Shown here in pieces: positions 1 to 64,000 of a stretch of DNA of 64,000 nucleotides (position 1 is its first letter; every line of letters starts with the position of its first letter). The stretch comes from Odontesthes bonariensis (Eukaryota; Chordata; Actinopteri; Atheriniformes; Atherinopsidae): contig NC_134507.1 in the NCBI RefSeq assembly GCF_027942865.1, positions 35,269,711 to 35,333,710 on the forward strand, given 5' to 3'. Position numbers and translations under genes: made by a program. The notes under the pieces were generated by a model. That model made no database searches, was not told the DNA's origin, and saw nothing but the letters and a program-made list of their open reading frames with translations.

Positions 1-774
1 TGCAATTCCCGTACTTGCCAGCAAGGGAGGTCCTCACAGCACAACTCGTGCTCTATGGGGTGAGCCAAACAAAAATAAAAAAGAATGACTTTGCCAAGCA
101 GTGGCTCACCCTAGCCGCTATGAAAGACGCCATGTGGACCTCCAGGAACTTGCTGGTGAGGAAGCGCATGCAGATCCCCTCCGTGGCTGTGATCCGGATG
201 GCCGCAGTGGCGGCTCAAGCGGCCGGAGCTGCAGGCGGCGGGCCTAGGACACATCCACAAAGAAGAATCGCCTCTGTGCCCATTCGGATGAAGGAGCCGG
301 AGCTACACACAAAAAGGTCAAAGCAGCGACGGCCTGGCTCTCCGGGTGAGGCAGGTGGGAAGGAGCAACAGGGTGGGGATCTCCGCTGAGCTCCACGACA
401 GGATCCCGAGAGACCTACTGTTTGGGGGAGCGAAATGAGTTTCCCTGGGTAGGGACTCACTGCGCTCCTGCACAAAAAATGGACTTGGAAGAGAGCATTT
501 TAACTAATGCACTCCTTTTTAAAGACACTCAATACAAACTGCTACTCGCATGAGAACTACTTCACATGTAACTTTTTACCTTAGACAACATTGACCTTAT
601 CTGTAATATCCCATGGAAAACTTGTTTTATTGTTGTTGTTTTTAAATGTGGTTATACAGATTACACTTATTTATTGATGTTTTTATTCATAGGTAAAACA
701 TATGTCTTAAATATGAAGTTTTTATGAAAATGTGATGTATTAGTGTCAATAAATTTTTTTCAAAAGAAAAAAAA
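1..774 (+). mobile_element. Keno-type Tx1-clade LINE, 3' end (copy A)
   Basis: The window opens inside ORF2. The frame from base 15 to the stop at 389 gives the last ~124 residues, including a basic Ala/Gly-rich tail, and matches the C terminus of the complete ORF2 at 42296-45826. A ~385-bp 3' UTR follows, with AATAAA-like sequence near 749 and a short A-rich tail. The element ends flush against U2 nucleotide 39 at position 775. The 5' part lies outside the window. Confidence 0.9.
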
Positions 775-923
775 TCTGTTCTTATCAGTTTAATATCTGA
801 TACGTCCTCTATATGAGGACTACATATTAAATGGATTTTTAGGCACAGGGGTTGAAAAAGGGGCTTGCTCCGTTCACTCCACGCATCGACCCGGTACTGC
901 AGTGCCGCCGGGAACGGTGCACT
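775..923 (+). pseudogene. U2 snRNA 3' part (nt 39-187), LINE-interrupted
   Basis: The sequence matches U2 from TCTGTTCTTATCAG through the Sm site (GATTTTTAGG) and the 3' stem-loops to GGTGCACT, identical in extent to nucleotides 39-187 of the intact gene at 9763. It lacks the 5' end and the branch-point recognition sequence because a LINE sits in front. It also has no snRNA promoter of its own, so it cannot make functional U2. Confidence 0.93.
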
Positions 924-1291
924 CTTCCCAACTCTTGTGAAATAACAAAACCAGCGGTACATGGTGGTAGTTTCAGGGAGCCGTTGTATTCTGACTTCTA
1001 AAACAGGACTATAATCTTTAGAAAAGACGCAGTTTATGAGCACGTCGTGGGACTGAGCTTCCCTGGTTTCCCTGTATGACCATGAACACCAAACTACACA
1101 CAGAGAACAGAGGAGCTTGACAGACACACACTAAGTTATCTGAGAGTCCCATTTTCAGCTGCAGAGAACAATCACATCAGGGAAGTCGACGTGCAGGCTC
1201 AACATCAGCCTCTCAAGCCAACTCTCTGGTGAAATAGGGGAAACGTATGGTTCCAGCACCTATGTAACACATATTTGTCACGGGGACTGTG

Positions 1292-1410
1292 GCTTACGGC
1301 CACACCGCCCTGAACGCGCCCGATCTCGTCCGAACTCGGAAGCCAAGCAGGGTCGGGCCAGGTTAGTACTTGGATGGGAGACCGCTTGGGAATACCAGGT
1401 GCTGTAAGCT
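1292..1410 (+). rRNA. 5S ribosomal RNA
   Basis: A 119-nt gene running from GCTTACGGCC to GTGCTGTAAGCT, followed by a T-run that serves as the RNA polymerase III terminator. The internal control region is recognisable: A box AGCCAAGCAGGGTCG and C box GGATGGGAGACCGCTTGG. It differs from the other copies by an A in place of T just before GGTTAG, and by GCGCCC instead of ACGCCC near the 5' side. It lies 368 bp downstream of a U2 remnant and 606 bp upstream of U5, all on the same strand. Confidence 0.93.
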
Positions 1411-1631
1411 TTTTTCTCTCTTCTCTCTGCATGTCTTTTGTTGAAACATCTGATGATCACCCTGTGATCCATCTTGCTGATCCTGGATCTGCTAAGGTGT
1501 CCCAGGTCATGGTTGCCTTTGATCCTCATACATTTAACTTTGTCCTGACAAAGGAGCAGTTCCAAAAAGTCAAACAGGGACTGCCTTTGCATTTGACGCA
1601 GTCAAACTGCATGCGCCTGGAGAAGCCAAAA

Positions 1632-1710
1632 GGCTTACAGCACCTGGTATTCCCAGGCGGTCTCCCCATCCAAGTACTAACCAGGCCCGACTCTGCTTAG
1701 CTTCTGAGAT
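1632..1710 (-). pseudogene. Inverted, 5'-truncated 5S rRNA fragment
   Basis: Read on the minus strand, it matches 5S rRNA from about nucleotide 43 (ATCTCAGAAGC) to the 3' end (GGTGCTGTAAGCC), followed by a TTTT terminator. The first 42 nucleotides are missing. The A-box region is nearly normal (AGCTAAGCAGAGTCG). The C box carries an extra G (GGATGGGGAGACCGCCTGG). It faces the 5S gene 220 bp away (convergent) and recurs in every unit. Confidence 0.88.
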
Positions 1711-1950
1711 AAAACTCTGGCTTTTTAGTCTGCGAAAAGAGAGTGAAAGTGAACTCCACTTTGAGATGGCTCTGGGATTGGGCCGACTGGGAGAATTGCT
1801 TGAAAAAAAGCTCTACACCCAATGAGCGGTCAGAACAAAGCCTCAAGACCCCTAGTCTTTTGCACAGAGTAAAAGACAAAGCAGCCATTGAATAGGGCCC
1901 GATTGTTCCTACCTGGTCGGCCGAGGAGCGAGCGTCTCAACCAAGCAAAG

Positions 1951-1970
1951 CTCACCGTGGGGAAGGTGGC
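1951..1970 (+). promoter_or_regulatory. Probable proximal sequence element of U5
   Basis: CTCACCGTGGGGAAGGTGGC begins 65 bp upstream of the U5 start, the usual place of the vertebrate snRNA PSE. Its CACCG core recurs at the same distance before the U1 and U2 genes of this window. Confidence 0.55.
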
Positions 1971-2015
1971 TATACCAACTAGCCTGATGCACTGCTCCCG
2001 CAGTGTCAAATTCTC

Positions 2016-2134
2016 GTACTCTGGTTTCTCTTCATAACGTACAAGTCTTTCGCCTTTTACTAAAGACTTCCGTGGAGAGCAGCATTAATGAGTTGTTTCC
2101 ATTTTTGGAAGGCTTTACCTTTGCGGGTGAAGCC
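2016..2134 (+). ncRNA. U5 snRNA
   Basis: The start GTACTCTGGTTTCTCTTC and the invariant loop context CGCCTTTTACTAAAG with the closing CTTCCGTGGAGAG identify U5, the tri-snRNP RNA that aligns exon ends in the spliceosome. An Sm site (ATTTTTGG) and a 3' stem-loop (GGCTTTAC...GTGAAGCC) follow. All parts needed for function are present. Human U5 starts with A, this one with G. The gene is 301 bp upstream of a LINE-broken U2 on the same strand. Confidence 0.93.
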
Positions 2135-2435
2135 CATTCTGTCTGTGCAAAGGAAATCTTCTTGCTGTGCCAAGTGACTTCTCGGAGTAGAGTCACCTTA
2201 TTTCTTGAGACCGTGCCCATGTTCAAAGCTGGAGCGCTAAATTGTTGTTGTTGTTTGAATGGTGCTCAGTGGAGCGGGCGGGAGTGCAAAGTTGTACCAT
2301 CTGAAACGGCTGAAGAGTGCTCACTGCAGCGGGTGGGCGGAGGTGCAAAGTGACGCTTTGTAGGCAAAAAAAGAGCACCGCCACAAGTGCGCATTGTGCC
2401 AGGAAGGGCGCTCGGACGTGAAACAGTGGAGGGTT

Positions 2436-2461
2436 ATCGCTTCTCGGCCTTTTGGCTAAGA
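2436..2461 (+). pseudogene. U2 snRNA 5' end (nt 1-26), LINE-interrupted
   Basis: The first 26 nucleotides of U2 (ATCGCTTCTCGG through GGCTAAGA) are intact with the U2 upstream region in place. They run straight into the LINE 5' end (CTGCGATCGCC). The matching 3' part starts at 8100. Twelve nucleotides (27-38) are missing between them. Confidence 0.94.
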
Positions 2462-5400
2462 CTGCGATCGCCTCCTTTGGGTGGACTATTTTATGCCTTT
2501 TTGGCATCAAATTTTCTCGCTTTGGAGGTTCTTTTTTGCGTTCGATCAAAGTGTTCCAAGTCTTTTGTAGTTGGAGTTCTTTGTATTTAAATTTTCTTGT
2601 ATTACCCTTTTTTTTTTTTTTTCAGGTTTTTGCTTTTTGAACGAGTTTCAGCTGAAACAGGGTCATTGTCGGTGTTCCGTTTTTTTTAGAGGAAGGTAAG
2701 TATCCATTTTTAGTACCTTTTCATCCACTTTTTACTCTTTTATTGGGCTTTTAGTGTGATATTTATTATTGTTCTTTTAAGCATTTTATTTAAAAACTGT
2801 TTGTGGTGCCTCCATCATGTCGGCAAACTATGCTGGCATGAGGAGGCACCACAGCGCTAGATTTTTATTTAAAGAAAAAGAAGGAAAGCTTATAGAGATG
2901 TCCAGATTGGACTTCTCTCGGAAGCTAATTCAAAACATATTGAACTTTAAGCCAGATGATTTGAATTGCATCCTGTCATTGCCTTTTAACAAAGGTTTTG
3001 ATGTAAGTTTTCGCACTGCAGCTTTGCTGCAGGAGTTTTGGATGAGATTTGGTAATGTGCAAGCCCAGTTTTCTGCGTTTACTGTTGAGAAACTTACTGA
3101 CAATACTCTGAAGACAGTAATTGTCAGAATGTTCAATGAAATGGTGAACGCAGAAGATATCTGTATATGGTTGGGAAGATTCTGCACTGTTAAAGGCCAG
3201 GCAATGAAGGTGAGGGATGTCGACGGCATCTGGAACTGCGCCTGGAGGGTCCCCATCCAACAATGGCAAGACCCCCAGGGCTTCCAGGGCCTGAGACATC
3301 TCCCATAAATGATTGTCTTGGGAGAAAACAGAGGCTACATCCACTACCAGGGACAGCCCAAACTCTGCCGCAAGTGTGGGGAGCACGGGCACCTGGTGGA
3401 GGCCTGCACGAAGGTGTTCTGTGGCAAATGTAGAGGAATCGGTCACACCTTCGAAGAGTGTACGAATGGCAGAAAGTGCAATCTCTGTGGAGAATCAAAC
3501 CACCTCTTCAGAGATTGCCCAAAATCTTTTGCCAACAAATTGAAATCCAAAAAAACGCGAGAAGGAAATGGAGGGCAGACCGAGGCAGTTAACAAGCTAC
3601 TTGAAACAGCTGGGCTGGAAAATTCAAACTTCCCGCCAAAATCCCTGAATGGTGGACAGCAGTCAGGTGAGGCCGAGGAGGGGGAGGGGCCTGCTACACC
3701 CCCACCAATGGAGAGTTCTGGAGAGGAGGAGGAGGAGGAGGTGGTGCAGGCAGAAGGCGGAGCTAGTTCAGAATGTGAAGAAGTCCAATCACAGGATGAT
3801 AGCGAGGATGCCTCCCTCCCAGATGCCCAGCAAACAAAGAGGCTTGCATCAGAATTGTCCTCTGATTCTCCTATAGTCTCAGAGAAGAGGGGAAGAGCTG
3901 GGACTACCTCAGACAGTTCATCTGTGGAGGAGCCCAGAGTCTTCCCCCTCCAATTCACCAAATGAGGTCTCTTTTTTAAATGTAGTTCTGCAATCAACCC
4001 CTCGAGACTCAAAGTTTAACAAAACCTTGCAACAGAGGCCAACCCCCAGAGTCCGACCGGGGAATAGAGCTCAACACCCTCGCCTCTCACCTGTAGAAGT
4101 GAAGGAAGAGCTCCGTTCACAAGAAATAACATAACTGCTTTTAAGACATTTTAAATGTTTTAACCCTCATTTAGTCTTTTAAGATGTCATACCTGTTGTT
4201 TTTAACCATACTCATGACACTCACTCTCTCAACTATTAATGTGAGAAGTGTAAAGTCGAAAGTTAGAGCCCAGAGTGTTTTATCCTTTCTTAGTTCTTTT
4301 AAGTCAGATGTTCTTTTAATACAGGAATGCGGCCTACCGTTTTTAAAGCACTACAGACAGTGGGAGGAGATGTGGCCACAGACATCATTGTGGAGTGGAT
4401 CCAACCAAAACAAAAATGACGGAGTGGCCATTTTGATCAAAAACCCTCAGGTTCTGGTGAAGGGCAGCACTGTGGTGAGAGACGGACGGGCACTTTTAGC
4501 ACATTTGACTTTTCTGGGACAAGATTTTAACCTCTTAAATATTTATGGCTTTAACGAAAAAAATGACCGGTATGACCTTTTAGAAGACCTGCAGTCCCAC
4601 ATGCTAGGTAGGGCACCACTAGTTTTAGGGGGTGATTTTTAACTGTATTTTAAGCAGGAGTGACAGAAAAAGAGCAGGGGAATTTTTTAAAGTTGACAAA
4701 ACATCGGTTTTATTACAGGGCATATGCAAGGATTTTAAACTTCAGGACTGTTTTAGGACCATGCATCCCAGAGAGGAGGGCTTCACCTGGTTCAGTGGTG
4801 ATGGCACCAGAGCCTCTCGTATAGACTACCTTTTTACACGGGACTGCCCACCAACCGATGCTAGATTGACCCCCGTTTTCTTTTCTGATCACCTGATGCT
4901 TTCCTGCACCCTATCACTCTCTTCGGGTGTGACTTCCGGAAGTGGTCTGTGGAAACTAAACTGCTCCCTTTTAGAAGAAAATGAAATAGTTAGTCAGTAC
5001 CGGGAGCAGTACCACGAGTGGCAGACCCTTCAAGACTTTTACGATACACGTGCACACTGGTGGGAAATGGTGAAGGAAAAGACCCAGACTTTCTTTAGAC
5101 AGGCAGGTAGGAGAAAAAAGAATAGGGAAAACAGACGCATGATGGGACTGCAGAAGCGACTACAGCGCTATTTTAAATTAAACCAACAAGGGATGGATTT
5201 TAATGATGAAATCAAACAAGTGAAAACAGAGATGTCGATTTTAGCAGATATTAAAAGTAAGGGTGTCATTTTAAGAAGCAGGGAACGAGAAATAGAGGAA
5301 GGAGAGAAGTGCACAAGGTATTTTTTTAAGAAAATTGTGAATAAAGGGGGGGCCATTTTAAAGCTAACAAAAGAGAACGGGTGCACAGTTGATTCAATGG

Positions 5401-8099
5401 AAGAAATTAAACAAGCTGTTGAACAATTTTATCGTGAACTGTACGAACAAAAACCTGTTGAAATGGACACCATGACAGAAGTTTTAAATTTCATAGAAAA
5501 AACAGTAAAAGACAGTGTGCTTTTAACCCAAGATTTCACAATTTCAGAGTTAAATAAATGTTTTACAAATTTTAAGAAAGGGAAGTCCCCAGGACAAGAT
5601 GGACTTCCCTTGGAATTTTATTTGACCTTTTGGAATATTTTAGCACCTGACTTGTTTACTGTTTTTATGGAATTTGAGCAACTTGAGCGACTTCCTGACA
5701 GTTTTAGAGCAGGGATAGTGACTCTTCTTCACAAAAAAAAAGACAAGACTGACTTGAAGAATTGGAGACCGATTACACTTTTAAACTTTGACTGTAAACT
5801 TTTTAGTAAACTTTTAGCCTCACGTATGTCCTTGTTTTTAGAAGACCTGATTCACCCGGATCAAGCCTGTGCCATCCCGGGGAGGAAGATAACCGACAGC
5901 CTCGTACTGATCCGAGACACCATCTGTTATGCGAGAGACAGAAACATTCGGCTAGCAGTCCTAAATTTAGACTTTGAGAAAGCCTTTGATCGGGTCTCGC
6001 ACCAGTAACTTTTCCAGGTACTGCAAAAAATGGGGTTCCCAGAAAGGTTTATAGCTTGGGTGGGTCTGCTGTACCGGGGCATTACCAGCAAATTCCTTGT
6101 TAACGGGCATCTGACAAAAGCAGTAAACATCCACTGCGGTGTCCGTCAGGGTTGTCCGTTATCTGCCCTCCTCTACATCATCTGTGTGGAACCACTGGCA
6201 CAGAGCTTGAGAAGGGACCACCGAATCAATGGGGTGAGAGTCCCGGGGAGCGGGGGACTATCGACAAAGTGTGTTTTATATATGGACGACGTAAACATTT
6301 TATGTACAGACCTAATATCCATCAACAGGACTCTGGACTTGACTGACTGGTATGGACGGGCCTCTGGGGCAAAACTAAACAGAAACAAGACCCAAGCCCA
6401 ATTTTACGGACCATGGACAGCGACTGAGACTGCAGGACTCCCCGTGACTATAACCCAGACAAAACAGAAAATACTGGGGATTAATTTTGACAAGGAAGGG
6501 GGAGGGACATCAAACTGGCCAGACGTGGTAGGGAAAGTAAAGCAAAGACTAGGATACTGGGGACTTAGAGGACTGACCATTGAAGGAAAGGTTTTAATCA
6601 TCAAAGCCGTGATTTTACCTTTGCTTTTACTAATCAGTTCTGTTTTTATCCCACCTAGAAAAGTGCTTTTAGACCTGGACCGAGCCATTTTTTACTTTCT
6701 ATGGGGCTCCAAGTGGGAAAGACTGAGGAGAGATGTAATGAAGAAACAAAAAGAGAAAGGAGGAAAAGGAGTGCCTGATTTTTATTTGTTTTTAGGAAGC
6801 AGATACACTACACTGCACATCCTACAGGCCACAGACCCATCCGGAAACCCCAAAACTAAAGCAATGACACGATTCTGGATGGGTTCTTACCTCAGAAGAC
6901 TGAAGATTTTACCCACCGACCTAAAAGTGCCCGTGTCTTTTAGCCTGCCACCATCCTATGCTTTTATCCAGACGTTCTTAAAGCATTTTAACTTGGAGGC
7001 AGAGGAGTTGCATGTTTTAACAAACCACCGCTCTTTGATTTCTGTTGTGCAGGAGCGGGAACCAGTGAGTCCAGTGCGTGGGCTCGCGTTCGGCGAGCCC
7101 TCAACAGTTTGGTGCAACGTCAACCATTCCGCTCTCCCAAACAGACTCCGGGACCTGTCGTGGATGGTGGCTCATGAGATCCTCCCAGTCAGGTCCGTTA
7201 TGCACTCCCGGGGCATGTCAGCGATCTCAACCTGCCCGCGACCTGGTTGTGGCGCGCCCGAGTCGGTGAGGCACCTGTTCTGGGAGTGCAGCGCTGCTGC
7301 AGACCAGTGGGCAACAGCCGGCTCCTTACAATTCCCGTACTTGCCAGCAAGGGAGGTCCTCACAGCACAACTCGTGCTCTATGGGGTGAGCCAAACAAAA
7401 ATGAAAAAGAATGACTTTGCCAAGCAGTGGCTCACTCTAGCCGCCATCAAAGACGCCATGTGGACCTCCAGAAACTTGCTGGTGAGGAAGCGCATGCAGA
7501 TCCCCCCCGTGGCTGTGATCCGGATGGCCGCAGCGGCGGCTAAAGCGGCCGGAGCTGCAGGCGGCGGGCCTAGGACACATCCACAAAGAAGAATCGCCTC
7601 TGTGCCCATTCGGATGAAGGAGTCGGAGCTACACACAAAAAGGTCAAAGCAGCGACGGCCTGGCTCTCCGGGTGTGGCAGGTGGGAAGGAGCAACAGGGT
7701 GGGGATCTCCGCTGAGCTCCACGACAGGATCCCGAGAGACCTACTGTTTGGGGGAGCGAAATGAGTTTCCCTGGGTAGGGACTCACTGCGCTCCTGCTCA
7801 AAAAATGGACTTGGAAGAGAGCATTTTAACTAATGCACTCCTTTTTAAAGACACTCAATACAAACTGCTACTCGCATGAGAACTAATTCACATGTAGCTT
7901 TTACATTAGACGACATTGACTTTATCTGTAATATCCCATGAAAAACTCGTTTTATTGTTGTTGTTTTAAATCTGGTTATACAGATTACACTTATTTATTG
8001 ATGTTTTTATTCATAGGTAAAACAAATGTCTTAAAAATGAAGTTTTTATGAAAATGTGATGTATTAGTGTCAATAAATTTTTTCAAAAGAAAAAAAAAA
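2462..8099 (+). mobile_element. Keno-type Tx1-clade LINE in U2 (copy B), full length, ORFs broken
   Basis: This ~5.6-kb non-LTR retrotransposon fills a U2 gene. It has a 5' UTR (2462-2816), ORF1 from 2817, ORF2 from 4184 to 7715 and a 3' UTR with a short A tail. Compared with the open copy at 41917-47538, ORF1 has an in-frame TAA at 3306-3308 (TCA to TAA) and a one-base C insertion near 3947. ORF2 has an extra T near 4639 and a TAA at 6006-6008 in place of a Tyr codon. Unlike the right-array copies it keeps the expected endonuclease histidine (CAC at 4890-4892). It cannot make full proteins now. Confidence 0.93.
2626..2695 (+). other. Exon-like segment in the LINE 5' UTR
   Basis: A T-run ending in TTCAG (to 2625) and AAGGTAAGTAT (donor GT at 2696-2697) bracket 70 bases with near-ideal splice acceptor and donor signals. 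The donor differs from the perfect complement of the U1 5' end at a single position. The same signals appear in the other LINE copies that keep the 5' UTR. Splicing itself cannot be seen from sequence. Confidence 0.4.
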
Positions 8100-8248
8100 T
8101 CTGTTCTTATCAGTTTAATATCTGATACGTCCTCTATATGAGGACTACATATTAAATGGATTTTTAGGCACAGGGGTTGAAAAAGGGGCTTGCTCCGTTC
8201 ACTCCACGCATCGACCCGGTACTGCAGTGCCGCCGGGAACGGTGCACT
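8100..8248 (+). pseudogene. U2 snRNA 3' part (nt 39-187)
   Basis: The same extent as the remnant at 775, directly after the A tail of LINE copy B. Together with 2436-2461 it accounts for one U2 gene minus 12 nucleotides. Confidence 0.93.
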
Positions 8249-8616
8249 CTTCCCAACTCTTGTGAAATAACAAAACCAGCGGTACATGGTGGTAGTTTCA
8301 GGGAGCCATTGTATTCTGACTTCTAAAATGGAACTATAATCTTTAGAAAAGACGCAGTTTATGAGCACGTCGTGGGATTGAGCTTCCCTGGTTTCTCTGT
8401 ATGACCATGAACACCAAACTACACACAGAGAACAGAGGAGCTTGACAGACACACACTAAGTTATCTGAGAGTCCCATTTTCAGCTGCAGAGAACAATCAC
8501 ATCAGGGAAGTCGACGTGCAGGCTCAACATCAGCCTCTCAAGCCAACTCTCTGGTAAAATAGGGGAAACGTATGGTTCCAGCACCTATGTAACACATATT
8601 TGTCACGGGGACTGTG

Positions 8617-8735
8617 GCTTACGGCCACACCGCCCTGAACACGCCCGATCTCGTCCGAACTCGGAAGCCAAGCAGGGTCGGGCCTGGTTAGTACTTGGAT
8701 GGGAGACCGCTTGGGAATACCAGGTGCTGTAAGCA
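8617..8735 (+). rRNA. 5S ribosomal RNA
   Basis: 119 nt, GCTTACGGCC to GCTGTAAGCA, followed by TTTTT. The A box (AGCCAAGCAGGGTCG), the intermediate element and the C box (GGATGGGAGACCGCTTGG) are intact. With its GACGTT-free consensus interior it is the least altered 5S of the left array and a good reference for the other copies. Confidence 0.94.
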
Positions 8736-8961
8736 TTTTTCTCTCTTCTCTTCTCTCTGCATGTCTTTTGTTGAAACATCTGTTGATCACCCTGTGATCC
8801 ATCTTGCTGATCCTGGATCTGCTAAGGTGTCCCAGGTCATGGTTGCCTTTGATCCTCATACATTTAACTTTGTCCTGACAAAGGAGCAGTTCCAAAAAGT
8901 CAAACAGGGACTGCCTTTGCATTTGACGCAGTCAAACTGCATGCGCCTGGAGAAGCCAAAA

Positions 8962-9040
8962 GGCTTACAGCACCTGGTATTCCCAGGCGGTCTCCCCATC
9001 CAAGTACTAACCAGGCCCGACTCTGCTTAGCTTCTGAGAT
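8962..9040 (-). pseudogene. Inverted, 5'-truncated 5S rRNA fragment
   Basis: Counterpart of 1632-1710 in the second unit, with the same missing first 42 nucleotides and the same extra G in the C box. It lies 226 bp downstream of the 5S gene, facing it. Confidence 0.88.
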
Positions 9041-9344
9041 AAAACTCTGGCTTTTTAGTCTGCGAAAGAGAGTGAAAGTGAACTCCACTTTGAGATGGCT
9101 CTGGGATTGGGCCGACTGGGAGAATTGCTTGAAAAAAACCTCTACACCCAATGGGCGGTCAGAACAAAGCCTCAAGACCCCTAGTCTTTTGCACAGAGTA
9201 AAAGACAAAGCAGCCATTGAATAGGGCCCGATTGTTCCTACCTGGTCGGCCGAGGAGCCAGCGTCTCAACCAAGCAAAGCTCACCGTGGGGAAGGTGGCT
9301 ATACCAACTAGCCTGATGCACTGCTCCCGCAGTGTCAAATTCTC

Positions 9345-9463
9345 GTACTCTGGTTTCTCTTCATAACGTACAAGTCTTTCGCCTTTTACTAAAGACTTCC
9401 GTGGAGAGCAGCATTAATGAGTTGTTTCTATTTTTGGAAGGCTTTACCTTTGCGGCTGAAGCC
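9345..9463 (+). ncRNA. U5 snRNA
   Basis: Invariant loop CGCCTTTTACTAAAG, Sm site ATTTTTGG and 3' stem-loop are present. It differs from the first copy by a T in the pre-Sm region (GTTTCTATTTTTGG) and by GCGGCTGAAGCC in the terminal stem-loop. The PSE-like CTCACCG lies 65 bp upstream. It is followed at 9763 by the only uninterrupted U2 gene, so this is the one unit in its LINE-free form. Confidence 0.93.
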
Positions 9464-9700
9464 CATTCTGTCTGTGCAAAGGAAATCTTCTTGCTGTGCC
9501 AAGTGACTTCTCGGAGTAGAGTCACCTTATTTCTTGAGACCGTGCCCATGTTCAAAGCCTGGAGCGCTAAATTGTTGTTGTTTGAATGGTGCTCAGTGGA
9601 GCGGGCGGGAGTGCAAAGTTGTACCATCTGAAACGGCTGAAGAGTGCTCACTGCAGCGGGTGGGCGGAGGTGCAAAGTGACGCTTTGTAGGCAAAAAAAG

Positions 9701-9720
9701 AGCACCGCCACTAGTGCGCA
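9701..9720 (+). promoter_or_regulatory. Probable proximal sequence element of U2
   Basis: AGCACCGCCACTAGTGCGCA begins 62 bp upstream of the U2 start. It shares the CACCG core and a following GTG with the elements upstream of U1 and U5. Confidence 0.5.
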
Positions 9721-9762
9721 TTGTGCCAGGAAGGGCGCTCGGACGTGAAACAGTGGAGGGTT

Positions 9763-9949
9763 ATCGCTTCTCGGCCTTTTGGCTAAGATCAAGTGTAGTA
9801 TCTGTTCTTATCAGTTTAATATCTGATACGTCCTCTATATGAGGACTACATATTAAATGGATTTTTAGGCACAGGGGTTGAAAAAGGGGCTTGCTCCGTT
9901 CACTCCACGCATCGACCCGGTACTGCAGTGCCGCCGGGAACGGTGCACT
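9763..9949 (+). ncRNA. U2 snRNA, the only uninterrupted copy in the window
   Basis: Complete U2 from ATCGCTTCTCGGCC to GGTGCACT, about 187 nt (human U2 is 188). It contains the branch-point recognition sequence GTAGTA (nt 33-38), the Sm site (GATTTTTAGG) and both 3' stem-loops. U2 pairs with the intron branch site in the spliceosome and with U6 in the catalytic core. The bases TCAAGTGTAGTA at 9789-9800 are exactly those missing in every LINE-occupied copy, so this gene is also the empty-site reference for the LINE. Upstream spacing to U5 and the promoter match the other units. Confidence 0.95.
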
Positions 9950-10183
9950 CTTCCCAACTCTTGTGAAATAACAAAACCAGCTGTACATGGTGGTAGTTTC
10001 AGGGAGCCATTGTATTCTGACTTCTAAAATGGAACTATAATCTTTAGAAAAGACGCAGTTTATGAGCACGTCGTGGGATTGAGCTTCCCTGGTTTCTCTG
10101 TATGACCATGAACACCAAACTACACACAGAGAACATGTATGGTTCCAGCACCTATGTAACACATATTTGTCACGAGGACTGTG

Positions 10184-10302
10184 GCTTACGGCCACACCGC
10201 CCTGAACACGCCAGATCTCGTCCGATCTCGGAAGCCAAGCAGGGTCGGGCCTGGTTAGTACTTGGATGGGAGACCGCTTGGGAATACCAGGTGCTGTAAG
10301 CA
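10184..10302 (+). rRNA. 5S ribosomal RNA
   Basis: 119 nt, GCTTACGGCC to GCTGTAAGCA, then TTTTT. It has two 5' half differences from its neighbours: CCAGATCTCG for CCCGATCTCG, and CCGATCTCGG for CCGAACTCGG. The control region is normal. It is the last gene of the left array. The distance from U2 is shorter than in other units because of the ~110-bp spacer deletion, and array homology ends 38 bp downstream. Confidence 0.93.
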
Positions 10303-10550
10303 TTTTTCTCTCTGCATGTCTTTTGTTGAAACATCTGTTGTGACACAGATTTCTGAATAATTTGCATCCTATTCTAATACAAAGCTTTTATACTAGTCTC
10401 ATGCCATTACTACATGGAACAATTTACTATTAATATCCTATAGTTATACAGATTTATAACTATAGTAATGCAATCTTGTCAGCCTCTGTGCTTTTTTCCC
10501 CTCTATAACTTGTAAACTAAACAACTGGTTATACTATACAGGCAGGCTTT

Positions 10551-10551
10551 G

Positions 10552-10596
<45 letters not shown>

Positions 10597-10609
10597 CTGT
10601 CTGTGTGTG
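10551..10609. repeat. (GT)n microsatellite
   Basis: Near-continuous GT dinucleotides with TTTGT and CTGT interruptions, ending just before a splice acceptor (TTTACAG) at 10616. Confidence 0.9.
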
Positions 10610-10616
10610 TTTACAG

Positions 10617-13584
10617 AAGCAAATGGATCCTCTGATGCCTGTGCTGTCCATCCTGGACACAAGCTTCCCTAAGGACAGGCAGCAGTGTGTGCTTGGGATG
10701 ACCAAGGAGGCCAAGGACTTCCTTAAGGCACATGCACGGGACCGTGAGACAGTGGACAGTAGGCTGAGAGACTCAGACAAGGCTTACAAAGAAGGTGAGA
10801 AGAGTGCATGCACAACCCTGTGCTTACAACTGCACTACTGTCTAGACATGATTACTTTAATTTTGTTCCCCCTTATTTATCTGTCTACAGCTTTGAAGAA
10901 ATGCCAGATCGTCACACCCTCTCCAACTGAGGCGCAAGTCCTGGGGCAGCTGGTGATGACCTTTGGCCAGTACACCAGCAAGAGCTTCAAGTGGCTGGTC
11001 GAGAATGATGTCGGCTACTGCAAATAGTAAGTGATCGCCATGTGAATAGTGTTATAAGTTAATAGTACTGTATCACTATGTTACATTACTATGCCATTTC
11101 AGCATCGTCGACCGCCACATGAAGGAGATGAGGCACCCTGAGAAGAAGAAGACCATCAACGACGAGTGGCTGAAGGAGCAGCTGGTCAAGTACGCGCACC
11201 TCTTCACCACCGTCTCGTGCCACCTGGAGGTGAATGTGGACCGGGCCATCTATGGACAGGGGAGGTTCAAGTCGTTCACCTACCTGGAGATGTGGCAGTG
11301 GTACAGCCTGCACAAGAGGCTCCTGGCGGATCCTCAGGCTGGCAGCGACGCTGAGAGGAAGAGGGCGCAGGAGGCCTACACGTCGGTGACACAGTGGCTC
11401 ATCATGAAGGAAGATGACATCAATTCAAAGGCCCTCAAGAGGTTCAGAAAGTACATTCTGGACAAGGAGGTATGTGTGCAGGTGAACATGTGTATAAAGG
11501 AATAACATAACAAATGTATTCATCCATCCATCCATCCATCCATCATCTTCCGCTGGTCCGGGGATCGGGTCGCGGGGGCAGCAGCTTGAGCAAAGAGACC
11601 CAGACGTCCCTGTCCCCGGCCACTTCCTCCAGCTCTTCTGGGGGGACCCCGAGGCGTTCCCAGGCCAGCCGAGAGACATAGTCTCTCCAACGTGTCCTGG
11701 GTCTTCCCCGGGGCCTCCTCCCAGTGGGACGGGCCCGGAACACCTCACCGGGGAGGCGTCCAGGAGGCATTCTCACTAGATGCCCGAGCCACCTCATCTG
11801 ACTCCTCTCGATGCGGAGGAGCAGCGGTTCTACTCCGAGCCTCTCCCGGATGACCGAGCTTCTCACCCTATCTCTAAGGGAGAGCCCAGACACCCTGCGG
11901 AGGAAACTCATTTCGGCCGCTTGTATTCGCGATCTCGTTCTTTCGGTCACTACCCACAGCTCGTGACCATAGGTGAGGGTAGGAACATAGATTGACCGGT
12001 AAATCGAGAGCTTCGCCTTCTGGCTCAGCTCCTTCTTCACCACGACGGGCCGGTGCAGAGCCCGCATCACTGCAGACGCCGCACCGATCCGTCTGTCAAT
12101 CTCCTGTTCCATTCGTCCCTCACTCGTGAACAAGACCCCGAGATACTTGAACTCCTCCACTTGGGGAAGGATCTCATTCCCGACCCGGAGAGGGCATTCC
12201 ACCCTTTTCCGGTCGAAGACCATGGTCTCGGATTTGGAGGTGCTGATTCATGTATTCAGCAAAACTGAAATGTAATATTCCTCCTAATACCTCAGCAGGG
12301 TGTAGCCACTCCTTCCACCGCGTCTGCTTCCTCCAGCAAGCCCCCAGCAGCATCTGCAGCAGCAGCACCACCCACCACCAGCAAGGCCCCTCCATCACCT
12401 CCTCCTCCTGCACCTCCCTCCATCACCAGCAAGGCTCGTCCATCAGCCACACCTACCTCCACCACAAAGCCCCCTTCAGCACCAGCAGCAGCAGCAGCAT
12501 CCCCCACCTCCACCACGAAGCCGAAGAAGAAGGCCTCCTCCAAGTCGGCTGCCCCAACACCCCGTGCAGCTGTGCCCACCTCTTCACCGGTACCCTCCTT
12601 CTTTGCGCCCCGTCCATCAGCCACCACTGCCAGCTCAGCAGACCCCAGCTGGGAAGACGACGCTCTGCTTGTGGAGGCTCTGTCCACCTACGAAACACAA
12701 GGTACATATTCATTTAACACAAGTTGTATTAGTTTACTGGCTAATAGCACACAGATCGTGCATGTCACATCCAGTGGGCTGCTGTAATGAAAAGCCTCAT
12801 TCCACAGTGTGGATATACTATAATCAATGTGTTTTGGGTTTTTTTGTATTTACAGAGAGCCAGTCACAGGAGGCAGTTGGTGGTGAAGACGCCATCCTGT
12901 TTGAAGGATGGCACAAATCCTGGGAGGCTGAGGACAGCGGGCTGCCCGAGCAAGACATTAAGTGGCTGAAGGAGGATGAGGAGAGGGGGCTCTTTCTGAA
13001 GCCGCGGCCCTTCTCTGACATGTACGGCAGGAAGAGGTGGAGGAAGATCCTGAAGAGTGAAAAGATGTGGTTCCACCCTCCCGAGATGCCCGGTGTGGTG
13101 GATGGCAGCACGGTCCCCGTGGCAGACAGTTTCTTCCGACACCGCGTCTTCTTCTGGAGGCCAGTTGGTGTGTGGCGCTACAGCGTCCGCTGCACCGAGC
13201 CCGGCTGCCCTGCCAAGGACAACCCGAAGGCTTTCCTGTACCGCTGTGGCTACGGCAACAAGGTGAGGCCCATCTGTGACATCAACGGCTGGTAAATGAC
13301 TGATACTGAGGCCCAGTGACTGATCTTGACTTGTCTGAACTTTTTTTTTCTCTTATCTTTGATGTCCCTATGTTGTTGTTTGTGTATATAGTTTCCTGAT
13401 TGCACTCCTACATGCACATGTATATAGTTCTCATTTTTATTGTTCACTTACACTTGATTTCTTGTTTGTTCCCATATCTGCTGTTGCACATGGCTCTGTC
13501 TCCTGTCTGCCCACTGCTCCTGGTCAGTCAGTCTGTCTCTGTCTCACACACACACACTCTCCCTCCACCTCCACCTCCACGTCA

Positions 13585-13627
<43 letters not shown>

Positions 13628-13735
13628 CCTCACACACTTAATTTCAAATGTCTTGTCATGAAAAATGTGCACTATACATGTCTTAACTTTGTTTACTAAA
13701 TGAGAATGCACTTGAATAAATGCACTTCAGCCCTT
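10617..13735 (+). CDS. Multi-exon host gene resembling fish DUF6729-type proteins
   Basis: Five exons can be placed by splice signals and continuous frame: 10617-10794 (ATG at 10623), 10891-11026, 11103-11469, 12296-12701 and 12856 onwards. The first three encode a soluble region with FKWLVENDVGYCKYIVDRHM and WLKEQLVKYAHLF. Exon 4 is a low-complexity Ala/Pro/Ser/Thr/Lys linker. Exon 5 has WHKSWEAEDSGLPEQD and then FFWRPVGVWRYSVRC, two Cys pairs and GYGNKVRPICDINGW, which recalls the DUF6729 region of fish proteins (from memory). The frame ends at TAA 13293-13295, and a poly(A) signal AATAAA lies at 13715-13720. A donor-like GGTAAAT overlaps the stop, so the coding part could continue into exons that are not here; family proteins usually extend beyond this point. 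Upstream 5' exons are also possible. Function unknown. Confidence 0.6.
11514..12247 (-). mobile_element. RTE-clade (Rex3/Expander-like) LINE, 5'-truncated
   Basis: The minus-strand frame 12223-11543 encodes the C-terminal part of an RTE-type ORF2: VEEFKYLGVLFTSEGRMEQE, AKLSIYRSIYVPTLTYG and RRPRGRPRTRWRDYV. It ends close to a (GATG)n tail (CATC repeats at 11519-11543 on the plus strand), which is typical of the Rex3 group. The reverse-transcriptase core and endonuclease are missing. It lies in the intron between exons 3 and 4 of the host gene. The open frame suggests a fairly young insertion. Confidence 0.85.
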
Positions 13736-14497
13736 AAAGTGCCTTGAATCGCAGTAGCAGTGTGTTGTGTCATTTCCAAGTCAACACTTTCAATGTTCTC
13801 CTTCAATCTATTCATTATAATGTAACCTACCAGTAATTATAATCATTCATGATATACCATCATCTGTAATAATAAACACATGAACAGCATACAACTGTGA
13901 AGAAATAAAAAAAGTTTATTGACTTAATAGACAATGTTGCAGAGGTAACAGTGTGTCATTTCCCCCATAATCAATGTCTCCATCACCATGTAGGCCTCAA
14001 ACCAGCGGGTCGACGTATGGAAAGACAAAAATAAGAGCTTTAGAGGTTTTGTTTACATTCACATCCACATGTTTCTGAAAATAGCCACACCAATTAGTCT
14101 CATGTCTTTTTTTAACCACCTTTTTCTTTTTTTCATACAATACCAAGTACCAGCTGGTGGGTGAAAATTAATAAATCACTCAAATGAAGTGATCAATAGA
14201 CAGCAATGCAAGCATTAAAACACGATTCTATGTCCAACACTCCCAATTAGACAAAACACTTGTATAAAACGATCATTTAAGTCGTATTTTGTACATTTCC
14301 CTAGATTCACCCTGAAACAAAACTTCACCACATGGCCTGGCAGCTTTTGACAGCTAATTGACCAATAGTACAGCATGCCCATGATTTCCCATCCCTCCCT
14401 CTCCATGGATTTGATTGACAAATCTTTTACCCAATAATATGCCTTATTTGTCCTAAAGTCTAAATCCGATTTTGCACTTTGTACGAGCTGAGGGCCT
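13301..14497. other. 3' UTR of the host gene, then no recognisable gene
   Basis: The first part (to ~13735) is the UTR of the preceding gene, with a CA stretch near 13545 and a (CT)n run at 13590-13625. From 13736 to 14497 the DNA is AT-rich. I see no exon, RNA gene or repeat that I can name. Confidence 0.6.
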
Positions 14498-14852
14498 TGC
14501 CAAGGGATATTCACATTATACAGTCAAATCAGGGGAGAGCGCGAACGCAGTCCCCCACTACCAGAAATTATGCAGTCGAGATTCCCACATTTGGGGAATT
14601 CGCAAGGGTCAGTACAGCCGGTGTGCAATGGCTGAGCCTCGTCCTGGGTGAACCACCTTCTTGATCATGGTGTCTCCCCTGCCAGGTAAGTATGAGTTGG
14701 AACTGTCAGAGGCTGACACCTCTTTTCCAGGTGCCTCACTCGGCCGGACGGTGCAGCAAATTCAACTGTCTGCAGTGCCATGCCAGCAGCTAACCTGAAT
14801 CTGAAAAGCTTGCAGATTAAAACAGTCCGGCTTTTCTTCATCTTTCTGATCT
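14498..14852 (-). repeat. Isolated piece of the U1 repeat unit
   Basis: It matches the U1 array unit on the opposite strand, from the downstream flank (GGGATATTCAC region) through U1 to the upstream AAAAGCCGGACTG region. It ends where a ~31-bp minisatellite begins. This is the only U1 unit outside the main array and is inverted relative to it. Confidence 0.88.
14530..14693 (-). ncRNA. U1 snRNA
   Basis: A complete 164-nt U1: 5' end ATACTTACCTG that pairs with splice donors, Sm site ATTTCTGG and 3' end CTCTCCCCTG. It differs from the array consensus at one site (GACACC for GATACC near nt 22), a variant also seen in array copies 7, 9 and 10. Its upstream promoter region is retained as far as about 160 bp. 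Confidence 0.93.
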
Positions 14853-14867
14853 TCTAGATGATAAAAT

Positions 14868-14909
14868 AAAGCATTTCAGGTGGTTTAGTTAATAAAATTA
14901 AGCATTTAA
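14868..14909. repeat. ~31-bp minisatellite, first block
   Basis: Units of the form AGGTGGTTTAGTTGATAAAA followed by TTAAGCATTTC. This block is cut by the MITE at 14910. Confidence 0.75.
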
Positions 14910-15327
14910 AGCTGCAGTCGGCAAGTTTTCAAAATTCCGAGTCTAAAGTCGGAAAATTTGAACTGATACAACTTTCAGGTCCCTCCCCCAACCTCTAACA
15001 AGCTCCGAATCGCCCCCCAAACCCCTCCCCCTCTGTGGACGAGGTTGTGCACGTGAGTTCACACCAGTTTGAGCGCACACAAGCTGGGGCAGACTCACGC
15101 TCAGCAGCGTGTGCACAAGCTGTGATTGACAGGTAGGATTCCTCCACCCTAACTTGATTGGTTAAAAAACAGCCGGGAGCGCTCGGTTTTTGTAAGCATG
15201 ATTACAGGCTTCAGAGGGAGCTACAGATTTCGTTATTTTTCCTAAACAGACTATTTAATATTCTACTTCCAGAATCCCATGACAGTTCAAGCTAATATGA
15301 CTTAAAAAAAAGTTGCCGACTGCCGCT
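14910..15327. mobile_element. MITE with TTAA target duplication
   Basis: A 418-bp non-coding element with terminal inverted repeats (AGCTGCAGTCGGCAAG at the left; the right end reads CTTGCC-like/GCCGACTGCCGCT in inverse), flanked by TTAA on both sides (14906-14909 and 15328-15331). TTAA duplication is typical of the piggyBac superfamily. No transposase is encoded. It sits inside a minisatellite unit. Confidence 0.7.
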
Positions 15328-15515
15328 TTAAGGTGGTTTAGTTGATAAAATGAAGTACTTGAGATGGTTAAATCCATGAAAATGAAACATTTGATGTGGT
15401 TTTGTTGATAAAATAAAGCATTTCAGGTGGTTTAGTTGATCAAATTAGGCATTTCAGGTGGTTTAGTTGATAAAATGAAGTACTTGAGGTGGATTAAACC
15501 ACCTCAAGTACTTCA
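15328..15515. repeat. ~31-bp minisatellite, second block, ending in a perfect palindrome
   Basis: Repeats of AGGTGGTTTAGTTGATAAAA with variants. The block ends in a hairpin with 17-bp perfect arms (15476-15492 and 15499-15515) and a 6-base loop, ATTAAA. The right arm overlaps the 3' end of a U5 copy. Confidence 0.8.
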
Positions 15516-15627
15516 CCCGCAAAGGTAAAGCCTTCCAAAAATAGAAACAACTCATTAATGTTGCTCTCCACGGAAGTCTTTAGTAAAAGGCAAAAGACTT
15601 GTACGTTATGAAGAGAAACCAGAGTAC
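15509..15627 (-). pseudogene. U5 snRNA copy with altered 3' end
   Basis: The U5 loop, arms and Sm site are present on the minus strand. The final two bases are replaced by the palindrome, and the conserved CGCCTTTTACTAAAG reads TGCCTTTTACTAAAG (C to T). About 80 bp of normal U5 upstream DNA remains, then breaks off around 15690 into a fragment of the U1 unit. Its promoter block is changed (CTCATCATGGGG for CTCACCGTGGGG). It is probably not functional. Confidence 0.75.
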
Positions 15628-15689
15628 GAGTAGTTGACACTGCGGGAGCAGTGCATCAGGCTAGTTGGCATAGCCACCTTCCCCATGAT

Positions 15690-16110
15690 GAGCTTTGCTT
15701 GGTTGAGACAATCCGGCTTTTCTTCATCTTTCTGATCTTCTAGAAAATTCCTAAAGAAATTTGATGGGTGCCAATCTACTGCCCGCCCAATAAAAATTTT
15801 TTTTAGTTTAGTTAAAGTCGAGAGTCTCTTGTCACATAAACTTTGAATGAGGTCTCTGTGATGTCGGATGGCTGAGTTATGGCAACTCCAAAATAGGGCA
15901 GTTTCTGGCATTTAGGCAAAAGTGCCTTCTTTTTCACTCCTATAACCATGGGTATTAATCCTGATAGAAATATCTTGAACAACCCCTATAAAGTTGAGAG
16001 TCTCCTGTCACATATAAACTTTGAATGAGGTCTCTGTGATGTCGTATGACTGAGTTATGAGGCCTCCAAAACAGGGCTTTTTTTTTTTTTAGCATTTTTG
16101 GCTCGTTAAG
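15690..16110. repeat. U1-unit scrap and an imperfect ~190-bp direct repeat
   Basis: 15700-15742 repeats the AAGCCGGA/AAGATGAAG region of the U1 unit in inverse. Two similar segments follow, at about 15813-15920 and 15990-16100, both containing GAGAGTCTC, TTTGAATGAGGTCTCTGTGA and TGAGTTATG. No coding potential is seen. Confidence 0.6.
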
Positions 16111-16114
16111 TATT

Positions 16115-16427
16115 TGACGTGGTTTAGATCATGAAAATGAAACATTTGAGGTGGTTTAGATCATGAAAATGAAACATTTGAGGTGGTTTAGATCATGAAA
16201 ATGAAACATTTCAGGTGGTTTAGTTGATAAAATGAAGCATTTCAGGCGGTTTAGTTCAGAAAGTTTAGCATTTCAGGTGGTTTAGTTGATAAAATTAAGC
16301 ATTTCAGGTGGTTTAGTTGATAAAATTAAGCATTTCAGGTGGTTTAGTTGATATAATTAGGCATTTCAGGTGGTTTAGTTGATAAAATGAAGTACTTGAG
16401 GTGGATTAAACCACCTCAAGTACTTCA
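16115..16427. repeat. ~31-bp minisatellite, third block, with the same palindrome
   Basis: About ten units (TTTAGTTGATAAAATTAAGC with ATCATGAAAATGAAAC variants). It ends in the same 17-bp-arm palindrome (16388-16404 and 16411-16427), again joined directly to a U5 copy. The palindrome plus U5 has therefore been duplicated as a block. Confidence 0.8.
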
Positions 16428-16539
16428 CCCGCAAAGGTAAAGCCTTCCAAAAATAGAAACAACTCATTAATGTTGCTCTCCACGGAAGTCTTTAGTAAAA
16501 GGCGAAAGACTTGTACGTTATGAAGAGAAACCAGAGTAC
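16423..16539 (-). ncRNA. U5 snRNA, last two bases replaced
   Basis: Minus-strand U5 with a normal loop (CGCCTTTTACTAAAG) and Sm site. Only the terminal stem end is changed by the palindrome junction. The upstream PSE-like CTCACCGTGGGG is intact, so this copy may still be transcribed. Confidence 0.8.
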
Positions 16540-16843
16540 GAGTATTTGACACTGCGGGAGCAGTGCATCAGGCTAGTTGGCATAGCCACCTTCCCCACGG
16601 TGAGCTTTGCTTGGTTGAGACGCTCGCTCCTCGGCCGACATGGTAGGAACAATCGGGCCCTATTCAATGGCTGCTTTGTCTTTTACTCTGTGCAAAAGAC
16701 TAGGGGTCTTGAGGCTTTGTTCTGACCGCTCATTGGGTGTAGAGCTTTTTTTCAAGCAATTCTCCCAGTCGGCCCAATCCCAGAGCCATCTCAAAGTGGA
16801 GTTCACTTTCACTCTCTTTTCGCAGACTAAAAGCCAGAGTTTT

Positions 16844-16922
16844 ATCTCAGAAGCTAAGCAGAGTCGGGCCTGGTTAGTACTTCGATGGGGAGACCGCCTG
16901 GGAATACCAGGTGCTGTAAGCC
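16844..16922 (+). pseudogene. Inverted, 5'-truncated 5S rRNA fragment
   Basis: The same 5S nt 43-to-end fragment as in the left array, now on the plus strand because this unit is inverted. It has one extra change (TTCGATGG for TTGGATGG) and faces the 5S gene at 17142. Confidence 0.88.
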
Positions 16923-17141
16923 TTTTGGCTTCTCCAGGCGCATGCAGTTTGACTGCGTCAAATGCAAAGGCAGTCCCTGTTTGACTTTTTGGAACTGCTC
17001 CTTTGTCAGGACAAAGTTAAATGTCTGAGGATCAAAGGCAACAATGACCTGGGACATCTTAGCAGATCCAGGATCAGCAAGATGGATCACAGGGTGATCA
17101 ACAGATGTTTCAACAAAAGACATGCAGAGAGAAGAGAAAAA

Positions 17142-17260
17142 TGCTTACAGCACCTGGTATTCCCAAGCGGTCTCCCATCCAAGTACTAACCAGGCCCGAC
17201 CCTGCTAGGCTTCCGAGTTCGGACGAGATCGGGCGTGTTCAGGGCGGTGTGGCCGTAAGC
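17142..17260 (-). rRNA. 5S ribosomal RNA
   Basis: 119 nt on the minus strand with GCTTACGGCC at its 5' end and a T-run after the 3' end. The A box carries one change (AGCCTAGCAGGGTCG for AGCCAAGCAGGGTCG), which could weaken TFIIIA binding. The C box is normal. Confidence 0.9.
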
Positions 17261-17628
17261 CACAGTCCCCGTGACAAATATGTGTTACATAGGTGCTGGA
17301 ACCATACGTTGCCCCTATTTTACCAGAGAGTTGGCTAGAAAGGCTGATGTTGAGCCTGCACGTCGACTTCCCTGATGTGATTGTTCTCTGCAGCTGAAAA
17401 TGGGACTCTCAGATAACTTAGTGTGTGTCTGTCAAGCTCCTCTGTTCTCTGTGTGTAGTTTTGTGTTCATGGTCATACAGAGAAACCAGGGAAGCTCAAT
17501 CCCACGACGTGCTCATAAGCTGCGTCTTTTCTAAACATTATAGTTCTATTTTAGAAGTCAGAATACAACGGCTCCCTGAAACTACCACCATGTACCGCTG
17601 GTTTTGTTATTTCACAAGAGTTGGGAAG

Positions 17629-17777
17629 AGTGCACCGTTCCCGGCGGCACTGCAGTACCGGGTCGATGCGTGGAGTGAACGGAGCAAGCCCCTTTTTCAA
17701 CCCCTGTGCCTAAAAATCCATTTAATATGTAGTCCTCATATAGAGGACGTATCAGATATTAAACTGATAAGAACAGA
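17629..17777 (-). pseudogene. U2 snRNA 3' part (nt 39-187)
   Basis: The same boundaries as the other LINE-interrupted copies, on the minus strand and abutting a LINE 3' end. No 5' partner follows, because the LINE behind it is truncated. Confidence 0.92.
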
Positions 17778-18887
17778 TTTTTTTTTTCTTTTGAAAAAAT
17801 TTATTGGCAATAATACATCACATTTTCATAAAAACTTCATATTTAAGACATATGTTTTACCTATGAATAAAAACATCAATAAATAAGTGTAATCTGTATA
17901 ACCACATTTAAAACAACAACAATAAAACAAGTTTTTCATGGGATGTTATAGATAAGGTCAATGTTGTCTAAGGTAAAAGTTACATGTGAAGTAGTTCTCA
18001 TGCGAGTAGCAGTTTGTATTGAGTTTCTTTAAAAAGGAGTGCATTAGTTAAAATGCTCTCTTCCAAGTCCATTTTTTGTGCAGGAGCGCAGTGAGTCCCT
18101 ACCCAGGGAAACTCATTTCGCTCCCCCAAACAGTAGGTCTCTCGGGATCCTGTCGTGGTGCTCAGAGGAGATCCCCACCCTGTTGCTCCTTCCCACCTGC
18201 CACACCCGGAGAGCCAGGCCGTCGCTGCTTTGACCTTTTTGTGTGTAGCTCCGGCTCCTTCATCCGAATGGGCACAGAGGCGATTCTTCTTTGTGGATGT
18301 GTCCTAGGCCCGCCGCCTGCAGCTCCGGCCGCTTTAGCCGCCGCTGCGGCCATCCGGATCACAGCCACGGGGGGGATCTGCATGCGCAGCATGCGCAGGT
18401 TGAGATCGCTGACAATCCCCGGGAGTGCATAACGGACCTGACTGGCAGGATCTCATGAGCCACCATCCACGACAGGTCCCGGAGTCTGTTTGGGAGAGCG
18501 GAATGGTTGACGTTGCACCAAACTGTTGAGGGCTCGCCGAACGCGAGCCCACGCACTGGACTCACTGGTTCCCGCTCCTGCACAACAGAAATCAAAGAGC
18601 GGTGGTTTGTTAAAACATGCAACTCCTCTGCCTCCAAGTTAAAATGCTTTAAGAACGTCTGGATAAAAGCATAGGATGGTGGCAGGCTAAAAGACACAGG
18701 CACTTTTAGGTCGGTGGGTAAAATCTTCAGTCTTCTGAGGTAAGAACCCATCCAGAATCATGTCATTGCTTTAGTTTTGGGGTTTCCGGATGGGTCTGTG
18801 GCCTGTAGGATGTGCAGTGTAGTGTATCTGCTTGCTAAAAACAAATAAAAATCAGGCACTCCTTTTCCTCCCTTCTCTTTTTGTTTC
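17778..18887 (-). mobile_element. Keno-type LINE, 3' fragment (copy C)
   Basis: 3' UTR and ORF2 C-terminal coding on the minus strand, with an internal deletion of about 300 bp near 18390 that removes the segment after the CCHC motif. It stops at about 18887 in the [13 protein letters not shown] region of ORF2, where the sequence flips to the 3' end of another copy in the opposite direction. Confidence 0.88.
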
Positions 18888-18929
18888 AATGTATTAGTGT
18901 CAATAAATTTTTTCAAAAGAAAAAAAAAA
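18888..18929 (+). mobile_element. Keno-type LINE, last 42 bp (copy D)
   Basis: Only the extreme 3' end (ATGTATTAGTGTCAATAAAT plus the A tail) remains, on the plus strand, followed by a U2 3' part. Confidence 0.85.
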
Positions 18930-19078
18930 TCTGTTCTTATCAGTTTAATATCTGATACGTCCTCTATATGAGGACTACATATTAAATGGATTTTTAGGCA
19001 CAGGGGTTGAAAAAGGGGCTTGCTCCGTTCACTCCACGCATCGACCCGGTACTGCAGTGCCGCCGGGAACGGTGCACT
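18930..19078 (+). pseudogene. U2 snRNA 3' part (nt 39-187)
   Basis: Head-to-head partner of 17629-17777, with the two U2 remnants pointing away from each other across a LINE-LINE inverted junction. Nearly identical to the other remnants. Confidence 0.92.
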
Positions 19079-19157
19079 ATTCCCAACTCTTGTGAAATAA
19101 CAAAACCAGCGGTACATGGTGGTAGTTTCAGGGAGCCATTGTTTCCTGACTTCTAAA

Positions 19158-19183
19158 ATCGCTTCTCGGCTTTTTGGCTAAGA
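19158..19183 (+). pseudogene. U2 snRNA 5' end (nt 1-26)
   Basis: The U2 start appears only 79 bp after the previous U2 remnant, joined at CTTCTAAAATCGC with no U5, 5S or U2 promoter between, so a whole unit is deleted. It has one change (GGCTTTTTGG for GGCCTTTTGG). LINE copy E follows directly. Confidence 0.9.
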
Positions 19184-22100
19184 CTGCGATCGCCACCTTT
19201 GGGTGGATGATTTTATGCATTTCAGCATTAAATTCTCACGCTTTGGAGGTTAATTTTGTGTTTGGTCAAATTATTCCAACTCTTTGTATTTGGTGTTCTT
19301 TATCAAAAAATGTTCCTGTATTACCCCCTTTTTTCAAGTTTTTACTTTTTTGAACTCGTCCAAGGAGTTTCAGCTGAAACAAGGTCGGTGTCCCGTTTTT
19401 TTAGGAGAGGAAGGTAAGTATCCCTTTTAGTACTTTTTTATCCAATTTTTACTCTTTTATTGGGTTTTTAGTGTGATATTTATTATTGTTCTTTTAAGCT
19501 TTTTGTTTAAAACTGTTTGTGGTGCCTCCATCATGTCGGCTAACTATGCTGGCATCAGGAGGCACCACAGCGCTAGATTTTTATTTAAAGAAAAGGAAGG
19601 AAAGCTTATAGAGATTTCCAGATTGGACTTCTCCCGGAAGCTAATCCAAAAAACATTGAACTTCAAGCCAGACGATTTGAATTGCATCCTGTAATTGCCT
19701 TTTAACAAGGAATTTGGTTTTCGCACTGCAGCTTTGCTGCAGGAGTTTTGGACGAGATTTGTAAATGTGCAAGCCCAGTTTTCTGCGTTTACTGACAATA
19801 CTCTGAAGACAGTAATTGTCAGAATGTTCAATGAAATGTTGAACGCAGAAGATATCTGTATATGGTTGGGAAGATTCTGCACTGTTAAAGGCCAAGCAAT
19901 GAAGGTGAGGGATGTCGATGGCATCTGGAACTGCGCCTGGAGGGTCCCCATCCAACAATGGCAAGACCCCCAGGGCTTCCAGGGCCTGAAACATCTCCCA
20001 TCAATGATTGTCTTGGGAGAAAACAGAGGCTACATCCACAACCAGGGACAGCCCAAACTCTGCTGCAAATATGGGGAGCACAGGCACCTGGTGTACTAAT
20101 GGCAGAAAGTGCAATCTCTGTGGAGAATTAAACCACCTCTTCAGAGATTGCCCAAAATCCTTTGCCAACAAATTGAAATCCAAAAAAACGCGGGAAGGAA
20201 ATGGAGGGCAGACAAGGCAGTTAACGAGCTACTTGAAACAGTAGCTGGAAAATTCAAACTTCCCGCCAAAACCTCTGAATGGTGGACAGCAGTCAGGTGA
20301 GGCCGAGGAGGGGGAGGGGCCTGCTACACCCCCACCAATGGAGAGCTCTGGAGAGGAGGAGGTGGTGCAGGCAGAAGGCGGAGCTAGTTCAGAATGTGAA
20401 GAAGTCCAATCACAGGATGATAGCGAGGATGCCTCCCTCCCAGATGCCCAGCAAACAAAGAGGCTTGCATCAGAATTGTCCACTGATTCTCCTATAGCAT
20501 ATAGTGTCAAACTCAAGGCCCGCGGGCCAAATGTGGCCTGCGAGAGCTTAAAAGGTCTGATTGTCTAAAAATAAAATCAAAATAAAGTCAAATACGTGCA
20601 GTGACCAAAAGCTACATTTCCACACAATGCATGCTGATTATGTTACGCGCGAACTGGACTGCAATGTTTCTAAATCGATGTGATTTTCCCAACAAGCTGA
20701 ATTGAGAAATACAAATAATGTTCCCAAAATGTCCAGGAAGAGAAATATTGATGCAGATGCCCTTCCATCTGCATCAATTTTTCTGTTTCAAGAAAGATTG
20801 GAAGGCAAATACATGTTTTTGCTTCAAGGAGAAGAAACGGTATGTCTTTTGTGTTGTGAGGCGGTGCCTGTTGTCAAAGAGTACGATCTACGTCCGCATT
20901 CTGAGACCAAACACGGAGCTCAGAGCCAACATTAGGCATCAAGAAAAACACCAAACTGCCAAAGAATTAAAAGGAAAACTGCAATCGCAGCAGAATGTGT
21001 TCGCTAAAACTGGAAACAATGCGGCAGTAAAAGCTAGCTTTGTTTGCTATTTCAAGTTTGGAACAAAGCAAATGTCATAACTTTTCTTTATTCACTTGGA
21101 TAGTTTGATCATTGACGGATGGAGTTGATGTGGGTTTCATCACCTGACAAATTAAAAGGATTTATGATATAATAACAGAACAACAAGCAAACATGTATTT
21201 TTTTTACATCTATGCAAATATATATGTAATATTTGTAACTTGAATAAGTAATAAATTCAGAGTTATTTAACATTTAGGAGTAGTTACATTTATAAGTTAC
21301 ATCTGGCCCTTTGAGGGCAACAATTATGCTGATGTGGCCCTCGGTGAAAATGAATTCGACACCCCTGTCCTATAGTCTCAGAGAAGAGGGGAAGAGCTGG
21401 GACTACCTCAGACAGTTCATCTGTGGAGGAGCCCAGAGTCTTCCCCTCCAATTCACCAAATGAGGTCTCTTTTTTAAATGTAGTTCTGCAATCAACCCCT
21501 AGAGACTCAAAGTTTAACAAAACCTTGCAACAGAGGCCAACCCCCAGAGTCCGACCGGGGAATAGAGCTCAACACCCTCGCCTCTCACCTGTAGAAGTGA
21601 AGGAAGAGCTCCGTTCACAAGAAATTACATAACTGCTTTTAAGACATTTTAAGATTTCAAGATTTTAACCTCTTAAATATTTATGGCTTTAACGAAAAAA
21701 ATGACCGGTATGACCTTTTAGAAGACCTGCAGTCCCACATGCTAGGTAGGGCACCACTAGTTTTAGGGGGTGATTTTAACTGTATTTTAAGCAGGAGTGA
21801 CAGAAAAAGAGCAGGGGAATTTTTTAACGTTGACAAAACATCGGTTTTATTACAGGGCATATGCAAGGATTTTAAACTTCAGGACTGTTTTAAAACCATG
21901 CATCCCAGAGAGGAGGGCTTCACCTGGTTCAGTGGTGATGGCACCAGAGCCTCTCGTATAGATTACCTTTTTACACGGGACTGCCCACCAACCGATGCTA
22001 GATTGACCCCCGTTTTCTTTTCTGATCACCTGATGCTTTCCTGCACCCTATCACTATCTTCGGGTGTGACTTCCGGAAGTGGTCTGTGGAAACTAAACTG

Positions 22101-23549
22101 CTCCCTTTTAAAAGAAGATGAAATAGTTAGTCAGTACCGGGAGCAGTACCACGAGTGGCAGACCATTCAAGACTTTTACGATACACGTGCACACTGGTGG
22201 GAAATGGTGAAGGAAAAGACCCAGACTTTCTTTAGACAGGCAGGTAGGAGAAAAAAGAATAGGGAAAACAGACGCATGATGGGACTGCAGAAGCGACTAC
22301 AGCGCTATTTTAAATTAAACCAACAAGGGATGGATTTTAATGATGAAATTAAACAAGTGAAAACAGACATGTCGGTTTTAGCAGATATTAAAAGTAAGGG
22401 TGTCATTTTAAGAAGCAGGGAACGAGAAATAGAGGAAGGAGAGAAGTGCACAAGGTATTTTTTTAAGAAAATTGTGAATAAAGGGGGGGGCATTTTAAAG
22501 CTAACAAAAGAGAACGGGTGCACAGTTGATTCAATGGAAGAAATTAAACAAGCTGTTGAACAATTTTATCGTGAATTGTACGAACAAAAACCTGTTGAAA
22601 TGGACACCATGACAGAAGTTTTAAATGTCACAGAAAAAACAGTAAAAGACAGTGTGCTTTTAACCCAAGATTTTACAATTTCAGAGTTAAATAAATGTTT
22701 TACAAATTTTAAGAAAGGGAAGTCCCCAGGACAAGATGGACTTCCCTTGGAATTTTATTTGACCTTTTGGGATATTTTAGCACCTGACTTGTTTACTGTT
22801 TTTATGGAATTTGAGCAACTTGAGCGACTTCCTGACAGTTTTAGAGCAGGGATAGTGACTCTTCTTCACAAAAAAAAAGACAAGACTGACTTGAAGAATT
22901 GGAGACCGATTACACTTTTAAACTTTGACTGTAAACTTTTTAGTAAACTTTTAGCCTCACGTATGTCCTTGTTTTTAGAAGACCTAATTCACCCGGATCA
23001 AGCCTGTGCCATCCCGGGGAGGAAGATAACCGACAGCCTCGTACTGATCCGAGACACCATCTGTTATGCGAGAGACAGAAACATTCGGCTAGCAGTCCTA
23101 AATTTAGACTTTGAGAAAGCCTTTGATCGGGTCTCGCACCAGTACCTTTTCCAGGTACTGCAAAAAATGGGGTTCCCAGAAAGGTTTATAGCTTGGGTGG
23201 GTCTGCTGTACCGGGGCATTACCAGCAAATTCCTAGTTAATGGGCATCTGACGAAAGCAGTAAACATCCACTGCGGTGTCCGTCAGGGTTGTCCGTTATC
23301 TGCCCTCCTCTACATCATCTGTGTGGAACCACTGGCACAGAGCTTGAGAAGGGACCACCGAATCAATGGGGTGAGAGTCCCGGGGTACTGGGGATTAAAT
23401 TTGACAGGGAAGGAGGAGGGTCATCAAATTGGCCAGACGTGGTAGGGAAAGTCAAGCAAAGACTAGGGTACTGGGGACTTAGAGGACTGACCATTGAAGG
23501 AAAGGTTTTAATCATCAAAGCTGTGATTTTACCTTTGCTTTTACTAATG
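19184..23549 (+). mobile_element. Keno-type LINE (copy E), decayed and interrupted
   Basis: Starts at the LINE 5' end (CTGCGATCGCC). ORF1 begins at 19533 but has several small deletions and a stop near 19692; part of the zinc-knuckle region is lost near 20094. A hAT element is inserted at 20498-21367. The ORF1-ORF2 junction and the ORF2 N terminus are deleted near 21650. A long ORF2 frame runs 21739-23445 with the endonuclease core (GGDFN, SRIDYLF, SDH) and RT motifs up to [13 protein letters not shown] deletion near 23386 removes the YMDD region. It ends at 23549 against a Gypsy fossil. It keeps His at the endonuclease site (CAC 22027-22029). Confidence 0.9.
20498..21367 (+). mobile_element. 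hAT DNA transposon fragment inserted in LINE copy E
   Basis: An 870-bp insertion flanked by an 8-bp target duplication TCCTATAG (20490-20497 and 21368-21375), the hAT hallmark. The right end reads CACCCCTG and the left end is CATATAGTGTCAAACTC, related to the common hAT terminus CAGGGGTGTCAAACTC. A partial frame at 20702-20935 (MSRKRNIDADALPSASIF, then a CLLCCEAV Cys pair and RPHSETKH) looks like the N-terminal BED-like part of a ZBED5/GTF2IRD2-type hAT transposase. The catalytic core is absent, so it is non-autonomous. Confidence 0.85.
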
Positions 23550-26500
23550 ACGCGACCTGGCTCAAAAGCCATATCAAAAAGGAGGAAGCACACGGTTTGT
23601 AAGTTATAAGGAAATCAAATTTATTTAAAACAATTCGAACTTAAGCTACGAATTCAACAAAAGTAAAACAATGGGATGTGGCAATCAGTCATCAGTAGTG
23701 TAGTGGTGTTATGGAGCATAAATGTGCGGCAAAGGTGTTGTATGGTGCGAAACATAACAAAAGGATAAAGCAAACAATCCCAAAACACAATGCTGTTCTC
23801 ACAAACCCAGCCAGGAACCAAAAGGGAAGAATTAACAAAATAAGGCGGCTTAAATCCACTCCCACAGACGGCCAGGTGTACGAGCTGCCGCAATCACTGC
23901 TGCACACTCCAATCAGCTTCCTGGTCTGAGGGAGGAGACAAAGGCTGTGTTCGAAACCACCTACTTTTCCTACTATTCCTACTAGTCATACTTTTTTAAG
24001 TTCCCGGATGTACACTAGATATATACTAGATTCGCCGAAATGTTGAGTATTCATCATGAGGTTACTTGTCACACTCAAAATACCCAAGATGCAACGTAAT
24101 GTGAGCCATCGCCATTTGAACAGTCAAATTCCGTTAACGGGACGAGAGCAGTCAAAACGGCGAAACCGGAAGTGCGTTGCTCACTGCGGCTAGCTTTTGT
24201 AGCGCCGAATTCATGGGAACAAAATTGTAAATAGCCAGTATTTTGTCAGATTTTTAACACCTTGGGGGTCTAAATGACTACTTTCTCATCTGAAAATGTT
24301 TCAAATGTTGCTAAAGTTATATATTTACAGAGTTTATAGCTTAAGCGAAATCAGCTTTTCAGGCCGGCTGATTTCGGCTCGGGCAGGAGTGAAGTGCACT
24401 GTGTGTAAACGCTCTGCATACTGTCAGATCGATGAGTATGCCATTTTCAAGTATGTAGTAGGCGGTTTCGAACACAGCCAAAGAAAGAGGGAGGAGAGAG
24501 ACATGCCCAGCACATGTCCCCCTAAAAAGAGGTTCAATATAGGGAACCGAAATATGTAAAAAACCTAGTAGGTACAACACACAACCAGCACTATTAAATG
24601 CTCAATGAAAAGTTATCAAAAAAAACAAATCAGAGAAAAAACACTTGCCCCATTAGCAGTTTAAAGTCCAACCACTGCCATCTGCCCCCAGCACACCAAA
24701 CTCTTGCTCCTCAGCAACAGAGATTTGCCTAGGATTTCTGTGAGCATTTAAGAGGAGAAAGACAGGAGGCAGGAACAGACACCGCAAGCGGAACTGGAAG
24801 GGGACATCAACCGATCAAAGTTGTCCTAACACACCAGGTCCCTCGCCAACCCATACTTCTAATGGCCCGAGAGAGGGCATCCGCCACCACATTCTCTGAT
24901 CCTTTTATGAATCGGATGTCCAACCCATAAGACTGCAACATCACAGACCATCGTATCAGTCTCTGGTTTGGACACTGCAAGGAGTTCAAAAAGGTTAGTG
25001 GATTGTGATCCGTGTAGACCACCACGGGTGTAGTGCCTGAAACTACATACACGTCAAAATGTTTCAAAGCCCATATCAAAGCTAGTGCCTCCTTTTCGAT
25101 GATTGAATAATTTAGTTGGTAGGAGTTAAACTTTTTGGGGAAAAAAAACTCACTGGCTTATCAACACCCAGATCATCAGCTTGCAATAGAACAGCACCTG
25201 CACCCACGTGACTCGCATCTACCTGCAGTGAAAAAGGGCGGTCAAACCGTGGTGCCTCAAGAACAGGAGCTGTACATAACAAGGCTTTAATGTTCTCAAA
25301 AGCCTGTTGACATTCAGGGGTCCATATATACACTGCCTTTGCCTTCAAAAGGTTAGTGAGTGGCGATGTAACAGTGGAAAAATTGCGATAAAAACACCTG
25401 TAGTAACCCACTAATCCAAGAAACCGCAACAGTTCCTTTTTCGTGGTTGGTACCGGATAATTTTCAACCACGCTCACTTTAGCAGCCACAGGACGGACGC
25501 ACCCCTGACCCACAACTCGGCCAAGATAAGTCACTGTCGCCTTGGCAAACTCAAATTTTGAGAGGTTCACGGTGAGACAGGCCTCAGCCAAGCGACCGAA
25601 CAGCGCCCTGATGCGCTCGACATGCTGACGCCAAGAGTCAGAAAACACCACCACGTCATCCAAATAGACAGCGCAACCCTCCAGGTCCCCCAGAACACGA
25701 GTCATAAGGCGTTGAAATGTCGCTGGCGCATTTCTCAAGCCAAAAGGCATAACCTTGTAAGAAAACAAACTGTGCGGTGTCACAAATGCAGAAATTTCAT
25801 GGGCCCGCTGAGTTAAAGGGACCTGTCAGTACCCTTTCAATATATCAAACTTACTTACAAACTTAGCATGACCAACCTCATCTACACAATCTTCCATACG
25901 AGGAAGTGGGAACGAGTCAGGTCTGGTGACAGCATTAACTTTCCTGAAGTCAGTGCAAAACCTTGGTGTGCCGTCTGCTTTGGGTACCGTGATGCAAGGC
26001 GATGCCCAGCTTGAGGAGGATGGCTCAGCTATTCCATTCTCCAACATATACTTAATTTCGGCATCCAGATACCTGGGTTTTTCAGCATTGACACGAAAAA
26101 AACGTTGACGAATAGGCTGAACATCTCCCACCTCAATATCGTGTTCAATAAGGAGGGTCTGAGTAGGCGTATCACCAAACAAACATGGTAAAGACCTAAT
26201 CAACTCTGCCAACTCTGCCCTTTCTAACTCTGGCAGATGTTGCAACAATGCCTCAAGGTTACAGAGAGCCTCAGAGTTTTTCAGCCGCCCATGTGTTAAT
26301 GCTTGATCAACAGCTGGTAACCCATCCGCCTCCACCTCACTCACCAACAAAGGTGTAGTGACTTCTGATGCTCTAGTTGCTAAACATGCTGGATGAGAAT
26401 TCGCCGCGATAACCTGTGCACCATACCCAGGTGATTTTGACGCACGCTCATAATATGGTTTTAACAGGTTCACATGACACAATTGGGTGGTTTTCCTGCG

Positions 26501-27352
26501 CTCTGGAGTCGAAATCAAATATTTAAATCGGAAAGCTTCCTTAAAACTGTGTGTGGGCCATTAAATTTGGCTTGAAATGGCGAGCCTATGATGGGCAACA
26601 GCGCCAGTACTCGATCACCAGGACTGAAAACCCACCGTTCCGTACGTCTATCATAGAGCTTTTTCATTTTTCCCTGCACATGCTCCATTTTCTCCCTGGC
26701 CAGTTCGCCAGCTGCCTAAAGTCTACGCCGAAAACCATTCACATAGTCTAACAGGTTCCGGGGAGGGTCCTCCCCCATCCACTGGTCCCTCAAAATGGCT
26801 AACGGACCTCGTACAGTATGGCCGAACACCAAGTCATTTGGGCTAAACCCTGTACTCTCTTGAACTACTTCCCTAGCCGCAAGCATTAACCAGGGCAAAC
26901 CCTCCTCCCAGTCACCTTCCATTTGAATGCAATTTGAACGTAGCAACGACTTCAACGTTTGATGGAAACGTTCTAATGCTCCGTGACTTTGTGCATGATA
27001 CGCAGATGCTTTGTTATGCTTGATGTTAAGCTGCTTCAACACTTGAGAGAAAAGGTGTGAGGAGAAATTCGAACCCTGGTCACTTTGAATGATTTTTGGA
27101 ATGCCAAATATAGAGATGAATTGTGACAACGCTCTCACCACCGACCTAGCAGTGATGGTACGCAACGGGTATGCTGCTGGATAGCGAGTGGCTTGGCACA
27201 TTACAGTGAGAAGATAGATAGTACCGGATTTCAAGCGAGGGAGGGGGCCCAAACAGTCCACGATCACATGCTCAAAAGGTTGATTGACTGCTGGAATTGG
27301 TAATAGAGGAGCAGGTTTTAGAGTCTGATTGGGCTTACTTGTTAGTTGGCAT
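23550..27352 (-). mobile_element. Gmr1-like Ty3/Gypsy LTR retrotransposon fossil, incomplete and broken
   Basis: On the minus strand the recognisable parts come in the order integrase (about 27267-26716), a linker, reverse transcriptase (about 26100-25112, with VYLDDVVVF) and RNase H (about 25079-24800). The far left is AT-rich sequence that is probably LTR. Integrase ahead of reverse transcriptase is unusual for Gypsy and is the mark of the Gmr1-like group of fish and other deuterostomes. The gag/protease half and the second LTR are absent: the right side stops at the U1 array and the left side abuts LINE copy E. The coding part is broken at a handful of places. With only one end present, its age cannot be taken from LTR divergence; the many readable stretches suggest moderate age. 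Confidence 0.85.
23943..24479. mobile_element. MITE with ~20-bp terminal inverted repeats
   Basis: 537 bp with ends GGCTGTGTTCGAAACC and its inverse GGTTTCGAACACAGCC. The flanking AAA on both sides may be a 3-bp target duplication, as in PIF/Harbinger elements. No transposase. It sits in the LTR-side part of the Gypsy fossil, so it is younger than that element. Confidence 0.7.
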
Positions 27353-27410
27353 GTGTCCGGCCGAGTGAGGCACCTGGAAAAGAGGTGTCAGCCTCTGACA
27401 ATTCCAACTC

Positions 27411-27574
27411 ATACTTACCTGGCAGGGGAGATACCATGATCAAGAAGGTGGTTCACCCAGGACAAGGCTCAGCCATTGCACACCGGCTGTACTGACCCTT
27501 GCGAATTCCCCACATGTGGGAATCTCGACTGCATAATATCTGGTAGTGGGGGACTGCGTTCGCGCTCTCCCCTG
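27411..27574 (+). ncRNA. U1 snRNA, copy 1 (Sm site altered)
   Basis: 164 nt; the 5' end ATACTTACCTG pairs with splice donors. The Sm site reads ATATCTGG instead of ATTTCTGG, and there are two further changes (GACAAGG, CACATGTGG). The altered Sm site probably blocks Sm-ring assembly. Its upstream region is cut short at 58 bp by the Gypsy fossil, within the expected promoter block. Confidence 0.85.
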
Positions 27575-28060
27575 ATTTGACTGTATAACGTGAATATCCC
27601 TGGGTAACTCTACCTTGGTTTTTGTCCTGGCGATGCTGCTTTAACGACACCTTTCCATCTTTAAAACCCATGTTTTGCAAGGTTTGCTGAATGCTGCGGC
27701 AGGTCTGCACAGCTGATATGCAGCTGCGTAGTTGTCAGGTGAGGTCATACAGTGCAGTCACCCCAGGAAGGTGGGCGTTGCCTTAGTGATGGCAACAACG
27801 AGATGAGAATACGGCAGCATTTCTGCACTGGAGATATTAAGCCGTGAGGTTTTGCCTCAACTAAGAATTTTCCCAGTGTGGGTGGGTGTGGCTCTAGAGA
27901 TGGGGAGAGTGGAAAAACTAAATCAATTTGTGCTCCAAGTTCCTTGGTTGTTGAAACAAGAACTGATCAGAAAGATGAAGAAAAGACAGACTGTTTTAAT
28001 CTGCAAGCTTTTCAGATTCAGGTTAGCTGCTGGCATGGCACTGCAGACAGTTGAATTTGC

Positions 28061-28080
28061 TGCACCGTCCGGCCGAGTGA
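28061..28080 (+). promoter_or_regulatory. Probable proximal sequence element of U1 (repeated in each unit)
   Basis: TGCACCGTCCGGCCGAGTGA starts 62 bp before U1 copy 2. The same block precedes copies 3-11 at the same distance. It shares CACCG with the U2 and U5 elements. Confidence 0.55.
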
Positions 28081-28122
28081 GGCACCTGGAAAAGAGGTGT
28101 CAGCCTCTGACAATTCCAACTC

Positions 28123-28286
28123 ATACTTACCTGGCAGGGGAGATACCATGATCAAGAAGGTGGTTCACCCAGGACGAGGCTCAGCCATTGCACACCGGCT
28201 GTACTGACCCTTGCGAATTCCCCAAATGTGGGAATCTCGACTGCATAATTTCTGGTAGTGGGGGACTGCGTTCGCGCTCTACCCTG
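28123..28286 (+). ncRNA. U1 snRNA, copy 2
   Basis: Complete. One change near the 3' end (CTCTACCCTG) lies in the terminal stem-loop. The Sm site ATTTCTGG is intact. Confidence 0.93.
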
Positions 28287-28834
28287 ATTTGACTGTATAA
28301 TGTGAATATCCCTGGGCAACTCTACCTTGGTTTTTGTCCTGGCGTTGCTGCTTTAACGACACCTTTCCATCTTTAAAACCCATGTTTTGCAAGGTTTGCT
28401 GAATGATGCGGCAGGTCTGCACAGCTGATATGCAGCTGCGCAGTTGTCAGGTGAGGTCATACAGTGCAGTCACCCCAGGCAGGTGGGCGTTGCCTTAGTG
28501 ATGGCAACAACGAGATGAGAATACGGCAGCATTTCTGCACTGGAGATATTAAGCCGTGAGGGTTTGGCTCAACTAAGAATTTTCCCAGTGTGGGTGGGTG
28601 TGGCTCTAGAGATGGGGAGAGTGGAAAAACTAAATCAATTTGTGCTCCAAGTTCCTTGGTTGTTGAAACAAGAACTGATCAGAAAGATGAAGAAAAGCCA
28701 GACTGTTTTAATCTGCAAGCTTTTCAGATTCAGGTTAGCTGCTGGCATGGCACTGCAGACAGTTGAATTTGCTGCACCGTCCGGCCGAGTGAGGCACCTG
28801 GAAAAGAGGTGTCAGCCTCTGACAATTCCAACTC

Positions 28835-28998
28835 ATACTTACCTGGCAGGGGAGATACCATGATCAAGAAGGTGGTTCACCCAGGACGAGGCTCAGCCAT
28901 TGCACACCGGCTGTACTGACCCTTGCGAATTCCCCAAATGTGGGAATCTCGACTGCATAATTTCTGGTAGTGGGGGACTGCGTTCGCGCTCTCCCCTG
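28835..28998 (+). ncRNA. U1 snRNA, copy 3
   Basis: Matches the array consensus throughout, with intact donor-pairing end, stem-loops, Sm site ATTTCTGG and 3' end CTCCCCTG. Confidence 0.95.
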
Positions 28999-29548
28999 AT
29001 TTGACTGTATAACGTGAATATCCCTGGGCAACTCTACCTTGGTTTTTGTCCTGGCGATGCTGCTTTAACGACACCTTTCCATCTTTAAAACCCATGTTTT
29101 GCAAGGTTTGCTGAATGCTGCGGCAGGTCTGCACAGCTGATATGCAGCTGCGCAGTTGTCAGGTGAGGTCATACGGTGCAGTCACCCCAGGCAGGTGGGC
29201 GTTGCCTTAGTGATGGCAACAACAAGATGAGAATACGGCAGCATTTCTGCACTGGAGATATTAAGCCGTGAGGTTTTGCCTCTCAACTAAGAATTTTCCC
29301 AGTGTGGGTGGGTGTGGCTCTAGAGATGGGGAGAGTGGAAAAACTAAATCAATTTGTGCTCCAAGTTCCTTGGTTGTTGAAACAAGAACTGATCAGAAAG
29401 ATGAAAAAAAGCCGGAGTGTTTTAATCTGCAAGCTTTTCAGATTCAGGTTAGCTGCTGGCATGGCACTGCAGACAGTTGAATTTGCTGCACCGTCCGGCC
29501 GAGTGAGGCACCTGGAAAAGAGGTGTCAGCCTCTGACAGTTCAAACTC

Positions 29549-29712
29549 ATACTTACCTGGCAGGGGAGATACCATGATCAAGAAGGTGGTTCACCCAGGA
29601 CGAGGCTCAGCCATTGCACACCGGCTGTACTGACCCTTGCAAATTCCCCAAATGTGGGAATCTCGACTGCATAATTTCTGGTAGTGGGGGACTGCGTTCG
29701 CGCTCTCCCCTG
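29549..29712 (+). ncRNA. U1 snRNA, copy 4
   Basis: One change from consensus (TTGCAAATTCC for TTGCGAATTCC), shared with copy 8. Otherwise intact. Confidence 0.93.
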
Positions 29713-30260
29713 ATTTGACTGTATGACGTGAATATCCCTCGGCAACTCTACCTTGGTTTTTGTCCTGGCGTTGCTGCTTTAACGACACCTTTCCATCTTT
29801 AAAACCCATGTTTTGCAAGGTTTGCTGAATGCTGCGGCAGGTCTGCACAGCTGATATGCAGCTGCGCAGTTGTCAGGTGAGGTCATACAGTGCAGTCACC
29901 CCAGGCAGGTGGGCATTGCCTTAGTGATGGCAATAACGAGATGAGAATACGGCAGCATTTCTGCACTGGAGATATTAAGCCGTGAGGGTTTGCCTCAACT
30001 AAGAATTTTCCCAGTGTGGGTGGGTGTGGCTCTAGAGATGGGGAGAGTGGAAAAACTAAATCAATTTGTGCTCCAAGTTCCTTGGTTGTTGAAACAAGAA
30101 CTGATCAGAAAGATGAAGAAAAGCCGGAATGTTTTAATCTGCAAGCTTTTCAGATTCAGGTTAGCTGCTGGCATGGCACTGCAGACAGTTGAATTTGCTG
30201 CACCGTCCGGCCGAGTGAGGCACCTGGAAAATAGGTGTCAGCCTCTGACAGTTCCAACTC

Positions 30261-30424
30261 ATACTTACCTGGCAGGGGAGATACCATGATCAAGAAGGTG
30301 GTTCACCCAGGACGAGGCTCAGCCATTGCACACCGGCTGTACTGACCCTTGCGAATTCCCCAAATGTGGGAATCTCGACTGCATAATTTCTGGTAGTGGG
30401 GGACTGCGTTCGCGCTCTCCCCTG
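30261..30424 (+). ncRNA. U1 snRNA, copy 5
   Basis: Consensus sequence in the gene. Spacer changes (CTACCTTTG, TTTCTATC) are shared with copy 6, marking a recent duplication of this pair. Confidence 0.95.
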
Positions 30425-30972
30425 ATTTGACTGTATAACGTAAATATCCCTGGGCAACTCTACCTTTGTTTTTGTCCTGGCGTTGCTGCTTTAACAACAC
30501 CTTTCTATCTTTAAAACCCATGTTTTGCAAGGTTTGCTGAATGCTGCGGCAGGTCTGCACAGCTGATATGCAGCTGCGCAGTTGTCAGGTGAGGTCATAC
30601 GGTGCAGTCACCCCAGGCAGGTGGGCGTTGCCTTAGTGATGGCAACAACGAGATGAGAATACGGCAGCATTTCTGCACTGGAGATATTAAGCCGTGAGGG
30701 TTTGCCTCAACTAAGAATTTACCCAGTGTGGGTGGGTGTGGCTCTAGAGACGGGGAGAGTGGAAAAACTAAATCAATTTGTGCTCCAAGTTCCTTGGTTG
30801 TTGAAACAAGAACTGATCAGAAAGATGAAGAAAAGCCGGAATGTTTTAATCTGCAAGCTTTTCAGATTCAGGTTAGCTGCTGGCATGGCACTGCAGACAG
30901 TTGAATTTGCTGCACCGTCCGGCCGAGTGAGGCACCTGGAAAATAGGTGTCAGCCTCTGACAGTTCCAACTC

Positions 30973-31136
30973 ATACTTACCTGGCAGGGGAGATACCATG
31001 ATCAAGAAGGTGGTTCACCCAGGACGAGGCTCAGCCATTGCACACCGGCTGTACTGACCCTTGCGAATTCCCCAAATGTGGGAATCTCGACTGCATAATT
31101 TCTGGTAGTGGGGGACTGCGTTCGCGCTCTCCCCTG
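30973..31136 (+). ncRNA. U1 snRNA, copy 6
   Basis: Consensus sequence; near twin of copy 5 including the downstream spacer. Confidence 0.95.
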
Positions 31137-31681
31137 ATTTGACTGTATAACGTAAATATCCCTGGGCAACTCTACCTTTGTTTTTGTCCTGGCGTTGCTG
31201 CTTTAACAACACCTTTCTATCTTTAAAACCCATGTTTTGCAAGGTTTGCTGAATGCTGCGGCAGGTCTGCACAGCTGATATGCAGCTGCGCAGTTGTCAG
31301 GTGAGGTCATACGGTGCAGTCACCCCAGGCAGGTGGGCGTTGCCTTAGTGATGGCAACAAAGAGATGAGAATACGGCAGCATTTCTGCACTGGAGATATT
31401 AAGCCGTGAGGGTTTGCCTCAACTAAGAATTTACCCAGTGTGGGTGGGTGTGGCTCTAGAGACGGGGAGAGTGGAAAAACTAAATCAATTTGTGCTCCAA
31501 GTTCCTTGGTTGTTGAAACAAGAAGAAAGAAAGATGAAGAAAAGCCGGACTGTTTTAATCTGCAAGCTTTTCAGATTCAGGTTAGCTGCTGGCATGGCAC
31601 TGCAGACAGTTGAATTTGCTGCACCGTCCGGCCGAGTGAGGCACCTGGAAAAGAGGTGTCAGCCTCTGACAGTTCCAACTC

Positions 31682-31845
31682 ATACTTACCTGGCAGGGGA
31701 GACACCATGATCAAGAAGGTGGTTCACCCAGGACGAGGCTCAGCCATTGCACACCGGCTGTACTGACCCTTGCGAATTCCCCAAATGTGGGAATCTCGAC
31801 TGCATAATTTCTGGTAGTGGGGGACTGCGTTCGCGCTCTCCCCAG
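31682..31845 (+). ncRNA. U1 snRNA, copy 7
   Basis: Two changes: GACACC for GATACC near nt 22, and CCCCAG for CCCCTG at the extreme 3' end. The core and Sm site are intact. Confidence 0.92.
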
Positions 31846-32393
31846 ACTTGACTGTATAACGTAAATATCCCTGGGCAACTCTACCTTGGTTTTTGTCCTG
31901 GCGTTGCTGCTTTAACGACACCTTTCCATCTTTAAAACCCATGTTTTGCAAGGTTTGCTGAATGCTGCGGCAGGTCTGCACAGCTGATATGCAGCTGCGC
32001 AGTTGTCAGGTGAGGTCATACGGTGCAGTCACCCCAGGCAGGTGGGCGTTGCCTTAGTGATGGCAACAACGAGATGAGAATACGGCAGCATTTCTGCACT
32101 GGAGATATTAAGCCGTGAGGGTTTGCCTCAACTAAGAATTTTCCCAGTGTGGGTGGGTGTGGCTCTAGAGACGGGGAGAGTGGAAAAACTAAATCAATTT
32201 GTGCTCCAAGTTCCTTGGTTGTTGAAACAAGAACTGATCAGAAAGATGAAGAAAAGCCGGACTGTTTTAATCTGCAAGCTTTTCAGATTCAGGTTAGCTG
32301 CTGGCATGGCACTGCAGACAGTTGAATTTGCTGCACCGTCCGGCCGAGTGAGGCACCTGGAAAAGAGGTGTCAGCCTCTGACAGTTCCAACTC

Positions 32394-32557
32394 ATACTTA
32401 CCTGGCAGGGGAGATACCATGATCAAGAAGGTGGTTCACCCAGGACGAGGCTCAGCCATTGCACACCGGCTGTACTGACCCTTGCAAATTCCCCAAATGT
32501 GGGAATCTCGACTGCATAATTTCTGGTAGTGGGGGACTGCATTTGCGCTCTCCCCTG
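32394..32557 (+). ncRNA. U1 snRNA, copy 8
   Basis: Changes at TTGCAAATTCC and in the last stem-loop (GCATTTGCG for GCGTTCGCG), where the stem would be weakened. The Sm site is intact. Confidence 0.9.
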
Positions 32558-33105
32558 ATTTGACTGTATAACGTGAATATCCCTGGGCAACTCTACCTTG
32601 GTTTTTGTCCTGGCGTTGCTGCTTTAACGACACCTTTCCATCTTTAAAACCCATGTTTTGCAAGGTTTGCTGAATGCTGCGGCAGGTCTGCACAGCTGAT
32701 ATGCAGCTGCGCAGTTGTCAGGTGAGGTCATACAGTGCAGTCACCCCAGGCAGGTGGGCGTTGCCTTAGTGATGGCAACAACGAGATGAGAATACGGCAG
32801 CATTTCTGCACTGGAGATATTAAGCCGTGAGGTTTTGCCTCAACTAAGAATTTTCCCAGTGTGGGTGGGTGTGGCTCTAGAGATGGGGAGAGTGGAAAAA
32901 CTAAATCAATTTGTGCTCCAAGTTCCTTGGTTGTTGAAACAAGAACTGATCAGAAAGATGAAGAAAAGCCAGACTGTTTTAATCTGCAAGCTTTTCAGAT
33001 TCAGGTTAGCTGCTGGCATGGCACTGCAGACAGTTGAATTTGCTGCACCGTCCGGCCGAGTGAGGCACCTGGAAAAGAGGTGTCAGCCTCTGACAGTTCC
33101 AACTC

Positions 33106-33269
33106 ATACTTACCTGGCAGGGGAGACACCATGATCAAGAAGGTGGTTCACCCAGGATGAGGCTCAGCCATTGCACACCGGCTGTACTGACCCTTGCGAA
33201 TTCCCCAAATGTGGGAATCTCGACTGCATAATTTCTGGTAGTGGGGGACTGCGTTCGCGCTCTCCCCTG
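33106..33269 (+). ncRNA. U1 snRNA, copy 9
   Basis: Two changes (GACACC and GGATGAGG). The donor-pairing end and Sm site are intact. Confidence 0.92.
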
Positions 33270-33817
33270 ATTTGACTGTATAACGTAAATATCCCTGGGC
33301 AACTCTACCTTGGTTTTTGTCCTGGCGTTGCTGCTTTAACGACACCTCTCCATCTTTAAAACCCATGTTTTGCAAGGTTTGCTGAATGCTGCGGCAGGTC
33401 TGCACAGCTGATATGCAGCTGCGCTGTTGTCAGGTGAGGTCATACGGTGCAGTCACCCCAGGCAGGTGGGCGTTGCCTTAGTGATGGCAACAACGAGATG
33501 AGAATACGGCAGCATTTCTGCACTGGAGATATTAAGCCGTGAGGGTTTGCCTCAACTAAGAATTTTCCCAGTGTGGGTGGGTGTGGCTCTAGAGACGGGG
33601 AGAGTGGAAAAACTAAATCAATTTGTGCTCCAAGTTCCTTGGTTGTTGAAACAAGAACTGATCAGAAAGATGAAGAAAAGCCGGACTGTTTTAATCTGCA
33701 AGCTTTTCAGATTCAGTTTAGCTGCTGGCATGGCACTGCAGACAGTTGAATTTGCTGCACCGTCCGGCCGAGTGAGGCACCTGGAAAAGAGGTGTCAGCC
33801 TCTGACAGTTCCAACTC

Positions 33818-33981
33818 ATACTTACCTGGCAGGGGAGACACCATGATCAAGAAGGTGGTTCACCCAGGACGAGGCTCAGCCATTGCACACCGGCTGTACT
33901 GACCCTTGCGAATTCCCCAAATGTGGGAATCTCGACTGCATAATTTCTGGTAGTGGGGGACTGCATTCGCGCTCTCCCCTG
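33818..33981 (+). ncRNA. U1 snRNA, copy 10
   Basis: Two changes (GACACC and GCATTCGCG in the 3' stem-loop). The Sm site is intact. Confidence 0.92.
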
Positions 33982-34529
33982 ATTTGACTGTATAACGTAA
34001 ATATCCCTGGGCAACTCTACCTTGGTTTTTGTCCTGGTGTTGCTGCTTTAACGACACCTGTCCATCTTTAAAACCCATGTTTTGCAAGGTTTGCTGAATG
34101 CTGCGGCAGGTCTGCACAGCTGATATGCAGCTGCACAGTTGTCAGGTGAGGTCATACAGTGCAGTCACCCCAGGCAGGTGGGCGTTGCCTTAGTGATGGC
34201 AACAACGAGATGAGAATACGGCAGCATTTCTGCACTGGAGATATTAAGCCGTGAGGGTTTGCCTCAACTAAGAATTTTCCAAGTGTGGGTGGGTGTGGCT
34301 CTAGAGATGGGTAGAGTGGAAAAACTAAATCAATTTGTGCTCCAAGTTCCTTGGTTATTGAAACAAGAACTGATCAGAAAGATGAAGAAAAGCCGGACTG
34401 TTTTAATCTGCAAGCTTTTCAGATTCAGGTTAGCTGCTGGCATGGCACTGCAGACAGTTGAATTTGCTGCACCGTCCGGCCGAGTGAGGCACCTGGAAAA
34501 GAGGTGTCAGCCTCTGACAGTTCCAACTC

Positions 34530-34693
34530 ATACTTACCTGGCAGCGGAGATACCATGATCAAGAAGGTGGTTCACCCAGGACGAGGCTCAGCCATTGCAC
34601 ACCGGCTGTACTGACCCTTGCGAATTCCCCAAATGAGGGAATCTGGACTGCATAATTTCTGGTAGTGGGGGACTGCGTTCGCGCTCTCCCCTG
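34530..34693 (+). ncRNA. U1 snRNA, copy 11 (edge copy, divergent)
   Basis: Three changes not seen elsewhere: GGCAGCGGAG close to the 5' end, AAATGAGGG and AATCTGGACTG. As the terminal unit it is less exposed to homogenisation, and its downstream flank is cut at 34755. Confidence 0.88.
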
Positions 34694-34940
34694 ATTTGAC
34701 TGTATAACGTAAATATCCCTGGGCAACTCTACCTTGGTTTTTGTCCTGGCGTTGCAGTGAGCACTCTTCAGCCGTTTCAGATGGTACAACTTTGCACTCC
34801 CGCCCGCTCCACTGAGCACCATTCAAACAACAATTTAGCGCTCCAGCTTTGAACATGGGCACGGTCTCAACAAATAAGGTGACTCTACTCCGAGAAGTCA
34901 CTTGGCACAGCAAGAAGATTTCCTTTGCACAGACAGAATG

Positions 34941-35059
34941 GGCTTCAGCCGCAAAGGTAAAGCCTTCCAAAAATAGAAACAACTCATTAATGCTGCTCTC
35001 CACGGAAGTCTTTAGTAAAAGGCGAAAGACTTGTACGTTATGAAGAGAAACCAGAGTAC
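34941..35059 (-). ncRNA. U5 snRNA
   Basis: Complete 119-nt copy with loop CGCCTTTTACTAAAG, Sm site ATTTTTGG and terminal stem-loop. It shares the GCGGCTGAAGCC variant with the copy at 9345. The PSE-like CTCACCGTGGGG is intact. Its downstream flank is joined directly to the U1 array (34755). Confidence 0.93.
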
Positions 35060-35364
35060 GAGTATTTGACACTGCGGGAGCAGTGCATCAGGCTAGTTGG
35101 CATAGCCACCTTCCCCACGGTGAGCTTTGCTTGGTTGAGACGCTAGCTCCCCGGCCGACCAGGCAGGAACAATCGGGCCCTATTCCAATGGCTGCTTTGT
35201 CTTTTACTCTGTGCAAAAGACTAGGGGTGTTGAGGCTTTGTTCTGACCGCTCATTGGGTATAGAGGTTTTTTTCAAGCAATTCTCCCAGTCGGCCCAATC
35301 CCAGAGCCATCTCAAAGTGGAGTTCACTTTCACTCTCTTTTCGCAGACTAAAAGCCAGAGTTTT

Positions 35365-35443
35365 ATCTCAGAAGCTAAGCAGAGTTGGGCCTGGTTAGTA
35401 CTTGGATGGGGAGACCGCCTGGGAATACCAGGTGCTATAAGCC
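35365..35443 (+). pseudogene. Inverted, 5'-truncated 5S rRNA fragment
   Basis: The same fragment as in other units, with two extra changes (AGAGTTGGGCC and GGTGCTATAAG). Its partner 5S gene is missing from this unit. Confidence 0.86.
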
Positions 35444-35552
35444 TTTTGGCTTCTCCAGGCGCATGCAGTTTGACTGCGTCAAATGCAAAGGCAGTCCCTG
35501 TTTGACGTTTTGGAACTGCTCCTTTGTGAGGACAAAGTTAAATGTATGAGGA

Positions 35553-38500
35553 TCAAAGGCACACCAGCAAGTTCCTGGAGGTCCACATGGCGTCTTTCAT
35601 AGTGGCTAGGGTGAGCCACTGCTTGGCAAAGTCATTCTTTTTTATTTTTGTTTGGCTCACCCCATAGAGCACGAGTTGTGCTGTGAGGACCTCCCTTGCT
35701 GGCAAGTACGGGAATTGCAAGGAGCCGGCTGTTGCCCACTGGTCTGCAGCAGCGCTGCACTCCCAGAGCAGGTGCCTCACCGACTCGGGCGCGCCACAAC
35801 CAGGTCGCGGGCAGGTTGAGATCGCTGACATGCCCCGGGAGTGCATAACGGACCTGACTGGCAGGATCTCATGAGCCACCATCCACGACAGGTCCCGGAG
35901 TCTGTTTGGGAGAGCGGAATGGTTGACGTTGCACCAAACTGTTGAGGGCTCGCCGAACGCGAGCCCACGCACTGGACTCACTGGTTCCCGCTCCTGCACA
36001 ACAGAAATCAAAGAGCGGTGGTTTGTTAAAACATGCAACTCCTCTGCCTCCAAGTTAAAATGCTTTAAGAACGTCTGGATAAAAGCATAGGATGGTGGCA
36101 GGCTAAAAGACACAGGCACTTTTAGGTCGGTGGGTAAAATCTTCAGTCTTCTGAGGTAAGAACCCATCCAGAATCGTGTCATTGCTTTAGTTTTGGGGTT
36201 TCCGGATGGGTCTGTGGCCTGTAGGATGTGCAGTGTAGTGTATCTGCTTCCTAAAAACAAATAAAAATCAGGCACTCCTTTTCCTCCTTTCTCTTTTTGT
36301 TTCTTCATTACATCTCTCCTCAGTCTTTCCCACTTGGAGCCCCACAGAAAATAAAAAATGGCTCGGTCCAGGTCTAAAAGTACTTTTCTAGGTGGGATAA
36401 AAACAGAACTGATTAGTAAAAGCAAAGGTAAAATCACGGCTTTGATGATTAAAACCTTTCCTTCAATGGTCAGTCCTCTAAGTCCCCAGTATCCTAGTCT
36501 TTGCTTTACTTTCCCTACCACGTCTGGCCAGTTTGATGTCCCTCCCCCTTCCTTGTCAAAATTAATCCCCAGTATTTTCTGTTTTGTCTGGGTTATAGTC
36601 ACGGGGAGTCCTGTTGTCTCAGTCGCTGTCCATGGCCCATAAAATTGGGCTTGGGTCTTGTTTCTGTTTAGTTTTGCCCCAGAGGCCCGTCCATACCAGT
36701 CGGTCAAGTCCAGAGTCCTGTTGATAGATAATAGGTCTGTACATAAAATGTTCACGTCGTCCATATATAAAACACACTTTGTCAATTGTCCCCCGCTCCC
36801 CGGGACTCTCACCCCATTGATTCGGTGGTCCCTTCTCAAGCTCTGTGCCAGTGGTTCCACACAGATGATGTAGAGGAGGGCAGATAACGGACAACCCTGA
36901 CGGACACCGCAGTGGATGTTTACTGCTTTTGTCAGATGCCCGTTAACAAGGAATTTGCTGGTAATGCCCCGGTACAGCAGACCCACCCAAGCTATAAACC
37001 TTTCTGGGAACCCCATTTTTGGCAGTACCTGGAAAAGGTACTGGTGCGAGACCCGATCAAAGGCTTTCTCAAAGTCTAAATTTAGGACTGCTAGCCGAAT
37101 GTTTCTGTCTCTCGCATAACAGATGGTGTCTCGGATCAGTACGAGGCTGTCGGTTATCTTCCTCCCCGGGATGGCACAGGCTTGATCCGGGTGAATCAGG
37201 TCTTCTAAAAACAAGGACATACGTGAGGCTAAAAGTTTACTAAAAAGTTTACAGTCAAAGTTTAAAAGTGTAATCGGTCTCCAATTCTTCAAGTCAGTCT
37301 TGTCTTTTTTTTTGTGAAGAAGAGTCACTATCCCTGCTCTAAAACTGTCAGGAAGTCGCTCAAGTTGCTCAAATTCCATAAAAACAGTAAACAAGTCAGG
37401 TGCTAAAAAGGGAAGTCCATCTTGTCCTGGGGACTTACCTTTCTTAAAATTTGTAAAACATTTATTTAACTCTGAAATGGTAAAATCTTGGGTTAAAAGC
37501 ACACTGTCTTTTACTGTTTTTTCTATGAAATTTAAAACTTCTGTCATGGTGTCAATTTCAACAGGTTTTTGTTCGTACAGTTCACGATAAAATTGTTCAA
37601 CAGCTTGTTTAATTTCTTCCATTGAATCAACTGTGCACCCGTTCTCTTTTCTTAGCTTTAAAATGGCCCCCCCTTTATTCACAATTTTCTTAAAAAAATA
37701 CCTTGTGCACTTCTCTCCTTCCTCTATTTCTCGTTCCCTGCTTCTTAAAATGACACCCTTACTTTTAATATCTGCTAAAACCGACATCTCTGTTTTCACT
37801 TGTTTAATTTCATCATTAAAATCCATCCCTTGTTGGTTTAATTTAAAATAGCGTTGTAGTCGCTTCTGCAGTCCCATCATGCGTCTGTTTTCCCTATTCT
37901 TTTTTCTCCTACCTGCCTGTCTAAAGAAAATCTGGGTCTTTTCCTTCACCATTTCCCACCAGTGTGCACGTGTATCGTAAAAGTCTTGAAGGGTCTGCCA
38001 CTCGTGGTACTGCTCCCGGTACTGACTAACTATTTCATCTTCTTTTAAAAGGGAGCAGTTTAGTTTCCACAGACCACTTCCGGAAGTCACACCCGAAGAG
38101 AGTGATAGGGTGCAGGAAAGCATTAGGTTATCGGAAAAGAAAACGGGGGTCAATCTAGCATCGGTTGGTGGGCAGTCCCGTGTAAAAAGGTAGTCTATAC
38201 GAGAGGCTCTGGTGCCATCACCACTGAACCAGGTGAAGCCCTCCTCTCTGGGATGCATGGTTTTAAAACAGTCCTGAAGTTTAAAATCCTTGCAAATGCC
38301 CTGTAATAAAACCGATGTTTTGTCAACTTTAAAAAATTCCCCAGCTCTTTTTCTGTCACTCCTGCTTAAAATACAGTTAAAATCACCCCCTAAAACTAGT
38401 GGTGCCCTACCTAGCATGTGGGACTGCAGGTCTTCTGAAAGGTCATACCGGTCATTTTTTTCGTTAAAGCCATAAATATTTAAGAGGTTAAAATCTTGTC

Positions 38501-39863
38501 CCATAAAAGTCAAATGTGCTAAAAGTGCCCGTCCGTCTCTCACCACAGTGCTGCCCTTCACCAGAACCTGAGGGTTTTTGATCAAAATGGCCACTCCGTC
38601 ATTTTTGTTTTGGTTGGATCCACTCCACAATGATGTCTGTGGCCACATCTCCTCCCACTGTCTGTAGTGCTTTAAAAACGGTAGGCCGCATTCCTGTATT
38701 AAAAGAACATTTAAAAAAGAGACCTCATTTGGTGAATTGGAGGGGAAGACTCTGGGCTCCTCCACAGATGAACTGTCTGAGGTAGTCCCAGCTCTTCCCC
38801 TCTTCTCTGAGACTATAGGAGAATCAGAGGACAATTCTGATGCAAGCCTCTTTGTTTGCTGGGCATCTGGGAGGGAGGCATCCTCGCTATCATCCTGTGA
38901 TTGGACTTCTTCACATTCTGAACTAGCTCCGCCTTCTGCCTGCATCACCTCCTCCTCTCCAGAACTCTCCATTGGTGGGGGTGTAGCAGGCCCCTCCCCC
39001 TCCTCGGCCTCACCTGACTGCTGTCCACCATTCAGGGATTTTGGCGGGAAGTTTGAATTTTCCAGCCCAGCTGTTTCAAGTAGCTCGTTAACTGCCTCGG
39101 TCTGCCCTCCATTTCCTTCCCGCGTTTTTTTGGATTTCAATTTGTTGGCAAAGGATTTTGGGCAATCTCTGAAGAGGTGGTTTGATTCTCCACAGAGATT
39201 GCACTTTCTGCCATTCGTACACTCTTCGAAGGTGTGACCGATTCCTCTACATTTGCCACAAAACACCTTCGTGCAGGCCTCCACCAGGTGCCCGTGCTCC
39301 CCACATTTGCGGCAGAGTTTGGGCTGTCCCTGGTAGTGGATGTAGCCTCTGTTTTCTCCCAAGACAATCATGGATGGGAGATGTTTCAGGCCCTGGAAGC
39401 CCTGGGGGTCTTGCCATTGTTGGATGGGGACCCTCCAGGCGCAGTTCCAGATGCCGTCAACATCCCTCACCTTCATTGCCTGGCCTTTAACAGTGCAGAA
39501 TCTTCCCAACCATATACAGATATCTTCTGCGTTCACCATTTCATTGAACATTCTGACAATTACTGTCTTCAGAGTATTGTCAGTAAGTTTCTCAACAGTA
39601 AACGCAGAAAACTGGGCTTGTACATTTTCAAATCTTGTCCAAAACTCCTGCAGCAAAGCTGCAGTGCGAAAACTTACATCGAAACCTTTGTTAAAAGGCA
39701 ATGACAGGATGCAATTCAAATCGTCTGGCTTGAAGTTCAATATATTTTGAATTAGCTTTCGAGAGAAGTCCAATCTGGACATCTCTATGAGCTTTCCTTC
39801 TTTTTCTTTAAACAAAAATCTAGCGCTGTGGTGCCTCCTCATGCCAGCATAGTTTGCCGACAT
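35553..39863 (-). CDS. Fused LINE ORF1-ORF2 frame (1436 codons)
   Basis: A single open frame made by a 328-bp deletion relative to the copy at 41917-47538. ORF1 codons up to NEVSFLNV continue into ORF2 at LLIQECG (junction at 38707-38710, 4-bp microhomology ACAT). It keeps the three ORF1 CCHC knuckles, most of the endonuclease (QECG, GGDFN, SRIDYLF), the RT with YMDD, and the C-terminal CCHC. It lacks the first ~43 ORF2 residues including the INVRS asparagine, has SDN instead of SDH, and a 27-bp deletion at ~37409 removes 9 residues before the RT core. The end is foreign (LLVCL), where the LINE was cut at 35562. It is very unlikely to work as an enzyme, but it would encode one long polyprotein. 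Confidence 0.85.
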
Positions 39864-40219
39864 GATGGAGGCACCACAAACAGTTTTTAAATAAAATGCT
39901 TAAAAGAACAATAATAAATATCTCACTAAAACCCAATAAAAGAGTAAAAAGTGGATAAAAGGGTACTAAAAAGGGATACTTACCTTCCTCCAAAAAAAAA
40001 AAAAAAAAAACGGAACAACGACACCGACCCTGTTTCAGCTGAAACTCGTTCAAAAAGCAAAAACCTGAAAAAAAGGGGGTAATAAAGGAAAATTTGACAA
40101 AGAACTGCAACTACAAAAGAGTTGGAATACTTTGACCACGCACAAAAAAGAACCTCCAAAGCGTGAGAATTTAATGCCGAAAAGGCATAAAATAGTCCAC
40201 CCAAAGGAGACGATCGCAG
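35563..40219 (-). mobile_element. Keno-type LINE (copy F), internally deleted, 3' end missing
   Basis: It runs from the intact 5' end next to U2 nt 26 (40219/40220) through a 5' UTR with an A-run and splice-like signals to ORF2 near its C terminus. The 3' UTR and tail are gone. Confidence 0.9.
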
Positions 40220-40245
40220 TCTTAGCCAAAAGGCCGAGAAGCGAT
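40220..40245 (-). pseudogene. U2 snRNA 5' end (nt 1-26)
   Basis: Intact first 26 nucleotides with the normal U2 upstream region (40246 onward) and LINE copy F directly attached. The 3' part of this gene has been deleted. Confidence 0.93.
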
Positions 40246-40543
40246 AACCCTCCACTGTTTCACGTCCGAGCGCCCTTCCTGGCACAATGCGCACTTGTGG
40301 CGGTGCTCTTTTTTTGCCTACAAAGCGTCACTTTGCACCTCCGCCCACCCGCTGCAGTGAGCACTCTTCAGCCGTTTCAGATGGTACAACTTTGCACTCC
40401 CGCCCGCTCCACTGAGCACCATTCAAACAACAACACTTTAGCGCTCCAGCTTTGAACATGGGCACGGTCTCAAGAAATAAGGTGACTCTACTCCGAGAAG
40501 TCACTTGGCACAGCAAGAAGATTTCCTTTGCACAGACAGAATG

Positions 40544-40662
40544 GGCTTCACCCGCAAAGGTAAAGCCTTCCAAAAATAGAAACAACTCATTAATGTTGCT
40601 CTCCACGGAAGTCTTTAGTAAAAGGCGAAAGACTTGTACGTTATGAAGAGAAACCAGAGTAC
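40544..40662 (-). ncRNA. U5 snRNA
   Basis: Complete copy. The terminal stem-loop is the GCGGGTGAAGCC form of the first unit, and the pre-Sm region has the AACATTAATGAG variant. The PSE-like element is in place upstream. Confidence 0.93.
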
Positions 40663-40969
40663 GAGTATTTGACACTGCGGGAGCAGCGCATCAGGCTAGT
40701 TGGCATAGCCACCTTCCCCACGGTGAGCTTTGCTTGGTTGAGACGCTGGCTCCTCGGCCGACCAGGTAGGAACAATCGGGCCCTATTCAATGGCTGCTTT
40801 GTCTTTTACTCTGTGCAAAAGACTAGGGGTCTTGAGGCTTTGTTCTGACCGCTCATTGGGTGTAGAGGTTTTTTTCAAGCAATTCTCCCAGTCGGCCCAA
40901 TCCCAGAGCCATCTCAAAGTGGAGTTCACTTTCGCTCTCTTTTTTCGCAGACTAAAAAGCCAGAGTTTT

Positions 40970-41048
40970 ATCTCAGAAGCTAAGCAGAGTCGGGCCTGGT
41001 TAGTATTTGGATGGGGAGACCGCCTGGGAATACCAGGTGCTGTAAGCC
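40970..41048 (+). pseudogene. Inverted, 5'-truncated 5S rRNA fragment
   Basis: 5S nt 43 to end on the plus strand, with the extra-G C box and TTTT after the end. It carries a TATTTGG change shared with the next unit. Confidence 0.88.
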
Positions 41049-41274
41049 TTTTGGCTTCTCCAGGCGCATGCAGTTTGACTGCGTCAAATGCAAAGGCAGT
41101 CCCTGTTTGACGTTTTGGAACTGCTCCTTTGTCAGGACAAAGTTAAATGTATGAGGATCAAAGGCAACCGTGACCTGGGACACCTTAGCAGATCCAGGAT
41201 CAGCAAGATGGATCACAGGGTGATCAACAGATGTTTCAACAAAAGACATGCAGAGAGAAGAGAAGAGAGAAAAA

Positions 41275-41393
41275 TGCTTACAGCACCTGGTATTCCCAAG
41301 CGGTCTCCCATCCAAGTACTACCCAGTCCCGACCCAGCTTGGCTTCCGAGTTCGTACGAGATCGGGCGTGTTCAGGGCGGTGTGGCCGTAAGC
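41275..41393 (-). rRNA. 5S ribosomal RNA, divergent copy
   Basis: 119 nt with normal ends, but with a cluster of changes in the control region: AGCCAAGCTGGGTCGGGACTGGGTAGTACTT-type sequence where other copies have CAGGGTCGGGCCTGGTTAG. A further change, CGTACGAACTCG for CGTCCGAACTCG, is shared with the copy at 48593. Three extra substitutions inside the A-box/intermediate region suggest a 5S pseudogene or a variant class. Confidence 0.8.
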
Positions 41394-41767
41394 CACAGTC
41401 CCCGTGACAAATATGTGTTACATAGGTGCTGGAACCATACGTTTCCCCTATTTCACCAGAGAGTTGGCTTGAGAGGCTGATGTAGAGCCTGCACGTCGAC
41501 TTCCCTGATGTGATTGTTCTCTGCAGCTGAAAATGGGACTCTCAGATAACTTAGTGTGTGTCTGTCAAGCTCCTCTTTTCTCTGTGTGTAGTTTGGTGTT
41601 CATGGTCATACAGAGAAACCAGGGAAGCTCAATCCCACGACGTGCTCATAAACTGCGTCTTTTCTAAAGATTATAGTTCCATTTTAGAAGTCAGAATACT
41701 CCCTCAATGGCTCCCTGAAACTACCACCATGTACCGCTGGTTTTGTTATTTCACAAGAGTTGGGAAG

Positions 41768-41916
41768 AGTGCACCATTCCCGGCGGCACTGCAGTACCGG
41801 GTCGATGCGTGGAGTGAACGGAGCAAGCCCCTTTTTCAACCCCTGTGCCTAAAAATCCATTTAATATGTAGTCCTCATATAGAGGACGTATCAGATATTA
41901 AACTGATAAGAACAGA
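41768..41916 (-). pseudogene. U2 snRNA 3' part (nt 39-187)
   Basis: Standard boundaries. One change near the 3' end (GGAATGGTGCA for GGAACGGTGCA) is shared with the copy at 49086. Confidence 0.92.
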
Positions 41917-42295
41917 TTTTTGTTTTGAAAAAATTTATTGACACTAATACATCCTATTTTCACAAAAACTTCATATTTAAGACATATGTTTTACCTATGA
42001 ATAAAAACATCAATAAATAAGTGTAATCTGTATAACCACATTTAAAACAACAACAATAAAACAAGTTTTCCATGGGATATTACAGATAAAGTCAATGTCG
42101 TCTAATGTAAAAGCTACATGTGAAGTAGTTCTCATGCGAGTAGCAGTTTGTATTGAGTGTCTTTAAAAAGGAGTGCATTAGTTAAAATGCTCTCTTCCAA
42201 GTACATTTTTTGTGCAGGAGCGCAGTGAGTCCCTACCCAGGGAAACTCATTTCGCTCCCCCAAACAGTAGGTCTCTCGGGATCCTCTCGTGGTGC

Positions 42296-45200
42296 TCAGA
42301 GGAGATCCCCACCCTGTTGCTCCTTCTCACCTGCCTCACCCGGAGAGCCGGGCCGTCGCTGCTTTGACCTTTTTGTGTGTAGCTCCGGCTCCTTCATCCG
42401 AATGGGCACAGAGGCGATTCTTCTTTGTGGATGTGTCCTAGGCCCACCGCCTGCAGCTCCGGCCGCTTGAGCCGCTGCTGCGGCCATCCGGATCACAGCC
42501 ACGGGGGGGATCTGCATGCGCTTCCTCACCAGCAAGTTCCTGGAGGTCCACATGGCGTCTTTGATGGCGGCTAGGGTGAGCCACTGCTTGGCAAAGTCAT
42601 TCTTTTTTATTTTTGTTTGGCTCACCCCATAGAGCACGAGTTGTGCTGTGAGGACCTCCCTTGCTGGCAAGTACGGGAATTGCAAGGAGCCGGCTGTTGC
42701 CCACTGGTCTGCAGCAGCGCTGCACTCCCAGAGCAGGTGCCTCACCGACTCGGGCGCGCCACAACCAGGTCGCGGGCAGGTTGAGATCGCTGACATGCCC
42801 CGGGAGTGCATAACGGACCTGACTGGCAGGATCTCATGAGCCACCATCCACGACAGGTCCCGAAGTCTGTTTGGGAGAGCGGAATGGCTGACGTTGCACC
42901 AAACTGTTGAGGGCTCGCCGAACGCGAGCCCACGCACCGGACTCACTGGTTCCCGCTCCTGCACAACAGAAATCAAAGAGCGGTGGTTTGTTAAAACATG
43001 CAACTCCTCTGCCTCCAAGTTAAAATGCTTTAAGAACGTCTGGATAAAAGCATAGGATGGTGGCAGGCTAAAAGACACAGGCACTTTTAGGTCGGTGGGT
43101 AAAATCTTCAGTCTTCTGAGGTAAGAACCCATCCAGAATCGTGTCATTGCTTTAGTTTTGGGGTTTCCGGATGGGTCTGTGGCCTGTAGGATGTGCAGTG
43201 TAGTGTATCTGCTTCCTAAAAACAAATAAAAATCAGGCACTCCTTTTCCTCCTTTCTCTTTTTGTTTCTTCATTACATCTCTCCTCAGTCTTTCCCACTT
43301 GGAGCCCCACAGAAAATAAAAAATGGCTCGGTCCAGGTCTAAAAGCACTTTTCTAGGTGGGATAAAAACAGAACTGATTAGTAAAAGCAAAGGTAAAATC
43401 ACGGCTTTGATGATTAAAACCTTTCCTTCAATGGTCAGTCCTCTAAGTCCCCAGTATCCTAGTCTTTGCTTTACTTTCCCTACCACGTCTGGCCAGTTTG
43501 ATGTCCCTCCCCCTTCCTTGTCAAAATTAATCCCCAGTATTTTCTGTTTTGTCTGGGTTATAGTCACGGGGAGTCCTGCAGTCTCAGTCGCTGTCCATGG
43601 CCCGTAAAATTGGGCTTGGGTCTTGTTTCTGTTTAGTTTTGCCCCAGAGGCCCGTCCATACCAGTCGGTCAAGTCCAGAGTCCTATTGATAGATAATAGG
43701 TCTGTACATAAAATGTTCACGTCGTCCATATATAAAACACACTTTGTCGATTGTCCCCCGCTCCCCGGGACTCTCACCCCATTGATTCGGTGGTCCCTTC
43801 TCAAGCTCTGTGCCAGTGGTTCCACACAGATGATGTAGAGGAGGGCAGATAACGGACAACCCTGACGGACACCGCAGTGGATGTTTACTGCTTTTGTCAG
43901 ATGCCCGTTAACAAGGAATTTGCTGGTAATGCCCCGGTACAGCAGACCCACCCAAGCTATAAACCTTTCTGGGAACCCCATTTTTTGCAGTACCTGGAAA
44001 AGGTACTGGTGCGAGACCCGATCAAAGGCTTTCTCAAAGTCTAAATTTAGGACTGCTAGCCGAATGTTTCTGTCTCTCGCATAACAGATGGTGTCTCGGA
44101 TCAGTACGAGGCTGTCGGTTATCTTCCTCCCCGGGATGGCACAGGCTTGATCCGGGTGAATCAGGTCTTCTAAAAACAAGGACATACGTGAGGCTAAAAG
44201 TTTACTAAAAAGTTTACAGTCAAAGTTTAAAAGTGTAATCGGTCTCCAATTCTTCAAGTCAGTCTTGTCTTTTTTTTTGTGAAGAAGAGTCACTATCCCT
44301 GCTCTAAAACTGTCAGGAAGTCGCTCAAGTTGCTCAAATTCCATAAAAACAGTAAACAAGTCAGGTGCTAAAATATCCCAAAAGGTCAAATAAAATTCCA
44401 AGGGAAGTCCATCTTGTCCTGGGGACTTACCTTTCTTAAAATTTGTAAAACATTTATTTAACTCTGAAATGGTAAAATCTTGGGTTAAAAGCACACTGTC
44501 TTTTACTGTTTTTTCTATGAAATTTAAAACTTCTGTCATGGTGTCAATTTCAACAGGTTTTTGTTCGTACAGTTCACGATAAAATTGTTCAACAGCTTGT
44601 TTAATTTCTTCCATTGAATCAACTGTGCACCCGTTCTCTTTTCTTAGCTTTAAAATGGCCCCCCCTTTATTCACAATTTTCTTAAAAAAATACCTTGTGC
44701 ACTTCTCTCCTTCCTCTATTTCTCGTTCCCTGCTTCTTAAAATGACACCCTTACTTTTAATATCTGCTAAAACCGACATCTCTGTTTTCACTTGTTTAAT
44801 TTCATCATTAAAATCCATCCCTTGTTGGTTTAATTTAAAATAGCGCTGTAGTCGCTTCTGCAGTCCCATCATGCGTCTGTTTTCCCTATTCTTTTTTCTC
44901 CTACCTGCCTGTCTAAAGAAAGTCTGGGTCTTTTCCTTCACCATTTTCCACCAGTGTGCACGTGTATCGTAAAAGTCTTGAAGGGTCTGCCACTCGTGGT
45001 ACTGCTCCCGGTACTGACTAACTATTTCATCTTCTTTTAAAAGGGAGCAGTTTAGTTTCCACAGACCACTTCCGGAAGTCACACCCGAAGAGAGTGATAG
45101 GGTGCAGGAAAGCATTAGGTTATCGGAAAAGAAAACGGGGGTCAATCTAGCATCGGTTGGTGGGCAGTCCCGTGTAAAAAGGTAGTCTATACGAGAGGCT

Positions 45201-45826
45201 CTGGTGCCATCACCACTGAACCAGGTGAAGCCCTCCTCTCTGGGATGCATGGTTTTAAAACAGTCCTGAAGTTTAAAATCCTTGCATATGCCCTGTAATA
45301 AAACCGATGTTTTGTCAACTTTAAAAAATTCCCCTGCTCTTTTTCTGTCACTCCTGCTTAAAATACAGTTAAAATCACCCCCTAAAACTAGTGGTGCCCT
45401 ACCTAGCATGTGGGACTGCAGGTCTTCTAAAAGGTCATACCGGTCATTTTTTTCGTTAAAGCCATAAATATTTAAGAGGTTAAAATCTTGTCCCATAAAA
45501 GTCAAATGTGCTAAAAGTGCCCGTCCGTCTCTCACCACAGTGCTGCCCTTCACCAGAACCTGAGGGTTTTTGATTAAAATGGCCACTCCATCATTTTTGT
45601 TTTGGTTGGATCCACTCCACAATGATGTCTGTGGCCACATCTCCTCCCACTGTCTGTAGTGCTTTAAAAACGGTAGGCCGCATTCCTGTATTAAAAGAAC
45701 ATCTGACTTAAAAGAACTAAGAAAGGATAAAACACTCTGGGCTCTAACTTTCGACTTTACACTTCTCACATTAATAGTTGAGAGAGTGAGTGTCATGAGT
45801 ATGGTTAAAAACAACAGGTATGACAT
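42296..45826 (-). CDS. LINE ORF2: endonuclease-reverse transcriptase (copy G)
   Basis: 1176 residues. The N-terminal APE-type endonuclease (about 15-245) shows INV (N19), QE (E48), IYGFN (Y121, N124), GGDFN (D151, N153) and SRIDYLF (D214). The final motif is SDN (D235, N236) where SDH is expected. The reverse transcriptase follows with [21 protein letters not shown] (Asp596), [12 protein letters not shown] and the catalytic YMDD (699-702). A CCHC motif CPRPGC...HLLWEC lies around 1020-1040, then a basic Ala/Gly-rich tail. The protein would nick the U2 gene and prime reverse transcription at the nick. The His-to-Asn change probably disables nicking; the equivalent His is needed in human L1. 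Start chosen at the first Met after the ORF1 stop. Confidence 0.92.
45119..45121 (-). other. Endonuclease His-to-Asn codon (ORF2 residue 236)
   Basis: AAC here, CAC in copies B (4890-4892) and E (22027-22029). The same AAC is present in copies F (38127-38129) and H (52438-52440). Confidence 0.85.
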
Positions 45827-45875
45827 CTTAAAAGACTAAATGAGGGTTAAAACATTTCAAATGTCTTAAAAGCAG

Positions 45876-47183
45876 TTATGTAATTTCTTGTGAATGGAGC
45901 TCTTCCTTCACTTCTACAGGTGAGAGGCGAGGGTGTTGAGCTCTATTCCCCGGTCGGACTCTGGGGGTTGGCCTCTGTTGCAAGGTTTTGTCAAACTTTG
46001 AGTCTCTAGGGGTTGATTGCAGAACTACATTTAAAAAAGAGACCTCATTTGGTGAATTGGAGGGGAAGACTCTGGGCTCCCCCACAGATGAACTGTCTGA
46101 GGTAGTCCCAGCTCTTCCCCTCTTCTCTGAGACTATAGGAGAATCAGAGGACAATTCTGATGCAAGCCTCTTTGTTTGCTGGGCATCTGGGAGGGAGGCA
46201 TCCTCGCTATCATCCTGTGATTGGACTTCTTCACATTCTGAACTAGCTCCGCCTTCTGCCTGCATCACCTCCTCCTCTCCAGAACTCTCCATTGGTGGGG
46301 GTGTAGCAGGCCCCTCCCCCTCCTCGGCCTCACCTGACTGCTGTCCACCATTCAGGGATTTTGGCGGGAAGTTTGAATTTTCCAGCCCAGCTGTTTCAAG
46401 TAGCTCGTTAACTGCCTCGGTCTGCCCTCCATTTCCTTCCCGCGTTTTTTTGGATTTCAATTTGTTGGCAAAGGATTTTGGGCAATCTCTGAAGAGGTGG
46501 TTTGATTCTCCACAGAGATTGCACTTTCTGCCATTCGTACACTCTTCGAAGGTGTGACCGATTCCTCTACATTTGCCACAAAACACCTTCGTGCAGGCCT
46601 CCACCAGGTGCCCGTGCTCCCCACACTTGCGGCAGAGTTTGGGCTGTCCCTGGTAGTGGATGTAGCCTCTGTTTTCTCCCAAGACAATCATGGATGGGAG
46701 ATGTTTCAGGCCCTGGAAGCCCTGGGGGTCTTGCCATTGTTGGATGGGGACCCTCCAGGCGCAGTTCCAGATGCAGTCAACATCCCTCACCTTCATTGCC
46801 TGGCCTTTAACAGTGCAGAATCTTCCCAACCATATACAGATATCTTCTGCGTTCACCATTTCATTGAACATTCTGACAATTACTGTCTTCAGAGTATTGT
46901 CAGTAAGTTTCTCAACAGTAAACGCAGAAAACTGGGCTTGTACATTTTCAAATCTTGTCCAAAACTCCTGCAGCAAAGCTGCAGTGCGAAAACTTACATC
47001 GAAACCTTTGTTAAAAGGCAATGACAGGATGCAATTCAAATCGTCTGGCTTGAAGTTCAATATATTTTGAATTAGCTTCCGAGAGAAGTCCAATCTGGAC
47101 ATCTCTATGAGCTTTCCTTCTTTTTCTTTAAACAAAAATCTAGCGCTGTGGTGCCTCCTCATGCCAGCATAGTTTGCCGACAT
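45876..47183 (-). CDS. LINE ORF1: CCHC zinc-knuckle RNA-binding protein (copy G)
   Basis: 435 residues. The N-terminal ~160 residues carry no named motif but contain a conserved block ([20 protein letters not shown]). Three CCHC knuckles follow: C184/C187/H192/C197, C202/C205/H210/C215 and C221/C224/H229/C234. After them comes an acidic, Ser/Glu-rich region and a basic Pro/Arg tail. ORF1 of Tx1-clade LINEs binds the element RNA in the ribonucleoprotein. It differs from sister copies at residue 137 (Cys for Gly). The 49-bp gap to ORF2 suggests reinitiation or another cap-independent route for ORF2. Confidence 0.92.
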
Positions 47184-47538
47184 GATGGAGGCACCACAAA
47201 CAGTTTTTAAATAAAATGCTTAAAAGAACAATAATAAATATCTCACTAAAACCCAATAAAAGAGTAAAAAGTGGATAAAAGGGTACTAAAAAGGGATACT
47301 TACCTTCCTCCAAAAAAAAAAAAAAAAAACGGAACAACGACACCGACCCTGTTTCAGCTGAAACTCGTTCAAAAAGCAAAAACCTGAAAAAAAGGGGGTA
47401 ATAAAGGAAAATTTGACAAAGAACTGCAACTACAAAAGAGTTGGAATACTTTGACCACGCACAAAAAAGAACCTCCAAAGCGTGAGAATTTAATGCCGAA
47501 AAGGCATAAAATAGTCCACCCAAAGGAGACGATCGCAG

Positions 47539-47564
47539 TCTTAGCCAAAAGGCCGAGAAGCGAT
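47539..47564 (-). pseudogene. U2 snRNA 5' end (nt 1-26)
   Basis: Pairs with 41768-41916 across LINE copy G; nt 27-38 are missing. Confidence 0.94.
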
Positions 47565-47862
47565 AACCCTCCACTGTTTCACGTCCGAGCGCCCTTCCTG
47601 GCACAATGCGCACTTGTGGCGGTGCTCTTTTTTTGCCTACAAAGCGTCACTTTGCACCTCCGCCCACCCGCTGCAGTGAGCACTCTTCAGCCGTTTCAGA
47701 TGGTACAACTTTGCACTCCCGCCCGCTCCACTGAGCACCATTCAAACAACAACACTTTAGCGCTCCAGCTTTGAACATGGGCACGGTCTCAACAAATAAG
47801 GTGACTCTACTCCGAGAAGTCACTTGGCACAGCAAGAAGATTTCCTTTGCACAGACAGAATG

Positions 47863-47981
47863 GGCTTCACCCGCAAAGGTAAAGCCTTCCAAAAATAGAA
47901 ACAACTCATTAATGTTGCTCTCCACGGAAGTCTTTAGTAAAAGGCGAAAGACTTGTACGTTATGAAGAGAAACCAGAGTAC
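47863..47981 (-). ncRNA. U5 snRNA
   Basis: Complete copy, identical in visible features to 40544-40662, from which it is one 7319-bp unit away. Confidence 0.93.
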
Positions 47982-48287
47982 GAGTATTTGACACTGCGGG
48001 AGCAGTGCATCAGGCTAGTTGGCATAGCCACCTTCCCCACGGTGAGCTTTGCTTGGTTGAGACGCTGGCTCCTCGGCCGACCAGGTAGGAACAATCGGGC
48101 CCTATTCAATGGCTGCTTTGTCTTTTACTCTGTGCAAAAGACTAGGGGTCTTGAGGCTTTGTTCTGACCGCTCATTGGGTGTAGAGGTTTTTTTCAAGCA
48201 ATTCTCCCAGTCGGCCCAATCCCAGAGCCATCTCAAAGTGGAGTTCACTTTCGCTCTCTTTTTTCGCAGACTAAAAGCCAGAGTTTT

Positions 48288-48366
48288 ATCTCAGAAGCTA
48301 AGCAGAGTCGGGCCTGGTTAGTATTTGGATGGGGAGACCGCCTGGGAATACCAGGTGCTGTAAGCC
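48288..48366 (+). pseudogene. Inverted, 5'-truncated 5S rRNA fragment
   Basis: As in the neighbouring unit (TATTTGG variant, extra-G C box), 226 bp from and facing the 5S gene at 48593. Confidence 0.88.
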
Positions 48367-48592
48367 TTTTGGCTTCTCCAGGCGCATGCAGTTTGACTGC
48401 GTCAAATGCAAAGGCAGTCCCTGTTTGACGTTTTGGAACTGCTCCTTTGTCAGGACAAAGTTAAATGTATGAGGATCAAAGGCAACAATGACCTGGGACA
48501 TCTTAGCAGATCCAGGATCAGCAAGATGGATCACAGGGTGATCAACAGATGTTTCAACAAAAGACATGCAGAGAGAAGAGAAGAGAGAAAAA

Positions 48593-48711
48593 TGCTTACA
48601 GCACCTGGTATTCCCAAGCGGTCTCCCATCCAAGTACTAACCAGGCCCGACCCTGCTTGGCTTCCGAGTTCGTACGAGATCGGGCGTGTTCAGGGCGGTG
48701 TGGCCGTAAGC
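48593..48711 (-). rRNA. 5S ribosomal RNA
   Basis: 119 nt with normal A box (AGCCAAGCAGGGTCG) and C box, and a T-run after the 3' end. One change (CGTACGAACTCG) is shared with the divergent copy at 41275. Likely functional. Confidence 0.93.
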
Positions 48712-49085
48712 CACAGTCCCCGTGACAAATATGTGTTACATAGGTGCTGGAACCATACGTTTCCCCTATTTTACCAGAGAGTTGGCTTGAGAGGCTGATG
48801 TTGAGCCTGCACGTCGACTTCCCTGATGTGATTGTTCTCTGCAGCTGAAAATGGGACTCTCAGATAACTTAGTGTGTGTCTGTCAAGCTCCTCTTTTCTC
48901 TGTGTGTAGTTTGGTGTTCATGGTCATACAGAGAAACCAGGGAAGCTCAATCCCACGACGTGCTCATAAACTGCGTCTTTTCTAAAGATTATAGTTCCAT
49001 TTTAGAAGTCAGAATACTCCCTCAATGGCTCCCTGAAACTACCACCATGTACCGCTGGTTTTGTTATTTCACAAGAGTTGGGAAG

Positions 49086-49234
49086 AGTGCACCATTCCCG
49101 GCGGCACTGCAGTACCGGGTCGATGCGTGGAGTGAACGGAGCAAGCCCCTTTTTCAACCCCTGTGCCTAAAAATCCATTTAATATGTAGTCCTCATATAG
49201 AGGACGTATCAGATATTAAACTGATAAGAACAGA
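49086..49234 (-). pseudogene. U2 snRNA 3' part (nt 39-187)
   Basis: Standard boundaries, attached to the tail of LINE copy H; carries the same GGAATGG change as 41768-41916. Confidence 0.92.
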
Positions 49235-52200
49235 TTTTTGTTTTGAAAAAATTTATTGACACTAATACATCCTATTTTCACAAAAACTTCATATTTAAGA
49301 CATTTGTTTAACCTATGAATAAAAACATCAATAAATAAGTGTAATCTGTATAACCACATTTAAAACAACAACAATAAAACAAGTTTTTCATGGGATATTA
49401 CAGATAAAGTCAATGTCGTCTAATGTAAAAGCTACATGTGAAGTAGTTCTCATGCGAGTAGCAGTTTGTATTGAGTGTCTTTAAAAAGGAGTGCATTAGT
49501 TAAAATGCTCTCTTCCAAGTACATTTTTTGTGCAGGAGCGCAGTGAGTCCCTACCCAGGGAAACTCATTTCGCTCCCCCAAACAGTAGGTCTCTCGGGAT
49601 CCTCTCGTGGTGCTCAGAGGAGATCCCCACCCTGTTGCTCCTTCCCACCTGCCTCACCCGGAGAGCCAGGCCGTCGCTGCTTTGACCTTTTTGTGTGTAG
49701 CTCCGGCTCCTTCATCCGAATGGGCACAGAGGCGATTCTTCTTTGTGGATGTGTCCTAGGCCCACCGCCTGCAGCTCCGGCCGCTTGAGCCGCTGCTGCG
49801 GCCATCCGGATCACAGCCACGGGGGGGATCTGCATGCGCTTCCTCACCAGCAAGTTCCTGGAGGTCCACATGGCGTCTTTGATGGCGGCTAGGGTGAGCC
49901 ACTGCTTGGCAAAGTCATTCTTTTTTATTTTTGTTTGGCTCACCCCATAGAGCACGAGTTGTGCTGTGAGGACCTCCCTTGCTGGCAAGTACGGGAATTG
50001 CAAGGAGCCGGCTGTTGCCCACTGGTCTGCAGCAGCGCTGCACTCCCAGAGCAGGTGCCTCACCGACTCGGGCGCGCCACAACCAGGTCGCGGGCAGGTT
50101 GAGATCGCTGACATGCCCCGGGAGTGCATAACGGACCTGACTGGCAGGATCTCATGAGCCACCATCCACGACAGGTCCCGAAGTCTGTTTGGGAGAGCGG
50201 AATGGTTGACGTTGCACCAAACTGTTGAGGGCTCGCCGAACGCGAGCCCACGCACCGGACTCACTGGTTCCCGCTCCTGCACAACAGAAATCAAAGAGCG
50301 GTGGTTTGTTAAAACATGCAACTCCTCTGCCTCCAAGTTAAAATGCTTTAAGAACGTCTGGATAAAAGCATAGGATGGTGGCAGGCTAAAAGACACAGGC
50401 ACTTTTAGGTCGGTGGGTAAAATCTTCAGTCTTCTGAGGTAAGAACCCATCCAGAATCGTGTCATTGCTTTAGTTTTGGGGTTTCCGGATGGGTCTGTGT
50501 TCTGTAGGATGTGCAGTGTAGTGTATCTGCTTCCTAAAAACAAATAAAAATCAGGCACTCCTTTTCCTCCTTTCTCTTTTTGTTTCTTCATTACATCTCT
50601 CCTCAGTCTTTCCCACTTGGAGCCCCACAGAAAATAAAAAATGGCTCGGTCCAGGTCTAAAAGCACTTTTCTAGGTGGGATAAAAACAGAACTGATTAGT
50701 AAAAGCAAAGGTAAAATCACGGCTTTGATGATTAAAACCTTTCCTTCAATGGTCAGTCCTCTAAGTCCCCAGTATCCTAGTCTTTGCTTTACTTTCCCTA
50801 CCACGTCTGGCCAGTTTGATGTCCCTCCCCCTTCCTTGTCAAAATTAATCCCCAGTATTTTCTGTTTTGTCTGGGTTATAGTCACGGGGAGTCCTGCAGT
50901 CTCAGTCGCTGTCCATGGCCCGTAAAATTGGGCTTGGGTCTTGTTTCTGTTTAGTTTTGCCCCAGAGGCCCGTCCATACCAGTCAGTCAAGTCCAGAGTC
51001 CTATTGATGGATATTAGGTCTGTACATAAAATGTTCACGTCGTCCATATATAAAACACACTTTGTCGATAGTCCCCCGCTCCCCGGGACTCTCACCCCAT
51101 TGATTCGGTGGTCCCTTCTCAAGCTCTGTGCCAGTGGTTCCACACAGATGATGTAGAGGAGGGCAGATAACGGACAACCCTGACGGACACCGCAGTGGAT
51201 GTTTACTGCTTTTGTCAGATGCCCGTTAACAAGGAATTTGCTGGTAATGCCCCGGTACAGCAGACCCACCCAAGCTATAAACCTTTCTGGGAACCCCATT
51301 TTTTGCAGTACCTGGAAAAGGTACTGGTGCGAGACCCGATCAAAGGCTTTCTCAAAGTCTAAATTTAGGACTGCTAGCCGAATGTTTCTGTCTCTCGCAT
51401 AACAGATGGTGTCTCGGATCAGTACGAGGCTGTCGGTTATCTTCCTCCCCGGGATGGCACAGGCTTGATCCGGGTGAATCAGGTCTTCTAAAAACAAGGA
51501 CATACGTGAGGCTAAAAGTTTACTAAAAAGTTTACAGTCAAAGTTTAAAAGTGTAATCGGTCTCCAATTCTTCAAGTCAGTCTTGTCTTTTTTTTTGTGA
51601 AGAAGAGTCACTATCCCTGCTCTAAAACTGTCAGGAAGTCGCTCAAGTTGCTCAAATTCCATAAAAACAGTAAACAAGTCAGGTGCTAAAATATCCCAAA
51701 AGGTCAAATAAAATTCCAAGGGAAGTCCATCTTGTCCTGGGGACTTCCCTTTCTTAAAATTTGTAAAACATTTATTTAACTCTGAAATTGTAAAATCTTG
51801 GGTTAAAAGCACACTGTCTTTTACTGTTTTTTTCTATGAAATTTAAAACTTCTGTCATGGTGTCCATTTCAACAGATTTTTGTTCGTACAGTTCACGATA
51901 AAATTGTTCAACAGCTTGTTTAATTTCTTCCATTGAATCAACTGTGCACCCGTTCTCTTTTCTTAGCTTTAAAATGGCCCCCCCTTTATTCACAATTTTC
52001 TTAAAAAAATACCTTGTGCACTTCTCTCCTTCCTCTATTTCTCGTTCCCTGCTTCTTAAAATGACACCCTTACTTTTAATATCTGCTAAAATCGACATCT
52101 CTGTTTTCACTTGTTTAATTTCATCATTAAAATCCATCCCTTGTTGGTTTAATTTAAAATAGCGCTGTAGTCGCTTCTGCAGTCCCATCATGCGTCTGTT

Positions 52201-54844
52201 TTTCCTATTCTTTTTTCTCCTACCTGCCTGTCTAAAGAAAGTCTGGGTCTTTTCCTTCACCATTTCCCACCAGTGTGCACGTGTATCGTAAAAGTCTTGA
52301 AGGGTCTGCCACTCGTGGTACTGCTCCCGGTACTGACTAACTATTTCATCTTCTTTTAAAAGGGAGCAGTTTAGTTTCCACAGACCACTTCCGGAAGTCA
52401 CACCCGAAGAGAGTGATAGGGTGCAGGAAAGCATTAGGTTATCGGAAAAGAAAACGGGGGTCAATCTAGCATCGGTTGGTGGGCAGTCCCGTGTAAAAAG
52501 GTAGTCTATACGAGAGGCTCTGGTGCCATCACCACTGAACCAGGTGAAGCCCTCCTCTCTGGGATGCATGGTTTTAAAACAGTCCTGAAGTTTAAAATCC
52601 TTGCATATGCCCTGTAATAAAACCGATGTTTTGTCAACTTTAAAAAATTCCCCTGCTCTTTTTCTGTCACTCCTGCTTAAAATACAGTTAAAATCACCCC
52701 CTAAAACTAGTGGTGCCCTACCTAGCATGTGGGACTGCAGGTCTTCTAAAAGGTCATACCGGTCATTTTTTTCGTTAAAGCCATAAATATTTAAGAGGTT
52801 AAAATCTTGTCCCATAAAAGTCAAATGTGCTAAAAGTGCCCGTCCGTCTCTCACCACAGTGCTGCCCTTCACCAGAACCTGAGGGTTTTTGATCAAAATG
52901 GCTACTCCATCATTTTTGTTTTGGTTGGATCCACTCCACAATGATGTCTGTGGCCACATCTCCTCCCACTGTCTGTAGTGCTTTAAAAACGGTAGGCCGC
53001 ATTCCTGTATTAAAAGAACATCTGACTTAAAAGAACTAAGAAAGGATAGAACACTCTGGGCTCTAACTTTCGACTTTACACTTCTCACATTAATAGTTGA
53101 GAGAGTGAGTGTCATGAGTATGGTTAAAAACAACAGGTATGACATCTTAAAAGACTAAATGAGGGTTAAAACATTTCAAATGTCTTAAAAGCAGTTATGT
53201 AATTTCTTGTGAATGGAGCTCTTCCTTCACTTCTACAGGTGAGAGGCGAGGGTGTTGAGCTCTATTCCCCGGTCGGACTCTGGGGGTTGGCCTCTGTTGC
53301 AAGGTTTTGTTAAACTTTGAGTCTCTAGGGGTTGATTGCAGAACTACATTTAAAAAAGAGACCTCATTTGGTGAATTGGAGGGGAAGACTCTGGGCTCCT
53401 CCACAGATGAACTGTCTGAGGTAGTCCCAGCTCTTCCCCTCTTCTCTGAGACTATAGGAGAATCAGAGGACAATTCTGATGCAAGCCTCTTTGTTTGCTG
53501 GGCATCTGGGAGGGAGGCATCCTCGCTATCATCCTGTGATTGGACTTCTTCACATTCTGAACTAGCTCCGCCTTCTGCCTGCATCACCTCCTCCTCTCCA
53601 GAACTCTCCATTGGTGGGGGTGTAGCAGGCCCCTCCCCCTCCTCGGCCTCACCTGACTGCTGTCCACCATTCAGGGATTTTGGCGGGAAGTTTGAATTTT
53701 CCAGCCCAGCTGTTTCAAGTAGCTCGTTAACTGCCTCGGTCTGCCCTCCATTTCCTTCTCGCGTTTTTTTGGATTTCAATTTGTTGGCAAAGGATTTTGG
53801 GCAATCTCTGAAGAGGTGGTTTGATTCTCCACAGAGATTGCACTTTCTGCCATTCGTACACTCTTCGAAGGTGTGACCGATTCCTCTACATTTGCCACAA
53901 AACACCTTCGTGCAGGCCTCCACCAGGTGCCCGTGCTCCCCACACTTGCGGCAGAGTTTGGGCTGTCCCTGGTAGTGGATGTAGCCTCTGTTTTCTCCCA
54001 ATACAATCATGGATGGGAGATGTTTCAGGCCCTGGAAGCCCTGGGGGTCTTGCCATTGTTGGATGGGGACCCTCCAGGCGCAGTTCCAGATGCCATCGAC
54101 ATCCCTCACCTTCATTGCCTGGCCTTTAACAGTGCAGAATCTTCCCAACCATATACAGATATCTTCTGCGTTCACCATTTCATTGAACATTCTGACAATT
54201 CTTCAGAGTATTGTCAGTAAGTTTCTCAACAGTAAACGCAGAAAACTGGGCTTGCACATTACCAAATCTCATCCAAAACTCCTGCAGCAAAGCTGCAGTG
54301 CGAAAACTTACATCGAAACCTTTGTTAAAAGGCAATGACAGGATGCAATTCAAATCGTCTGGCTTGAAGTTCAATATGTTTTGAATTAGCTTCCGAGAGA
54401 AGTCCAATCTGGACATCTCTATAAGCTTTCCTTCTTTTTCTTTAAATAAAAATCTAGCGCTGTGGTGCCTCCTCATGCCAGCATAGTTTGCCGACATGAT
54501 GGAGGCACCACAAACAGTTTTTAAATAAAATGCTTAAAAGAACAATAATAAATATCACACTAAAAGCCAATAAAAGAGTAAGAAGTGGATAAAAAGGTAC
54601 TAAAAAGGGATACTTACCTTCCTCTAAAAAACGGAACACCGACACTGACCCTTTTTCAGCTGAAACTCGTTCAAAAACCAAAAAACTGGGAAAAAAAAGG
54701 GTAATACAGGAAAATTTAAATGCAAAGAACTCCAAATACAAACGACTTGGAATACTTTGATCGAACGCAAAAAGGAACCTCCAAAGCGAGAAAATTTAAT
54801 GCCAAAAAAGCATAAAATAGTCCACCCAAAGGAGGCGATCGCAG
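49235..54844 (-). mobile_element. Keno-type LINE in U2 (copy H), full length, two frameshifts
   Basis: Near twin of copy G. ORF1 starts at 54497 and is shifted by a 5-bp deletion near 54200. ORF2 starts at 53145 and is shifted by an extra T in the T-run at about 51827-51833; the remainder (51812-49614) has all RT motifs and the C-terminal CCHC. The endonuclease has Asn at the histidine site. It reaches U2 nt 26 at 54845. Confidence 0.92.
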
Positions 54845-54870
54845 TCTTAGCCAAAAGGCCGAGAAGCGAT
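54845..54870 (-). pseudogene. U2 snRNA 5' end (nt 1-26)
   Basis: The last U2 start of the right array; pairs with 49086-49234. The U2 upstream region continues to 55033, then the unit is broken off before U5. Confidence 0.93.
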
Positions 54871-55033
54871 AACCCTCCACTGTTTCACGTCCGAGCGCCC
54901 TTCCTGGCACAATGCGCACTTGTGGCGGTGCTCTTTTTTTGCCTACAAAGCGTCACTTTGCACCTCCGCCCACCCGCTGCAGTGAGCACTCTTCAGCCGT
55001 TTCAGATGGTACAACTTTGCACTCCCGCCCGCT

Positions 55034-56773
55034 CAGGACAAAGTTAAATGTATGAGGATCAAAACCAACAATTGCCTGGGACATCTCAGCAGGTCCAGGA
55101 TCAGAAACATGGAGACTGAGGGCCAATAGAAACAGAGGTGTCTACCAACAAATCAGCAGCAGCCGAAGCTGGTTAACTTCCTCGTGTCTGTGTGTCTGTG
55201 TGTCTGTGTGTCTGTGTGTGTGTGTCACAGGGTGATCGGCAAATTTTTCAGCACAAGACATGCAGGACGCAGAAGTAAATATAACTGTATTTTTTTGAAG
55301 AATTGGAAAGAATTGTCCTTGTGGATAACAATCATGTCATTAACATCCATTTCTGTGACGGAAGTTAATAATTATTTGTGTTTACAGCAGCACCGTCACT
55401 GTGAAGGAGAGAGCATGAGAGTGTTATAAATAGTAGCTGAGGGATCACTATTGTCTATACCTGGGTGGTAGAACACAAACACTTCTACACATAGATTATA
55501 TAAACCACCCCAGTCAGACCATCACCTGAGATGTTTACCCTGTGAGGGACATTTGTTTTTTGAGGTGTGGGAGTTAGAGGCAGCTGGAAGCTCTAACAGT
55601 CAACCAGCCACAGAGGATGAAGCTCTGATCACTTTTTTCTCATTCTCATGAGAAAATCTCAGCAATCTCATTGCTTTACAACTTCACCGCTTGACTAGGC
55701 TCATGGATTATCTATATACAATACATCTTCACTGTAAAGTCCAATAGCTGCCCTGACATACATACATTCGTTAACTTTACTAGGTTAATTACCATATGCA
55801 CTTATGACTGATTTTTATGAAGTAAAAGTTAGTTGCATGGTGAAAAATGCAAAAAACTTAGTGTTTAGAGTGAAGATGACTTTATTTAGAGTGAAGCTCA
55901 TTCAACAATAAGTAGCAACACAGTCTCACTCCCACTGCGCATTCAAAGAAGAAGAAGTGTGCATGGTGCAACATTCAGTCTCTCCCGCTCAGCAAAGTAT
56001 ATTAGGTCTATGTCAGCAACGCAGCAGTCCAGCACACAGGCCGGGGCACTGAGGGCAGCCTGCTGAGTCCACTTTTTTTAATTCTTTTGAAGAAGAATAA
56101 ATAAGGTAAGTTATCAAGCAAGTATGTTTGTTAATATGTTTTAATTACTGCTCTGACTGTTAGCGTTCACTAGCTAACGTTAGCATTAGTTAGCTAGCTA
56201 ACGAACCAAACAGGCATAACGTTAGCCTGTTCAGGCCATGGTTAAGGCGAGTTTGGGCGGTTTCCCACCATAGTCCTGTGATTATCTTAAAGCCTTTGAA
56301 AAGTTCCAAAGCCTAATTACTTTGAAAGTCTCACATTTGAAATGTTGTAGCATGAGTTTTCCGTTTTCCCCAAATTGACAGCGATGGCATTTTGGCCTGA
56401 CTTTCAAATTTGCAAGGTGGAAATGACAGTTTTCAGTTAAGGCAGCATGAATGTGTTTGATGCAGAGAGGAGGATAAATGAGGTTCATAATGCACTGGCG
56501 CTGTCTTTCCTTGGGGAAATGGTGAAGGCTGGTGTAGTAGCATAGATGCTTTAGCACCCTATGAGTCATGACGGCCCTAATTGCACACGCAATAAGGGTA
56601 AATAGCCATTGACTGCAGGTGGGATGGACTACATAGCCCAGTTACCTCCTCATCTCGCTCTTTTTGCGCTCCGTGCCCATATTATTTCCCTGCAGAGTGG
56701 CTGAGCTCAGGTGTCTTGCTCCGTGTGCGACACATAACCCAGTTGGTTTGAGGTGGTATTAATATTTTCAAAA
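55034..56773. other. Array edge and unassigned host DNA
   Basis: 55034-55110 and 55227-55265 are diverged scraps of the 5S downstream spacer, separated by a (TGTGTC)n microsatellite at 55184-55225. Beyond that I see no reliable exon or RNA gene up to 56773. Several GCTAACGTTAGC-like stretches near 56160-56220 are of the kind common in fish intergenic DNA. Confidence 0.5.
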
Positions 56774-57066
56774 TAAATTGGCAATTGGCAACAATTTATC
56801 AAGAACCCATTTTAAATTTGGAACTTCATACCAATATTGTTCCATATGTAGTATCTATGTGGGGGAAAATTATGTTTGCAGATCAATGACCAAGAAAGAA
56901 GCATCTGTTTATGAGAGTAGGATAGTTTTGAGGGGATTTTTTCAACATTATAATTACAAAGTAAAAAGAAATTTAGGCCTCCTAATTTAGAGAAAATTAA
57001 ATTCGGTATGAAGTTCCAAATTGAAGATGTGTTCTTGATAAATTGTTTAAGCCAATTTATCCATAA
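56774..57066 (-). mobile_element. L1/Tx1-like LINE ORF2 fragment with an inverted end
   Basis: The minus strand reads IFSKLGGLNFFLLCNYNVEK and SWSLICKHNFPPHRYYIWNN, typical of the region after the RT in fish L1-type LINEs. Its two sides form an inverted repeat (56774-56832 against 57005-57058, containing AATTTGGAACTTCATACC), so part of the fragment has been duplicated in reverse. Confidence 0.65.
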
Positions 57067-57068
57067 GG

Positions 57069-57262
57069 TCACTGTGAGTGTTCATAATGGCCAAATGTGT
57101 TAGTCTCTCCTGCGTCATGGTGCTGCGCAGCCAGGTTTTCAGGCTGAGACAGAGCGCTCAGATGCTTTGACAGATATGGGCAGGGCCAGGGAAAGCCTAA
57201 TGATCTTCTCCACCTCTGACAGCATGGAGCGGGGTTGGTGCTGCAAGGTTTGCAGGATGGAC
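57069..57262 (-). mobile_element. hAT transposase C-terminal fragment (ZMYM1/hATC-like), decayed
   Basis: In two frames the minus strand gives LPISVKASERSVSA and then LKTWLRSTMTQERLTHLAIM, the hAT dimerisation motif normally read as SERSFSALRRLKTWLRSTM. The frame shift between them and the loss of everything upstream mark it as dead. Confidence 0.7.
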
Positions 57263-57272
57263 CCCTTTGCAG

Positions 57273-60200
57273 GAAAGCCCTCCTCTGTCCCCCGTCCCGA
57301 CACACAACTATAAAGAATGTGAAGGGGACAAAGGGCCTCCTCACACTGGAGGGCAAAGTTGTTCAGGTATGTTGATTTGTCTTCATCAGAAGAACACACT
57401 AATACACTCAGATAAATGACCGTGCTTAATTGTAATTCAGAGATACAAACATTTTAGGTAGACAAAGTAATGCCTACCAGTATTTGAAATGTTTTATTAC
57501 AGAAAAGCTGTTGCAATGACATGTTTAGGTCTAATTAGATCACTAAGTGATTGAACTTGTTCTTATTTAGCTCTCAGCTGTGAAAAAGGTCCGCAGTGGG
57601 AGAGAGGAGGTCCCGCTGCGTGAGGTGAAGCTGCAGCAGGTAAGACCAGAGAACGGGAGGATTGGAGAGGAGGGACAACCTCTGTAGTTTCTAGATAAGG
57701 GAAGATAAAATGAGATAACTTTCATATTCTGTGAGTACCTTAGTAGTCTATGGGAGTGTGCTAACTGTCTCTTTCTGCGGCGCTGGTTGTTTATATGTTC
57801 ACTGTGGTCACTTGTAGGCTGCACATTACAGAGTAATCTCTGGTGCCTTTATAGTTCTGACATCTCATACTGTGTTCTGTACAGGATAAAGCTTCTGCCT
57901 CCCTCACGCTGTGGCGGGAAGCTGCAGTCCAGGAGCTGGACCTCGGCAGCCAGTGCAGGATTACCCACTTAAAGTCCAACATGGATGCAGGAGGGGACTT
58001 CCTGCACACAACACCCTACAGCAATGTAGAAGTAAAAAGCATTCTAATTCATCTAATCTAAAAACACATTCTAATCAGAATCAGAATGAGCTTTATTTGC
58101 CAAGTCGGTAGGCACATACAAGGAGTTGTTTTCTCCTGAATTCTTGTTCTTGGAGACAGTGGATGCTTCTGGACGCTGTGACGCTTTGCGGTAAGACGTG
58201 TTGCATCACTTCCTGTTACCTTGCTTGTGCACTGTGGAATTTCTTGCTCCGCTTGGAGAACTGATAATCACTTTATTTCGATCTATAACTTACACAATTT
58301 TGCATAGTTAAACTCTATAGCTTACCGTTCTGTTCTAACACACTCCTACAGATCTTTAATCTTTATTCTCACTTTTTAGCGGTGTGTCTGGTTCTCTAGC
58401 TTAGCATGGCTACCGGTTCTCTTCCTCCTTCTCCTGCTTTCACCTGCTCCGTGTGTCAGATGTTTAGTTACTCCTCTGCCTCCTTTAGCGATAATGGTAC
58501 ATGTAACAAATGTAGTCTTTTTGTAGTTTTGGAGGCGAGGTTATCTGAATTGGAAGCTCGGCTCTGCACTGTTGAAAATCAACCGATAGCGAGCCAGGTC
58601 CCTTTAGCCAGTGTGGAGCCACCTAGCGTAGCTAGCTCCATTAGCCTCCCCCTAGCAGAACCTGAGCAGCCAGGATTACATCGTGGCTGGGTGACTGTCA
58701 GGAAGAGGCATAGCTCTAAAGTCAAGCCCGTTGTTCACCATCGACCTGTTCACGCTTCAAACAGATTTTCCCCACTCAGCGACACACCCGCTGAGGAAAA
58801 AACCCTGGTAACTGGCAGCTCTATAGTCAGAAACGTGGCATTAGAGGCACCAGCGGCCATAGTCAAATGCATTCCAGGGGCCAGAGCGGGCGACATAGAA
58901 TCCTATTTAAAACTGCTGGCTAAGGATAAACGTAAATATGGTAAAATAGTTATTCACGTCGGCGTTAATGACACCCGGTTACGCCAATCGGAGGTCACTA
59001 AAATTAATGTTGCATCGGTGTGTGATTTTGCCAAAACAATGTCGGACTCTGTAGTTTTCTCTGGACCCCTGCCAAATCTGACCAGCGATGACATGTTTAG
59101 CCGCATGTCGTCCTACAATCGCTGGTTGTCTAGATGGTGTCCAGCAAACAACGTGGGCTACATAGATAATTGGCAATCTTTCTGGAGAAAACCTGGTCTG
59201 ATGAGGAGAGACGGCATCCATCCCACTTTGGAAGGAGCTGCTCTCATTTCTAGAAATATGGACAAATTTATTTGCCACCCTAAAACATGACAACCCAGGG
59301 TTCAGACCAGGATGCAGAGTTGTAGTCTTACACACTTCTCTGCAGCTTCCCACCTGCTGCTACCCACCCAATCAATGAACACAAAAGGAGCAAATCCTCT
59401 TGTGCAAAAAGAAATTATTAAAACAAAAACTTTAACTGAACAAAAACATCAAACTATTAAATGTGCTTTGCTGAATATCAGATCTCTCCTTTCGAAGTCT
59501 CTGTTAGTGAATGAGTTGATTTGTGATCATCATATTGATATATTTTGTCTTACAGAAACCTGGCTGCAGCAGGAGGATCATGTTAGCATTAATGAATCAA
59601 CTCCCTCTGACTGTTTAAATGTTCACGTTCCTCGAACCACAGGCAGAGGAGGAGGAGTGGCAGCTATTTTCAGATCAGGGTTACTCATCAGTCCCAGACC
59701 CAAGATTAGTTTTAGCTCTTTTGAATATCTGATTCTCAGTTTTTCCCACGCAAAGTGGAAATCCCAGAAACCTCTTGTGTTTGTTGTTGTGTATCGTCCA
59801 CCTGGCCCTTATTCTGAGTTTCTGTCTGAATTCTCAGAGTTTTTATCCCAGTTAGTGCTGAGTACAGATAAAGTCATTGTAGTGGGTGACTTTAATATTC
59901 ATGTAGATGTTGAAAATGACTGCCTGAATATGAACTTTAATTCTATATTGGACTCTATTGGATTTTCTCAGAGTGTACACAGACCGACTCACTGCCTTAA
60001 TCACACCCTTGATCTTGTTCTGACTTATGGCATTGAGAGTGAACAGTTAACAGTGTTCCCTCATAACCCTGTCTTATCTGACCATTTTCTGATAACCTTT
60101 GAGTTTACATTACTTGACTATACAGTTTCTGAGAAGAAATTTACGTATAGAAGGTGTCTATCAGAGGATGCTGTAACCAGATTTAAAGAATTAATTCCAT

Positions 60201-63200
60201 CATCCTTTTCTTCACTGCCATGTGCAGATATGACAGAGGACGACTACATAAACTTTACTCCAGCAGCACTTGACTCTCTTGTTGACAGCACTATAGTTTC
60301 AATGCGTACAGCACTGGACAATGTTGCCCCTCTGAAAAGGAAGGTAATCAGTCAGAAGAGGCTGGCTCCTTGGTATAATTCACAGCTGCGTGCTTTAAAG
60401 CAGACCGCAAGAAAGCTGGAGAGACAGTGGCGTTCCTCTAATTTAGAAGAGTCTCAGTTAGTCTGGAAAGATAGTTTAACAATGTATAAGAAAGCCCTTC
60501 GTAAAGCTAGAACTGCTTATTATTCATCATTGATAGAAGAGAATAAGAACAATCCCAGGTTTCTTTTCAGCACTGTAGCCAGTCTGACTAAGAGTCCGAG
60601 CTCTGCTGAGCCAGTTATTCCTTTAACTCTCAGCAGTGATGATTTCATGAGCTTCTTTATTAATAAAATTGTTTCTATCAGAGAGAAGATTGATGGAGTC
60701 CTTCCCACTATTATTAGTGATGTATCATCAAGTACAGCAGCTTTAGAAGTATCTTTAGAACCTGATTTGTATTTAGACGGCTTCTGCCCAGTTGATCTCT
60801 CTGAACTAACAACAGCAATAGTCTCTTCTAAACCATCAACTTGTGTTTTAGACCCAATCCCAACCAGACTGTTCAAGGAGGTTTTCCCATTAATTGACAC
60901 TTCCATATTGGATTTGATCAATCTGTCTTTGTTGACAGGATATGTACCTCAGACTTTTAAGGTTGCTGTAATTAAACCTTTACTTAAAAAACCTACTCTT
61001 GATTCAGAAGTGTTGGCTCATTATAGACCTATATCCAATCTCCCTTTTATGTCTAAAGTTCTTGAAAAAATAGTTGCAGCTCAGCTTTGTGATCATTTAC
61101 ACAGTAATAATCTGTTTGAAGAGTTTCAGTCAGGATTCAGAGTGCATCATAGCACAGAAACTGCACTGCTGAAAGTTACCAATGATCTCCTCTTAGCCTC
61201 TGATAGCGGACTTGTGTCTGTGCTTGTCCTGTTGGATCTCAGTGCTGCATTTGATACGGTCGATCACAGTATCTTATTACACAGACTTGAACATGTTATT
61301 GGGATTAAAGGAACTGCATTAGGCTGGTTTAAGTCATATTTATCTGATAGATTTCAGTTTGTTCTTGTAAATGAAGAATCTTCCTCACACACCAGAGTAA
61401 GTCATGGAGTTCCCCAGGGTTCTGTGCTTGGACCGATTCTTTTTACTTTATACATGCTTCCATTAGGTAACATTATTAGACAGCATGGCATAAATTTCCA
61501 TTGCTATGCTGATGATACTCAGCTGTACTTATCTATAAAACCAGATGAAACCAATAGGTTGGTCAGACTACAAGCATGTCTTAAAGACATAAAGACCTGG
61601 ATGACTCAGAACTGTCTGCTGCTAAATTCAGACAAAACTGAAGTCGTTATCTTTGGACCTGAGCGTTTCAGGGAGAAATTGTCTAGCTATACAGTTACTC
61701 TAGATGGTATTTCCTTGGCTTCTAGTTCTACAGTGAGGAACCTTGGAGTTATTTTTGACCAGAACTTATCATTTGACTCGCATATAAAACAGGTTTCTAG
61801 GACTGCCTTCTTTCACCTTCGTAATATTGTTAAAATCAGGAACATCCTGTCTCAGAGTGATGCAGAAAAACTAATTCATGCATTTGTTACTTCAAGATTG
61901 GACTACTGTAATTCTTTATTATTGGGCTGTCCCACATATTCTCTGAAAAGCCTTCAGTTGATCCAAAATGCTGCAGCCAGAGTTCTGATGAGAACTAACA
62001 GGAGAGATCATATTTCTCCAGTTTTAGCTTCTCTTCATTGGCTCCCTGTTAAATTCAGAATAGAATTTAAGATTCTTCTCCTTACATATAAAGCTCTTAA
62101 TGACCGAGCTCCATCATATCTTAAAGATCTCATTGTAAGATATTTTCCTAACAGAGCACTTCGTTCCCAAACTGCAGGTTTACTTGAGGTTCCCAGAGTT
62201 TCTAAAAGTAGAATGGGAGGCAGAGCCTTCAGTTATCAGGCCCCTCTATTGTGGAATAAGCTGCCAGTAAATGTCCGGGAAGCAGACACCCTTTCCACTT
62301 TTAAGACCAAGCTTAAAACTTTCCTTTTTGATAAAGCTTATAGTTAGGGATGGCTCAGGTGATCCTGAAACATCCCATAGTTAAGCTGCTATAGGCCTAG
62401 ACTGCTGGGGGGCCTCATCTGACACACCTTTCCTCACTTTACTCTCTTTATGTATATGTGATATTATTGTGGTCATTAACTCGTGTTTCCCTGTTCCAAC
62501 AGATATCCTTTGAATGGTGTTACAGTGCCGCCGCCGCTGCGGCCCTCCCCCCCCTTTCTGTCTTCTCAAACCCCAGCTGGTCGAGGCGGATGGCCACCCT
62601 TCCTGAGTCTGGTTCTGCCAGAGGTTTCTTCCTGTTAAAAGGGAGTCGTTTCTCTCCACAGTCGCCTCAGGCACGCCGCTCAGGCCGGGAGATTGGACCG
62701 AAAAACAAAAAGTTTTCAGTGCAATCTGTTGGTTTTCTTAGCTAGGAAATTGTTTTTGAATTGGCTCTATATGAACGAATTGGATTATTTTATGAATTAT
62801 GATTATTATTAATTAATTGAATTCCAATTGGCTTGAATTGGACTTACTATATAAGTGCCTTGAGATGACATTTGTTGTTTTTGGCGCTATATAAATAAAA
62901 ATGAATTGAATTGAATTATGGTTTAAACATGTAAAAGGCCACATGAAGTTTGGAGGTCTGCAGCAATGGACTCTGCAGAAAGGTCGCCAACCTTCTGCAG
63001 AGTCCATTGCTACAGACCTCCAAACCCGCTCTGTCATTTTACGTGGCCGACCACTTGGTGGCTGAGCTGCTGGCGTTCCCAGTCGCTTCCACTTTGTTCT
63101 AACACCACTGACAGCTGACTGTGGGACATTTAGGAGCGAGGAAATGTCTCCACTGGACTTGTTGCACAGGTGGCATCCTATCATGGCACCACGCTGGAAC

Positions 63201-63637
63201 CCACTGAGCTCCTGAGAGCGAGCCATTCTTTCACAGATGCTTGTAGAAGCAGTCTGCATGCCGAGGGGCTTGCATTTCTACACCTGTGGCCATGGAAGTG
63301 ATGGGAACACCTGAATTTAATTATCTGGATGAGTGAGTGAATACTTTTGGCAATCTAGTGAATATTATACAGACATAAAATGGCAAATGATCTGACACAA
63401 TTGAGAAAGAGATTAAAGAAATAAACAAGGAGTAAGAAAGGGGTTTAATATCTAGCTGCAAGGTATTATGGGACATAGGTGCTGTTTGTTTTGGCAGGTG
63501 CTGATTGTGACTGATGAGGCAGCTGGAGTGGAGGTGATGGGCGTGATGGAGAGCAGCACAGGGGGGTGCTGGAGCTCCTCATGTCCAGCACCGAAGTCTT
63601 TTATATTTCCCAGGACTTGTGGGAGCCCTGGAAAAGG
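57273..63637 (+). CDS. Host gene exons, OB-fold-like (RPA1-related?) protein, partial
   Basis: Four exons by splice signals and frame: ~57273-57366 (start uncertain), 57571-57639, 57885-58031 and 63498-63637. They read ...[16 protein letters not shown] / [23 protein letters not shown] / [31 protein letters not shown]... / [20 protein letters not shown]... The beta-strand pattern (x[27 protein letters not shown]) resembles a nucleic-acid-binding OB fold such as RPA1. In the last exon the better frame ([21 protein letters not shown]) is reached only by a one-base shift within a GGGGGG run near 63562, so the gene may be broken or the run misread. The L2 LINE fills the intron before this exon. 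No start or end of the gene is visible. Confidence 0.5.
58071..58140. repeat. Fish dispersed repeat fragment
   Basis: AATCAGAATCAGAATGAGCT followed by TTATTTGCCAAGTCGGTAGG is a sequence often met in teleost interspersed repeats. Family not determined. Confidence 0.45.
58406..59290 (+). CDS. L2 ORF1: zinc-finger/SGNH-esterase-like protein
   Basis: 294 residues. Two Cys pairs (C14/C17, C33/C36) form a small zinc-binding motif, followed by a short coiled coil ([18 protein letters not shown], ~42-59) and a linker. The SGNH hydrolase-like domain has block [10 protein letters not shown] (S139), block [10 protein letters not shown] (N188) and block V RDGIHPT (D269, H272). This esterase-type ORF1 is known in CR1/L2 LINEs; its substrate is uncertain but membrane/lipid contact has been proposed. 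All four expected active-site residues are present. ORF2 starts 21 bases after its stop. Confidence 0.88.
59312..62347 (+). CDS. L2 ORF2: endonuclease-reverse transcriptase
   Basis: 1011 residues. The endonuclease has [34 protein letters not shown] and [10 protein letters not shown] (His intact). The RT has [46 protein letters not shown] and catalytic YADD (in CYADDTQLY). The C terminus [20 protein letters not shown] with [10 protein letters not shown] is typical of fish L2. It would nick chromosomal DNA and copy the element RNA from the nick. No broken motif is seen. The Met at 59312 is the first in frame; translation could also begin at internal Mets nearby. Confidence 0.92.
62925..63360 (-). 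mobile_element. Tc1-like DNA transposon fragment with inverted internal duplication
   Basis: The right terminus is CACTAGATTGCCAAAAGTAT (minus strand from 63360). It is followed by the transposase N terminus [20 protein letters not shown] with a Pro-Arg GRPRKMTE hook (frame 63259 downward), a Tc1 helix-turn-helix. The rest of the transposase is lost. A near-perfect inverted repeat (62948-62984 and 62990-63025) remains instead, formed from one short transposase segment present in both directions. Confidence 0.85.
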
Positions 63638-64000
63638 GTAAAGTCTTTCTAAATATAAAATATATTGGGAACAAAATCATTAACATTGAGGCATTGGAAA
63701 GACCCTGCCCTCTGGCAGAATACATTTCATATATATGTATATAGTTTACACATAGTTAATATTGTTTTATGTTCTATTTTTATTAATGAAGTTTCTTTGA
63801 AAATCTAATAAAAATGAATTTAAATCCAGCATTTGGCTCAGTTGTATTGCTGTGGTAATATAGTCTGTGAAGATGAAGTGAAGATAAAAACTCTCCCAAC
63901 CAAGGCTCAGCTCTGAAATACTACTGAGAGGAATTTCAGATGTGAGATGGTGACAGAGGGAGGACACCTGGAAGAAACCCTGGACAGAATCAGACTTCAG
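63638..64000. other. Downstream intron/intergenic DNA
   Basis: AT-rich sequence after the last host exon. I see no further exon with good splice signals before the window ends. Confidence 0.5.

Follow-up and report, generated by a model that had tools for sequence, protein, structure and literature searches.

Probable multiplication with the host gene unit of three U2-inserted LINE copies carrying asparagine at the endonuclease catalytic histidine in Odontesthes bonariensis

Introduction

The U2 3' site is described in PMC4640811 as a target of both Keno and Utopia. Keno, found in animals including fish, is a non-LTR retrotransposon of the APE type that inserts in U2; Utopia shares the target and has a restriction-like endonuclease instead. 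The R1 and R2 elements of Drosophila rDNA are likewise LINEs that insert at specific sites in tandem RNA genes, where retrotransposition and host recombination compete. Most 5'-truncated R1 and R2 copies of an individual animal are described as not duplicated by recombination (PMC2718515).

Endonucleases of the APE type depend on a histidine in an SDH motif. The H309N form of APE1 is described as inactive with substrate binding kept (PMC5335514), and mutation of H230 in human L1 as eliminating activity, with this residue mutated at 0 of 134 intact human L1 loci (PMC4837594). Those laboratory mutants were engineered; the locus described here carries a natural change at the same residue, identical in kind to H309N. 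Among the papers listed by a literature search for natural H230N, none dealt with LINE endonucleases.

The window, C2:35269711-35333710 of the 945-Mb Odontesthes bonariensis genome, is the whole stretch of 64,000 nucleotides that was analyzed. It holds U1, U2, U5 and 5S genes together with U2-inserted LINEs, three consecutive copies of which (F, G and H) have asparagine in place of the catalytic histidine.

Results

Insertion site and element anatomy

The LINE starts directly after U2 nucleotide 26, and U2 sequence resumes 3' of it at nucleotide 38, or at 39 if the final A is counted with the tail. A repeated unit of about 7.3 kb is made of a U2 stub, the LINE, the U2 3' part, 5S and U5. A Pfam scan finds an APE-type endonuclease (PF03372), a reverse transcriptase (PF00078) and zf-RVT in ORF2, ZCCHC3-like domains with CCHC knuckles in ORF1, and no restriction-like endonuclease domain, which separates it from Utopia. 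The insertion site, with its U2 3' flank, and the APE-type endonuclease joined to a reverse transcriptase fit Keno, from which three local copies differ in having Asn for the catalytic His. The principal features, in window coordinates, are as follows.

9763..9953, plus strand: uninterrupted U2 gene, the empty insertion site, as read from sequence
35562..40219, minus strand: LINE copy F, without its 3' end and with an internal deletion
41918..47538, minus strand: LINE copy G, full length; probable hybrid of an F-type 5' part and an H-type 3' part
42296..45826, minus strand: ORF2 of G, 1176 aa, endonuclease/reverse transcriptase/zf-RVT
45876..47183, minus strand: ORF1 of G, 435 aa, ZCCHC3-like domains and CCHC knuckles
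49236..54844, minus strand: LINE copy H, with ORF1 and ORF2 frameshifted
40246..41917, minus strand: G-F spacer with the U2 3' part, 5S (41275-41393) and U5 (40550-40662)
47565..49235, minus strand: H-G spacer with the U2 3' part, 5S (48593-48711) and U5 (47869-47981); sister of the G-F spacer

Copy G is intact by ORF length, as the earlier note had held, with both frames open. In copy F, ORF1 residues 1-388 are fused in frame to ORF2 residues 42-1100 (1436 aa), so that ORF2 residues 1-41 and everything after 1100 are missing.

The surroundings are rich in related arrays and rearrangements. Eleven U1 genes stand in tandem at 27355-34755, with a unit of about 712 bases, beside the U2, 5S and U5 arrays. 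The U2 5' end has 367 matches genome-wide; among the first 100 listed (C2:32.27-34.18 Mb), many lie in long arrays with a regular spacing of 1695 or 1705 bases, too short for the LINE to fit. At 18395-20497 a minus-strand LINE 3' fragment adjoins a plus-strand U2 3' part, 75 bases beyond which a second U2 stub starts copy E, which matches the other copies at only about 88% in its 5' region; a comparably close LINE-U2-LINE order occurs at L007. A different LINE lies at 58406-62347 on the plus strand, where a GDSL-lipase ORF is followed by a 1011-aa endonuclease-reverse transcriptase ORF.

Asparagine at the catalytic histidine

The earlier note had read Asn in F, G and H and His in B and E at the expected catalytic position, and codon readout confirms this.

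38127..38129, minus strand: Asn codon AAC, copy F, as read from sequence
45119..45121, minus strand: Asn codon AAC, copy G, ORF2 residue 236, as read from sequence
52438..52440, minus strand: Asn codon AAC, copy H, as read from sequence
4890..4892, plus strand: His codon CAC, copy B, as read from sequence
22027..22029, plus strand: His codon CAC, copy E, as read from sequence

That the position is the catalytic one is borne out by alignment with the full-length human L1 ORF2p chains 9k6g and 8uw3 (E ~2.5e-16), in which residue 236 falls on the SDH His. Nine other active-site positions, in L1 residue numbering, are invariant wherever present among 31 copies: 31/31 at seven positions, 30/30 at one and 29/29 at another, these last two being deleted, one in E and one in E and F. 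Copies F, G and H depart from an active APE-type endonuclease at the catalytic His of SDH and keep its other active-site residues, apart from the one position deleted in F. By analogy with the engineered mutants, we infer that Asn at residue 236 would block nicking by this element. The change is relevant to mobility in G alone, because F and H are broken in other ways.

Genome-wide distribution of the Asn form

A genome scan with a 34-base pattern, which left the first codon base open and tolerated as many as three mismatches, gave 78 sites, a count of those copies that keep the 34-base stretch within that divergence. Three have AAC, exactly the consecutive copies F, G and H, and 75 have CAC. 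All but two of the sites (76) lie in C2:32.26-40.05 Mb, with one more at C2:45.34 Mb and one on C16. If three Asn copies were placed at random among 78 copies in line, a consecutive run would arise with p ~0.001. Asn copies at unlinked U2 sites, which would have spoken for continued retrotransposition of the Asn form, were looked for among the 78 sites and none was found. At least 41 protein matches were obtained, and in at least 17 of them ORF2 is open from residue 1 to 1175 or 1176; among the open-ORF2 matches listed, only G has Asn, against His in the remaining 16.

The earlier note had also pointed to silent changes linked to the Asn codon. The same bases (CGAT...CTA) occur in 13 His copies, so that they fail as a marker of an Asn lineage.

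Alleles shared by F, G and H

At first 27, and later 31, copies were projected onto the 9.1-kb unit of G. Among the 31, the Asn base is the only base common to exactly F, G and H. The F+G pair ranks at the top of 465 pairs with 15 private alleles, eight in the LINE and seven upstream, and G+H has 8, five of them in the LINE; the flank alleles of both pairs come from a single comparison, that of the H-G spacer with the G-F spacer. Across the genome, the F+G allele at 4809 stands at 2 of 75 sites, and the 3' junction of G and H occurs in its exact form at 2 places. Two further candidates were rejected: G at 4595, considered as a second allele specific to the trio, is present at 10 of 79 sites, and G at 6300, considered as exclusive to G and H, at 5 of 71.

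The spacer evidence became weaker on wider comparison. The seven upstream F+G alleles had been judged private on only 9-10 copies; among 21 spacers, compared in both registers, they are reduced to three (343, 565 and 985), of which 343 is found too in a short flank of L033. Allele 808 is found too in the fragment beyond F. In distance, the G-F and H-G spacers come 36th among 136 pairs (0.67% vs a median of 1.02%), and a 96-letter spacer pattern occurs at one place, the other spacer being off by a 1-base indel. The G-F and H-G spacers form a clade in the tree of 21 spacers (support 96).

Allele sharing is also seen elsewhere in the family. L011 and L019, oppositely oriented and separated by 1.7 Mb, have 8 private alleles in common, so allele sharing does not need adjacency; most of these alleles lie in the downstream spacer (support 100), which suggests a long-range exchange or duplication. 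L016, L020 and L023 are unlinked internal LINE fragments; their ends nearly coincide and they share an insert near unit position 5600, which suggests another duplicated block.

Trees, divergence and the crossover interval

The earlier note had proposed that LINE and spacer trees be compared, and both tie G to its neighbors. Copies F and G group with a support of 100 in the LINE tree of 1700-5600, F, G and H with 99 in that of 2460-4680, and G and H with 99 in that of 5600-7315. The AU test rejects monophyly of F, G and H over 1700-2459 (p=0.011), a stretch in which H carries a different 5' end, and over 5600-6711 it does not (p=0.17). Within G, the shared alleles change from those of F to those of H, which suggests a crossover between unit positions 5571 and 6300, an interval that rests on few sites.

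42938..43667, minus strand: switch from F-sharing to H-sharing in G, the suggested crossover interval; few sites, AU not significant

The putative duplicated block differs at 33 of 6964 positions (0.47%), and G and H outside it at 55 of 3881. Median divergence between compared copies is 0.55-1.58% in LINE coding segments, 5.25% at the 5' end and 0.97-1.09% in spacers. Near the Asn codon (3412-4600), G-H ranks 14th, F-G 53rd and F-H 110th of 350 pairs, so other pairs lie closer there in raw distance.

Copies A and B also lie about 7.3 kb apart and are the 4th closest of the 350 pairs in 3412-4600, and they form no clade in the LINE trees; the idea that all 7.3-kb neighbors are recent duplicates was thereby ruled out.

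The rest of the family

Across 27 copies, the pN/pS of ORF2 variants is 0.20 for those in at least four copies, 0.39 for those in two or three and 0.52 for singletons; in the endonuclease alone, variants in two or three copies give 0.66 (n=3 variants). These sequence comparisons show purifying selection on family-wide ORF2 variants. The length of the A-tail varies between copies and, together with the pN/pS values, indicates that the family spread mainly by retrotransposition with working proteins. The trio of F, G and H is a local exception in it.

Discussion

Local DNA-level amplification of F, G and H is, on the sequence comparisons, well supported, and most likely they multiplied by duplication of the host unit through unequal exchange. 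His236 would have changed to Asn once, within a single lineage of a U2-inserting, Keno-like LINE, and Asn would then have multiplied locally as misaligned 7.3-kb units exchanged. G may have arisen in the latest exchange, with its 5' part coming from an F-type unit and its 3' part from an H-type one. Copies F and H would both have carried Asn before that event, which calls for an exchange or conversion at an earlier time as well. We infer this order of events, like the crossover point and the choice of exchange over conversion, from the pattern of shared alleles.

The mosaic nature of the copies would also suit gene conversion, in which independent LINEs in neighboring U2 units swapped tracts and Asn was carried along without duplication of the unit. 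The other 5' end of H agrees with it, as do three bases of F near 5634-5659 that are common only to L016, L020 and L023. Long tracts would be needed, however, since the F+G and G+H alleles run from the LINE into the spacer, and the 3' junction common to G and H asks for long tracts again; conversion of this kind is unlikely. Separate retrotransposition of the Asn element, through residual activity of its own or help in trans, has the history of the family behind it: the family retrotransposed under selection (the pN/pS of 0.20), most of those compared have A-tail lengths of their own, and the 16 or more His copies with open ORF2 could supply the missing function. Against this stand the lack of Asn at the 75 other sites, which span 7.8 Mb and more, the one unusual tail common to G and H, and the sister relationship of the spacers on either side of G, which lie outside the element, and we regard such a history as distinctly improbable. 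Tandem repeats of 7.3 kb are difficult to assemble, which might call up false copying of one unit in the assembly; F, G and H are mutually different and differ in their lesions, leaving an artefact with next to no probability.

Duplication of the host unit by unequal exchange, then, accounts best for F, G and H. The earlier note was right in its observation, and its argument from linked silent changes was wrong; its conclusion, that copies spread by exchange of the unit rather than by retrotransposition, is well supported for F, G and H and stops there, the family itself having spread mainly by retrotransposition. Unlike most 5'-truncated R1 and R2 copies in a Drosophila animal, three copies here were apparently duplicated by recombination. 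It is a very long shot that the protein of G, the only Asn copy whose ORFs are open, could bind the U2 site and reverse transcribe without cutting, and that G, multiplied along with its host unit, might act as a dominant inhibitor and shield U2 genes from His copies.

The surprise is modest, since arrays of this kind are expected to undergo unequal exchange and to gather inactivating mutations. The locus nevertheless allows spread by host recombination to be told from retrotransposition base by base, a standing question for elements of the R1/R2 type, and indicates that a LINE probably unable to nick still gained copies by riding in a tandem host gene unit.
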